A stretch of 64,000 nucleotides of DNA, taken from NCBI GenBank assembly GCA_903813345.2, contig CAIIXF020000001.1:16821915-16885914 (forward strand). Direction: 5' to 3'. Under the pieces are notes generated by a model. It was not told the DNA's origin. It saw only the letters and a program-made list of their open reading frames with translations, and did no database searches. This document shows positions 1 to 64,000 of this stretch, piece after piece. The first letter of the stretch is position 1, and each line of letters opens with the position of its first letter. This DNA is from Owenia fusiformis. Its lineage: Eukaryota; Annelida; Polychaeta; Sabellida; Oweniidae. The position numbers and the translations under genes were made by a program.

Positions 1-85
1 TTCTATGCTTCACTGAACGCATTTATCAATGATCACACATGCTGATTGTGAACTCCTATAGCACATTTTAGTCCACTGTACTTAC

Positions 86-243
86 TTAAAACTTTTAGTC
101 AGCATAAAACTGCCGTCATCTTGTTTCCTTACAAGCTTTGTTTCAACTTTTGGTTCACTCCTTCGTCTCTTTAGGCGACACCCTGTTGTAAATGGCATCA
201 ATGTGTATTTACCAGCATCTAGGTCACATCTCAGACCAAATTT
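86..243 (-). CDS. EFCAB7: EFCAB7 coding exon 11 (last one inside the window)
   Basis: A 158-nt exon with acceptor TTTTCTAG and donor GTAAGT at 85-81. It encodes FGLRCDLDAGKY, TTGCRLKRR and the helix entry FMLTKSF, strongly matching vertebrate EFCAB7 just before its C-terminal EF-hand region. It ends in phase 2, so the gene continues to the left of position 1. Confidence 0.88.
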
Positions 244-3200
244 CTAGAAAATAAATAATAAAAATCATGCACTACATTGAACTAGCATGCATCTTTATAG
301 TAACAGACCAATTTCAAAACACACTGTATATTTCTTAAGTTCAAATTACTAATCTGTTCATCGCAACATTTTGTTTAGCGACAAAAAATGGGGGTTTCAG
401 TTTTATACTTTCCTGACAATGGGTCATAAGTTCAAATCCCCGGGAGTAGTTTTATACATTCCGTCCATAGCACAAGCTCTATTTCCATTTTTTCAATCAG
501 GAAAATCAGATTATTAGTATCAAGAGGGTGAAGTCAACAATCAATTCGGGACTGATCAGTTAGTTCATTTTAAGTTCACCATGCTTTGTCATCACTTGGA
601 CAAATATTCTGGGATGGTCAACTTGAAGTTAATCCTGTTATGTCACTTACCCCTTTGTTGTCTTTTTGTTCAGTAAAAGTAACAAGTCTGTTACCGTCTC
701 TGTCTGGTCTATCACGTAGCAACATTAACATTGTATCTATGGGGGCATCACTATACCGTGATTCATCTAGAAAAATACATTAACTAACTTTCTAAAATTA
801 AACAAAAACACTCTAAGAACAGCAAATATTAAGTTCTAGTATTTACAGTTACTAGACTAAAGGGTCCAGGTACTGCACTTTTAAATGTTTCATTAGATAG
901 TACTGCATCCTAAAGTTTTAAGCCTCATTTTTATTTAAATTAGTATTGCCCAATTCAATGTAATACATATATAGAATGCATGTATTTGGCAAAGGATAAA
1001 AAATGGCTACATCTTTATGGGGCAAATATGGTTGAATCTGAGCTAGTCATATAAAAAGAGCATCCCTCAATGCCCACCAGTACTTACCACTAGGCCTTAA
1101 ATAAAAGGGTTCTATAGTGATCCAGACACCACTGTCCTCGGGGAGCACCAACTGGAATTGTTGACTGACTATATTGCTATCATCATCAAAGAAAAAGCTA
1201 CCTCTTCTAAGCACCAATGACCAGTTCTGAAAAACAAGTGTATTCAGTGCATACAATAAAACATGTGGAACTCCTTTGGCACCTCTAAAAAGTGGTCCAC
1301 TAGGGAGGTGTTCCACTTAAAGAGGTTCATTTAACATCAAGTCAGTTTTATTTTGGGACTCTGAAAAGTGTTCCACTAACAGAAGTGTTCCACCTAACAG
1401 GTTTCAATGGTTGTACTGTATTCATTACTTTTAAAGGACAAGTCTCTGTTTGGAGAACAGTCTCTGGGCTAAAATTTCTTTTCATGAAAAATATAGAAAT
1501 ATCACCCAAATTAAATTATGAATATTCAAAAGAGAACATTTGGAAAACAGTCTCCTGGGCTAAAATTTCTTTTCATGAAAAATATAGAAATATCACCCAA
1601 ATTAAATTATGAATATTCAAAAGAGAACGTTTGGAAAACAGTCTCCTGGGCTAAAATTTCTTTTTATGAAAAATATAGAAATATTACCCAAATTAAATTA
1701 TGAATATTCAAAAGAGAACATTTAAATCTGCAAGATGTAAAAATAACAAAATTGTCCAAAGCAGGCATAATGTGCAGTAGACTGATCAACCTCGTTCTCC
1801 AAGCCGAGACTAGTCTTTTCCACTGGGATCTATCATAGACCTGTAAAGGTGCCTTGACCTCAACATTTGTACAAATGTCAGAATGCTAATAAAGACATAG
1901 AATAAAAAGATGTGAAAAAGTCATTATATTATTATTTCAATGATGAAATAAACATCACAATAACTGACCAAAATGTTCCATATTTTTTCTTCAGAATGCT
2001 CTATTCTTGATGGAATTAAATCACCTACTCAAGCTGAAGGAGATTATACAGTAATTTCTCTTTTAATGATTAAATTTTGCCATTGCGTGAAAGAGGTTTA
2101 TGCGGTAAGCTATCATTAATAAATAATCCTATTCCCTTAATGCAATATATTGTATGGTAGCTTTTCAGGCGTCTACATACAGTACTTTAACTAATCACAT
2201 TATGGAATGCTATGCTTAGACCATATAGTATTTGCCATGGTCTATATGTAATAATAGCGGTTGAAGATATACTAATGAACCAGTTTTTGTTGCTTATTTA
2301 TTCACATCCAATTTTGTCTATTTACAGGCACAATTCATAAATGAGACATACCTTTATATTTTTCGGTTCGTGAAGTTTGGCACGTTTTAGCACAGCTGGT
2401 GATTTTGGACGATCTTCATGCTTAGATCTTGGGGATTTCGGCTCACCTAAAAGCAGATTTACCTTAAAGTTAATTATCTTCAATTATATCAACCAAAAAG
2501 TACAAAAAGTAACAAAACTAAATGCACATGACTGTAGTTTATATACACATATTACACATACTGTTCATATTAACTCTAACAGAATTTTACATGTCTTTTA
2601 TATAATAAATGTTTTTTGTATTATTCATAGAGCTCATTCATTCATTTATTCATAGAGCCAATTTTCATAATTTGCCAAAAAAATAAGAAATAGAATTAAG
2701 TAAATTGAAGTTCCTCATTGACTGAAGAGTGTTTACCCAAATTAAACCCAGCAAGTGTGAAAACAAAGTGTAACCAGAACTTGTGAAGATTGTGATTGTT
2801 CTTTTTATAGAAATTCTTTGACAAAACAGTCCTATTAAATACTGCAAATACCTCTTTTCACATGAAAATTATTATGATAAAAACCACTCAGGTAAACTGA
2901 TATTAGATAGTTAAAAATGATTTGAAAGGTCAATTTATCTATAAATATGTTTTATCAGAGAAAAATTAAGACTAAATCTATCATTTTAGTCAAAATTCTG
3001 TTTTTAAATTGTCTTAGAGAGTGACCAGATCAGCTTGACCTTGGAGTTTTAACACCAGCCATCAATTTCACTTCTAAAAATAGAGCTGTCAATCAAAATA
3101 CTGAACTGCATTGAAATAGAGTTATATTTAGTTCAATTGTTTGTCAGGTTGCTGATTTGGGGTTTTCTCTAACTCAGAATTGAATTTTATTACCAGAGCT

Positions 3201-6200
3201 CAAACTAATTTGTAAAGTTAAAATAAAATAACTATTTGATAAATACGTAAATATCAGTGTGACCTACTACATGGAGGGCAGTGTGACCTATTTAAAAAAT
3301 AATACTGTAATTACTATTCTTTTTCAGTTGAAATGAATTTAAATTATAGATGTAACTTTTTCTTTTATTTTCACACAACATTTTTTTCAACACAAAGATA
3401 AGTATGTTTGTTATGCAATGGTGGAAAGGATACATGTTCATTGACAGTTGTGGCAGACAAATTGACAGACCACCATTCTTTGATATAGTAAAATAAATCA
3501 TAATTATTCAAGGTGCCGTGGTACAGAACTCTGTTATATTTGTTCAAAATAAAGTCTAAAAATGCCACATGTTTTGTCACTTCCTGTTTTGTCATTTCCT
3601 GTTAAGTACCACAGCACCTTAAGAGGAAAAAATCTCTCAGAAAAATTGTGTGTAATTTCATGTATGTAATAAAGGTGAATCATGTTATAGAGTTAGATAC
3701 CTACACCATTTTTGATTCCATTTGATATGAGTGACCGACACCCCTTGAATCTACCACTATTTATTATGACTAACCATTACAGATGTTACAGAAATAATGT
3801 GATTCATGCAAGATAAAGTGAAAGAATCCCTAGAAAAAAGAATTATATTCATGTATGAAAGTCATCTTCATCCTAAAGTTACTGTCATATTAGCTGTGTG
3901 GGCTCACCATTCACCACTGTGTGACTTACTTTGGCATTAATGTTTGAATAAAGTTATTGATTTTTGTATTTGATGTGATGGGGGATATCTTAACGTTTTG
4001 TTTTGCCCACTGTGTATCCATACCATGCCCCATCTTTGGCCCCAAAGTATTCACATGGTGGCAAACGGTGAGCCCACACAGCCTAAGCATGACAGATGCA
4101 TAATATGCTACCATTTAAGCCAGCCATAAAGCTACCAACATGCAGTGAAAGTAAGCATATAATTAAATTGCTCCGTCTCCGCCTCTCCCAGACCCATATA
4201 CCACAAATTAAAAAAAGTTTGCAATACTTTGTACAAAGACAAATGCAGAAATTATTTGCTTACTATGGTTTTTAATTTGGGTGCATGGGTGGATTTTAGG
4301 ATCAGAGTATCTTTGAGAACACTGTACCTTACAGAGTGCTATATGGTATTAGCAATATATACAGTCACTACTAACCCAACCTCATCTACCGTAACCATTT
4401 TACTGTTGGGCTGATCATACCACCAGTTCGCATATTCATGTAGCTACATCCCTGAGCTAATTGATACAGTGTGGTATCACAAGATTTGGTTAGTTTCTGT
4501 GAATATATCTAAGGGCCTCACAAATAATTGTCTGTTTAACAAAGCAGTGCAGTCATCTTTCATTTTGACATGCAATGAATTTTGCAATTCAAATCATAAT
4601 GGCCAAATCATTAAGTCTTGAGTTTAGAAATAACTCTTGTAGACAGACAATTGGGACCAAACAGAAAATATCTCCATGCTTTGGATAGCTGGTACTATTC
4701 TTAAGACTGACTTTTCCTCATCCAGTATTCTTGCAATTTTATTCTATTACCAAGGTAGGATCATCTCTCTTTTTCTTGATATTTCTGCCACCATCTAGCA
4801 ACCAGACTAAAAGGGGCAACAAAGACTAGACAAGCAGAGAGTTTTGAAAACATTGTCCCAATTTTACAATATTTTTTGCTCTAAACATACATGTTGTCTA
4901 CAATTTTGACTATATCTCAAGAAAGAATCTTTGCTTTAAGGTTATTTGGCAAAAAATTACAAAGTTCAATCCCTTTTTCAATCAAAATGAATGTTGACAT
5001 TTCTGCATCTTGAATCTTAACTTACTCCAATATTTGATCTAAAACGTATTCTTTTTTCAGAAAATAAATTAGAATTATAATCAAAACATTGACATAATTC
5101 TTGAAAATATTAATTCCAACATTTTACTCTCTGGTCTTTGCTGCCACTTTAAGCAAAGACTTAAAAACTTCAAATCTGGTGAAAACTAAGAAATCGCGAG
5201 AGGAAAAGTCAATCAATAGCAACAAATATGCCTGAAAAAAGCTGAAAAATTAGCTAAGAAAAAAGAAAGCAAAGAAGCTATAAAGCATATCCTAGCCATT
5301 GTTCTGAGATACCTGTGTCATTTATTGAGTGGTCTCTACTAGTAGGTTTAGGTGTTCGTGGTTTGGGGACAGGTTTATCATTGTCACCTGAAAAAATTGA
5401 TTTATAAAACATCCACAATTCATCTTTTTAATACGACTCCAGAGAAACCTGTAAAGTGTAACACTTCTAGAAGTTGGAACAGCTTAACTGACTTAATGTT
5501 AAATGAACCTCTATAAGCGGAACACCTCCCAAGTGGAACACTTTTTAGAGATGTTCCACTTAAACAGATTTTACTGTATATGATATGAAAAAGGGTAATT
5601 GTATTTCATACATAGCTAATTAAAGAATGCTTCAAAAGTTTATAAAATAAACTGTGTATCCCTAGACCTCCTTCCTTCTTATCCTTAGCAAATATAGCTA
5701 ATATCAATTAGACACGTTTTCTACCCTTGTTCTGTTTGCCCTATTACATGTTTACATTCATGTTTACATGTATTAGATTAAACCTGTAAAGAGATCTGAT
5801 AATTGCAAGAAAAAAGCAAACATACAGCAATAACTATAGTAAAAACATAAGAGCATAGAAATTGAAATTCATTATAACAACACGTTAACCCTTACCAGAC
5901 CACTGAAGGATAATCTAATTCAAAGATGTTAGTACAAATTTGCCATGCTGCAGGAATGTTAAAGATTTAAACAATCAGAAGTTGTATCATGGATCATTAA
6001 TCAAGTAATCAGAACTGATTTGCTCTAATTTCAGACTGGGTTGGAAAGGGTTAAATTATCTTTAAAAACATTGATATTTAAGACAAGAAATTGTGCATAT
6101 TACATATATCTTATCATTATATTATCAAGAACTGTGCACTACTTAATGACAATGATTAGGTGATGATGGGGGGAGGGGGGGGTTTAATGATTAGTCAAAA

Positions 6201-9200
6201 TTAGAGGAATCACTTAGGAAATTTTGGGAGAATTAGTTGTCATAATTCTGTATATGATGAGAGAATCAGGGGGAAAATTGACCGAGTAGAACTCTAAAAT
6301 GCACAAGCAAAACTAGGTCAAGGCCACAAACCATCATGCAGGAATAGCTGTTTGCAGGTAGCTATCAAATCATTGTACAAGCACTACCTAGCTGCATAGT
6401 GAACCATTCAACTGCACAGAAACCAAAAATTAAAAAAGTGACGAACTGACAATAAAGTGATTACTCAACTCGTATATGAAATATGTTACACTTGAATTTG
6501 TTTTGCATACTCTGACATGCTATTTAAGTTTCAAAAATATCAATCATGTTATAGACATCATATCCTGACAACAGTTTTGACAGATATTGGTGTTGTGCTA
6601 ACTCGTGACACTTTTGTAAACTTTAAATGCTAAAAGTGAACAAACAATAATGAACCACATTAAAACAGAAAATACCAAGTGACAAACATTAAAGCCATAA
6701 AAATATGATAATAAATAGAGAAAGGTATTGAAATGTATGAATTGAATTAAAATGCATTGCAAGGCCTTATAATTGCTACCATAACAACCTGGTTGCCATA
6801 GAAACCAGCATTCTTTATATATATAAGATCATCCCATGCAACTAGCTAGACTTAGAATGCCCTACCCCTGCAAAACATACACCCGTGTTCCTTAACCACA
6901 GTGACTGGCTGATGAGTTTCAGCTGAAATATAAGTTAAATTCAGATGTTACATATGAATTTAGATGTAACACATGAATTTAGACGTAACACATGAATTTA
7001 GATGTAACACATGAATTTAAATGTAACACATGAATTTAGACGTAACACATGAATTTAGATGTAACACATGAATTTAGATGTAACACTTGAATTTAGACGT
7101 AACACATGAATTAAGATGTAACACATGGATTTAGACGTAACACATAATTTCAGATTTACATGTAACACATGGGTTGTAGATGGGACACAAAAATTTAGAT
7201 GTATACGTACATAGCCTCGGAAGTGATGTGTAAAGTGACACATGAATTTAAATGTAATACATAACCTTTGAAATGACATGTGAATTTAGATGTGACACAT
7301 GAATGACACATGAAACCCATTCTAATCTGTTTGTGAACCAAACAATGCAAGGGATGATTGTGTTTTATGCACTTGTACAGAGGGTCTAAATCAAAATGCA
7401 CTTGTACAGGAAAGGACTAAAATCAAAATAAATACTTTTTTCTATTTTACAAATTATAAGCATAAGGCAAGAAAAGCAAAATTAAGGACTGTTTGAAAGA
7501 TTATTCAGATGAACAGAAGAACTTGCATCTAGCCAAGGTAACATAGGTACCACATATACTATACAGCCAAGGTGATTTTTTTTAAACTTGTAATGCTGGA
7601 TGTTGTTATCTGTATACATTTATGCAACTTGTGCACAACCAGGGTAACTTAGTCAATGTTTTTTGAATGTATATTGTATTCAATGCAGCAAACCAAAGAA
7701 AATCCAGTAAAACTTATAAAAATGTATCAAGAATGTTTCTTGTTTCCCAATATGTGCAATAATTGCTTCTAAAACAGATCTAATAAAAAATGTGCATGGG
7801 GATCGATGTTAACAAAACTTTAACAACTGTGAGATTTATATGTCACTAACTAGCACACGTGATTTAAGAAAATTTAGCTTACTGTCATTGCTATCTCTTT
7901 GATTCCTTGGGCTGACTTTGTTTTCTGAGGAAAAGAATTACTACATGAAAAAATCATACATTTATGTGGTTGTTCAAGAATTACTACGTGAAAAATCAGA
8001 CATTTATGCGGTTGTTCAAGAATTACTACATGAAAAATCATACATTTATGCGGTTGTTCAAGAATTACTACATGAAAAATCATACATTTATGTGGTTGTT
8101 CAAGAATTACTACATGAAAAATCATACATTTATGTGGTTGTTCAAGAATTACTACGTGAAAAATCAGACATTTATGCGGTTGTTCAAGAATTACTACATG
8201 AAAAATCATACATTTATGTGGTTGTTCAAGAATTACTACATGAAAAATCATACATTTTTGTAGTTGTTCAGGGGCATTCAATAAGAATGTTGTTTTAAAC
8301 TTTCATTGTCATCTTGTTATTTTGTACGAAAATGCCTTTTCATTATTTCTCTTGACTATCTTAACTTGGTTGAAATAGTTTTAAATTGTGCCAAAAAGTA
8401 ATTCATGATTCTAAAATGGTAATAAAGGACCCACGGTCCTGTGCTCACACAGTGTGGAACCTGGAACCTTCAGAGGAATGTATATCCTGACTTTCAAACA
8501 AAAATATCAATTCGGATTTGTAGTCTCAAACTTTGAGAAACTTAGATAGCACAGTTGTGTGACCTAGTTTGATGACCTTTGACCTTGAAGTTTACTTATT
8601 CAGAGTTCAGTAAGATCTTTTGTGATTAAGCTGACCAAAATACATCCAAAAATCAATTTGAAAAATCAACCTTTCGAAGGTCACTTAAGGTCAAGTAAAG
8701 GTCAAATCCTAAAAATAATGTCAGATTTGAACTCGTGGAAAACTTGTAGATGATTTTCAAAAGTTTGGTCAAATTGAAGCATAGCTTATTTTCACTGTTT
8801 ATTGACATCAAATATCTCAAAAACGGTAAAAATTTGATGCTGACATATAAGTCCTACTTGTTGTCAAATGTTATAGAGTAAACACCAAAAACTGTAATTC
8901 CAAGAGCTTTGAAATCTTCAGAGGACATAAGTTGCATATACAGCAACTACTACAAGTTATTTGAAAGTTCTACTTCAACAAAGTGTCTAGTATTTACAGA
9001 AAATTTGACTTTTTGAGCAATTTCTCGGAAACCGGGCGAATTTGGGAAATGGCGATGATAGGTCAAATAGGCTATGGATATGCATAAAATGAATGTGAAT
9101 ATGACTCAATCCGAATTGCAGTTCTAATTTGTGCGGCCAATGTTAACGGAGGGACCAACGGACGGACGCCTGGTTGATCCCATATGCTCAATGTGTGAGC

Positions 9201-12200
9201 CAAAAAGCATTCTATGTTATTGGTTTAAATGCTCTTATGTCACCTTAACTCTTTTAAAATAAAGATTGAGCAACAACAGTGTAAAACTAAATGTGACTTG
9301 GTTCAGATACATTTGGAATGATAAATATACATATACTGTCCATTAATTATTCAAAAGTTTCTCGTAATGGTAAAGAAATTAATTCATTGAAGGAAATAAT
9401 AATATAAGTTATTCATTTTCAATGTTAACACTAACTTTATCTTTTTAAAGTCGATGAGAATGTCATATACATGTGCCTTGTACATCTTAATAAATATTAA
9501 TGTTGGTTGGGAGGGTGAAGTTGGTGATATCATTTGGACTTATATGGAAGCGAGTACATACACTTGTGTATTAATAAATAAATAAATGATGTGATTCAAT
9601 ATTGTACATGCAAATGAGTGTATGTGGCTGGTTGTTTTACTTTCATATTGAAAATATTAATAACACTGTATGAGGTAGGGCAGTGCCAGGGCTGCTAAGT
9701 GAAGGTGCTGAAAAGCAATTCTATTTGGATTACTGGGTTACTGAAAAGCTCAAAACATTTTGACTCATTGATTTATTTAAGAATCCAGTGACTATAAACA
9801 AATCTAGCCATACACAAGGGATTTCATCGCAAACACACAAAAAACACAAATGATAATGATTAACATCCCATACATTGTACTATAAATTACAATTATTAAG
9901 AATTGAGGGTGTTATCAATTATTTGAAAATCACATGGCACGAGGCAGTTACTCGGAGAAATGATCAAGCAAGCACTATGATTGGTTGATGTTGTTTGACA
10001 GGGGGGTATGTCTTACTGGAGACTAGAGCTTTCATTGAAGTTCGGACAGCTTCAACATCAGAATCCTCCAACCCTTGCTCCGTACCTAGACTGCCTATGC
10101 GGATTAGAGTATAGATTAGGGGATTCAATAGATTAAGAGATTATATAATACGAGGGGATTATATGTATTAACTTGATCGCATTTGTCCACTTGAGTTGCA
10201 GTGCAGCACAGCACAACTATCATATTATTTATGTACATTAGATTGAAGAAACAAAATTGTTGATGTCAGCATTCCTATCGACAGTCACTGTTAAGCAAAT
10301 TATAATATCACATTGATGTTTTATTACAAGGTTTCATTGTCTTTAAAGTCAGTGTAGGTATAGGTACAACAATCAGCAAAAAACGAAATAAACAAAATAG
10401 AAATTACAACATCACTGGTAGCTATGACAAAATATATCATGCTTAGAATTGAAACTAAACAAACCTTGGACAAGTGTACACATTTTATAAATTACTTACT
10501 TGAGGATTTCTTGGCCGATCCAGGACCATCACCTGAACCATTTCTTCGACTTTTCTCCTTGCTTTTTCTTTCTAAATGGCGCTGAGCTTTCTGTTTGCAT
10601 TCCTTCGCAGTTGACATCACCATTTTGCTAAACTGTAGAAAACAAGAAAACAAGTTTAATCAATTTTTTTAAGTAAACAAGACACAAATTGATCAATTTA
10701 ACATCTTTTAATTGGAAAATTCAAAACGGCCACAGAGAATCTACCCAGCATGGCCATAATCAGATGTTGGTATTTAAGTCTGCTCTTAGATGTGTAAAAA
10801 TTTCAATTGAATGGATAAGTGATGTTCCTGGAATTTTGATGACAAGATTTATATGGCACCCACACAAATGCAGACACACACCCATCAGAACAACTATAAT
10901 ATAGTACTTAGGAGGGCCCTATATACTTCATTTTATTAATTCAATAATTACCTCTTTATAATCTAGCTTCCCATCTCCATTCTCGTCAACTTCATCTATC
11001 ATCTTCTGTACTTCGGCCCTGCTCATCTTTTCTCCTTTCTGAAACATGTAGACATGGGTGCTATACAAATGTGCTTGAAAACATGGGTGCTATTCACATG
11101 TGCTTGAAAACATGTGTGCTACATATGTGCTTTGCAGCATGGGTATGCTAGGTATAAAACCAGATTCTACATGCTTTGATCAAAATATCTCAATATTTTA
11201 TTCCTTTGACAGTGTGCTAGAAGATTTTCTCTAGGGTCCAGTGACCAGTCGCTCTTATAGTAGTAATAAGATCATCATTCACTGAGATATACATAAAGAT
11301 GATATATGAACAATGATTTTACAATTTCTGGTTTCTGTTAGATTTAGATTTTCAGAGGATCTCCATAGTAACTGAATGAATGTATTCTTACCGTTGTCAT
11401 GACTTTCATGAGCTCTTTGTTGGTAATATATCCATCAGAGTTCACATCTATCTTCTTGAATGCTTTCATTAAGTCATCTTCACTTGTTGGAGGTTCATTC
11501 TTGCATATATCACAGAAGTCATCAAATGTTAAGCATTCTGCAAGAAATATAAATACAAACACTAGTATAGATCATGATTAAGAGCTCTACGAATTCTAGG
11601 ACCTAACATATAAACCTTTCTGCAATGTTGGGAAAATTTGAGGACTTGCAAAGATCAGGCACCTATACCCCCTCCCTCTGTCATTGATGCATCTATAAGC
11701 CTAGGGAGTTAAACCATGGGCTTTCAAGAGACTGTTGAAAGCCCATGGTTAAAGTAAAGAGTCTGTTGAAAGCCCATGGTTAAACCTACGTCAGAATACA
11801 TATACTAGATACAAACATGGATAAATATAGATAAGATCTGTGCTTTTAATTGACTGACTAACTGACCTTTAATAATGTGAAGTATCAATTACCTGTGCTT
11901 TTTCTCCAATGTTTATCAAGTAGTTTCCTGGTAGGATTCCTTCCAGCTTGCTGTAAAACTGAAAGTGAATGATGAATAAATAATGCTTATTGATTCAAAT
12001 GTCATAATTATACTTCAAACAAAAATTCAAAACTTTAAAAGTTCCTTTAAAATTAACGTTAGCTTCAAAATTTATTTGAACAACTCCTGTATTACCACTT
12101 TAAAATCCATATCATCATAACTTAGTTGAGCAATTCTTGTACTACCACTTTAAATTCAAAAGCATCATAAATTAGTTGAACAATATTTGTATTACCACTT

Positions 12201-12516
12201 TAAATTTGATATCATCAAAATTGTGATGAAACATTCTTGTATTACCACTTAAAATTCAATATCATAATTGCAGTTTTTGGAAAAAAGACACTGGCCCTTT
12301 AAGGAAAAATACCATAAGATACCAAGGAATAGCATATGATAGTCTACCTTGATTTAATTTCTCCTTAGAAGTTATTTCATCCTTAATATCATCAAATACC
12401 ATAAGATAGTATGCCTTCAAGTCACTAAATGTTTCTTCATCATTTTTTCGACTTCTAGCGCTGTCAATTCTTCGCCCTGAACTTGGTCTTGAGCTGCTTG
12501 GACGATGACTTGTCAT
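86..12516 (-). CDS. EFCAB7: EFCAB7 orthologue, EF-hand calcium-binding domain protein 7 (partial, 11 coding exons; C-terminus off window)
   Basis: In vertebrates EFCAB7 works with IQCE to hold the EVC-EVC2 complex in a zone at the base of the primary cilium, where it supports Hedgehog signalling. Splicing eleven exons (12516-12348, 11958-11893, 11537-11392, 11038-10952, 10632-10500, 7924-7883, 5387-5313, 2446-2352, 1226-1088, 766-651, 243-86) gives 408 residues in one frame with every intron phase matching. Seen: an N-terminal helical segment; EF-hand loop 1 at residues 109-120 (DVNSDGYITNKE) and loop 2 at 145-156 (DENGDGKLDYKE), both with canonical acidic positions; a Ser/Pro/Lys-rich linker including PVPKP; then the conserved middle domain with segments such as LHEPKNIKNW, GSFFFDDD and TTGCRLKRR that I recognise from vertebrate EFCAB7. 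The family is about 630 residues long, so roughly the last third, with the C-terminal EF-hand region, lies left of position 1. The start is the first ATG of the exon and precedes a basic Ser/Arg-rich leader. Confidence 0.9.
651..766 (-). CDS. EFCAB7: EFCAB7 coding exon 10
   Basis: A 116-nt exon with acceptor TTTTTCTAG and donor GTAAGT. It encodes APIDTMLMLLRDRPDRD and LVTFTE, matching the family's segment between the central strand region and the TTGCRL block. Phase 1 in, phase 0 out. Confidence 0.85.
1088..1226 (-). CDS. EFCAB7: EFCAB7 coding exon 9, middle domain
   Basis: A 139-nt exon with acceptor TTTTTCAG and donor GTAAGT. It encodes NWSLVLRRGSFFFDDD and VWITIEPF, a conserved beta-rich segment of the family that I would place at the start of the central domain. 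The frame remains open beyond both splice sites and runs upstream into a short repeat at 1258-1425, which is not part of the gene product. Confidence 0.88.
1258..1425 (-). mobile_element. Short TGTTCCACT-type inverted-repeat element, EFCAB7 intron copy
   Basis: Shares GGAACTCCTTTGGCACCTC and GGGACTCTGAAAAGTGTTCC with the copies at 5455, 56937 and 58813. Those copies begin TACAGTAAAACCTGT, a pogo/Tigger-like terminus; here the ends are eroded. It begins only about 30 bp upstream of the splice acceptor of EFCAB7 coding exon 9. Confidence 0.6.
1449..1721 (+). repeat. Tandem repeat, 91-bp unit, 3 copies
   Basis: Near-identical units beginning TTTGGA(A/G)AACAGTCTC at 1449, 1539 and 1630, in the EFCAB7 intron between coding exons 8 and 9. 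The high similarity indicates recent duplication. Confidence 0.9.
2352..2446 (-). CDS. EFCAB7: EFCAB7 coding exon 8
   Basis: A 95-nt exon with acceptor GCTTTTAG and donor GTATGT. It encodes a Lys/Ser/Pro-rich stretch ending in LHEPKNIK, which continues directly into NWSLVL of the next exon, as in vertebrate EFCAB7. Phase 1 in, phase 0 out. Confidence 0.85.
2447..5312. other. EFCAB7 intron between coding exons 7 and 8
   Basis: AT-rich intron DNA. Apart from the inverted-repeat element at 3882-4095 I see no exon-like segment, RNA gene or motif; the short ORFs have no recognisable features. Confidence 0.6.
3882..4095. mobile_element. Short inverted-repeat element (MITE-like)
   Basis: Left arm around 3890-3933 (GCTGTGTGGGCTCACC) is the reverse complement of 4037-4085 (GGTGAGCCCACACAGC), about 45 bp with few mismatches, enclosing about 100 bp. 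Non-coding, in the EFCAB7 intron before exon 2352-2446. Confidence 0.65.
5313..5387 (-). CDS. EFCAB7: EFCAB7 coding exon 7, Pro-rich linker
   Basis: A 75-nt exon with acceptor TTTTTTCAG and donor GTATCT, phase 1 to phase 1. It encodes DNDKPVPKPRTPKPTSRD; the PVPKP segment has a counterpart in the linker of vertebrate EFCAB7. Confidence 0.8.
5455..5580 (-). mobile_element. Short TGTTCCACT-type inverted-repeat element, eroded copy
   Basis: Shares GTTAAATGAACCTCT and GTGGAACACTTTTTAGAG with the other family members and ends in AGATTTTACTGTA, resembling the TACAGTAAAACCTGT terminus. It lies just upstream of EFCAB7 coding exon 7. Confidence 0.6.
6943..7310 (+). repeat. Minisatellite, 19-bp unit (GATGTAACACATGAATTTA)
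   Basis: About twelve head-to-tail units, clean from 6943 to about 7130 with GATG/GACG variants, then increasingly diverged to about 7310. In an EFCAB7 intron. Confidence 0.9.
7883..7924 (-). CDS. EFCAB7: EFCAB7 probable micro-exon 6
   Basis: A 42-nt segment with acceptor TTCCTCAG and donor GTAAGC that enters and leaves in phase 1, exactly fitting its neighbours at 10500 and 5387. It would add 14 polar residues (NKVSPRNQRDSND) to the linker. Leaving it out also keeps the frame, so it may be a cassette exon. It abuts a 42-bp minisatellite at 7925-8270. Support comes only from splice sites and phase. Confidence 0.5.
7925..8272 (+). repeat. Minisatellite, 42-bp unit, about 8 copies
   Basis: Units of the form GAATTACTACATGAAAAATC + ATACATTTATGTGGTTGTTCAA alternate with a TACGTG/CAGACA/GCGG variant. 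Because 42 is a multiple of three and the unit has no stop in several frames, long spurious ORFs appear on both strands. The array starts at the acceptor of EFCAB7 micro-exon 7883-7924. Confidence 0.92.
8405..9205. mobile_element. Dispersed ~800-bp non-coding repeat
   Basis: The ends TGCTCACACAGT (about 8440) and ATGTGTGAGCC (about 9190) are imperfect inverted copies. The interior has GACCTTTGACCTTGAAGTT-type stretches, and a GGACGGACG motif lies near the right end. A fragment of the same family lies at 23930-24060. Confidence 0.5.
10500..10632 (-). CDS. EFCAB7: EFCAB7 coding exon 5, basic linker
   Basis: A 133-nt exon after acceptor CTACAG, ending at donor GTAAGT. It begins with the exiting helix of EF-hand 2 (FSKMVMST) and then becomes a Lys/Arg/Gln-rich helix running into a Ser/Gly linker. 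Ends in phase 1. Confidence 0.87.
10952..11038 (-). CDS. EFCAB7: EFCAB7 coding exon 4, EF-hand 2
   Basis: An 87-nt exon (29 codons, phase 0 at both ends) with acceptor GTTTCAG and donor GTAATT. It encodes KGEKMSRAEV and the second loop, with Asp145, Asn147, Asp149 and Glu156. This is a complete, plausible calcium site. Confidence 0.92.
11392..11537 (-). CDS. EFCAB7: EFCAB7 coding exon 3, EF-hand 1
   Basis: A 146-nt exon with acceptor CTTGCAG and donor GTAAGA. It carries the LTFDDFC segment and the first calcium-binding loop, with Asp109, Asn111, Asp113 and Glu120 at coordinating positions. The open frame runs past the donor into the intron, so the splice site and not a stop defines the end. 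Confidence 0.92.
11893..11958 (-). CDS. EFCAB7: EFCAB7 coding exon 2
   Basis: A 66-nt exon between acceptor TTTCAG and donor GTAATT. It encodes residues 57-78, including LQQAGRNPTRK and KHW, a segment closely conserved with the vertebrate protein just before EF-hand 1. Phase 1 on both sides. Confidence 0.88.
12060..12270 (-). repeat. Diverged tandem repeat, ~60-bp unit, about 4 copies
   Basis: Each unit contains TGTATTACCACTTTAAA and ATCATCA. In the intron between EFCAB7 coding exons 1 and 2. Confidence 0.7.
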
Positions 12517-12546
12517 TTTTGTTGATTAGTATCGACTTGTCTCATA
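12348..12546 (-). CDS. EFCAB7: EFCAB7 exon with start codon (CDS 12516-12348, 5'UTR to about 12546)
   Basis: The ATG is at 12516-12514, followed by a Ser/Arg-rich leader and an acidic helical segment (residues ~24-56, containing YYLMVFDDI) that matches the N-terminal helical region of EFCAB7. The donor after 12348 is GTAGAC, leaving phase 1. On the 5' side a pyrimidine-rich stretch ending TTTTTAG just above 12546 looks like an acceptor, so a non-coding exon probably lies upstream. Confidence 0.85.
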
Positions 12547-12747
12547 CTAAAAACAAATAGTTATTTGTTTAGAAATACCCTATGGTCTAAACTAAGGATC
12601 AAGAGGTCATGAAAGTGATTTCAGAAAAAGTAGTGATATTTTCAAAAAATAATATGCAAGCCATCTTAATCACAGGCTAAGGGCGATAGAATAATTTTTA
12701 AATAAAAATGGCATGATAATCGATCTATGTTTATTTATAATTCTGGA

Positions 12748-12749
<2 letters not shown>

Positions 12750-12780
<31 letters not shown>
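12750..12780 (+). repeat. (CTG)10 trinucleotide repeat
   Basis: Ten uninterrupted CTG units, which are CAG on the strand transcribed for EFCAB7, in the presumed first intron or 5' region. Confidence 0.95.
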
Positions 12781-12782
<2 letters not shown>

Positions 12783-12985
12783 TCTTTATATCGGCCCAAA
12801 ACCTATGATCTTTATCATGATTATCCAGTTTTGGCAGTCACATAAGAGGAGATAACACCCTAAATTATAGAGGAAAAAATAATCCATATCTCAATCTAGC
12901 TATTCAGGCCAGATAAAACTGCAAATGTAAGACCAATGTAAAATTTGTAAAATAGAACTTCGTCATATTCGCAGATGGACCAATC

Positions 12986-13170
12986 CCAGGCCCATAGCTA
13001 GGGGACGTTCGATGGGTTCGAGCGTACCCCCCCCCCTCTGGCCAAAAATTCTTACAAAATTATGCAGTTTTAACCATTCTGAGCACTTTTTAAGTGATTT
13101 TGGCCATTTTTTGACCAAAATTGTCAAAAGTGAAACACCCCCTTGGCAAATCCTGACTACAGGCCTGAAT
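12986..13170. mobile_element. Small inverted-repeat element with poly-C core (copy 1)
   Basis: Left end AGGCCCATAGCTAGG and right end CCTGACTACAGGCCT are inverted copies. The interior has a C-rich tract, GGCCAAAAA, ATGCAGTTTTA and CCTTGGCAAATCC, all shared with the copy at 62978. Confidence 0.6.
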
Positions 13171-13834
13171 CAGATCATGCAACGCATTCGAGATGTATGC
13201 GCAATATAGCCATGAAGATATGGAATAGAGAATTTCACTTTCATAACCTGGTGTATATAATCAGCTTAGAGCAGAACTTCCTCCTATTTGCGGTTGCCTT
13301 GGTATCATCAATGAATCAAAAATATCGCAAATCTAATTGTAGGGTGGCGTAATGTAACATTTTGTGTGTGGCAAGAATAAAGCCCATGGGAGAACAAAGA
13401 GTAGTAGCTAATTCAGAGTACAGAGATACGGTGTATGTGTAGCTATACAATGATCAGAGAGGATGCTTATTCTTCAACAGACATCCAGAGGGGAGAAACA
13501 CCAGGGTTCAAAGATGACATACGCTTATAATGTAAATCTGTATTGAGATGACATCGTCGCTGATTGGTCAAAAGTCGACAAACAAATGATTTCATCAATG
13601 GCGATCATCAAAATTTTTGAAACACGCTCCGAATAATATTATGTTCATTTCTGGTGTGTTAACCAATATCATACATGTAGCTTCTCATTTCACATCAAGA
13701 TAAAGAAAGGTGTACGGTTATCGTACAGGTAAAAAACATTGTTTAACCATTCGGTATACAGTTAAGAGCATAGGATGTCGACATGGCAGTAAATATTGAA
13801 AATATTGTCCGAAATTTTCGAAATTCCCTCTTAC

Positions 13835-13900
13835 CGGAAACAAATCCATTTTACACGGAAGTGACGTAACGAAAAACCAAGTTCGTGCTATTACGGAAGA
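13835..13900 (-). promoter_or_regulatory. EFCAB7: Putative EFCAB7 promoter and non-coding first exon
   Basis: On the plus strand 13855-13870 reads acGGAAGTGACGTAAC, an ETS-type core next to a CRE/ATF-type TGACGTAA, a pair typical of TATA-less housekeeping promoters. On the minus strand it is followed within 40 bp by a donor (GTAAGA, exon edge at 13835) that could splice to the acceptor above 12546. An ATG inside this small exon would meet a stop soon after splicing, so I treat the exon as 5'UTR. Inference from motifs only. Confidence 0.45.
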
Positions 13901-14713
13901 GTTCGGGAAATTCAGTTATAACCGCCATCTTAATCGAACTTCGACCAAAAGAGCCATAAGAAACAAAAAGACCTCGTTCTGCCAACTAACACAGACAATC
14001 GGTGGTTCCAATATATTAGAAGTAACATTTTGAGTTCTAGAATGCATTGAGGTAGGTTTCTTAAGTGGAAGGGGCGTAGATAATTCTCCCAAGTTGTAAT
14101 CGTACAGGCAAATGTATGGGCTCAGTACAGGCCCATAGTCCGGGAACAGGATAAGTGTACGGAATATGCCTATATCAATTAAAACATCTCATCGGAGTGT
14201 AGTATTTGATAACTAGCCGATGAAAATTCGAAAAAACGAAGGTGGTAAGCAAGAGACTTAATTATGTCTGTCATCTTTAAACTCTGGGGCTTTCCCTCCT
14301 CTTACAGACATCAGTCCACAGTTCAAGTTGAAGTTCACAATATTTTTTGAATCACATCACTTATGGTGTCAAAATACACAAGTTAAAATCGTTGAAAAAA
14401 AAAATCATACGATTGCGTGAAATATCAACTTGTGGTCTTATTACTAACCTCATTTTAATTACGATAAGTTAGTAGTAATAGAAGATATAAGACAAAACTT
14501 ACCATGAATTTTGATTCAGATTTGTTTCCATATCTCTAGATGCGCAATGACCTGCGCAGTGAACGTGAATAAATTTTGAAAATTTCCGCGGAAAATATTT
14601 CAAGTAATGATTCGACTGTAACATCTTAAATATCATATATAACTCTAATGCACTAATACACACAATACATAATATATTGTTCCACATTGTCATTGCCTTG
14701 ATAAATCCGCAAA
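13901..14713. promoter_or_regulatory. Divergent intergenic region between EFCAB7 and gene A
   Basis: The two genes are head to head, with coding starts 2.2 kb apart and probable transcription starts less than 1 kb apart. CpG is locally more frequent than in the surrounding DNA. Seen: a YY1-like GCCATCTT at about 13923, an E2F-like palindrome TTTCCGCGGAAA at about 14582-14593, and two TGCGCA half-sites around 14540-14560. Part of the region (about 13960-14160) is a copy of the repeat that forms the inverted pair at 15.5-16.1 kb. A shared bidirectional promoter is plausible but unproven. Confidence 0.35.
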
Positions 14714-14735
14714 ATGCCTCCAACGAAACGAAAAA
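14714..14735 (+). CDS. Gene A coding exon 1 (start)
   Basis: Only 22 coding nucleotides: ATG at 14714, then PPTKRK, then donor GTAAGT. Phase 1 fits the acceptor at 17180 exactly. The 5'UTR lies upstream without an obvious further intron. The exon is too short to be found by ORF length; the call rests on the strong donor and on downstream phase agreement. Confidence 0.65.
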
Positions 14736-17700
14736 GTAAGTTAAATCTAATATTACTCTATTATCGCCCATGCTTTTTTCTAGTAAAAAAACTTTCTTTT
14801 ACAGTGGGGATCATAAAGAATTGCAAAAGCTATGAAAATTACATGCTGTCGCACATGTAATAAATTCTTACCTCAGTGTCTCTATTTTCTCCGTCTTAGT
14901 AAGTCCAAATATAGTGGAATTTATGTCCCTAATGACAAAAAGAACTTCAAAAGTTGAATTGGATATTCACATGTTATGCCGACTCTTCAAATGTTGAGGT
15001 GATTTTGTCGCCCGATTGCGCCGGAACGGAGGATTGGCCAGAATGCAACATGACACGTGCCAGCTTTCAAAATGCTGTTCCGCCATTTTGAAACCTGTCA
15101 TGAGTAAATACGGTTAACTGATGTTGCATTCTGGGAGTCAACCGTCCTTGGATTACAAACATGGCGATTCATGAAAACATTCATTCGATTTGGTAGGGAT
15201 TTATCCATTATTTGCAGGTATGAAGCTTTGGATTCATTTATTGTGCTACTTTAGTGAACGGGAATTATTTTTCTACCGCTTTGGAGAGTTTGAGACACGA
15301 AACTTGGAAATAAGCTCATTGTGACAACTTGTGAACGTTGAGTTTTATTTTTGTCCCCCACTGTATAAATAGATATGAGATCTAGATCATATATTTCTTA
15401 CCTCAGTAGATTGTAAATCTAGGCATTCATATGTCATTCAATGTTTTAGTCCTTTCAACAAATCTTTCTTTGGGCTGGGGCTCAGATAGAAAGTCTAAGG
15501 AACTTCAGCAAGTATTTCAACAAAATCATCAGGCATTATCCCGTGCCAGGACTATAGTCCTGCATTGAGAGCATTCTTTTGCCTGTACGATTACAACATG
15601 GGAGAATTTTCTACGCTTCTTACACTTAAAGATACCTATTTCAATAGATTCCTTGTTTAGCATTCTTTTCTTGTAGTTGAATCCACAATTGTCTGGGTTT
15701 ATCGGCAGAACAAAGAAATTTTCGTTTTTAATCACAATATTTGCGTGTAATATTTAACTTATTTCAACCGTCAAATTCCTCCATTTTTGGTGCTTCCGGG
15801 CCACTTCCGGGTCAGTCAAACGGGGAATCCCCTTTTGAATCCAACCGCCATCTTGGAAAGTGATGGAATATCTCTCGATGAAAAATAAAAATGTTCCCGT
15901 TCTGCCAATATACCCAGACAATTGTGGATTCAACTACAAGAAAAGAATGCTAAAATACCCAGGAATCAATTGAAGTAGGTATCTTAAGTGTAAAGGGCGT
16001 AGATAATTCTCCCAAGTTGTAATCGTTCAGGCAAAAGAATGCTCTCAATGCAGGACTATAGTCCTGGTACAGGATAAATCAGGCCTGTCAACTTGGGAGC
16101 ACTAAAATGAGTGACTTACAAATGTTGAACACCTTGGTTCAAATTTTTAAGGCATGAAAAATGTAAAGCAAACAGTTTGGAACATAAATAAATGACAGGT
16201 GTGAGGATTTCCAATGTTAAAAATAAGAGAATTTTCAAGAAGCCATACATCAGTGGATGGGATTATACAAAATGTAAAATATACAAATTTTAAGGGATAT
16301 TTATCTAGACAATATTGGAAATTATGTGCATTCAGATGACCATGGTTAGGAAATGGTGATAGAAAATCCATGTGTCATTTATTTTTGCGAAAAAAATTTC
16401 GGCATTCGTTTTTTGACGTATCGGTGTTCGTTTTTTTATGTTCTTCTCCGGAAATATTTTTGCTTGACAATAATCAGACAAAATGCTTATTTTCGTGACC
16501 TATTCTGTAACGCAAAAAAACTGGCGTGACTTCAATTTCTTCAGCAAATGCGTGACAAATACAATAATTGCGGGACAGTTGACAGGCCTGTCACCATCAA
16601 CTGAGTCTAAGTCACTAATTTTATGTTAGCCTCAGCCATTAACTTCTGGTTGTATTTTCAGATGAAGTTCTAATTTGAAAATGAGTAAATGTCGTATGGT
16701 TAGGGATTTAGCCCTGGACTCAGTGCAAAGTAGACTGAATCATTCCTCAAAAAGGTGTTCTTTCAACCTTTTCACGAGATGCGCTGCATCGAGTGTGAAG
16801 TTTAGGAAATAACGACTGAGTGGTGTGAATCAGCCGTAATCAACTGGGCTTAAATATTTTTGACACATTGCAAAATATTTTCTATGAAATCACCTAAAAG
16901 ATACAAAATCACCAAAAGAACATATTTTCAAAGAAACTTTTTGTCAATATGGCAAATATCAATTTCAATATGTATAGTCAAGTTGTCACATTGACAACCA
17001 ATCAATGAATGACCTTTGATAGAGTTGTTAGTTATATAATATAGAGCATAAATATGAAATACTGTGCTCCAATTTGCTGGAATCGAATACACCTTGCCTA
17101 GCTATGTGTGAATCTCAATTAATGCATTATATCGATCTCTGAAAAATACATGTCAGTGCATATTGTGATGATGTTTCAGGTAACGTTGCCATGGAGAACA
17201 CAAGTAAAAGGCTGCGGTCACTAAGAGACACACTGAACACTGATGACAACGGAAGTCCTTTAACACCTAAGATTGGGTTGTCGTTGCTTCAGAGAATGGC
17301 CAATAAAATGAATAACACCACTCTGACAACATCACATGTAAGTTTCAATTTTAGAAAAATGTATTCAATTGTGTTTGTGATTATTATCATACCTACAAAA
17401 AGGAAGAAAGGAATGATGTTGCCAGCCTCGTGGGCAGGCATTATATCTCAGTTGCCTTATCTGATCAGTTCCTTAAAAATTGGAATAACTGGACACTGTA
17501 CCCTATTGAAAAATAAACAATTACATTGCACCCTTTTGAAAATCTGTCTGCACCCTGTTGGAAGGATGAAACATTGACATATTTTGAGCTTTTAAGTTGC
17601 ATGATAATTTCCAATTGAAATAGACACTCTCCTCTTTTTCAATATTTTTTAATTGACTAATTTATTGGTTATTTAATTTTGAGGTTTGATATTTACAGAA

Positions 17701-20700
17701 AGAAGAATTGAATTGGTGGTGCAAGCTACATATGATTATGAATTAAAAGCTAAGGGTAACTTAGGACCAGACTAACAGATTAGAGATTATGACCTTTTAA
17801 ATAATATAATATAGCCTTTGTACTAGTGGTGCTTGAATGTCAGTGCTCACCACTCACTCATTGAACCTGTCCAAGATATTTGCTTGAGTACATTTTTTAA
17901 ACTTGAGTAGGCATGTTTTATTAATACCCCGAAATGATCATTTTTGTTATCACTGAATGGAATAAAGTCTCGATTCAGGAAACAAACTGAACATTTTTTA
18001 AAAATCAACAAACACCAATATGGCATAAATAATTATATGTCTGGTCATTTAATTGATACAAATTATTAGAACATCGATAGTAGTTAGGAGAGTGGCTAAA
18101 ATACTATTTATTTGGTCTTCGAACAGTCTTCTGGGTGAATTTTTAATTTTATCAATTTTCCCTCATTTTTGCGAGTGTCCCTTGATCACAGTGAGATTTT
18201 TACACTTTCTACTTGAGTGGCATTTTTCATGGGAGTTGCAGTACTAATATGTACATGCTTTTAGTTTGACTAATCAGATGATCATTTTGATGTTTTCAGA
18301 ACATAACTGACATCTCTCAGTTGGTTCCTACTGGTGAAAGTACAAGACTGTCATTTGCTCAAGGCCCAGCTTCCCAGTCACAACACAGTCAGGATCATAC
18401 GAAACATAAGGATCTAGAAAATCAAGAAACTGGGGAAGAGTCATTCAGTAAGCCAGGTATTAATTATGATTTTAAGTGGCAATATATGGTGAAAGGTATT
18501 AAATTGTTGTTGTAATTTCAAAATATATGTAAATTATTGAACACATAATTCTGAAGCAAACTACACAGGGGGAATGTGTGAAAACTTCTATTTTACATGT
18601 AGAATTGAGCATTATGTGCTAAGTCTGCTAAGTTTGCTAAGTATGTTGCTTTTTGGAGAAATTGAAATATTAAGAATTCATACTCTTTATCCACGGTTGT
18701 TAGAACATGTGTCTAGAATCAAGATTCTCTTTAACATTCTTATTTTATGTTTGCAGGACCAAAGTCAAAAACGAGAAGAAAGCCAAAACAGAGCCACAGA
18801 GTCCTTAGAGTGAGAAATTCATCTTTAAATTACCAGGAAAATCAGGCCATAGATATGTCACCAAATGATCAAAATGATAAAACAGAAAGAGAACCTGCCT
18901 GGAAAGAAGTGAGTAAAACATTTGAAGAACAAAGAAAGAGACGATTAAGCTCAAAATCTAGAAAATCTACAATAATACAATCTGTTATTGAGGAAGTCTC
19001 TGCCGAAGCCATAGAAGTAGATCCACATGATAGACACACTGAGAAAAATCATTCAAAGTCAGATAGATCTAACAATGAAGACGATGCACTACAACAGAAT
19101 GTTGATGATAACGAGCAAGATAAACTTAATGAAGAGGAAGCTGTACCAAGTGTTAACAATGAAAAGACCATTGAATCTGATGCTGCTGAAATGGGTTCTA
19201 CAGGTGGAGATATAAGCGGAGAAGTGTCTAATGATAATCAGGAGACTAAGAAGGGCAATGGTAGCGATGAGAATGAAAGATCTGAAGATGCTTCACAGAA
19301 AGACAACATGCTTTCCTTAGATACAAGCAGACAAGTGCAACATAATACAAACAATTATGGAAATGATGGTAATGATGACAGTGACAACAATGATGAGCAA
19401 GATGACATTATACAAAGAGGACAACAAAGGAGTACAAACAATCAAACAAAAACATCTAAAAGGATGGATTATTACAAATCAATGATAAGCCAGCTCAGTT
19501 CACCAAAAGTACAAAAGGGACCAACACAAGGAGGTGTTGGTAAGAGAACAGATTCTGAGGGCCCTGAGAGCCAGGATATCGAGGCTCCTCAGACCTATGA
19601 CACACCAGAGAACAAACATACTGATGAAGAGATGAATAACAAAGGTGATGAAGCTGAAATGAATCATGAAGTTGATAACAATGAGATGAATGATATAAAT
19701 GATGAGGTTAATAATGATGAGATAAGTGACAGTGAACACAGTGATGTGGAACAAAAAGAAAATGAAAAAGATGAACATGAAAATGATGATGATGTTCAGA
19801 TGTTGAATAAACAAAATGAAAATGATGATGACATGAATAAGGATGATGTGGATCAAATTCCAACAGTGAAAGCATCAAAAATTGCCAATCAGAGAGATGT
19901 AGAATCACATAATGAAGAAAGTGTAAACCATGTGAAAAAACAAAGGAAAACTAAATCGAGACAAAAATCAGGAAAATCAAAAAGTAACACAAAGGATGTT
20001 AACCTAAGTTCAAATAATCAAACTCCCGCAAAAAATGCAATTGATGAAGTGTTAACAGAGGAGTCTAAAACACAAAATATGGATGAACAACAGTTTCAAA
20101 TGTCAAATAAAGACTTTACCTCACACACAAAGGGACAAAAAGCTCAAGCTAAGAAAAAAGCAAAGCACTCAAGAAGAGAGGACATTAATGATGTTGAAGA
20201 TGTCATTGAGTCTAGTAATATGGTTCCAAGGACTGAAGATGTTCTCCAGAAAGGTAAGGAATAAAATCCCAGGCTTGTTTGAAATAATCTTAGAGGATAG
20301 AATAGCTGGATCAGATATCTTGATATTGGAGATCCTACAAAACAATTTACTTATGGTTCATTTTGGAGCAATCAGATTTTTTCACCACGTGAGCCCACTA
20401 ATGGAGTCACTTTCTATGACTTGTGTTTTGCATGAATGACAAGTGTCTGTAACAATTCTTGCATTTTTATAACCATTCATAAGTAGTGATATTTTATCAG
20501 ATAAATGTCTTGTTGGGATTTGGTGCTTTCTGGAATTGAACAGTTTTGAGCCAGTTGAGACAAGTAATCTTTATTAGTACATAATACATTAAAACTTGTA
20601 GGAAAAAGAGGAGACAAAGATGCTGGGCGGATGAAAAGCAAGGATGAAAGAAAGAACCAACTGGAAAACTTAACAAAGATTGATTCATCTATGGTATGAT

Positions 20701-23700
20701 TAATATTATTACACTGTATCTGAAGCATAGTCTTAAGATATTTCGGTTCGGGATCTATGTTTGCACCTCATCAGATTGTTGAGAAAAGACTCTTTTGAAC
20801 TATCTTGACACAAGAAAGATATCAAAAGTCTCATAGGCAGTAAAAGTCTAAAACAGCTCCAAGATTATAAGTTACCTAGTTCTAAATCATAGAAATTTAA
20901 CAAATACTCTTTAAATGGAGGTTTTAGTTATTCTTTGAATCCCTGTTTTATGAAATTTTTTGTCCTTTTCCAATGACTTTTAAGTTTTCTGGAAAATGCA
21001 GGGCTCAGTCCCAAAATGGCATAATGAAAAATCTTTGAGAATTGATTTACTCTTTCATTGATCACACAATTTAGGTTAAATCACAATCTAATGTGCATGT
21101 CAACAAGATCATCTAGTTGCAAGCAAATGGAACTTTGTATTCATAAAGTTTGAAATGTTGGAGAAATTAAAAAATAAAGTAACTTATCCATTTCTCCAAG
21201 TAAAGATATGATATTCTGGCACAACCAAAACTACGAGTGTCATCTATTAATCCATTTATATAGCAAGTCTTCTTGTAATTGTAATATATAAATTGTAGGT
21301 GTACAAGAAGCTAAAGAGAGAAGTAGTGAAAGGTCTGGCAGAATGGCATCCTGATGTGGTAGCAAAAGAACTTGCAAGATCTAAAGCATTATGTATGTAT
21401 ATATTTATTTTTCCCTTGCATGTACTAATACCAATACAATATTTACACACATGATATAATAATCATAATATTTGATGCCAATATAATATACAAATATAAT
21501 AGTTCAAGTAATAATTCAATACAAAAACACACAATAGGCTTACATGTATTCAACTCAATTCAATCCATACATGTATTCAAGCAAGATTTAGATCTGTACT
21601 CCAAATGTTTTATTTTATCAATACTTGTGAAATGTACAAACATTTTGTAGCTGCTTTTGTATCAGTAAAACTGAAAATAGCACTTTATAGACACACCAGG
21701 TACCAGGTAGCAGTATAAAAAAAACTCAGAACCATTCTCTCATATTTTTACTTATGTTACAACTGTTTTTTGACTGACATTTTATCAAGCTTTGTCTTGA
21801 CTAATATTTGGATCCTTCAAAAGAGTTTGCACAAATATCTTTAACTATGAGAAAATGAACCAATCTTGTTCACTCTATTATACCTTTCATTTGGTGTTCA
21901 TGAGCAACCAATTTGGTTTATTAGTAATGATTATGTTATTTGTTTTTATGTGTCTGTTCCTGATTAATGGTTTATTATCCCATCGAACGAAGTTCGGAGG
22001 GATATAGGGAACGCCTCCGTCCGTACGTACGTCCGTCCGTCAGTCCGGGCAATAACTCAAATACCGTTGGCCCGATTTTGTTCATATTTTGTACACATAT
22101 ACCCTATGGGGTTAGAAGTTCTGCTTGAAAGCCGATTTTCAAAATGGCCGCTCATTTCAAAATGGCGGCCATTTTAGTGCCGATTTTACAGTAATTTAGG
22201 TGCAATATGTAAAACTGTAATAGCAATATGTTTTAAATGTAAAAAAATTATAAAGGGCATTAATAATGCTACAAATGTAGATATTAAAGAAGCACATGGC
22301 AGCCATCTTGAAAAATGGCGGCCTTTACTCGTCATATTACGATTTTTGCTATAACTCAAAAAATAGTGGAGCGATTTTGTTCATATTTGGTATGTGAATA
22401 CTATAAGCATTGGACATTGTGTAAAGACACTTTTGGTAGAAGGCGGCCATTTTGAAAAATGGCCGCAATTTTGAAAAATGGCTGCCATTTTAACGTATTT
22501 TACTATAACTCGAAAAGTAGTGGAGTGATTTTGTTCATATTTGGTATGTGTATACTATAAGCATGGCACACTGTCCTATGACACTTTGGGTAGAAGGCGG
22601 CCATTTTGAAAAAAATTTTGAAAAATGGCCGCCATTTTAACATATTTTACTATAACTCGAACAGTAGTGGAGCGATTTTTTCATATTTGGTATGTGAATA
22701 CTAAAAGCATAGCACACTGTCCTATGACACTTTTGGTAGAAGGCAGCCATTTTGAAAAAAATTTTGAAAAATGGCCGCCATTTTAACATATTTTACAATA
22801 ACTCGAAAAGTAGTAGAGCGATTTTGTTCATATTTGGTATGTGAATACTATAAGCATGGTACACTGTCCTATGACACTTTTGGTTGAAAAATGGCTGCCA
22901 TTTTAACGTATTTTACTATAACTCGAAAAGTAGTGGAGCGATTTTGTTCATATTTGATATGTGAATACTTTAACCATGGCACATTGTCTAATAAAACTTT
23001 GGGGACTCGTCGGCCATTTTGAAAAATGGCCATCATTTTTATGTGTGTTATTTTACAAGTACGTGTGCGATTTTTCAAAAATTTTAGAGGTGGCTACTTA
23101 AAAGCATATTATTTCTTCTGATGACAACTTGGCTAGTGAGCAACCATTTTGAAAATGGTGGCCTTTCTGGTGTGTTGTTTTATGATATTTGCTATTCGTT
23201 TGTAAAAATGCCAGCCATTTCTGTTCGATGGGATTCGCTACGCTTTGGCGTTGCCGTTGTTCTGGTTAGATGTCTGTTAGATGTTATATGGTACTTCCAA
23301 AAATATACTAAACAATACAATTAGACAAACAGAGTATCTTATGCATTTGGTCAAAATCAACAGTGACATCTTATATCAATATTTCCCATCTTCCCATCCC
23401 ATTTTCTGGGATGTCACAGAATGACCCCAAAGGGCAAACATACTTGGTATTATCTTGAGACATCTTCATTCAAGACATAACCTAATTTTATGAAGTTATC
23501 AATGTTCTCCTATGTGTTAATAAAGTATTAGAAGATATGACTGGAAACAAGACTTCAGTAATTTGGTTTGATATATTACATATACATGCAATGAATGATC
23601 ATAAAAAACATAATGAAGAATCGGAAAACAGTATTACACAAGTTATATGCATCAGTGCATTTAGACATGGTGAAAATAATGCTTTGCTAGGTATTGCTAG

Positions 23701-26700
23701 ACATTCTATTTCAAGATGAAATAATAGATGAGAAATCTAACAGGTACAAATAGTTTATTTATACAGAATGTTACAACTTTTGTTCAGAAGTTAAGAAAAA
23801 TATCTCCCAGAAATTCAAAATGGCAGACACTTTTAATGTTTAAAATTTCTTTTTACTGCATGCCAGTTAGTCTATAACCAACAGGGTCTAAAAGGTTTTG
23901 AAAGCAAGTTGAAAAAAACTTTTTGACCTTTTTTACCTTGAGAAGGTCATTGAAAGTCAAATCTAAAGTCAGACTTAAGCTTCTGAGAACTTGTGGATGA
24001 TGTTGAAATAAAAATTGGTCAATTTGAAGCAAGTTGAAAAAATACCTTTTTGACTTTGAGAAGAATACGAAAATAGTACTTGGCTTTTGGACTACGATAC
24101 AGTACTCAGAGAAAGGTGATAAAAATAAGTAGCAGTGACTGGCAGATCACATGTTACCTTGATTCTTAGACTACTTATTTCACCATCTGGAATTCTATTT
24201 TAATCAACAAATCCTCTATTTGATTCAATGATCTGTTTCCCACTTTTTGTGGTAAGGATATAGAGGAAGCTTAAAGACCTTGAACACCCCAAATAAAACA
24301 TCTTCTTCACTGTGAAAGGATATTCATCATTCACATATTTTGGGTCATAGAGAATGATCACCCTATCTTCTAATCCTTTGAATCTTTGTACGCTATCAAC
24401 TGTTAAGCAACGCCCCCCTTTCGCTTTTTCTTCAGCATTTTGGACAGTTATTTGATTCATTTGTTGTAAAAATGCATCAACCGTTTTTTGGGATTGCAGG
24501 AGAACAGTTATGTCTTCTAGCTCATGTGATTCATTTTTTAGTTGTTTTAATAACCAAACCAATGCCTTGAAATTGTCTAAAGATGTTTGGCTATGAGTCT
24601 CAATTTCAACTTTTGGCCCTTGCACTCTATGTCCAATTGTGATTTCCTGCCCATATGATGTGTCTTGATATTTAACACATAGATTATAAACCTCAACAGA
24701 CATTCTCATAACCTTTGTTAGTGTTACCACTTTACACTGCCTATCTGCAACTTTGTCCTGAACTACATTACCATTGCTCATTAATTGGCTTCTGTCACAA
24801 AATACCCAAAAAGAGCCTGGAAGATTTTTTGGCTCCAGCGCTCTTGCTTGAAGTAGCTTTAGCCAGTCCTCTTCAAAATCCTGGCCTTCATCCACAAATA
24901 CATGTGTGTATGTCTGCATGCGATGTATTATTTTGAGTAAAAAACTCAACTTTGGACGACTTGGATAAATTTCTGTCGCCTTTATAAGGTCCTCTTTTAA
25001 GGCTAAATCACGAACATAAGTTAATACTGTTTTTACTGTTACTTTTAGTATGGCATTGTTCCTCATATACGTGTCCAACTTTTCAACAATTGCCATATTC
25101 CAACATAAAATCAGGACAGAGTCATCTGGGTTGAACTCCTTTATCATTCTCACCTTTAATTCCAGCAGTTGGGTCTTACCGGATCCTGCAGGCCCTTCTA
25201 TGTACAACATCCTTCTAGTATCCATTAGTAGTTTCAATTGTTCCGGCGTCATCAGAAGCCACTTTTCTGTTTTAGCGGAAATAGCTGCTACAGCCTGACT
25301 CCTGGATGCTGGAGGTTTTGTTATATCTCCTGTGTACACCAAGTGTCTGATGTATATATAGCTGTAAATACAACATTGGGTTAAGGGAGCAGATTTATAG
25401 ATTTGGATTCAACAGATTGAAAGTTATGACAATGGCCAGCCTTTGTGACTCTGGACATTTTGTCTGAAATGCATTGAAAGTTTGTCCCAACCTAGACCAA
25501 ATATGTCTCACCTTCAACCAGAATCAGTATAGTCTGAAATTGGTTCTAAGGGAATTCTTGTGTTGTTCTAGAAGTAGTTTTAAAGTTTCAAATATTGTTA
25601 CAATGAGTATCAGAAGGAGATAAATGTGTCTGTGATCCTGACTAAAAATTCAAATGTCTCAGGCCATAAAAATTATGGAAGATGGACTAAAAATGGGTCA
25701 GGATTCAAAAAATTTGTTAAGGTTCAGAAAATCAGAATGAGTACTCGAGTCAAGTTGTACAGTAAGTGAGGCACTTATCTTCTGCAATACTTGGTGATTT
25801 TAATAATTATTATGATATATATGACTTGCATACCTTTGAATAAGAAGCTGGAAATGTTTGTCACTCATGGGTTCCATATTGTTGGTTGTTTTACTCCACC
25901 AATCCTTAAATGCTTCATCATTTACAACATCTTTGTGCTGCAGGTAGATGTATTTTTGGTCCTGCATTGAGGCTGGCAGTAGGTCAGTATTTGGTGTTGA
26001 AGCTACCAGTTGTATCTGTAGGTCTTGTTCAACAATTCCTACCACTCTTTGGATTACTTCTCTGTGCAATTTCTCATCTTTGTCTAATTGATTTTTGAGG
26101 TCTTTCACCTTTCTTTTTATAGGTCTACTCACTATTCTTTCCTGTTGACCAGCCACAGCTTTAACCTGTATGCAAATGACACCTCCTCCGTGGATTATAA
26201 AAAAGTCTGATTGTCCACTTTTATCATAATTCAAATTGAGCTTTTTTCGCTCTAGTGCTGTGAAAACATCTGTGAAATCCAGATCCCTCAATATGACCAT
26301 TGGTTCATTAAGGTTTTCTAATCTTTTGTAAATGATATGTTCCGCATCATCCCCTCTTGTGAAGTCATCACGAAACTTCCTTCGTTTGGTCGCTGGTTCA
26401 AACTCCTCTCTATAGATGAACATAGGTGGAACCATCAATGGTTTTTTCTCAATTGTGAAATGTTTGTTGTAAAACATAGCTGCATCTTCATGAAACGTTT
26501 CTTTATTGTCTAAACCAAGTCGACTAGGTATAGCTTGTAAAAGATCTATTAACAAATCTATATTAAAATCCTGTCTTGTCTCTTCTGTAGCCATGATCAC
26601 CCTTTTGATGGAAATAACCAAGTCTTATATACCTGAAACACATGAAAGTCATGAGGTTATTTAGACAGAAATATTGTTATTGGTAAATTAATGGTGGGAC

Positions 26701-29700
26701 CCTTAGTGGGATTGTTCCAGATGAGGGGAGAGGTGCTAGGATGTATGTGGTGGAAGAAATGAAACTTGTGCTATCTCTTTGCCATGCAGCCCCTGCCCTG
26801 TCTATTCAGTTACATTGACCAATTACCAACAGCTACAAAAATGATGCTGTTATTGAAATTGATACACATTGATTGTATTTTATTACTTTATCCCAATGAA
26901 GGTCACTGGTCCAAAGAAGATGATACTAAGTTAGTCTCATCCAATATGTTGGATAAAATTCATTCAATGTTGATAAACTTTTGATTCCAGTTAATCAACT
27001 TACATCATGATCCATGTATTTGTTTTGGTTTATATCGCAGCTCAATAAGGTGTGTATTAAAGATTAATTTAATCTCAAAATCTGCATTGAACTATACCAT
27101 TGGATTTATATGGGAAATTTCTCCAAGAGAACATTCTAGGGATTAAGGAATGGGTACCATTTACACAATTTGAGAAATTATTGGCATACATGGAACCTAT
27201 TTAAAACAGCATTTTATTTTATATTATTCAAAAGAGTTTGTGATCAATGATTTCCAGCCCTCTGAAGTTTGAAAAATAACAATACCTGGGTGTTGATCTA
27301 GAGATTATTCTTGAAAATGAGAAAAGAATTGGGGGATTATATGGTGCAGTCTTATGGTCAATAACATGTTTTAAAGTGTATTGATATTTTTTAGATGAAA
27401 AACACAAGTGAAATGCATGAAAAAACTCCCCCAATTCATTCTACAAACAACTTGCAGTTCTTTGTGGAAATTCATAGATATCTCTCTCTAATTTCTGTCT
27501 TTTATTATCTGCAGATCAAGGGTACATGGTGTATTATATTGTGGCATATACAGAGGTGTTATTGTGTAATAAACGCATTATTACATGATGTAGAGTCACT
27601 AGAGTGTGATATATCAAATATCACCACCCTGAAAAAATATCACACTCAGCTCTGCCTCATGTGATATTTTATTCCTTGAGGTGATATTTCGATATATATC
27701 ACACTCTCCATCATGTAATAATGCTATAAGTACGAAATTCATGAAATGCTTGCCTCAGTCTTCATGTTCACAGACTTCATGTTTATTGCATCATGCCATA
27801 ACCTAAGTTATGAATTATCTTTGAAATAATCTCTAAAAGTAAGAAGAAATACATGTACTTACCTCATTTACAAAACCAAAATTCCCATCTTCTTTGGAAG
27901 GCGCGTAAATTGTGATCTTTGTACTTTGAACCTCTACGGCTTCTCTATTTGTTTACAGTAAATCCAAATGAGAGGTCACAGCAACCCTAACTTGTGAAAT
28001 TTAGTTGTAAGCCTAAATGTAACATGATCTTCAGCATAATATGTTCATGAACCTTACTATAGCTTGTTGCCTTGCAATAACCAGCATCAAAATGGCTGCC
28101 AGTCGGGCTCAAGATACTAGTTTGTTTAAGTTAAATGGCTTAAATTTGCCCATATAGTTCAGTTAGACATTCTTAAGTCTAATTTCACAAGATATCCTCA
28201 GTGTATCTAATTATCTATCAAAGCTTGTAATTGATGAAATCAAGAAGATTCTGATCATTGTCACTTGCTGCTAAATAGCCAGATTAACCCGTAATTTAGG
28301 TCAACAATTTGGTGATACACTACAGGTACCAGGATACACTGCTGGTACTATTTATATTGAAATGAGCTTATTATCAAATTGCAATCAACGAGCTCGTAGC
28401 CGAAAAGTTGCATTCGTGAATACAAGTGAAGTCTTACTAGCTTGAGCTGTTGTGAGGTTATGTCAACATGCATTTTGTCTGTTAAGTGGAGATAGAGCAG
28501 GCAGGATAACACTCTATATATTCAAACATGCCCGTAGCCAGCCTTTGTTAGGAGGGGGGGGGGGCTGTAACAAACAATGCCCAGTAATGCCAGTTATGTT
28601 ATCTAATTGCCCATTCTATGTGGGGAGTAGCAGATTTTGCCCCCAATTTTTTTCAGGGCCCTTTAGGCCCTGTTCAATAGCTTATATTGAGGGGTTCTTA
28701 AATATCAAAATAACAGTCTAAGTTCTAGTTCTTTATTCTACAGTATAAGATGTATTTTACAGTTATGTCCTATAAAGAATCACTTGATATAATTTAGAAG
28801 TCTTAAAGTAAAACGTGAAGCTGAAGTAAGAGTGTGAAGGAAGAAGCAGGCTGAATCGTTGTGTCTCACTATTATACCTCTCATGACATGTGAGTGGTAC
28901 CTGGGTACCAAACTGGGACTTGGGATCTGAGATACAACTGGTACTTAGGACTTGGGTACTGAGTTACAAACTGGGACTTGGAAGTTGGAAGGTGTAGATA
29001 CTAAAAAGGGGGGGGGGGGGTGTAAATCCTTGACAATATAGACAAGTTAATTTTGACTGTTTATCAAAAGAAATTGGCACTATTACATTATACATACATA
29101 CATACATATATACAGTATATATAATACATATATCACCAAATGTTACCTTCTCCCTCATTATAGAAAGAAAAAAGGTAGATCCACATTTTTATGAGATATC
29201 AACGAGGTTAAATGAGCCCCCATCCCCTGGATACGGGGCTGATAAGTGATTTGAAATCTCATGTTGACATCCTAAACCTGATATTACAGGGTGACCCCAA
29301 AAAAATGCAACCCTCCATTTCTTCAATATTTTTCTTAAGTGGAGGTTAATTGCTCTGAAATTTGGCACACAAGGACTTCATTCAATGTGGGATCCTCTGG
29401 CAAAGTTTCAATAATCATAGTCTTATATTGATAGAGTTATGGTCGTTCCAAAATATGCTCCAAATGTCGTCCATTTCCAATATTAGGTTTTCGGATGAAT
29501 CACATTCCCTTCTTTCTGAACATGCAAACTCAAGAAATAATGTGTTCTAGGATCACAAATTCCAGATGAAGTGCTTCAAAGGCCCGTTCATTCTGTTAAA
29601 TGCACAGCTTGGGCTGCCAATTTCCAAACATGAAATCATTAGCCCCTTTTGGTTTGAGGTTGATAATGGCAACACTGTTACTGTTAACACACAGCGCGAT

Positions 29701-32700
29701 ATTGGCGTTCCAAGGAAGTTCTAGGCAGTTCTAGAGTGACATAGAGGCTTCAATAGACAAGAACAGTGGTTCTAGAAGGATGGCGCTACTCCTCACACTT
29801 CTAATGATAGCATAGCCTGGCTAATATGTATATTATTGAGAAAGCACAAAGGAAACATTTAAAAACCTGTAAAATAATGAATAGATATAACCTAAAAAGA
29901 AAAAATGAAATGAAATTCATGACTCATTTTGTACTATAACTACAGTAAAACCTGCGAACAGGGAATGCTCTTGGGACTGGAGGAACGTTTCCTTGTTCAG
30001 AGGTTTTCCCTATAGAGAGGGGCCACACTTTCAGCAAACTCAAACTTGCCGAATAAGCATATTTGTATATGCATGTAAAGAACTGAATTTCAAGTTTCAT
30101 CAACCCCATTTTATATCATTGATAAACTAGAAGTTTGGATCAGTAAAAGATTTAAAGAGATTTGGCTCAACATGACACATGTACTTATCTGTTATCTCCA
30201 TAAAAAATTGTGTCAGTCCCTAGATTATTTATGTTTGTTGAAAAGAAGAATTAGTGTCATGATAATAAGTAACAGATTAGTATTAGTTATCCCATCGAAC
30301 GAAGTTCGGAGGGATATAGGGAACGCCTCCGTCCGTCCGTCCGTCCATCCGTACGTACGTACGTACGTACGTCCGTCCGTCCGTCTGTCCGTCCGTCCGG
30401 GCAATAACTCAAATACTGTTGGCCCGATTTTGTTCATATTTTGTACACATATACCCTATGGGGGTAAAAGTTCTGCTCGAAAGCCGATTTTCAAAATGGC
30501 CGCTCATTTCAAAATGGTGGCCATTTTAGTGCCGATTTTACAGTAATTTAGGTACAATATGTAAAACTGTAATAGCAATATGTTTTATGTGTAAAAAAAT
30601 TATAAAGGACATTAATAAAGCTACAAATGTAGATATTAAAAAAGCACATGGCAGCCATCTTGAAAAATGGCGGCCTTTACTCGTTATTTTAAGATTTTTG
30701 CTGTAACTCGAAAAGTAGTTGAGCGATTTTGTTCATATTTGGTATGTGAATACTATAAGCATGGCACACTGTCCTATGACACTTTCGGTAGAAGGCGGCC
30801 ATTTTGAAAAAAAATTTGAAAAATGGCCGCCATTTTAACATATTTTACTATAACTCGAAAAGTAGTGGAGCGATTTTGTTCATATTTGGAATGTGAATAC
30901 TATAAGCATGGCACACTGTCCTATAACACTTTTGGTAGAAGGCGGCCATTTTGAAAAATGGCCGCCATTTTAACGTATTTTACTATAACTCGAAAAGTAG
31001 GGGAGCAATTTTGTTCATATTTGGTATGTGAATACTATAAGCATGGCACACTGTCCTATGACACTTTTGGTAGAAGGCAGCCATTTTGAAAAATGGCTGC
31101 CATTTTAACGTATTTTACAATAACTCGAAAAGTAGTGAAGCAATTTTGTTCATATTTGGTATGTGAATACTATAAGCATGTCACATTGTCTAATGACACT
31201 TTTGGTAGAAGGTGGCCATTTTGAAAAATGGCTGCCATTTTAACGTATTTTACTATAACTAGAAAAGTAGTTCAGCGATTTTGTTCATATTTGGTATGTT
31301 TCATATTTTATATGTTAATACTATAAGCATGGCACATTGTCTAATGACACTTTGGGTAGTAGGCGGCCATTTTGAAAAATGACCACTGTTTTTACTATAA
31401 CTTGAAAAGTAGTGAAGCGATTTTGTTCATATTTGATATGTGAATACTCACGAGCCTTGCACACTGTCTCATGACACTTGGATAGTAGGCGGCCATTTTA
31501 AAAAATGATTTTATAGGTGGCTACTAAAAGCATATTATTTCTTCTGATGACAACTTGGCTAACCATTTTGAAAATGGTGGCCTTTCTGGTGTGTTGTTTT
31601 ATGATATTTGCTATATATTTCGTTTGTAAAAATGCCAGCCATTTCTGTTCGATGGGATTCGCTACGCTTTGGCGTTGCCGTTGTTCTGGTTTTAAAATAA
31701 ATCAAGGTAATTAACAGTGGGTGGGATGCTACATCTTGTAAACAATTGGCTTATCTTAATCTCATTCATATTAATCCAAGCTTTTTAGAATCATATATTG
31801 GCTTAAGACTTCCACACCTGGAAGTCTTAAACAATGGAATATACAGTGTCATCAATATTCAATATTCCTTGTTCACAGGTGAATTTTCATACTTTGCCCC
31901 AAAATAGTGTTCCTTGTTCCCTGTTCACAGGTTTTCCCTACAGAGAGGGTCCGTTAACATGTAAGGCAACGGAAGAATATTTGTTTATTTTGAAATGCAT
32001 TCCTTGTTCATAGGTTTTCCCTACAGAGAGGTATTCCATCGGACAGGTTTTACTGTAGTTACAATAATCTTGATTTGACTTTTTATGTCACCAACACAAG
32101 TGGTGACATATTATGGTGACATACTGTTATAGTCTCCAACTTTTTTATGGATGGTGTTCAGGGTTTGGTTCAGTTGTTGGGGTTTGGCACTTGATGTTTA
32201 GTGTCTGTAACAAATGGCTGGTACTGACATTTTGCATGTTAATGCCCTGTATGAAAATTTTGTGATGACCTAAATACATATATTTAATAAGTATACATTT
32301 CCAGTTAAAGAGGTAAATGCAAAATATCCCTGAATGTATGGAATGTATTTTCTATCTTAGAAAACTTTAATTAATGTTTTGTCTTTTCATATTTTTCAGT
32401 GAAAATGGTGAAGAAACTTGTTAGGTCCAACATGAGCAACGAGTACAAAGATAGTAAGTATAAAACACATAATCGTTGCTTAATTTAGTTGAAAATTGAC
32501 TATTTGTATCTGAACTAATGCTAATGCTGGTAATTTGTACCATTGGCCATGGCACCTACTTTTGCCTTATTTTTGAAAAATAAGCTGTTTGATACCAAAA
32601 TTCTATGATCGCCTAGATAAACTCCAGAAACAAACAGCTTTAAATAAGGATAAACTTTCTCATACTTCTCCCCTATTCAAAGTTTAAAAAATGTTAAATG

Positions 32701-35700
32701 TTTATGATGTTAACAGATATTCCATTGCTCAGTTCATATATAAAATCTTTAATGGGAGTCAGGACTCGTATAGATGGCAGATAACTATTAGGTTGTTCTT
32801 CTCATCTGGCCCATTGGTTTGTGTGTAAATATTGCTGTTTTAAAACTTCAAATTCACTACACATATCAAATAAATATCATATTTTCCTTCATTATTATTT
32901 AAAAACATGTTTTAAGATTCAAAATCAAAGGTCTTTGGATATTTTCAATCACATTTATCTTGGGAGATTTTTGGAGCAATTTTTACATGTCAAAGTATGC
33001 TATTAAACCCACTGAATTTTTCGCCATCTATTGACAGTCCTGACCATGAGAGCCCATTGAATGGTGCCATTTTAAACTCTAAAAGGTTACTCATTTGACC
33101 TTTAGCATACAATGTGAAAGTCACATTTTCTCAAAAATTCTTTCAGGTACAAATGCATGAAGCATGTAGGTGTATAAAATATACCGTTTAGCAGATTTGA
33201 TTTAAATTTTATGGGCTGATGCCTGGGGTAAAGAACTGTTTTTGAGAAGGAATTTTCAAGATGGTCAGTGTTCACTCAGTTCAAAGTGGCTACTAAGTAC
33301 TACAGAAATAAATGTAATATTTGATAGCTTACCAGTTGATGGCTTTAGTTCAAATTTTATATGCTGGTGCCTTAGAAATTTTCAATATGGCCTCTGAATT
33401 TAATAGATAGATTAAACATGGTATGGTAAACATATAAGTCAAAATGACTTGATGTTGTTTAGCAAGGCAGATATAATTAATTGAATGTGTAAGATTGAAA
33501 ATCAAATCAGTATCATTTTAATGTATTTTCAGGTAATCGTCTCTTCCAGCTACTAAAATTGAGATGACAACTTGTTGGTAAAATAACATTGCTGGTGGTG
33601 AAATAAAATTATTGATGGTGAAATGACATTGCTGGTGGTGAAATAAATTATTGATGGTGAAATGTCATAGCTGGTGGTGAAATAAATTATTGATGGTGAA
33701 ATGACATAGCTGGTGGTGAAATAACAAAACTGGCTTTGAAATGACATTATTGGTGGTGAAATGACATTGCTTATGGCCAAATGACATAGCTGGTGGTAAA
33801 AGAACATTGCTGGTGGTGAACTGACATTTAAAGAGCAGGGACATTGCCAGGCCATGAGCATATACAGGGTGACACCGCTGGTCGTTGTTTTTTCCTTTGA
33901 TTATCTCATAAATGTCATGATCAAGTTCATTTTTGGTACAAGTGTACATAAGTCAATGGATGACATCATTTAAAAGTGTGAAATGTCAATTTTCTTCTAT
34001 TTTATTTGATGAGTATAACAGGACATGCTCCATATGTGCTCACTGGTACTAAAAACAAACTTCAATTCTGCGCTTAAAATCACTGATCACTTTGACACAT
34101 TCCTCAACCGTAATAGCTCATATTGCTAATTTCAGCCCAGGAGGAGCAGGATGAGGTTTGTTTTTGTACACATTATCCTTTAGTAGGCCCAAAAGATGAA
34201 AATCTAGAGGGTTTAAGTCAGGACTGTGAGGGGCCCATATATTGGAACACCACCTACTGATCAATATAACTCCAACCTTGCACTGTGTAGCCCCATCTTA
34301 CTGGAACCACTGCTCATTTCGTAGAAAGTATGCCGAGCTTTGAGAGTGCAACCAAAGCTGTACATTTTTTAACCAGAGATTTGATTCTTAGACTACAATC
34401 CTTGGATATCTATCCAAGGAAATGGTATGTTTGAACCTTGCCATGATTTTGAATCAGACATGACATTAGACGCCGTAATTTTGGGATGTGAAATGACACA
34501 TGATACACTGGGATATGATATAGTGATATGATAGTGATTTCTTCGACATGATATGATATTAGCTTATACAATATTCTACATTGATGAAACTTGATACATA
34601 CTGACTTCTTCGACATGATATGTCATTAGCTGATATGATATTCTACATTAATCAATTGATTCCCCTGACATGATATTATTTAATATTATATGATATTATC
34701 TAATATAATATGATAATGAGACTTGATATATAGTTATAATACTGATCTCTTTGACATGATATGATATTATTTAATATGATATGATACATTAATGGGACTT
34801 GATCCATAGTGAAATAATACTAATTTCCTTGACATAATATGATATTATCTAATATGATACGCTACATTAATGGGACCTGATATACAGTCAAGTGATACTG
34901 ATTTCTATGATATGATATTATCTTACCTGATATGCTACATTATTCCTATGGTATGATATGATATTATCCAATATGATATGCTACATTAATGGGACTTGAC
35001 ATATAGTCAAATGTTACTGATTTCTATGACATGATATGATATTATTTAATATGATATGTCACATTAACGGGACTTGACATATAGTCAAATGTTACTGATT
35101 TCTATGACATGATATGATATTATTTAATATGATATGTTACATTAATGGGACTTGATATATAGTCAAATGATACTGATTTCTATGACTTGATATGATATTA
35201 TCTAATATGATATGCTACATTAATGGGACTTGACATATAGTCAAGTGATACTGATTTCTATGACATGATATGATATTATCTTATTTGATATGTTACATTA
35301 ATGGGACTTGATATATATTCAAATGATACTGATTGCTATGACATGATATGATATTATCGAATATGATATGTTACATTAATGGGACTTGATATATAGTCAA
35401 GTGAGACTGACTTCTATGATATGATATGATATTATCGAATATGATATGTTACATTAATGGGACTTGATATATAGTCAAGTGAGACTGACTTCTATGATAT
35501 GATATTATCTAACATGTTGATATGCTACACTATTTCTATTACATGGCATGATATGATATCATCTTACTTGATATGCTACATTAATGGGACTTTTTATATA
35601 TTCAAATGATACTGATTGCTATGACATGATATGGTATTATCGAAAATGATATGCTTCATTAATGGGACTTGATATATAGTCAAATGATACTGATTTCTAT

Positions 35701-36357
35701 GATATGATATTATCACACATAACATGCTACAGTATTCCTATGACATGATATGATATTATCTAATATGATATGCTACATTAATGGGACTTGATATAAAGTC
35801 AAGTAATACTGATTTCTATGACATGATATGATATTATCTTACATGATATGGTACATTATTTCTATGACATGACATGATATTATCTAATACAATATGCTAC
35901 ATTAATGGGACTTGATATATACTGATTTCTATGACATGATATGATATTATCTAATATGATATGCTACATTAATGGGACTTGACATATAGTCTTGTGATAC
36001 TGATATGACATGATATGATATTATCTTACTTGATATGCTACATTAATGGGACTTGATATATATTTTTTAAAATGATACTGATTGCTATGGCATGATATTA
36101 TCGAATATGATATGCTACATTAATGGGACTTGATATACAGTCAAGTGATACTAATTTTATGATATGATATTATCTTACATGATATTCTACATTATTTTTA
36201 TGACATGATATGATATTATCTTACTTGATATAAGTTGAAAAGTTGTACATAAAATTGTTGCTTTCAAAGCACACTTATCATTCTGTTACTAGGCACCAAG
36301 TCCAAATTACGATATGATTTAGTGTGCAATGATGAAGCTTTACATGCTTATTTGATG
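14714..36357 (+). CDS. Gene A: charged low-complexity, probably nuclear protein, unrecognised (7-8 exons)
   Basis: Exons 14714-14735, 17180-17337, 18300-18456, 18757-20253, 20602-20693, 21299-21392 and 32400-32453, with a possible eighth at 36293-36357, join with perfectly matching phases into about 713 residues without a stop. I do not recognise the family. Seen: a basic N-terminus (MPPTKRKS, then SKRLRSLRDTL); a segment SPLTPKIGLSLLQRMANKM that looks like a short amphipathic motif after a proline-directed TP site; about 500 residues very rich in Asp, Glu, Asn, Lys and Ser without hydrophobic clusters (disordered); and a more ordered, helical C-terminal part with VYKKLKREVVKGLAEWHPD and ELARSKAL. 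There is no signal peptide or membrane segment. Composition and basic patches suggest a nuclear, chromatin- or kinetochore-type scaffold; this is inference. The 11-kb intron after 21392 contains the nested nuclease-helicase gene and two HINE-like repeats. The 3' end is unresolved and the gene could instead continue into the gene B exons. Confidence 0.7.
14736..17179. other. Gene A intron 1
   Basis: Contains the foldback repeat at 15538-16076 and CpG-bearing unique DNA at 15000-15180. No exon supported. Confidence 0.5.
15538..16076. repeat. Large inverted repeat (foldback), arms ~190 bp
   Basis: 15538-15735 is the reverse complement of 15890-16076 with modest divergence, enclosing about 155 bp. 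Both outer ends carry the palindrome GGACTATAGTCC. A third copy of one arm lies at 13960-14160. It sits in gene A intron 1 and would form a very long hairpin in the transcript. Confidence 0.8.
17180..17337 (+). CDS. Gene A coding exon 2
   Basis: Acceptor GTTTCAG, donor GTAAGT after CAT. It encodes about 52 residues, basic at first and then SPLTPKIGLSLLQRM. The reading frame is open upstream of an internal ATG at 17191, which could act as an alternative start if exon 1 is not used. Confidence 0.75.
18300..18456 (+). CDS. Gene A coding exon 3
   Basis: Acceptor GTTTTCAG, donor GTATTA. It encodes a Gln/Ser/His-rich stretch (ASQSQHSQDHTKH) with no recognised domain. Phase 0 in, phase 1 out. Confidence 0.75.
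18757..20253 (+). CDS. Gene A large exon 4, Asp/Glu/Asn-rich
   Basis: A 1497-nt exon with acceptor TTTGCAG and donor GTAAGG. Basic at its start (KSKTRRKPKQSHR, RKRRLSSKSRKS), it then turns into a long acidic, asparagine-rich region with many EMN, DDDN and NDE runs, and becomes Lys-rich again near the end (KSRQKSGKSKSN, KKKAKHSRRED). GAT/AAT-rich codon runs make it repeat-like, but the single 1.5-kb open frame bounded by good splice sites argues for a real exon. Confidence 0.85.
20602..20693 (+). CDS. Gene A coding exon 5
   Basis: A 92-nt exon with acceptor CTTGTAG and donor GTATGA, phase 1 to phase 0. Lys/Asp-rich, ending LENLTKIDSSM, the beginning of the helical C-terminal part. Confidence 0.75.
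21299..21392 (+). CDS. Gene A coding exon 6, helical segment
   Basis: A 94-nt exon with acceptor ATTGTAG and donor GTATGT. It encodes VYKKLKREVVKGLAEWHPD followed by VVAKELARSKAL, a predicted amphipathic helical pair and the least disordered part of the protein. Best target for a remote-homology search. Confidence 0.75.
21978..23267 (+). mobile_element. HINE/Helentron-like non-autonomous element, copy 1
   Basis: Starts A/TCCCATCGAACGAAG and ends CGTTGTTCTGG/T. After the 5' box comes a short CCGT/ACGT microsatellite, then a unique block (GGCAATAACTCAAATAC...), then about six ~135-bp core units each holding an inverted GGCGGCCATTTT / AAAATGGCCGCC pair, then GTTCGATGGGA (reverse complement of the 5' box), then a stem GC-ACGC/GCGT-GC and an 11-nt tail. 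This matches the plan of non-autonomous Helentrons (DINE-1, bivalve pearl/CvA). It lies in the gene A intron. Confidence 0.75.
24200..25361 (-). CDS. NERD-helicase coding exon 2 (SF1 helicase domain)
   Basis: 1162 nt from acceptor TTTACAG to stop TAA (24202-24200). It holds a Q-motif-like MTPEQLKLL, then the Walker A, DEGQD, RFKGLE and GCSRS motifs in order. At about 385 residues it is shorter than full UvrD, so the 1B/2B insertion domains are probably reduced. All ATPase motifs appear intact. Confidence 0.88.
24200..26594 (-). CDS. Nested gene: NERD nuclease-like domain fused to UvrD/Rep-type SF1 helicase (2 coding exons)
   Basis: Exons 26594-25834 and 25361-24200 (donor GTATGC, acceptor TTTACAG, phase 2) join into about 640 residues ending in TAA. 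N-terminal part: GDDAEH at 81-86, SGQSDFFII around Asp130, and CIQVKA at 141-146, the layout of a NERD PD-(D/E)XK nuclease, but with Gln143 where most members have Glu (Mrr-type enzymes also use QxK). C-terminal part: Walker A GPAGSGKT at 310-317, Walker B VFVDEGQDF with the DEGQD box at 411-415, a motif-V-like VDSVQRFKGLEDRVIIL near 575-591, and a motif-VI-like YLGCSRS near 610, the order of UvrD/Rep SF1 helicases. Expected role: ATP-driven translocation on DNA or RNA coupled to cleavage. The start is the ATG at 26594; the frame extends 9 codons upstream only to a TTG. The gene lies wholly within a gene A intron, on the opposite strand. Confidence 0.85.
25834..26594 (-). CDS. NERD-helicase coding exon 1 (NERD domain)
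   Basis: 761 nt from ATG to donor GTATGC. It encodes an acidic helical leader, a basic patch TKRRKF, the NERD-like core and a Lys/Glu-rich helical connector (VKDLKNQLDKDEKL). The open frame runs 34 nt beyond the donor before a stop, so the splice join is inferred; it is supported by matching phase and by joining a nuclease to a helicase, a known pairing. Confidence 0.82.
27572..27726. mobile_element. Palindromic short element
   Basis: GCATTATTACATGATG at the left is the reverse complement of CATCATGTAATAATGC at the right, with inner inverted GAGTGTGATATAT / ATATATCACACTC and GATATTTCGATAT. About 150 bp, in the gene A intron just upstream of the nested NERD-helicase gene. Confidence 0.7.
27863..27960 (-). 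promoter_or_regulatory. Putative non-coding first exon / promoter of the NERD-helicase gene
   Basis: On the minus strand a strong donor (GAG followed by GTAAGT, exon edge 27863) could splice to an acceptor TTTCAG whose exon edge is 26632, just before the start codon at 26594. The DNA around 27895-27940 is locally richer in CpG (GGCGCGTAAA on the plus strand). A short upstream ORF (MGILVL then stop) lies in this exon. Inference from splice signals only. Confidence 0.4.
29286..29830 (+). pseudogene. Degenerate Tc1/mariner-type transposase fragment
   Basis: A terminus-like TACAGGGTGACCCC begins at about 29285. Downstream, broken frames carry RFSDESH (first catalytic Asp, 29494-29496), a WAAISKHEIISPFWF segment, and a WF-stop-KDGATPH motif (second catalytic Asp near 29779), about 95 codons apart as expected for the superfamily. 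Frameshifts and in-frame stops make it inactive; the third catalytic region is not seen here. Confidence 0.75.
29941..30060 (+). repeat. Left part of a pogo/Tigger-like element (CTTGTTCAGAGGTTTTCCCT type)
   Basis: Begins TACAGTAAAACCTGCGAACA. It has partners at 31855-32058, which end in CAGGTTTTACTGTA, the inverted terminus. The two halves may be one element split by HINE-like copy 2 at 30290-31690. Confidence 0.5.
30290..31690 (+). mobile_element. HINE/Helentron-like element, copy 2
   Basis: Same architecture as the copy at 21978, with a longer microsatellite (30331-30399, CCGT and ACGT units) and about seven core units, one of which has an internal duplication near 31290-31310. Ends at CTGG followed by T. 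It lies in the same gene A intron, upstream of the nested minus-strand gene. Confidence 0.75.
31855..32058 (+). repeat. Right part of a pogo/Tigger-like element
   Basis: Has two copies of AGGTTTTCCCTACAGAGAGG and ends CAGGTTTTACTGTA. Pairs with the terminus at 29941. Confidence 0.5.
32083..32245 (+). repeat. Short interspersed repeat, TGTCACC type, copy 1
   Basis: Starts TATGTCACCAACACAAGTGG, with AGTCTCCAACTTTTTTATGG inside and a common end GTAACAAATGG ... TTTTGCATGTTAATGCCCTG. Shared with the copies at 53240, 56073 and 57582. Confidence 0.65.
32400..32453 (+). CDS. Gene A coding exon 7
   Basis: A 54-nt exon with a good acceptor (ATTTTTCAG) and donor GTAAGT. In phase with 21392 it encodes KMVKKLVRSNMSNEYKD, continuing the basic helix. 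It leaves in phase 1, which fits either 36293 or the gene B exon at 46090. Confidence 0.65.
33570..33830 (-). repeat. Diverged tandem repeat (GGTGGTGAAATGACATTGCT type)
   Basis: About twelve imperfect units of about 20-22 bp. They create a spurious His/Phe/Thr-rich reading frame on the minus strand. It adjoins the transposase relic. Confidence 0.8.
33862..34330 (-). pseudogene. Degenerate Tc1/mariner-type transposase fragment, opposite strand
   Basis: On the minus strand a WFQ-stop-DGAT motif (34313-34281) is followed by SPDLNPLDFHLLG (34240-34190) and VYKNKPHP, the block around the last two catalytic residues of Tc1/mariner/IS630-type transposases. The left edge at 33862 has the terminus TACAGGGTGACACC, close to that of the plus-strand relic at 29286. 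Inactive. Confidence 0.75.
34480..36235 (+). repeat. AT-rich satellite array, ~78-bp unit, about 20 copies
   Basis: The unit contains GATATGATATTATCTAATAT, GCTACATTAATGGGACTTG and AGTCAAATGATACTGATTTC. The left 300 bp are more diverged and shortened; units in the middle are well preserved, with some truncations. Almost no CpG and rich in GATAT palindromes. Located between gene A exon 7 and its possible exon 8. Confidence 0.92.
36293..36357 (+). CDS. Gene A possible exon 8
   Basis: A 65-nt open segment between acceptor TGTTACTAG and donor GTAAGG. Read in the phase left by 32453 it encodes TKSKLRYDLVCNDEALHAYL. It sits in the short unique gap between a satellite array and a LINE insertion. It leaves in phase 0; reading on into 46090 in that phase meets a stop within six codons, so if real it points to another downstream exon or to an alternative transcript. 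Confidence 0.4.
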
Positions 36358-36630
36358 GTAAGGCTCTGTATGGTAACTCTTGTCAGAATTGAATTATTCT
36401 ATTATATCCTTCACTATAATTATAGTAGTATGGTGAATGTATGTATCATTATAGTTATATTTTGTGTTTTATGGTTCATCTATGCAGAGAGATCTTGATC
36501 TGCATTGTATGCCCCTCCCATTCTTGCATGATGTGTGATACAGTATTTTCGCCTCCACTCACCACTTCCCACTCCCCACCCTCCAGCATGGTCAATTATA
36601 TCTTTGATCCTGGATAATATCAATACTGAT

Positions 36631-39450
36631 ATGCCAGGTCTCTGGAGCATATTGCCTTTTGCCAATGCTATGTTAGATGACATTTCTATATACGACCAAT
36701 GTGACAACTTTGTCTTCAATGCTAAAGATCTTAATAACATTGCAAACGACAAGGATGATATTAATCAATTAGACTCCCAATTAGAAACTAATATGAATTC
36801 ATGTAAATATCATGAAAACTTAATTAGTGTAAACAATGACCTTAGAAATTCATCAAATGATGAACTTACAGTTTTACATGTTAATGCAAGGAGCCTCAAT
36901 GCAAATAAATCAGCCTTATATGGCTTGATGGCACAATTTGAGAAAGACTTTTCGGTAATTGGTATTTCTGAAACTTGGCTTAATAGTAATATTGAATCAT
37001 TATCTAATCATTATAAATATGAATCCTTTTTTGACCACAGAGATACTAACGGTGGCGGTACTGCTTTGTTTGTCCGTAAAGGTTTAAACTGTAAAATTAG
37101 ACCAGACTTAAAATTAAATCACAATGATTGCAACTCCACAACTATTGAAATACTCAACCCCAATTCAAAAAACATCTTAGTGTCATGTATTTACAAACCA
37201 CCTGACGTTAATATCAACAATTTTAATGAGAAATTTGAAGAATTTCTTCGCTCTTTATGTTCTGAGGACAAATCAATCTATTTAATGGGTGATACTAATA
37301 TTGACTTGCTTAAGGTAGAACACCATAATCCGTCAAATGATTTTATCAACTTGTTATTTTCATATAGCTTATTTCCTTTGATCTTAACTACTAGAGTTAC
37401 ACCTCATTCAGCAACCTTAATTGACAACATCTTCACTAATGTTCCAAATATAAAATCAGCAGGTATACTAGTTCAATCAATTTCTGACCACCTACCCATT
37501 TTTGCCATTACAGAAAAAAATGTAAAATCAACTATGACTAAAGATATACACTACAGATTAATAAATGATAACTCTATAAGTAATTTCAAACGTAATGTAC
37601 GAATGATTGACTGGAGTGATGTTACTGAATGTCAAGATACTAATGAAGCTTATTCAATTTTCAATAACAAATTATCAATCCAATATGAACAGGCCTTCCC
37701 TATTAAATCCAAAAATGTCAAGCAATTTAAAAACAACGGTAAACCTTGGCTCACATCTGGCATAATAACTTCTTGTAAGACAAAAAATAAACTTTACCTA
37801 AAATATCTTAAAAACTCAACGCAGGAAAATAATCAAATTTATAAAAATTATAAGAATAGATTGAAACATATTATGAGAATTGCTGAAAGAAAATATTATC
37901 AATCTAGGTTCTCAGAAGTATCATCTAATATTAAAAAAACTTGGGAAATTTTGAACGAAATTATGCAAAGAAAAAAGAAAAATTACAAGCCTCTACCTAC
38001 CTCATTTACAGAAAATAATAAAACAATAACAGGTAAGAAAAATATAGCCAACGGATTCAACAACTTTTTTTCAAATGTAGGGCTTAATTGTGCAAAAAAT
38101 GTAGGACAATCCAACTATTCACCTGATACTTTTTTGAATAAAATGAATAGAGTAAATAATTCCATATTTCTTACTCCAGCCAATCATACAGAAATTGTTA
38201 AAATTATCACGCAGCTATCTGACTCAGCAGCTGGGCCAGATAATTTTAAACCTATTGTTATAAAGGAATGCAGTGAATTTCTAGGCTTTCCAATTATGCA
38301 TGTTATTAACCTATCATTTTCATCTGGAGTATTTCCAGATAAACTTAAATTCGCAAAAGTAATTCCAATCCACAAAAAAGACAGAACAGATGTATTTAAC
38401 CATTATAGACCTATCTCTCTCTTATCAGTCTTTTCAAAAATCTTTGAGAAATGTATATATATTCGAACTTTTGATTTCCTTGAAAAACAAAATGTATTTT
38501 ATGCCCACCAATACGGATTTAAGAAAAATCACTCAACTTTCATGGCACTTTTAAAATTTGTTGAAACCGTACGACTTGCTATTGATAAAAAGAAACTTTG
38601 TTTAGGAATTATGTGTGACCTTTCAAAAGCGTTTGATACTTTAAACCATACTATTCTTTTGAAAAAACTAGATCACTTTGGCATAAGAGGTACTGCTCTC
38701 AAATGGTTCCAAAGTTATCTCTCAGATCGATCTCAAATTGTAGAAATTGATGATACAACCTCAGATATAGCCAATTTTACCTGTGGAGTGCCTCAAGGCA
38801 CAATACTGGGCCCATTACTTTTTATTATTTACATTAACGATATCTACAAATGTTCAGAGAAAGCAGAAATGTTCCTTTACGCAGATGACACAAATATTCT
38901 CTTTTCTGGTGATAATCTTGATGAAATCAATTCTACTGCAAATAAAGAGCTATCGATTATTAATGAATGGTTTAAATGCAACAAACTCGCTCTCAATCCA
39001 AACAAAACCAACTTCATTATTTTCAAAACTGCTCAAAAAGAAATAGATTACAGCAAAGTCAATCTCACAATGAATAACGTCCCACTTGAAAGAAAATCAG
39101 TTTGTAATTTCCTCGGAACACTTATTGATGAACATTTATCATGGAAAGCCCACATTAACTATGTTGAAACGAAGATTTCAAAGACTTTGGGAGTTATTCA
39201 CAGAGTCAAACACCTTTTAGACAAAAAGAGTTTAAAACATATTTATTATTCCTTAATTTATTCATATTTAAACTATAACCTTATTGTGTGGGGGAACGTT
39301 CCCCCATCTTCTCTAAATAAAATTCACCGTTTGCAAAAACAATTTATAAGAATATACGATACAAATTGTAAATTAAGAGATCACACAGCACCATTCTTCA
39401 AAAATGCTAACATTCTTAATATATTTCAATTTTTAAAGTCAGTATCCTGA
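36631..39450 (+). CDS. LINE ORF2-type protein: AP endonuclease plus reverse transcriptase (Jockey/CR1-like group)
   Basis: A single long frame; ATG at 36631 is the first in-frame ATG (the frame reaches back to 36535 only with a GTG). N-terminal apurinic-endonuclease-like (EEP) domain with HVNARSL, IGISETWL, GGGTALFV, MGDTNID and a C-terminal SDHLPIFAI. Reverse transcriptase with CDLSKAFDTL, GVPQGTILGPLLF and the catalytic YADDT at about 38878-38892. The order EEP then RT, without RNase H or a visible ORF1, fits the CR1/Jockey clades. The frame stops at 39450, but the usual C-terminal segment continues in another frame to a TGA at 39714-39716, so this copy carries a 3' frame disruption and is probably inactive or only recently decayed. 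The rest of the ORF is intact. Confidence 0.9.
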   Translation: MPGLWSILPFANAMLDDISIYDQCDNFVFNAKDLNNIANDKDDINQLDSQLETNMNSCKYHENLISVNNDLRNSSNDELTVLHVNARSLNANKSALYGLMAQFEKDFSVIGISETWLNSNIESLSNHYKYESFFDHRDTNGGGTALFVRKGLNCKIRPDLKLNHNDCNSTTIEILNPNSKNILVSCIYKPPDVNINNFNEKFEEFLRSLCSEDKSIYLMGDTNIDLLKVEHHNPSNDFINLLFSYSLFPLILTTRVTPHSATLIDNIFTNVPNIKSAGILVQSISDHLPIFAITEKNVKSTMTKDIHYRLINDNSISNFKRNVRMIDWSDVTECQDTNEAYSIFNNKLSIQYEQAFPIKSKNVKQFKNNGKPWLTSGIITSCKTKNKLYLKYLKNSTQENNQIYKNYKNRLKHIMRIAERKYYQSRFSEVSSNIKKTWEILNEIMQRKKKNYKPLPTSFTENNKTITGKKNIANGFNNFFSNVGLNCAKNVGQSNYSPDTFLNKMNRVNNSIFLTPANHTEIVKIITQLSDSAAGPDNFKPIVIKECSEFLGFPIMHVINLSFSSGVFPDKLKFAKVIPIHKKDRTDVFNHYRPISLLSVFSKIFEKCIYIRTFDFLEKQNVFYAHQYGFKKNHSTFMALLKFVETVRLAIDKKKLCLGIMCDLSKAFDTLNHTILLKKLDHFGIRGTALKWFQSYLSDRSQIVEIDDTTSDIANFTCGVPQGTILGPLLFIIYINDIYKCSEKAEMFLYADDTNILFSGDNLDEINSTANKELSIINEWFKCNKLALNPNKTNFIIFKTAQKEIDYSKVNLTMNNVPLERKSVCNFLGTLIDEHLSWKAHINYVETKISKTLGVIHRVKHLLDKKSLKHIYYSLIYSYLNYNLIVWGNVPPSSLNKIHRLQKQFIRIYDTNCKLRDHTAPFFKNANILNIFQFLKSVS

Positions 39451-39716
39451 CATATCTTTTCAAATGTATCAAAGGCACTGACCCAACATCCAAAAACCAA
39501 TTCAGTTATTACTTCACTCCAAACAATATTATTCATAGACATGAGACTAGACAACAATTCAAACTCAGATCAGCAACTTTTAGAACAAACATTGGCAAAT
39601 ATTCCATCAGTAAGCAGGGACCAGATTTATGGAATATATTACCTGATGAAGTTACTAAGTGCAACTCTATACCTCTTTTCAAGAAAAAGATCAAGTCATT
39701 TTTGATCAATCAATGA
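39451..39716 (+). pseudogene. Frame-shifted C-terminal remainder of the LINE ORF
   Basis: Downstream of the stop at 39450 a different frame encodes the familiar LINE C-terminal pattern (motifs YLFKCIKG, HETRQQFKLRS, GPDLWNILPDE, FKKKIKSFL) up to TGA 39714. This locates the damage close to 39440-39455. Confidence 0.75.
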
Positions 39717-40208
39717 CAAAAATCTCCAATTAGCTATTCACTTATGCTGTCTACCTAGTAGCTATTGTTATCGTTCTTTCTTTTTCTGCTCATTGTTTTT
39801 ATTCCATCATCTAATTGGCAAAGCCAACATATATCATCGCCTATCATTTTTCAAAGCACTTAACCTTATTCGAATATACTGCTCAGAGACTGTAACTGGC
39901 AACCCAGTTTACTTTCCATATTGTTAAGACCATGCTGACGGGTGGGGGATGGGGGTGGGGAGTGCGAGGCTGGAGATACATAATTTACACAACACTGCTT
40001 GTCATGTTCATCTTCTCTGTGCGGATAATATGCCCATTAGGGTGTCATCCGCCTTATCTGTATGTTTCGCCAGATGTTTGAAAATAAATAAATGAAATGA
40101 AATGAAATGAAATGAGGCATTGTATCAGACTCATTGGAAATTCCATGCACATAACTTGAACAAAGAAGCTGGGTACTATGAGTTTGTGTACATGTACTTT
40201 CGTTATTA

Positions 40209-41417
40209 TCCCATCGAACGAAGTTCGGAGGGATATAGGGAACGCCTCCGTCCATCCATCTGTCCGTCCGTCCGTCTGTCCGTCCGTCCGTCCGTACGTA
40301 CGTCCGTCCGTCCGTCCGGGCAATAACTCAAATACCGTTGGCCCAATTTTGTTCATATTTTGTACACATATACCCTATGGAGGTAGAAGTTCTGCACGAA
40401 AGCCGATTTTCAAAATGGCTGCTCATTTCAAAATGGCAGCCATTTTAGTGCCGAATTTACAGTAATTTAGGTGCAATATGTAAAACTGTAATAGCAATAT
40501 GTTTTAGATGTAAAAAAATTATATAGGACATTAATAAAGCTAGAAATGTAGATATTAAAGAAGCACATGGCAGCCATCTTGAAAAATGGCGGCCTTTACT
40601 CGTTATTTTACGATTTTTGCTGTAACTTGAAAAGTAGTGGAGCGATTTTGTTTATATTTGGTATGTGAATACTATAAACATTGCACACTGTCTAAAGACA
40701 CTTTTGGTAGAAGGCGGCCATTTTAAAAAATGGCCACCATTTTGAAAAATGGCCGCCATTTTAACCTATTTTGCTATAACTCGAAAAGTAGTGAAGCGAT
40801 TTTGTTCATATTTGGCATGTGAATACTATAAGCATGGCACACTGTCTAATGACACTTTTGGTAGAAGGGGTCATTTTTCAAAATGGCCACCATTTTAACG
40901 TATTTTACTATAACTCGAAAAGCAGTGGAAAGATTTTGTTCATATTTGGTATGTGAATACTAAAAGCATGACACACTGTCCTATGACACTTTTAGTAGAA
41001 GGTGGCCATTTTGAAAAAAATTTTGAAAAATGGCCACCATTTTAACGTATTTTATAATAATTCGAAAAGTAGTGAAGCAATTTTGTTCATATTTGGTATG
41101 TGAATACTATAAGCATGGCACACTGTCGAATGACACTTTTGGTAGAAGGCGGCCATTTTTCAAAATGGCCACCATTTTTCAAAATGGCCACCATTTTTCA
41201 AAATGGCCGCCATTTTAACATATTTTACTATAACTCGAAAAGTAGTGGAGCGATTTTGTTCATATTTGGTATGTGGCAAATGGTCTAATGACACTTTTGG
41301 TAGAAGGTGGCCATTTTGAAAAATGCCTGCCATTTTTGCTATATACTTTGTTTGTAAAAATGCCATCCATGGCTGTTCGATGGGATTCGCTACGCTTTGG
41401 CGTTGCCGTTGTTCTGT
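40209..41417 (+). mobile_element. HINE/Helentron-like element, copy 3
   Basis: Same plan as the other copies. The terminal CTGG is altered (CTGT), the last core units are rearranged, and the GGCCACCATTTTTCAAAAT unit is triplicated at about 41150-41210. Starts 90 bp after the tail of the LINE. Confidence 0.7.
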
Positions 41418-42650
41418 TTTTTTCATAAAGTTAACCTGCACTCTAAATTCACAAATTACAAAATTGGCAGCCCTACCCCAAAGATTGGTGCCTGTGTGGG
41501 TAATAAAGCATTTCAAATCTATCACATTGACGTACCCTTTCTCAACCAATCAGCGAAGTGGAAGGAATGCGTGCTAAATACGTGCTCATTAACTATGCGG
41601 TGATGTCTTATGAAATGACCATATAGAAAGTAATCTGTATTTCGATGACGAACTCTGATTGGCTTGGTGAGTTCAGAGATTTATTGTTAACTGAAAGAGT
41701 GAAGACGAAGCTCTCTTTTAAGAAGTGAAGTTGAACGAAGGGTATAATATGTGTAATTGTTTTATGTAAAAAAAATAATTGATAACCTATTGAAGATTTA
41801 ATATGTTGTAATATGTACAAATATAGTAACATTGAAAGGGGGGCACCGTTTCTTAAGCCTTAACAGGTATGTCATGGAATGATGAGAGTAAAAAATATTG
41901 AAAATCGAAACATACTCTCAACTCTAAATACTGTGCCTAGACAACATCATATAAGTCTGTCATTCTCGTAAAGAAAATGTAAAATATTTAAATACCTATT
42001 ATATGAAGCACCTTGTAATATACTCTATAATTTTGTATTTTATTAATTTATATTAATATTTTATTGTATTTATATTGAATTGTTTCCATATGACACACCT
42101 GGTGTCAATTTTAGGCTCTAACTGCACAAGAAAGCAGCAGGTTTTCAATCAGATGGTGTCATATTGTTAGGAAATGATTTATCTTTAAAATGATATATAA
42201 TACATTGCATGGTGTAGCGTTATATCATAATTATGATATTCATCCTTAAACTTGGGTATTGTTTCTTTGCCCGCCCTGTATATGAATTATTATTGCAGTT
42301 ACAGTATTTTCCATATGAGCACAAGGGTTACATCATGTGCATGTGTATGAACATTTCATCTGTTTCTAACTTCTTACTTTATGAAGAGATTTGAAGGAAA
42401 TGTAAATCATGATATTTATTTGGTATATCCCATGAATGTAATCTTTTAAATCATGTTACCTCTATCAAGCAATATTTCAGTTTTGGGTTTCTTTTTTAAG
42501 TTTTTATTTCTCAATTTCCATGGCTTAGGAATGCACTTTGTAATTCTTCATCTTTTTCATTTTTCTTTAGTAGGCTCAAAATCAGAACATAAATCAATTT
42601 TGAATTTACAATTTCAAATAGATTGCCACTCTTTTTATTATCCCATCGAA
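41418..42650. other. Unique-looking DNA between two HINE-like elements
   Basis: Contains an end of the repeat also seen at 46268-46965 (41600-41730). The rest is AT-rich without a supported gene. A gene A terminal exon could hide here, but I cannot identify one. Confidence 0.4.
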
Positions 42651-43685
42651 CGAAGTTCGGAGGGATATAGGGAACGCCTCCGTCCGTCCGTCCGTCCGTC
42701 CGTACATACGTCCGTCCGTCCGTCCGTCCGTCTGTCCGTCCGTCCGGGCAATAACTCAAATACTGTTGGCCCGATTTTGTTCATATTTTGTACACATATA
42801 CTCTATGGGGGTAGAAGTTCTGCTCGAAAGCCGATTTTCAAAATGGCCACTCATTTCAAAATGGCGGCCATTTTAGTGCCGATTTTACAGTAATTTAGGT
42901 GTAATATGTAAAACTGTAATAGCAATATGTTTTAAATGTAAAAAAATTATAAAGGACATTAATAATGCTTCAAATGTAGATATTAAAGAAGCACATGGCA
43001 GCCATCTTGAAAAATGGCGGCCTTTACTCGTCATTTTACGATTTTTGCTATAACTCAAAAAATAGTGGAGCGATTTTGTTCATATTTGGTATGTGAATAC
43101 TATAAGCATTGCACACTGTCTAAAGACACTTTTGGTAGAAGGCGGCCATTTTGAAAAAAATTTTGAAAAATGGCCGCCATTTTAATGTATTTTACTATAA
43201 CTCGAAAAGTAGTGGAGTGACTTTGTTCATATTTGGTATGTGAATACTATAAGCAAGGCACACTGTCTATTTCTAATGACACTTTTGGTAGACAGTGGCC
43301 ATTTTGAAAAATGGCCGCTATTTCAACGTATTTTACTATAACTCGAAAAGTAGTGGAGCGATTTTGTTCATATTTGATATGTGAATACTTTAAGCATGGC
43401 ACATTGTCTAATAAAACTTTGGGGCGTAGTTGGCCATTTTGAAAAATGGCCACCATTTTTATGTGTGCTATTTTACAAGTATGTGTGCGATTTTTCAAAA
43501 ATTTTAGAGGTGGCTACTTAAAAGCATATTATTTCTTCTGATGACAACTTGGCTAGTGAGCAATCATTTTGAAAATGGTGGCCTTTCTGGTGTGTTCTTT
43601 TATGATATTTGCTATTCGTTTGTAAAAATGCCAGCCATTTCTGTTCGATGGGATTCGCTACGCTTTGGCGTTGCCGTTGTTCTGG
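42651..43685 (+). mobile_element. HINE/Helentron-like element, copy 4
   Basis: The shortest copy, with about four core units. Both termini are complete (TCCCATCGAAC box, 3' subterminal GTTCGATGGGA, CTGG end). Confidence 0.75.
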
Positions 43686-44022
43686 TATGTGCATACTATT
43701 GCTGGTGTGCTGTTATGTCTATACATGTTGTATGTATATTGATCTGAGACTAACTTTTTATGATGGTCTCAGATATTGATGCAAAGAATATTGATTATCT
43801 AACTGTGGATGGAAAAAGTATATGCATGTACTGTATTTATTGTAAACCATTATTTCTTCTAGATTTTGCACAAAGAATACTTGTATTTAGTTTGAAAATA
43901 AGATATATGCCAATGTATGAAATAAAATCAATAGAAAGTAAAGAAAATATGATTTTTGTTAATTTTGTTGTTTAAAACGCAGACACTTATCAGCTTGAAA
44001 ATCAAAACAACAAGTTCAGGAT

Positions 44023-44150
44023 GTCCATTTCCATTTTTATAAAACTAAGCATGTATGTTTATTGAAAACTTAAAACGTATAAAATTGTCCATTTCCATTT
44101 TTATAAAACTAAGCATGTATGTTTATTGAAAACTTAAAAAGTATAAAATT
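44023..44150 (+). repeat. 64-bp direct duplication
   Basis: Two adjacent copies beginning GTCCATTTCCATTTTTATAA that differ at only one base, indicating a recent event. Confidence 0.92.
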
Positions 44151-45039
44151 GTTAATAAAGCTCCATACCTTACATGCCCTAGAACATCCAAACTGGATCA
44201 CTTCCCCAAATCTCAGTAAGGCACTCATGTAGGGCGATCTCTAGGAAGATTTGTCTATGATCCATTCAAAGACAGTTAACAATCATTTCCTCTTATTCCT
44301 CAAGATGTAAATTTTTGATGGTGTAGGCCAATTCATTCAAAATGGGTAACTAATGCATAGGTCTTTTTTATATTGTGTCAAATTGTGCAAAATTATGTTA
44401 AAAGTACAAAAAAACTGATCATCGTCAGTTAAAACTCGAAGCCTGGGGACCAGGTACACTAATATACAAAGTTCCATTTCCACCCAGTGATTGGAAGAAA
44501 CTTAGATACTAAGCAAAAATGAATTTTTTCTACATTTGAAGAAAATGGGTTAATTTGTCAGTATAAATGTCAGAAGTATCTTGGGGTATGACTGTAAACA
44601 TAAAAACTTCACCATATGCCTACTGGAACATAGAAGTAGTAGTGACATCTTTATTGGGGCACTTCAATATAATGATTTATATCATAATGAAAGAATATCA
44701 TGTTGAAAATATGCTGGCAGGCTTAAAGTATGAAAAATATTGTGAAAACAAGTATTTCCTTTTGAGTATACAGTACCGATGGTGTAGAAAATTAACAGAT
44801 AAGTTTCAAACAATTTTGAATTTCCCGCCAAAATATCCCCAAAAGTACGCGTGCTTTTTAGCCCACTCCCGAAATTTTAACAATATGTTATATGATTCTA
44901 TTACATCGACAATGGAAATGTTAGTGTATTCTATCGAAAGATGCTGTTTATATTGTCATAATGAGTCAATTGTAGGGGACGCTAGTGTGCGAACACTTGT
45001 TAATAGGCGAAAAGTGCGAAGAAGAGCACCTGCTCGCAA

Positions 45040-45215
45040 AGTTTTAATTGATCTGCGCATGCGCACAAAACTTTTTCGATTATTATGGGATAGAAAAGTT
45101 GTGCAGTCTTTGTCCAAAAAGTTTTTGTGCCGCTAATTTCTGACTTTTTAAATATTCAAATGAGCCAAAAGTAGTCAAGAGGGGAACCCGGAGGACCATA
45201 GAAAAGCTAGGTAAG
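45040..45215 (+). promoter_or_regulatory. Putative gene B promoter with NRF1-like palindrome
   Basis: Position 45056-45067 reads TGCGCATGCGCA, a perfect match to the palindromic NRF1 consensus and rare in this AT-rich DNA. CpG is locally frequent from about 44990. A donor-like GCTAG/GTAAGAT near 45210 could splice a 5'UTR exon to the acceptor at 46089, just ahead of the ATG at 46104. Suggestive of a separate transcription start; not proven. Confidence 0.4.
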
Positions 45216-46089
45216 ATGCGAGGAGCCAAAGTAGGCGTTTTTCACATAGAAATCTCTGGAAGAAGAGTGCTTTTTTAGGAATTGGATTTTTCAGCATTGA
45301 AAACTTTGTTGACTGAGATTCTCAATTCATTCAAAGTTCTCAAACTTAAAATGACTGTATTGAGTTGTATAAATACATTGATATTTTTGAATATATGTCA
45401 TCTAGAACACGTTTGATTGAATCTGAATATTGAGATTTTCTTGGTTGACGTGTATTTCCTGCATACAAATTGACCTTATTATTGATCCATTTTGTTTGAG
45501 TTTACTTTGTTGGCAACCATGAATGTATCGACAGATGGCTCAGTATTGGCTTTATCTGTGTTCTGATCAAATACATAGACATTTCTAATGATGTTACAAA
45601 TAATCAGTAATGACATATTTTCTATTTGGCCTGTTATAACACATGGCTGAAGTAACGTAAGCCAGGAGACGTAAGTATACTTTCACTTTGATGGGACTTT
45701 TATGATAAGTAATGATAAGTATAGTATTGATCTTACAATGGGTGATATTAACATTCTTATGTGTAAGTAAAAAGTAACTTTATTATTCTTTTCTCCCTCC
45801 TAGACTAGAAAAGTGTATTCTGGTTGAAATAATGAGTTGACCCCGGAATGAACAAAGCCTGTGGTTTCCCTAAAAGTGACTTGAACACTTTGTGCATTCG
45901 ATCACATCTATATTTGTATCACATTTAGTGCGATATGAGTATTTTTGTAGATATATATCGTATTTTAGGTTACTCGGAAGAGAATATATTTGGTTCATAT
46001 GGTATTGATTTTAGAATAACTCTAAACTTGTATTATACTACTTTTTAAAGTTATACTATAGAAGCCTAATAAGTTATGTTTTGTTTCAG

Positions 46090-46259
46090 TCCGATCAGCC
46101 AACATGAGCTCTGGGAAGTCTAACCAGAAGCGAACTCCACAGACAAAGCGGAATAAGCTACGGTTTGAAGATGCTATACCAGTGTCTAAGCGTACTAGAC
46201 GATCTGGCCCTATTGACACCATTCTGGCTAATGACCCAGTCTTGCCAAAGAACTTCAAG
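46090..46259 (+). CDS. Gene B exon 1 (coding from ATG 46104)
   Basis: Acceptor TTGTTTCAG at 46089, donor GTAAAT after 46259. The internal ATG at 46104 is followed by SSGKSNQKRTPQTKRNKLRF and DAIPVSKRTRRSG. The 14 nt before the ATG are also open in the phase left by gene A exon 32453, so the exon could be internal. Confidence 0.75.
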
Positions 46260-49200
46260 GTAAATATGGTTTAAAGAAACTTCACTCTCAATTCACAATA
46301 AATCTCTGAACTCACTGAGCCAATCAAAGCTTGTCGTCAAAATATGGACGACTTTCTTATATGTTAATTCCCTCTGACATCATCGCATGTAGTATAAGCA
46401 CATATCTAGTAGTAGTATGTGTTCCTTCCAGCTCACTGATTGGTTGAGAAAAGGTCAGTGTGGTAGGTTTGAAATGTTTTATGACCCGGGCTGCTCGCAG
46501 GCACATGTCATGGGGGCAAGGATGCTAAACATTAATATAGTCTATACTAGAGACAGAGGGTAGTGTGATGCGTGTTTAAAGAGAGATGAAACGACGTAAG
46601 ACTAAATGTTTAAGAATGAGTGAAAAATTGAATACAAAACCACAAGATATCACATAAGATTTTTTTTAAATGTTACCCTGAGTGTAGAGTTTAGTTTTAA
46701 ACCAACCTCTGAATAGAATACAGTTAAACAGCATTCAGCAACCCGCCACCACCACTAGTGGCCATCCCAGTCCAGTTCATAAATCAACTGAACTCGCTGC
46801 ACTGATGTTAGCCAATCAGTGAGCAGAAAGAAACATGTTTCAATAACGTTAGAGGAAATGACCATATAAGGTCGTCCCTGTGGTAATAACAAGTTCAGCA
46901 AGGTCAGAGATTTTGATTAAAGAGTTCAGATGACGCCATCTTTTAAGAAGTTAAGTCAAATGAATGCAAAGAATAAGATGTTGAAATTAACAAATGATTA
47001 GTAGATAATCTAGTTGGTTGGGTCATAAAATGTGTATGTGTTGGACCAGAAGGCGTAACCTTCCCCAAAGATGCCTTAAAGTATCATGTATTCGGGCCGA
47101 AAGAATTTAAATTTATAAAAAAGGTTTTACTTGAAAGTAGAAATCTTTTCACCTTGTTAATTCCAGTCTACCCTGGTTTATACATCTCAACTTACTGGAT
47201 ATATCAGTTGTCAATATGTTTGAAAAAAAAAGTTTTGTCATTGGATTCAAGGCAAAATTTGATATTTTCATAGTAAAGGTATGGTAAAGTTCCCTTCTTG
47301 AAGGAATTCACTATTATGCCTTAGATTTTGACTTGGATATTGTAACATAAATCAGTAGGTTAATATACTATATATCGTGTATGATTCTATCAGTTGTAAG
47401 TATGATTGGTGGTCAGATTCAAGGCAAAGAAGCTAATATTTCCAAGGTAAAGATCTCTTGGAAGGAATTCACTATTTCGCATAAGACTTCGACTCAGATA
47501 TTGTCACATTAATTGTAATGTTTAGTTCTCAAAAAATCAGTTGGGTAATAAACTATTTATAAACATAAAAGTGGATTGTCTTCAGTTGAGTCACTTTAAG
47601 GTATATATAGACTGTTGAAGACATGAAGACACCATTTAACAAGACAAAGGTTGTTAGGAGTTGTTATTAATATGGACACATTATTACACTAGTATATGAC
47701 TATGAGGTAGAACATGTGTATGAACATGTGCTTTGTACTAAAAATAAGATGATTAGTAACAAAGTTGAAGCTCAGTTCAAGACAGGTAAATCATATCATG
47801 ATGTAAGGGGGGGGGGGTATGTTCTATTATATGAGTGAATACAGTAGTTTAAAACAGGTAAATTATATTGTGATGTAAGTTCGATGTATTGTTCTCTTAT
47901 ATGAGTGAATACAATAATGTAAACAAATTAAGCTTTTGTTAACACTAAAATAATTTGTTAAAGTCTCTACCTATACAAAGTTATATTTTATAGGAAAAAC
48001 CTTATATGTTATAACTTGACAGAACTTATCAAGGTTACATACAATTTATACTGGATACATAATTATCTTTTTTCATTTGAATAATTTATGTATTACATGT
48101 ATATCATGATCCACAGAAAGAGCTTTTTGGTTAGTATGCTCTGGAAATTACACAGTGTGTAAAAATAACCTTAGAAACAATTTATATGCAGCGTAATAAT
48201 AAGATAACAGTCTAACCCAGTGTCACAATTGAGCATGTATTATGCAAGGCATATATAAACTCTGTATATATATTGCATTCTTTATCAATATGACTTAGGC
48301 ATCTTCCTATTATGTCTAACTTTAGCTAGATACCAAGCCAATATTACCCCTTTTAGCGAAGGCCAAACAGGTCTGGGTTAATTCAATTTACTCACTTTCT
48401 GAAGTACGGATCAATACTTTTGGCCACGATTAGTTCAGATGCACTTTGACAGATGGCAGCTTTGTGTAAAACAATTCTATTACTTGGCACAACCTTTCAA
48501 GTTTATTTGTAAATATTTCTCTCTTGTATTCAAATGAATTCAGAATCAGTAAAAATCTGGATTATCTCTTTTCAGAGTTCTAACATTTTTTCATAATCAT
48601 CACATTTATAATTACGGAATATATAAATTTGAAGAATATGACTTTTAATGCTTCATACATACTTATCGGTAATAAGTGATCTAATGTTAAACAAGATACA
48701 ATACATACAGTTATTTTGCTAGCCTTACTATTTGAATTAAATTTATTTTCCTCAATAAAATTTCCAAATCTGACCATAAATGGCACTAAGTATAAACCAT
48801 TATGTTGATATTCCCCATTATGTTTTGAAGTTTTCGTATTAATAAATAATCACATGTCATATACAGATGTAGCAACAACGCACTTTATTGAAGTTTATTG
48901 TGGTGGGTTCCATTATTGATTTTTCAGCCATCTTGAAAAGCATTTGGCACCATGATTAACTGCATACAACTCTTTGAGAGGATTGACTGAGACATCTTCA
49001 GGAAATTACTTTTGGCCGCAGAGTTTTGAACTATTGCCTGGTTTACTATTGAATACATCGTTGATCTGTAATTTAATTATCAGTTTATATCACTGGATAC
49101 CTCAACAGGGTACTGGCCAGAATTTTGATAGGTTAAAATCAATTACTAAAATCTTGATTGAATTCTACAAAAATCTGGATATTTTGGAGAAAGTTTCACA

Positions 49201-52200
49201 ATTTCATGCAAATCTAGACATTCAGATTGAGATGCTGCCACCCCCCCCCCCTCCCAAAAGCCTATTAAGCTCAAATGAACTACTCGTCTGCAAGTTATAA
49301 CAGAATTTCAGATTACTTCATGAAGTCATTTCAGATTAAAAGTACTAATTCCATCGAAACAATGCCTAAAGCAGATGTTTAGTTTGTAATGTATTAACTG
49401 TTATATGCACTGTAGACTCATTTACACCTTTGGTTTTCAGGTGTATTCATGCTGATTTATCATCTTATACTTAGTAATTACATGACAGTCATTCTTGTCT
49501 TAATTAATTACTTGAATGTGGTGTGGGACAATACATATAGAATTCACTTGGAGATAATGTTACAATGTTATTGATTGTATTATATGTGATGATTGGGGTG
49601 AATCTGCATAGTCAGACCTACAAACCCTTGTGACACCTCCTCACCCCCCCCCCTAGCTCCTACACACCTGTGGTGTTTAGGAAGTAGATAGGGCTCCACA
49701 TTCTTGAATCAAGACTATATAAAAGTAGGGGCTCCTATGGGGTAAGGGGCTATCTAAGGAACATAAGGTAGATCATTGATAAAGATGCAAGTTTTGAAAT
49801 TCCCAAACTAATAATTAAGTGACAAAAATCTACAAGAGAATTAATGGCATAAATACAAGTACAATAGTTGGAGTAATAGAAAAACATTTGTATACAGTAC
49901 AGTGTATTTATGATAACATGTAGATTATAAGGATATACAATTGTATATGTTATTGTAACATTTCAGTAAAAGCAAATATTTTACGAAAATTACAAATGAC
50001 AACTCAAGATCATTCAGTGACATGGAAAGCGTAATAAAATTGAGGAACTGTCAAATTGTCATTGACAATAGACAAATTAAATTGTTGAATTCACTTTATA
50101 TTCCCTTTAGGAACACAAATGCTCGTTGTATCATTTCAGTTATGTTTTGCTTATCAATCACCTTTCAGGAATCTGTTCATGAACAATGTTCTTGCCTTCT
50201 TATTTCTCTATATTTTCATAATTTGATGCTCTTTCTAATTCCAGGGCTCCAAGGTAGAAACTGGCACTAGAACATCTTCCGCAAGTAAGCTTAAGTCAAC
50301 AATTAGTGGAAACGAGTCAACAATCAGCACCCATAATGACACAACTAAAGCTGAGATGCCGCAGAGAAGCCTTACGAGATCAAGAAAATCTCAAGTAGGG
50401 ACAGCTTCTCCTAAAGCCATTGAAAAGACAATTCAAGTAGATTCCAATCAATCAAAAGTCTCTCGCCTGACTAAACCAGGTAACGATATTAAGGTTAAAC
50501 CAGTCGCTGAAGTTAAAGCTAAAACGGGCAATGATGTTAAACCTCAGTCAGCAGCCGTCAAGAACAGAGCTAAGGAGGATCCAAAGAAGATCAACACTCA
50601 TTCTAATGCTTCGACCACCAAATCAAAGATCCCTCAGCCAATATTTGAAGAATCTCAGGGTTCTGTCCCAAAAGGCAAAGCGGTGCCAACAACAACACGC
50701 GCAATGAGGAAGAAATTAGATGAAGAACAAGCAGTGAATACAAGTCCAAGCCCTGTGAACCAAACAAGGAACAACAGGAGCAAGAAAAAAGAAGATACCT
50801 CCCCTTCTACTCAAGAGAATAACAAGGGGAGTGAATCTACAAAACAGAATGTTGTGAAAAATAAAGGCAGTCCTAGTAAACTTAGTGGTGGTAATAATGA
50901 CAGCGAAGAAATACCTGTAAAATTGACGCCAAAGAAAACAAAGGGTAAAAGTTCTCCAAAGAAGAAAAAAGAAGAAAGCAAAAATGAAAATCCTAAACGA
51001 GACAGCATAGATGATAATGTGACAACTCCTGATAAAGATGATCATATTGAGAATCAAGATTGCAGTGATGCCTCTGAGACCTCAGCTGGTGAGAAGAAAC
51101 TTGAACCCGATGAGAAAGGTGCTGCAACAGATGAGAATGTTGTTGAAGATGTCGATATGGATGGTGAGTATAAACTTTTTATTGCACAAATTATCACTGA
51201 ATACTGATGATGGATTTTCCATTTGTATACTTAAAAATATATATATATCCATATTTCATCCTGATTTTTAAATAAAATAATTAACAAATTAATTTTCAAC
51301 TTCTGAATTGATTTACTTTTATTTCACTTACAAAACTCAAAAAGGGTCTCAAGATTATTTTATTGAATGTACTTTTCTTGAGAATCAAAGTTCTACTGAT
51401 TCTTATTCAGCTGTGTGATTACGATTTATTAGCTCCTTTATCAAATCGAATCCTGCAACTTGTAGAGTTGATATAGCAATTCTTTCTGTTAATAAATTGG
51501 TTGTTGGATTTAATTTAGAAACAATCCAACCAACGACAAGTTAGAAAATAATATCCAATGTCTTGTTTTTGTTGAACTTTAAAAGTATTATAAGTGAACT
51601 TCTTGTGCTGATAGTGTTGGTAGGCCCATAGGAGATTTTGTCATTGAAATACCCAGTGGCGTAGGGTGGGTATTTAGTGAGTGTATGCCACGAGTAAGCA
51701 AAGCTTTGAGGGGGTTTGGCCTCTCCCCTCACAAGAAAATTTGAAAATGAGATTTAATTTGAAGCGTTCTAAGGCGTTTTAAAATGCTAAATTCTGACTT
51801 ATTTGAACTAATAAAATGTAAATTATTGTCCATTTTTATCCAATATTAATTACATGAACCCATTTTTGAATGATGGGATGGCAAAATAGGTGCTACTTGG
51901 AAATAAAACTTACTTGCATTCGTGATTTTATCGTTTCTAATAACAATTTATATAAAATCAACTTTTCTCTAAACTATGAGAGTATGCCATGGCCTTTTAT
52001 GCGTATATGACGCTATGCCAGTGATACACCATACCCCAATTGAAAAAACCATTCATCTGTTAATTTTATTATGAATATAAAAGCAAAAATAGCGCAAAAG
52101 ATCTGAGTAGGATTTGAGTATGTTGGGCTATAGTCTTTCCTCAACCTCAAACAAGACTGTGTAACCCCCCCCCCCCTCCTATATACTTCATCTTCGAGTG

Positions 52201-55200
52201 TTGGGAAGGTAAAGTATACAAGTCAGCCATTTTGCTATTCAAGAATGTTATTTATCACTCTATAGTCCTCTGTGTCTTGTTATTAATAATTATATATGAG
52301 TACATCTCCTTGTCAAACTAATTGAGAGATTGTTATTACAGTGAGTTTTTTGTAGTTTTTAAGTCTCATCATGGCACTGTAAAAAGTTAAAATGGAGAGA
52401 AGATGGATATGTTGGTATATATAGTATATTAATTTTTGCTTAAATATATATGACATTTCATATATATTTAAGTTTTTGTCTCCAAGGAAAAGCCATCTCC
52501 AATATATTACATGTTGATCTGCGCTGAAAGTTAATATGTGCACTACAAAATGGTAACCATAGCAACAGGTATTATGTTGACTGTAATTTTGTAATTTGTC
52601 ACTTGGATCAGGTGTTTGTCTGGGATAGGAAGCAGAACCAATTCATTGAATTATCGAAACATATCCAGTTTTACTTTATTGCATTATATTGAGTTTCAAT
52701 AAAATATGTAAATAACCGGTATTTAATATTTTTGAGAAGTTTTATCAGATGCAATAATAAAAATACATTCAAGTATATAAAATAGGTATTTCAGAGGTAA
52801 TTTAATTATTTGATTTTCGGATTGATTATTTTGTGAAGTGCAAGAATTTATTCTTGTAATTACTAAACTTAGAGCTCAGTTTTGTTTTCATGACAGAATG
52901 TAATTCGATTCTCTTGTTGTAAAGTTCTATTAAGCTTAACGTCAACAAGTTGGAAAAAGAGTTAGATTATACTTAACCCTGCTAAATGGTGAATCTATCC
53001 ATCTATACATGTAAGTATTGAGTTAAACTTTGTGACACATCTACATCAGTTAAGTGTGCACATTGATAGATATTCCCATTAAGACTAAATATAATTATAT
53101 GTAAATGGAATACATGTATCCAGAGTATAGGATAGAAGGAGTGTTCATATTTTTGTGGTGTTCACTTGTTTTTGCCCTCCAGATCTTCAACATAAATTAC
53201 AACATTTTGTGTCATTCTAAAATTTATAAACCAACTTTATTATGTCACTACCATGTGGTGACATTGTTATCGTCTCCCAACTTTTTTTGAAGGTGTCCAG
53301 CGATTGGTGTTTGGTTGTAGGTGTCTGTAACAAATGGCAGGTGTGGTGACATTTTGCATGTTAATGCCTTGTTTTTATGTGTTGCTCATCCATGTTTTAG
53401 TATTGTTATTGAGAGAAACACGTACAGGGGTGAATGCTAGTGAAATGTAATTAAACAATGTAAGTATGTATCTAAGGGGTACAACATAATGTTGTTTTCA
53501 TTGGTCTCCGGGGCTGGAGATGAAATATTCATCAACGGGACTTGTTTCACTCTTGGAAAACATTTCGATGATATAAGAAACAGGGATAGAATTGCCAGAT
53601 ACCACATTGCTAACTGCAGCAAAGTTTTGCACAAAAATCAATATTACTTTGTGATCCCAAGCGACAGCATTTGCTAGATAAAAGGGGTGGAAGGTTTCAT
53701 TGACGATATCAGGTGAAAATTACTTGCAAGGGAATTAAGAGGGCTGAATGAGCATCACATGAAATGTTTAAGCAGATATGGATTTGTTTATAAAGCATCT
53801 GGAGCAAACATCGTAGCATTTCACCTGGAGAATGTTCTGCTTTAATATATGTAAAAATGTTGATACAAAAAGTGGTGCGGGAATCAGAATATTTATGTTT
53901 TGTTTAATTGGTAAGTTTTAAAAGTGATGTTGGAATCAAACTTACACAAAAAATGTTTGGAATTGTTTTCCGTTACTTCGACTTGGAAACTAGCTCACAC
54001 CCCTCATTGAGCCAAATTGGAATGACCCAAGAATCAATATGGCCTCAAGAAGAAAGTTATTAGTGAAACTCATGAGAAGTTTATAAAACTTCTAATTTTC
54101 TAGCATTCTGTTGTTTAAGACCTTGAACACTACTGAGCTTGAATCTACGGATAATAATCAAGAACTTGGATTTATACATCTGTTAGAATTTGTCTATTGG
54201 ATTCATTTTAATAGCAGGTACAATTCAAATTAGTTTAGTTTGTAATGTAATAACTAGCTTTTTGTTGCTTTATAGTCATGGCAGCGTGGACGTCTATTTC
54301 TGCACAAGTTCATTGGAGGGAGGGGGGGGGTATAATTTCATGCCTCCAAATTACTTTTTGCAGCATGTGTTACTTTTCCATCTCTACTAATGCATTACAC
54401 GATATGAAGTCAGAATTTTTTATTTAATTATGTCCATTTGTCAGAATTATAATCTCCAGGCATTTGCTGTTTAAGTCAGTGTTTAACAGCGTTTACTTTG
54501 AAACAAACATAATGAGTTTATCAATATCATCTTACATTCATTTAATCATTCATTGTTTTTTAAGCAAGTAATCTTATCACAAGTGCAAAGTAGATTTGTA
54601 TTACTAAATCCAAATCAATAAAATGTTGTATAAACACATCGAAACCAGTTGAAGGTTAAAATAACTACTGCATCCAAAGCCTCTAAATACGAGAGTTATG
54701 ATGTTGAGTATTGTTTTAAGTTATGTTAATCATTACTATATGGGTTTGAACTCAGGATCAAATCGCTAGACAATATTTGAGAAAAGGAGCAAAACTTGTA
54801 TTGGCTTTGCTTTATAGATTTTATGTTCGAATTATTCAGATGTTATAACTCTGCAGCACTTTACAGTATCTTTGGATATCAATTAATCTTATTCCTTTGT
54901 GATAAAATTCATTTTACATCCATCTTAATGTGTATGAATGTAGGAATGTATTGATAAGTCAAGATGCTTCTTTACGTGTGTGTCAAATGGAAGAAATATC
55001 TAGGTATCTACAGTAGTTAGATATGGTTATATACCAGACATTACTCTCAATCCCAGAGCCTATATGTGATTACTACATCAAACTCTTTATAAGGGTAAAC
55101 AGTATTAGAGGTAATCTTGTAATATTAAACATTGAAAATATCTCAATGGTTGAAAATATTTCAATGGTTGAATGGTTATCATTAACTAACACTTTACTTT

Positions 55201-58200
55201 ATGAAAGTATTTCAGATATTGAAACATCTATTGAAAATTAGTTCAATCATGTGTTTCAAATACCAACTCTGTTTTATTAATGATGTAGACTGTTTAATAG
55301 AAATAAGGAAAAAATTGATGTAATGTCGAGCCAAAACAAGCTTTTACAATGATGTAATGCCACGATTGTCAAATAAAATGAATGACAATAAAATGAGGAC
55401 AAAAAGAAACTAATTCTGTAAATTGTTTGGCATCGTCCATCTGCAGGCTATGAATGTATGATTAGAATTGAAATATACTAGTCATCTCAATAGGAATTAA
55501 TTAATTGAACTACTTATCACATTTTCACTTAACTATAATTCTGATTTGTGATATCATTGTTAGCCAAGCAAAATGGGATGTGCAATGTATATTTCTTCAT
55601 ATATCTTTCATTAGATCATTAGATAACTGTCATAGGGATAAAGTGTGACATTGATTGATGATTCAGAAATAGCTGTACTCATTCAGTAGGAATCCTCATT
55701 ATTGATAACATTCATTGTATATAATCAACTTGAAATTACTCAACTTTGTCATTTGAGGTGTTCTGTTATTCAAATGTAATATTCATTTCCCAAGACGTAT
55801 ACTTGTATAACTTCATGTATATATAAGGTCGAAAAGCAGTGATCAGCTGTTCTTATAAGATAAAAAAGATGAAAATAGAACTGTCTGTTTCCATAGACAA
55901 TCAGTAGCTACTTTGTAAGTGTTGAAGGTTTCGGAGGTAAATAAAGTGTTACTTTCATTGTTTAACACCACAATTTGCGACAGAAGATTTGCAAATGACT
56001 TTTGAGGGTTGGAAGGGAACAGTTATCGAGCAAAAATGAAACCATATTTTTTACTGCTGTTTTGATGAAACATTATGTCACTACCAAAAGTAGTCACATA
56101 TTTTTATGGTCTCCCATTTTTGACGGCAGTTAGCGTCTGGCATTCGAAATCTGTAACAAATGGCATGTGGTGAAATTTTGCATGTTAAAGCCTTGTTCCT
56201 CTTGTACTGACTTTTACTCAACAAAACTTTTTTAAGTAAAGATGTTCTTCAATATACTTCAAATACAATTATATGAATACTTGTATCAAGGTATGCCACT
56301 TGATTTAACTTTGAACAGTCGCTGATGCTAAATGTTATTATGCAAACCTATAACAAAAATTCTAAGTTAATAAGTCTGATTAATCATTCAACCTGGCTCT
56401 CCTTATACTCGTAACAGAAGGCTTTCTTGTGAAACTTTCTTTCATCTTCATCTCATGCTTGGTAGTTGGCTCTATGATATCAGTATGGTAGAAAGGTGCC
56501 TATGACCTTCTTAATATTCATGACATTTTCATTATGTTTCGTGGAGGAATTAAGTAGAATAGGAATTTTCTCCATGGGATTACTACCAATTTCTTAGCTT
56601 AGAAGAACCACTTGTGTTAAATCATCCATTCAGCTAATACTTCATTAATGTAAAATGGCAGCTTCCTTGGACTTGCGGAAGTCTCGCCATGGAAAATCCT
56701 GGAAAGATCAAATCAACTTTCTGAGACCAGACAAGTTTATAAAGTAGAAAATATTGGAAAACATGTTTAGAATCCCTTGTGGTTGCTGGTGTTGATTAGA
56801 TGCTTCCTGTACATAACAGCTCGGAATTCATCTCAACATTTATTCTGCCTTTGTGCGTGATCATGCTTTGGATACTTTGTTTTATATACTAAATGGAGAT
56901 TTCATATCCAGCTCTAAGATATGTCTCAAATATTTAGTACAGTAAAACCTGTCTTGGTGAAACACCTTTGTACCTCTTAAAAGTATTCCACTCCGGAGCT
57001 GTTCCACTTGTAAAGGTTAATTTAACATTAAGTCAGTTGGTTCTGGGACTCTTAAAAGTGTTCTATTAACAGTGGTGTTCAACTTCTAGAGGTATTCCAC
57101 TTTACAGGTTTAACTATAGTAAATTGAGGTTAAATAGAATACATTTTCACAGATTTCACTGTAGTTCCATTGTGATTTCCGAAGCCATGGCTACCTCTTA
57201 AAGGAATAGGTACTCACAAGTATTAGATGAAGAGGGACTTTGATAAACTAGAATGGTGAAGTTCATCCATATATTTATGTTGCTTAATTTCCTACTTAGT
57301 CATGTTTTGTGGCAATGCATCAAATTCTATACCTGAAATCTGATATCTTTTTATTATTATTATCTTAAGGTGTAACATTTGTAATGTACTTTGTTTCTTA
57401 CTTAAAAAACAATCAGAAACCAGTCTGAAAAGTGCCAACGTAATGGTTATTAATCATTTTAGAATATTGTAAGAGGACAACTCCAATCAGCTCTAGTCTG
57501 AATAAAATGAAAATAGTTGACACCATTTTCATTCCAACTAGTTGAAATGGAGAATACTATGTAGGAAGTTAACCATTAGGCGTGACATATTGTTATAGTC
57601 TCCAACTTTTTTATGGACGTTGTTCAGTGTTAAGCGCGGTCGGCATTAGTAAAAAATGGCAAGTGGTGACATATTGGCATATTGGATGTTAGTGCCTTGT
57701 ATAAGAACTTGATATAATTTAGGGTGATGTGGCTTCATATGTTTTGGGTTTACCTGCTGTTTTGGGCTAATCTAAGATAAGAGTGCTGGTCTAACCTCAG
57801 TATCATCAGCAATGAGATTTGTAATATTAAATCCAGATAATTCAACTGTTAATGTTCTCATAATCTGATTATCCATACAGCTAAATAGATTATCATGTAA
57901 AATACCAGGCATTCAGAGAGATAGCAACCTTGGTCCCTGAAAAACTAGGCCGGGGGATTAAATTTCTGGCAATGCAATCACCAGTAATTGATGATATCTA
58001 GAATGCATATCTATAAAAAATAACAACTTCATGTAATGTATTATTGCATTGCCTTAGGGATTGATCGTTTAGTAGGGATAGGGTTATCATCTTTATCGCC
58101 AGAATCATTGACATCAGAAACAAAATGTTTATTTTCAAACTGACAATGTTTATTCAAATAAGTTATAGGTCTCGCAGTCTCTATCAGAAGAAGTTCATGG

Positions 58201-61200
58201 GAAGATACCCCCTTTTCATGTCAAATATGATCTGTCACATAACATAGTTATTGTAACAATTTCAATTGATTTCAGTTTTTGCTGTCTCGTACACATACTA
58301 ACGATATCCTTGATGCATTGATTTGTGGAAATATAACACCTTGTTTTGATAATGCCTATTGCCAAAATAACTTAAGTTGATTTTTCATGAAAATAGTCGA
58401 GACTCGTATATTATGTCTGATAAAAAATTTCACAATTTCTGAAATATCATTCCACGATTTTTTTGTGTATGCCCTAGAAAGCCTAATACTGCTTTATCAG
58501 TGAACTTAATCACACAGAAAGTTGCAAATGTTTTATGACACATTTATTGATTTTCTCTTTCTGCAACTAACTATAGCATGCAATTCTGGAGGGCAAGAAA
58601 GTAAACTTTGCTACGTGTCCTCATAAAGATTTTTGAAGACTATCAAGATGAAGTTCTGCAAAAGTATGCCCTCAAGGTGCACATTTGATAAATGTACCAA
58701 TGAAATGTGATTTATATATAGCTGGACAAAGGGTTATTATTAATATCATATGGTGTCACTGTTAGTAGGTTTGAAAAGTTCATTAGTCTTGTAACTAGAT
58801 GCAGAATATGAAGTACAGTAAAACCTGTCTAATTGGAACACCTTTGGTACCTTTAAGAAATGTGCTTCTTGGAAGGTGGTTCACTCAGAGGTTCATTTTA
58901 CATAAAGTCAGTTGGTCTTGAAACTCTGAAAAGTGTTCCACTAACCAGAGGTGTTCTACAGAGGTGTTCCACTTTTAAACAAAGTTTACAGGTTTCACTG
59001 AAAAGTAAATTGAGGTGAGATTAATTTAATTTGTCTTCATTACAATATTGTCTCTCATCACAAATTCTCTTTTTGAAGTAAGAGAGAATATACGGACATA
59101 TGCCAGTTAATATATCTGTTCTTCTACATTTACATCAATAATCTGCAAAAGGCTGATAAGCTCATTTAAAGCAGATATAGCTATAGTTAAACAGTGATAG
59201 AACTTGAATAGAATTCAATTTAAACCTTAACATTAAAATAAATCTGTCGTTTGGTTTCAACTCATTTCAAAATTGAAAGGAAACTTTCTGGTTGGCCCTG
59301 TATCCCTCCCCCTCAAGGAAGTCGCTCCATGTTCTTATTACCAGTTAGGCTAGTTATATTCATAGAAGTTTCCTCATCATTAAATAAATCTTTCAGTCAT
59401 ATTCTGTAGGCCCTGTAGTCATTATACCAATGCAAATGTGAATCAAAGAAGAAAATGCCAATAACTTATCCTAGCTTCAATGTAATTTGTTTTACAATTG
59501 TCAAGTTCTACTAAACTCATGATAATTTCACACTTCATCATTGACTGATTCAGAATCATTATATAAGGCTGATCTGTGATAATTTCAAAGTTTTTCCTAG
59601 AAAGATTTATTAATCAATTTGTGTTCATACTAATGCATTTTTACAGCTAAGATTTTTGTGAGTGTATATTGGTACAATGTATGCCAAAAATATGGATTAG
59701 TTGTGAATTATATGGAGAAGCCCCTCCCACTATTTGATCAGTATCAATAAATTTCGATTTTAATTAGAAGATAAAAATAGAGTAGTTTTAAAAATGAAAA
59801 AGTCATATGAACTAATTTTCTTATGGCCAGGCTCATATAATACTTTATATTATGCTGTATGGTTCTAATTATTAGATTATTATCCCATCGAACGAAGTTC
59901 GGAGGGATATAGGGAACGCCTCCGTCCGTCCGTACGTACGTACGTACGTCCATCCGTCCGTCCGTCCGTCCGGGCAATAACTCAAATACCGTTGGCCCGA
60001 TTTTGTTCATATTTTGTACACATATACCCTATGGGGGTAGAAGTTCTGCTCGAAAGCCGATTTTCAAAATGGCCGCTCATTTCAAAATGGCGGCAATTTT
60101 AGTGACGATTTTACAGTAATTTAGGTGCAATATGTAAAACTGTAATAGCAATATGTTTTAAATGTAAAAAAATTATAAAGGACATTAATAATGCTACAAA
60201 TGTAGATATTAAAAAAGCACATGGCAGCCATCTTGAAAAATGGCGGCATTTACTAGTCATTTTACGATTTTTGCTGTAACTCAAAAAATAGTGGAGCGAT
60301 TTTGTTCATATTTGATGTGTGAATACTATAAGCATTGCACACTGTCTAAAGACACTTTTGGTAGAAGGCGGCCATTTTGAAAAATGGCCGCCATTTTAAC
60401 GTATTTTACTATAACTCGAAAAGTAGTATAGCGATTTTGTTCATATTTGGCATGTGAATACTATAAGCATGGCACACTGTGTTATGACACTTTTGGTAGA
60501 AGGCGGCCATTTTGAAAACAATTTTGAAAAATGGCCGCCATTTTAACGTATTTTACTATAACTCGAAAAGTAGTAGAGCGATTTTGTTCATATTTGGTAT
60601 GTGAATTCTATAAGCATGGTACACCGTCTATTTCTAATGATGCTTTTGGTAGAAGGTGGCCATTTTGAAAAATGGCCGCCATTTTAACGTATTTTACTAT
60701 AACTCAAAAAGAAGTGGAGCGATTTTGTTCATATTTGATATGTGAATACTTTAAGCATGGCACATTGTCTAATAAAACTTTGGGGAGTAGTCGGCCATTT
60801 TGAAAAATGGCCACCATTTTTATGTGTGTTATTTTACAAGTACGTGTGCGATTTTTCAAAAATTTTAGAGGTGGCTACTTAAAAGCATATTATTTCTCCT
60901 GATGACAACTTGGCTAGTGAGCAACCATTTTGAAAATGGTGGCCTTTCTGGTGTGTTGTTTTATGATATTTGCGCTTCGTTTGTAAAAATGCCAGCCATT
61001 TTTGTTTGATGGGATTCGCTACGCTTTGGCGTTGCCGTTGTTCTGGTTATATCTAAATATTATAGGAATATCCTATGGTTTTGAAAAAATATCACTTATA
61101 TCCATGAGTGGATATTGATATCTTCGCGAGTGAGCGCAGCGAATGAGTGAAGATACCGATATCCATGAGTGGATATAAGTGATATTTTTGAAAAACCATA

Positions 61201-62514
61201 GGATTGTCCGTTTATCCCATGGGGAATTATTATCCAGCGAACATTGAATATTGAATGTACGCCTTCCAATGAAAATTCCATTTTGTCTGACATTTTGATT
61301 GCAATAAGTCAACGAACGTCATAAACGTGACGTAACAGGGTGGTTTGTATTTAATGCGAACGCCGTAACAACTAGATCCAAAAAAATAAAAAATATAAAG
61401 AATAGTTTTGCTGAATGAACAAAAAATTGAAAAAATCAAAACCATCGAATATCACTTTTGAAACCATCGAATATCACTTTTAAAACCATCGAATATCACA
61501 TTTCAAAAAGTGATATTCGATGGTTTCAAAAGTGATATTCGATGGTTTGGGAAATGTTTGCTAAAATATGATATCTTCATCCACGTATCAATTATATCTT
61601 CACGTGATATTCGATCTATATCCTTCTAACCATGGGATAAATAGATATACCTAGAATCAGATGTTCTGCAATAAGCAATATAATTTCAATATACTGCACA
61701 TTTTTAACTATAGAAAGATTTAGACCATTGTATTTTCTCATTGAAATGAGCTCATCAGTCATCACTATAAAGATAATTGCCTTGAATGTATAGGATATCA
61801 TTCGGGTATTATCACATATTCACGGACAATGTTCATTTAGCATGACAGACTGTGGTTGAAATGTAGCTACTCTTTGAGAGTGCTTCCATTAATGTTTTAT
61901 TTATAAGTGTTTTTTTTCTTCAGTTGTAAAGTCCTATTGGGAAAGTAACTATTGTTATAATGTGTTTGTATGTTTCATGTTTTTCAGAATCAGACAGCAA
62001 CAGTAGCAATGATACAGATATGAATAAGAGTCCTAAGGTAAGTAGAGAGGGTTAGTTTAGGCTCAAGATATTTGCAGTGAACCTTTTGTTGAGGAATATT
62101 TTTATGTTTTTGAGACTGTGCTTGGACCGATAATATACATGTATCTCAAAATGTATCCCTAAAATCAAAATATAACTCATTATATTTTGCAATAAATCAG
62201 TTCTGATGGAATCTTCTCATGTTTAGAGAGATCGGTTACCGAATAAATTAGTGATGATATCATACAGTTATCATAAATTAATGTGTTACACTTTTTGTGT
62301 CACCCTGTATATTTTGTTTACTGCATATTCAGTCACATCAGAAATAATTACAAAAGGTCGTCACATTAGAAGAAATTATCCTAATATGGATGGTTTCATT
62401 CTGCCATAGCAACCAGTCATTTTAATTTCATTTGTTTCTTCAGGATGATTCTCTGGTTGAAGCCAAGCGAACTAGAAGCAAAACAGCAATTGAAAACACA
62501 GTCGACTTTACAGG
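46090..62514 (+). CDS. Gene B: Lys/Ser/Thr/Glu-rich disordered, probably chromatin-associated protein (4 exons, partial)
   Basis: Exons 46090-46259 (ATG at 46104), 50245-51163, 61988-62037 and 62444-62514 join in phase into at least 398 residues and leave the window in phase 2. I do not recognise it. Seen: a basic N-terminus with SGKSNQKRTPQTKR; NKLRFEDAIP, which resembles an RVxF-type PP1-docking motif with Leu at the Val position; KRTRRSG; then a long disordered region with many SP/TP and Lys-rich patches (LTPKKTKGKSSPKKKKEE) and acidic stretches, and finally a Ser/Asp/Asn-rich tail (ESDSNSSNDTD) and KRTRSKTAI. The composition fits a DNA- or chromatin-binding protein regulated by proline-directed kinases; that is inference. 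It may be an independent gene with its own promoter near 45.06 kb, or the 3' half of gene A, since exon 32453 joins 46090 in frame. Confidence 0.7.
46268..46965. mobile_element. ~700-bp inverted-terminus repeat after gene B exon 1
   Basis: The left part (ATAAATCTCTGAACTCA, about 46297) and the right part (TCAGAGATTTTGATTAAAGA, about 46908, ending ATCTTTTAAGAAGT) are diverged inverted copies. A related end lies at 41600-41730 (TTCAGAGATTTATTG, CTCTTTTAAGAAGTG). Non-coding. Confidence 0.45.
47245..47515 (+). repeat. Diverged ~165-bp tandem duplication
   Basis: ATTCAAGGCAAA, GAAGGAATTCACTAT and GATATTGT(A/C)ACA occur in the same order in 47250-47345 and 47415-47510. In the gene B intron after exon 46259. 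Confidence 0.6.
50245..51163 (+). CDS. Gene B large exon 2
   Basis: 919 nt with acceptor TAATTCCAG and donor GTGAGT, phase 0 in and phase 1 out. It encodes about 306 disordered residues rich in Lys, Ser, Thr, Asn and Glu with several SP and TP sites. The frame is open without the low-complexity DNA seen in gene A exon 4, which makes a coding role secure. Confidence 0.88.
53240..53375 (+). repeat. Short interspersed repeat, TGTCACC type, copy 2
   Basis: Same order of landmarks: TATGTCACTACCATGTGG, CGTCTCCCAACTTTTTT, GTCTGTAACAAATGGC and GACATTTTGCATGTTAATGC. In the gene B intron. Confidence 0.65.
56073..56205 (+). repeat. Short interspersed repeat, TGTCACC type, copy 3
   Basis: TATGTCACTACCAAAAGTAG, GGTCTCCCATTTTTGACGG, TCTGTAACAAATGGC and TTTTGCATGTTAAAGCCTTG in the same order as the other copies. 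Confidence 0.65.
56937..57122 (+). mobile_element. Short pogo/Tigger-like MITE, full copy
   Basis: Begins TACAGTAAAACCTGT and ends ACAGGTTTAACTATAGTA, imperfect terminal inverted repeats. The interior has GTTCCACT repeats. About 185 bp, no coding capacity. In the gene B intron. Confidence 0.65.
57582..57706 (+). repeat. Short interspersed repeat, TGTCACC type, copy 4 (5'-truncated)
   Basis: Starts within the family at GTGACATATTGTTATAGTC, then CTCCAACTTTTTTATGG and GATGTTAGTGCCTTGTA. The first box is missing. Confidence 0.6.
58813..59000 (+). mobile_element. Short pogo/Tigger-like MITE, second full copy
   Basis: Begins TACAGTAAAACCTGT and ends near ACAGGTTTCACTG, with the same interior as the copy 1.9 kb upstream. 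Both are followed by AAATTGAGGT, suggesting that the shared unit extends somewhat further. Confidence 0.65.
59883..61047 (+). mobile_element. HINE/Helentron-like element, copy 5
   Basis: Complete termini and about five core units, in the gene B intron before exon 61988. The 3' subterminal repeat carries one substitution (GTTTGATGGGA). A palindrome-rich element begins right after its end. Confidence 0.72.
61060..61635. mobile_element. Palindrome-rich element next to HINE-like copy 5
   Basis: 61069-61200 folds almost perfectly: CCTATGGTTTTGAAAAA pairs with its reverse complement through ATCCATGAGTGGAT. A second cluster at 61440-61550 has inverted copies of ACCATCGAATATCAC. TTATCCCATGG (about 61212) and CCATGGGATAA (about 61630) are inverted flanks. 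Confidence 0.65.
61988..62037 (+). CDS. Gene B exon 3
   Basis: A 50-nt exon with acceptor TTTTTCAG and donor GTAAGT, phase 1 in and phase 0 out. It encodes ESDSNSSNDTDMNKSPK, a CK2-like acidic serine cluster followed by a KSPK site. It is separated from exon 2 by a 10.8-kb intron full of repeats. Confidence 0.7.
62444..62514 (+). CDS. Gene B exon 4 (last one seen)
   Basis: A 71-nt exon with acceptor TTTCTTCAG and donor GTATGA, ending in phase 2. It encodes DDSLVEAKRTRSKTAIENT. The next exon is not visible in the remaining 1.5 kb and probably lies outside the window. Confidence 0.65.
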
Positions 62515-64000
62515 GTATGATTTTCAATTATACAGCACAGTACAGTTAATACTCACTGTAGGTAACCACAGCACCTTTAAAAAGTGCCAGTCCGTTAGGT
62601 TTAGTTAGATTTGATATTTCCATTTTGGAATATATTTATTCTACTTTGAAAAAAGCTATCTGAATTGATATAAATAAATTATAATATAGGAGTTATCCTG
62701 TTTCATTTAACGGACAGCTTTTTAACCAATCAGCAACTTTGACAATTTCATCCCGATCCCAATATTAACTCTAAGTTTCTTACCATATATGTAAATATTT
62801 ATTAATTTATGAAATTAACAGATTAACACCTTTATCAAAATACATATGTAGTCAGAATCAGTATATACGTAAATAAACATGAATTACACATCTCAATGTA
62901 AAAAATCAAGAGTTGCCAATAGTTTGCCCCCTCTAACTGACCTAGAAGACCTAAAATACCTACTTGGTGGAAACTCTTCAGGCCCGTAGCGAGGGGGGGG
63001 GGGGGTTCAAGGGGTTCGAGCCCTGGCCAAAAAAGTATTTCAAAATCATGCAGTTTTACACCATTCTGATTTCGGCCAAAGTTGTCTAGAGTGAACCCCC
63101 CTGGGATTTTTTAAAAGTGTACCCCCCTTGGCAAATCCTGGCTACGAGCCACCTTGTTCTACCTTGGTCTATTGGCCTTACAAGTGGATCCTACACAATA
63201 TTAGAGATATGAAAGGAGATACCGGATGTATCTGGAAGAAATTCCCAGGAAAATGCAAACACTCAATACTTGTGTAGATTAATTCTTGTCCTCCCTAAGA
63301 CCTGATTAGTTCGGTTTGTCATTCCAATAGATGTTATTTACCAATGTTCTAATAAATCACATCAATCTCCCATGTATTATCAAAATGTGCTGATAACCAT
63401 AATAAGTATCTGATCCAAGTTTTCCTATATTTTATTATGCCATTTGCCGCTCATATATTAGACCTAATATCATGGAACATAATATCAACTCATAGACAGT
63501 CCATCAGCAAGAATACATTGCCTCTCATTTAATGTGACCCAGCTGAGCTGAATCTGAAGAGAATTTATGGTAAATGTTCTGCCAAATTGTATTAAACTTG
63601 AATGTGAAATGTGACTGTAAATCAATGAGGCTTTGTATACCAGTAAGGACAGGAGCTGTATCTAAGACAGGATTTATATCCCTCAATTCTTGTATATTGA
63701 AAACGCCAACAAGTGCAAAATTGTTTCAGACTGGAGGCAATTATGTGGGATGTTAAGGAAAAGCACTGAACCGTTAACTGTGGTCAGGGGTAGAGACCAT
63801 AGATTGTCAACATTTTTGTTTAACTATATTTGACGCACCTTTTTCGGGAATAAACGCAGTCAGACTTTTTATACAGACATATGACTGTCCAAAAACCTCT
63901 GCCTTATCCGTCACGTTCAAAATTGTGAAATTATTTACATATCGATTGTGTAAGATACATATCATTATGAATTAAAAATAATTTAGGATGAGTGTATTGG
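62515..64000. other. Right-edge intron of gene B
   Basis: Contains the poly-G inverted-repeat element at 62978-63152. The remainder shows no supported exon; the 60-codon open frame near 63.6 kb lacks a good donor. Confidence 0.5.
62978..63152. mobile_element. Small inverted-repeat element with poly-G core (copy 2)
   Basis: Left end AGGCCCGTAGCGAGG and right end CCTGGCTACGAGCC, with the same internal landmarks as the copy at 12986. A similar CCCGTAGCCAGCC start with a G tract occurs at 28530-28565. Confidence 0.6.

What the first reader, a model, noticed from the sequence alone, without database searches (positions are those of the whole stretch)
24200..26594. Animal gene fusing a NERD-type nuclease-like domain to an SF1 helicase, nested in an intron
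NERD domains fused to UvrD-like helicases are best known from bacteria. Here the fusion is a spliced nuclear gene with intact ATPase motifs and a PD-(D/E)XK-like core. The position usually held by Glu is Gln (IQVK), so it is either an Mrr-like QxK active site or a nuclease kept only for binding. Possible roles are DNA repair, processing of foreign DNA or RNA, or control of mobile elements; the surrounding repeat load makes the last idea attractive but it is inference. It may be an old transfer from bacteria later given an intron.
Basis: partly seen in the sequence, partly recalled or inferred. Interest (0 to 1): 0.72.

Follow-up and report, generated by a model that had tools for sequence, protein, structure and literature searches.

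The report
Eukaryotic cousin of anti-phage nuclease-helicase
A spliced gene in what looks like an animal genome encodes a complete relative of a nuclease-helicase that bacteria often keep beside anti-virus genes, with one altered residue in its cutting site, so it may be an old borrowed defence or nucleic-acid-processing enzyme.

Summary
The core observation holds. Exons 26594-25834 and 25361-24200 (minus strand) join in frame through a GT-AG intron to a 640-aa protein. NERD and AAA_19 both pass Pfam cut-offs, and the protein aligns along its length to PADLOC's RT-associated NERD-helicase profile (E 1.9e-20, residues 84-626). The SF1 motif residues checked are intact. The NERD half models with PD-(D/E)XK topology and keeps E85, D130 and K145; position 143 is Gln, where 39 of 40 relatives with a residue have Glu. 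PD-QXK sites occur in Mrr-type nucleases, so activity stays open. Relatives share about 21-32% identity; 19 of 42 sit beside DISARM- or Druantia-type genes, a biased sample. The helicase half is structurally nearest to human Schlafen 11. The branch is very long and unplaced: no recent transfer from a sampled group, no donor. Best reading: an old eukaryotic member of the bacterial NERD-helicase family, probably an ATP-driven translocase with a variant nuclease acting on foreign or aberrant nucleic acid. Function, expression, species and nesting are inferred. My paper searches found no animal NERD-helicase.

The parts
25834..26594 (-). Exon 1: residues 1-253 plus two bases of codon 254; N-terminal extension (about 1-79, partly low-confidence) and NERD domain (about 80-240)
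   Evidence: Open frame; join; Pfam NERD 80-163, 24.7 bits against cut-off 22.1; AF2 model of residues 1-253
25362..25833 (-). Intron of 472 bp, GT..AG
   Evidence: AAG|GTATGC and TTTACAG|C; bridges the frame change between the two open frames; no RNA support
24200..25361 (-). Exon 2: last base of codon 254, residues 255-640 and stop; compact SF1 helicase
   Evidence: AAA_19 30.7 bits against 25.1; AF2 mean pLDDT 83, pTM 0.84; Foldseek best match SLFN11, E 1.2e-17
26340..26342 (-). Codon of E85 (first helix of the nuclease core)
   Evidence: E in 38 of 38 relatives with a residue there, 42 aligned; helix 80-93 in the model
26205..26207 (-). Codon of D130 (strand 128-135)
   Evidence: D in 38 of 38 relatives with a residue there, 42 aligned
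26160..26168 (-). Codons of Q143-V144-K145, the variant [E->Q]xK motif at the end of strand 138-144
   Evidence: Relatives: E in 39 of 40 with a residue, P in one (L027); K in 39 of 40, Y in L027
25172..25195 (-). Walker A / motif I GPAGSGKT, residues 310-317
   Evidence: G310, A312, G313, G315, K316 in 42 of 42; T317: T in 39, S in 3
24878..24892 (-). Walker B / motif II DEGQD, residues 411-415
   Evidence: D411, E412, D415 in 42 of 42; Q414 in 40 of 42
24368..24385 (-). Motif V RFKGLE, residues 580-585
   Evidence: K582 in 41 and G583 in 42 of 42; E585 in 36 of 42; aligned with the corresponding SLFN11 stretch in the printed alignment
24278..24280 (-). Codon of R615, arginine of motif VI (YLGCSRS); motif name recalled
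   Evidence: R in 42 of 42 relatives

Best explanation
An intact, one-intron nuclear gene of a probably invertebrate animal that encodes a full-length member of the NERD-SF1 helicase family otherwise seen here only in bacterial genomes, plasmids and viral contigs. Shown by computation: architecture, intact SF1 motif residues, PD-(D/E)XK-type topology with E85/D130/K145 kept and Glu replaced by Gln at 143, and homology to bacterial proteins of which part lie beside DISARM- or Druantia-type genes. Inferred mechanism: the compact Schlafen-like SF1 core loads on single-stranded, damaged or foreign DNA or RNA and moves along it using ATP; the tethered NERD domain, with a Mrr-like QxK site, cuts or grips the strand, giving a cell-autonomous nucleic-acid surveillance (antiviral-type) or processing activity. 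I give about 0.9 to family membership, 0.4 to a defence-type role as the main one, and 0.5 to retained nuclease activity.
For: Frame-keeping GT-AG join and 640-aa frame; both Pfam domains over cut-off; PADLOC RTasNERD-Hel 1.9e-20 over residues 84-626 and NERD+UvrD profile 6.6e-13, and the same two profiles rank first and second for 4 of 4 bacterial relatives scanned; Selenomonas NERD protein 26.5% identity, E 5e-15; 29 bacterial and 7 viral-contig relatives; motifs conserved; model topology helix-strand-strand-strand-helix-strand with E85, D130 and Q143/K145 on the expected elements; many of the listed Foldseek PDB matches of the NERD half are nucleases such as Bax1, R2, McrC, Can2 and Bse634I (their PD-(D/E)XK fold is recalled); helicase top match SLFN11. 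DrmA- or DrmB-like ORFs lie beside 15 of 42 loci and DruE-like ones beside 4 of 42, the query ORFs being confirmed as DrmB (2 of 2), DrmA (2 of 2) and DruE (3 of 3) by PADLOC. NERD is listed for the defence systems Mokosh type I and Nhi-like in a table passage of PMC10952713. PD-QXK is described as a catalytic site of Mrr-type enzymes (passages).
Against: No RNA, protein or second species supports expression or selection. No relative sampled has Gln at 143, so the change may mark loss of cutting. Foldseek gives no match below 1e-3 for the NERD half in PDB (best 0.012) or in the viral library (best 4.5e-3), and the exon-1 model is only of medium confidence (mean pLDDT 72). The PADLOC profile of Nhi itself is not among the window protein's matches up to E 1. 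Bacterial neighbourhood need not carry over to a eukaryotic gene, and 23 of 42 loci showed no DrmA/DrmB/DruE neighbour in the stretch held. Tree placement is unresolved with a terminal branch of 2.58.
Confidence: 0.55

Rival explanations
1. Nuclease-dead derivative: the NERD domain lost cutting through E143Q and now only binds nucleic acid, while the helicase works in DNA repair, at replication forks or in RNA remodelling rather than in defence.
For: Glu in 39 of 40 relatives with a residue there and Gln in none; SF1 motif residues kept; profile A4 matches repair-type helicases such as UvrD, PcrA and DNA helicase IV.
Against: E85, D130 and K145 are all kept, more than a dead site needs; PD-QXK is a documented catalytic variant.
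Confidence: 0.3
2. A member of an ordinary, perhaps already annotated but unstudied animal gene family of ancient eukaryotic descent rather than a distinctive acquisition.
For: Long unplaced branch, so not a recent transfer from a sampled group; no eukaryotic proteome could be searched, so wider presence in animals is not excluded.
Against: The relatives found are bacterial or on plasmids and viral contigs, but those collections hold no animals, so this weighs little.
Confidence: 0.25
3. Non-functional or mis-modelled locus: two fossil open frames of a transferred or captured gene, not expressed.
For: No RNA data; the donor site GTATGC is an imperfect match to consensus; 12 residues at the junction have no counterpart in 6 of 6 aligned bacterial proteins.
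Against: Two long frames without stop, P about 8e-14 and 3e-9 by composition; motif residues intact in both exons; good start context.
Confidence: 0.08
4. Bacterial contamination or assembly error.
For: The homologues found are bacterial.
Against: Contains an intron; G+C of the exons (0.371, 0.377) lies near that of a neighbouring candidate exon (0.356), and the gene is CpG-poor like, indeed more than, the window (observed/expected 0.29 against 0.47); no near DNA match in the plasmid collection; protein identity to relatives only 21-32%.
Confidence: 0.02
5. Cargo gene of a DNA transposon or of a viral insertion.
For: A repeat copy (21976 to about 23264) ends about 1 kb from the gene's 3' end; the window is repeat-rich.
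Against: No convincing inverted repeats flank the gene (only 14-36 nt imperfect arms); the gene lies outside the repeat copies; no paralogue in the window; two viral-contig scans with its own exons found nothing.
Confidence: 0.05

Closest known systems
Bacterial NERD-SF1 helicases (PADLOC RTasNERD-Hel PDLC03813 and NERD+UvrD C3a187 PDLC01087; 'Nhi-like' by the NERD listing in PMC10952713)
   Same: Same two domains in the same order along the whole length; same SF1 motif residues; E85, D130, K145
   Different: Eukaryotic-type gene with an intron; Q instead of E in ExK; about 79-residue N-terminal extension; no operon; 21-32% identity
Schlafen group III helicase module (human SLFN11, SLFN14, SLFN5)
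   Same: Compact SF1 core; SLFN11 is the best structural match (E 1.2e-17, TM 0.66 on the query) and the best single-sequence PDB match of exon 2 (E 0.0043)
   Different: No Schlafen core nuclease domain among the Pfam matches; the nuclease half is NERD
Gabija GajB (UvrD-like helicase)
   Same: SF1 helicase of a defence system; PADLOC GajB profile 3.1e-8, residues 303-366
   Different: The match covers only the start of the ATPase; GajB works with GajA (PMC10952713 passage) and, as recalled, has no NERD domain
Mrr-type PD-QXK nucleases (EcoKMrr, MspJI, Type ISP enzymes)
   Same: Gln in place of Glu in the catalytic motif (passages)
   Different: Different family: the window protein matches NERD and no Mrr model among its 13 Pfam matches

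Membership tests
NERD domain (PF08378) | Score over Pfam gathering threshold | tested here: met
   24.7 bits against 22.1, E 3.4e-5; exon 1 alone 26.2 bits. Only modestly over the cut-off
NERD domain (PF08378) | PD-(D/E)XK topology | tested here: met
   AF2 helix 80-93, strands 100-106, 128-135, 138-144, helix 164-185, strands 194-200, 216-219, mean pLDDT 72; Foldseek matches are all above 1e-3, so topology is met but not confirmed by a strong structural match
NERD domain (PF08378) | E...D...ExK residues | tested here: not met
   E85, D130, K145 present but Q143 for Glu; a variant site
NERD domain (PF08378) | Nuclease activity | not testable with these tools
   Needs an assay
Bacterial NERD-SF1 helicases | NERD followed by one SF1 helicase in one protein, full-length alignment | tested here: met
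   PDLC03813 over query 84-626 and profile 17-513 of 519
Bacterial NERD-SF1 helicases | SF1 motif residues intact (Q295, Walker A, DEGQD, D443/Q446, R473, KG..E, R615) | tested here: met
   Columns
Bacterial NERD-SF1 helicases | Groups inside the bacterial family on a tree | tested here: inconclusive
   44-row tree, branch 2.58, no supported set holds it
Nhi proper | Match to the PADLOC Nhi profile (PDLC02372) | tested here: not met
   Not among the 12 families matched up to E 1; the same library lists that profile for 2 of 4 bacterial relatives, over the helicase part only
Schlafen family | Schlafen-type SF1 helicase | tested here: inconclusive
   Top Foldseek match SLFN11, phmmer E 0.0043; but profile A4 scores a chain labelled DNA helicase IV higher
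Schlafen family | N-terminal Schlafen core nuclease | tested here: not met
   No such family among the 13 Pfam matches up to E 1
DISARM / Druantia defence systems | Partner genes DrmA/DrmB or DruE beside the helicase | tested here: inconclusive
   None in the Pfam scans of the window frames searched, which cover 7 of the 17 frames of 110 aa or more listed; PADLOC was not run on the window's other frames

The most novel reading that the evidence does not exclude
An animal antiviral or genome-surveillance effector domesticated from a bacterial anti-phage NERD-helicase, active through a NERD PD-QXK site not seen in the sampled bacteria, and showing that the helicase half of vertebrate Schlafens and of bacterial NERD-helicases is one defence module paired with different nucleases in different lineages.
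Probability: 0.2. Interest if true: 0.82.

Novelty: new variant of a known kind. Interest (0 to 1): 0.52.

Why it matters
Some animal innate-immunity proteins (STING and viperin; title and start of abstract of PMC10732462, listing) share ancestry with anti-phage proteins. A eukaryotic NERD-helicase would extend that list to a nuclease-helicase class, give a natural test of whether a NERD E-to-Q site cuts, and bear on where the Schlafen helicase module came from. If the gene proves silent or purely a repair helicase, the interest falls to that of an odd gene transfer.

Tried and rejected
Whole-genome search for paralogues: no genome is held. tblastn to phages found nothing; to plasmids 13 records, at most 29.3% identity. 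Viral contigs: the 7-row alignment gave 600 candidate stretches and no confirmed relative; the exons alone gave none; the 3-row alignment gave 7 relatives of 264 stretches. Contamination, transposon cargo and decay were considered and set low. Mobile-element control was set aside for want of any link. Donor by tree: not resolvable (LG+G4 model; 9 of 42 relatives were left out as partial, non-NERD or near-identical: L017, L027, L029, L030, L032, L038, L040, L041, L042; of L043-L054 ten were added, L044 appearing to be the same gene as L008 and L048 being broken by a stop). Pfam on 8 candidate flanking pieces named only EF-hands, in 2 of 8.

Schlafen link, control runs: of three bacterial relatives searched singly against PDB, one (L012) gave SLFN11 at 2e-8 and SLFN5 at 1e-5 as its only matches below 0.5; one (P0001) gave a chain labelled DNA helicase IV first (1.2e-4) and SLFN5 at 0.91; one (L008) gave no Schlafen. 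The link is suggestive, not exclusive.

Literature: ten searches used. Searches (NERD domain, helicase, metazoa; nuclease-related domain, helicase, invertebrate; NERD domain, oyster) returned no paper. In the listings no title or abstract start names an animal NERD-helicase; I read passages only, of nine papers, and the NERD passages found in four of them concern prokaryotes. The other listed papers were not opened. The library lacks most subscription papers, and animal protein databases were not searched.

Full report
What is there. On the minus strand two long open frames, 26624-25800 and 25408-24200, join through a GT-AG intron (25833-25362) without losing the frame, giving a 640-residue protein. 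Stop-free runs of this length are not expected from the window's base composition. The start codon has a favourable context (A at -3, G at +4), and AATAAA lies downstream at 23759. tblastn of the window with the gene masked shows no second copy (three chance-level matches, E 0.56-0.90).

Domains. Pfam finds NERD at residues 80-163 (24.7 bits, cut-off 22.1) and AAA_19 at 303-451 (30.7, cut-off 25.1), with UvrD-type matches below their cut-offs. The most telling result is PADLOC: the profile of reverse-transcriptase-associated NERD-helicases aligns over residues 84-626 (E 1.9e-20), and a 'NERD+UvrD' profile follows at 6.6e-13. Those two profiles also rank first and second for the four bacterial relatives I scanned (E 6e-55 to 6e-98 for the first). 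The homology covers the whole fusion, not two separate domains. The PADLOC profile of Nhi is not among the window protein's 12 matches.

Relatives. tblastn against plasmids gave 13 records, the best a Selenomonas 'NERD domain-containing protein' at 26.5% identity, E 5e-15. In 301 genomes of one phylum and 297 of another I count from the printed listings 23 and 21 genomes with a match running from model position 20 or less to 489 or more of 589; about four candidates per genome were scored and the listings are cut, so these are lower bounds. Nearly all genomes match somewhere (300 of 301, 291 of 297), which I put down to other SF1 helicases. A patchy distribution is what defence genes show, by general knowledge.

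Active sites. Over 42 relatives (five pairs above 80% identity, four redundant rows), G310, A312, G313, G315, K316, D411, E412, D415, D443, Q446, R473, G583 and R615 are present in 42 of 42, and the window protein has them all. In the nuclease half E85 and D130 are present in 38 of 38 with a residue there and K145 in 39 of 40. At 143 the relatives have Glu in 39 of 40; the exception, L027, has Pro there and Tyr at 145 and does not look like NERD. The window has Gln. Gln at this place is known as PD-QXK in Mrr-type catalytic domains: Type ISP enzymes (PMC3874165, passage), MspJI and EcoKMrr (PMC12707154, passages). Cutting is therefore possible but not shown.

Structure. The exon-1 model (mean pLDDT 72, pTM 0.69) has the alpha-beta-beta-beta-alpha-beta order of PD-(D/E)XK nucleases, with E85 in the first helix, D130 in the second strand and Q143/K145 at the end of the third. 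Foldseek against PDB gives no match below 1e-3; the best, from 0.012 on, include R2, Bax1, McrC, Can2, BspD6I and Bse634I, nucleases whose PD-(D/E)XK fold I recall, among some unrelated entries. Against viral models the third match is named a nuclease-related domain protein (E 7.5e-3; best match 4.5e-3). The exon-2 model (pLDDT 83, pTM 0.84) is a compact SF1 helicase. Its best PDB matches are human SLFN11 (E 1.2e-17), then SLFN14 (7.2e-14), PcrA (1.6e-13) and UvrD (3.9e-13). With exon 2 alone as sequence SLFN11 is again first (E 0.0043; with the full protein 0.043). A profile of 32 rows, however, scores a chain labelled DNA helicase IV best at 2.6e-32, then mycobacterial UvrD1 at 1.4e-27 and SLFN11 at 1.7e-27. 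Of three bacterial relatives searched singly, one hit Schlafens first and clearly, two did not.

Neighbourhoods of relatives. From 121 neighbouring ORFs of 27 of the 42 loci I scanned 72. PADLOC tallies show one DrmB model in 7, several DrmA models in 6, DruE models in 3 and type II methyltransferase models in 3 of 72; only the first 25 of 145 families are printed and members are not named. With neighbour ORFs as phmmer queries over 308 ORFs of the 42 loci, DrmA- or DrmB-like proteins lie beside 15 of 42 loci (11 of 38 after collapsing near-identical loci) and DruE-like proteins beside 4 of 42, one of them (L010) counted through its own ORF used as query. PADLOC confirms the queries: L015 and L002 as DrmB, L019 and L041 as DrmA, L008, L010 and L020 as DruE. 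So 19 of 42 loci have such a neighbour and 23 do not in the stretch held. A plasmid relative has an annotated viperin-type antiviral protein with two genes between, another is next to a restriction subunit S gene. These loci were found with patterns from three sequences, one of them (L002) itself next to a DrmB gene, so the share is biased upward. The read passages of a paper on YprA-family helicases name PLD nucleases for DISARM and a NERD nuclease for the rare TALON system, not a NERD-SF1 fusion in DISARM (PMC12458937, passages). NERD is tabulated under Mokosh type I and Nhi-like defence systems in PMC10952713 (table passage). Nhi itself is summarised as a single-gene nuclease-helicase linked to phage single-strand-binding proteins (PMC12904381, passages).

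Origin. On a 44-row tree the window protein is on the longest end branch (2.58; median 0.8) and no supported set holds it. This speaks against a recent transfer from a sampled group and is compatible with old transfer, old vertical descent or fast evolution. No eukaryotic sequence other than those in PDB could be compared.

Setting. Plus-strand candidate exons at 18757-20253, 46099-46259, 50245-51163 and 61988-62050 have matching phases, AG and GT borders, and join without a stop, so the gene probably lies inside a 25.8-kb intron of a gene for a charged protein without a Pfam match over cut-off in the pieces searched. They were taken from a list ranked by codon bias trained partly on two of them. 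On the minus strand near 11 kb are EF-hand pieces. A frame with endonuclease and reverse transcriptase domains is at 36532-39450. No convincing flanking inverted repeats mark the gene as cargo.

Mechanism, with grades. Shown: fusion, motifs, topology, homology. From family knowledge: an SF1 helicase with these motifs hydrolyses ATP and moves on single strands. Inferred: that it recognises foreign or damaged nucleic acid, and that the QxK site cuts. The defence role rests on bacterial neighbourhoods and on the Schlafen likeness, both indirect. The main rival is a nuclease-dead remodelling helicase.

Verdict. It is a new variant of a known bacterial kind in an apparently animal genome. My ten paper searches found no description of an animal NERD-helicase, within the limits told under Tried and rejected; protein databases of animals were out of reach, so it may already stand there as an unnamed family.

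Noticed in passing
window 21976-23264, 30288-31688, 40207-41416, 42639-43684, 59881-61045 (right ends approximate): Five same-orientation copies of a 1.0-1.4 kb repeat that starts TATCCCATCGAACGAAGTTCGG and ends GTTCGATGGGATTCGCTACGCTTTGGCGTTGCCGTTGTTCTG (one copy GTTTGATGGG), with a GTCCGTCC tract and inner units spaced about 135-147 nt; the ends share a 12-nt inverted motif. No exact match of either end on the minus strand.
   Followed up: partly
window 36532-39450 +: 972-codon open frame with endonuclease/exonuclease/phosphatase and reverse transcriptase domains, by recall an apparently intact LINE-type ORF.
   Followed up: no
window 7907-8312, 6900-7328, 34710-36257: Tandem arrays with 42-nt, 19-nt and about 78-nt spacing; the 42-nt array is open in a frame on both strands.
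   Followed up: no
window 18757-20253, 46099-46259, 50245-51163, 61988-62050 +: Phase-compatible candidate exons of a highly charged protein; no Pfam match over cut-off for the first three (the last was not searched); identity unknown.
   Followed up: partly
L012:5371-6969: A cyanobacterial NERD-helicase whose only PDB sequence matches below 0.5 are human SLFN11 (2e-8) and SLFN5 (1e-5), which suggests shared ancestry of Schlafen and NERD-helicase motor domains; two other relatives did not show this.
   Followed up: partly
window 27561-27738: Nested short inverted repeats (36-, 22- and 14-nt arms) about 1 kb upstream of the gene, perhaps a small fold-back element.
   Followed up: no
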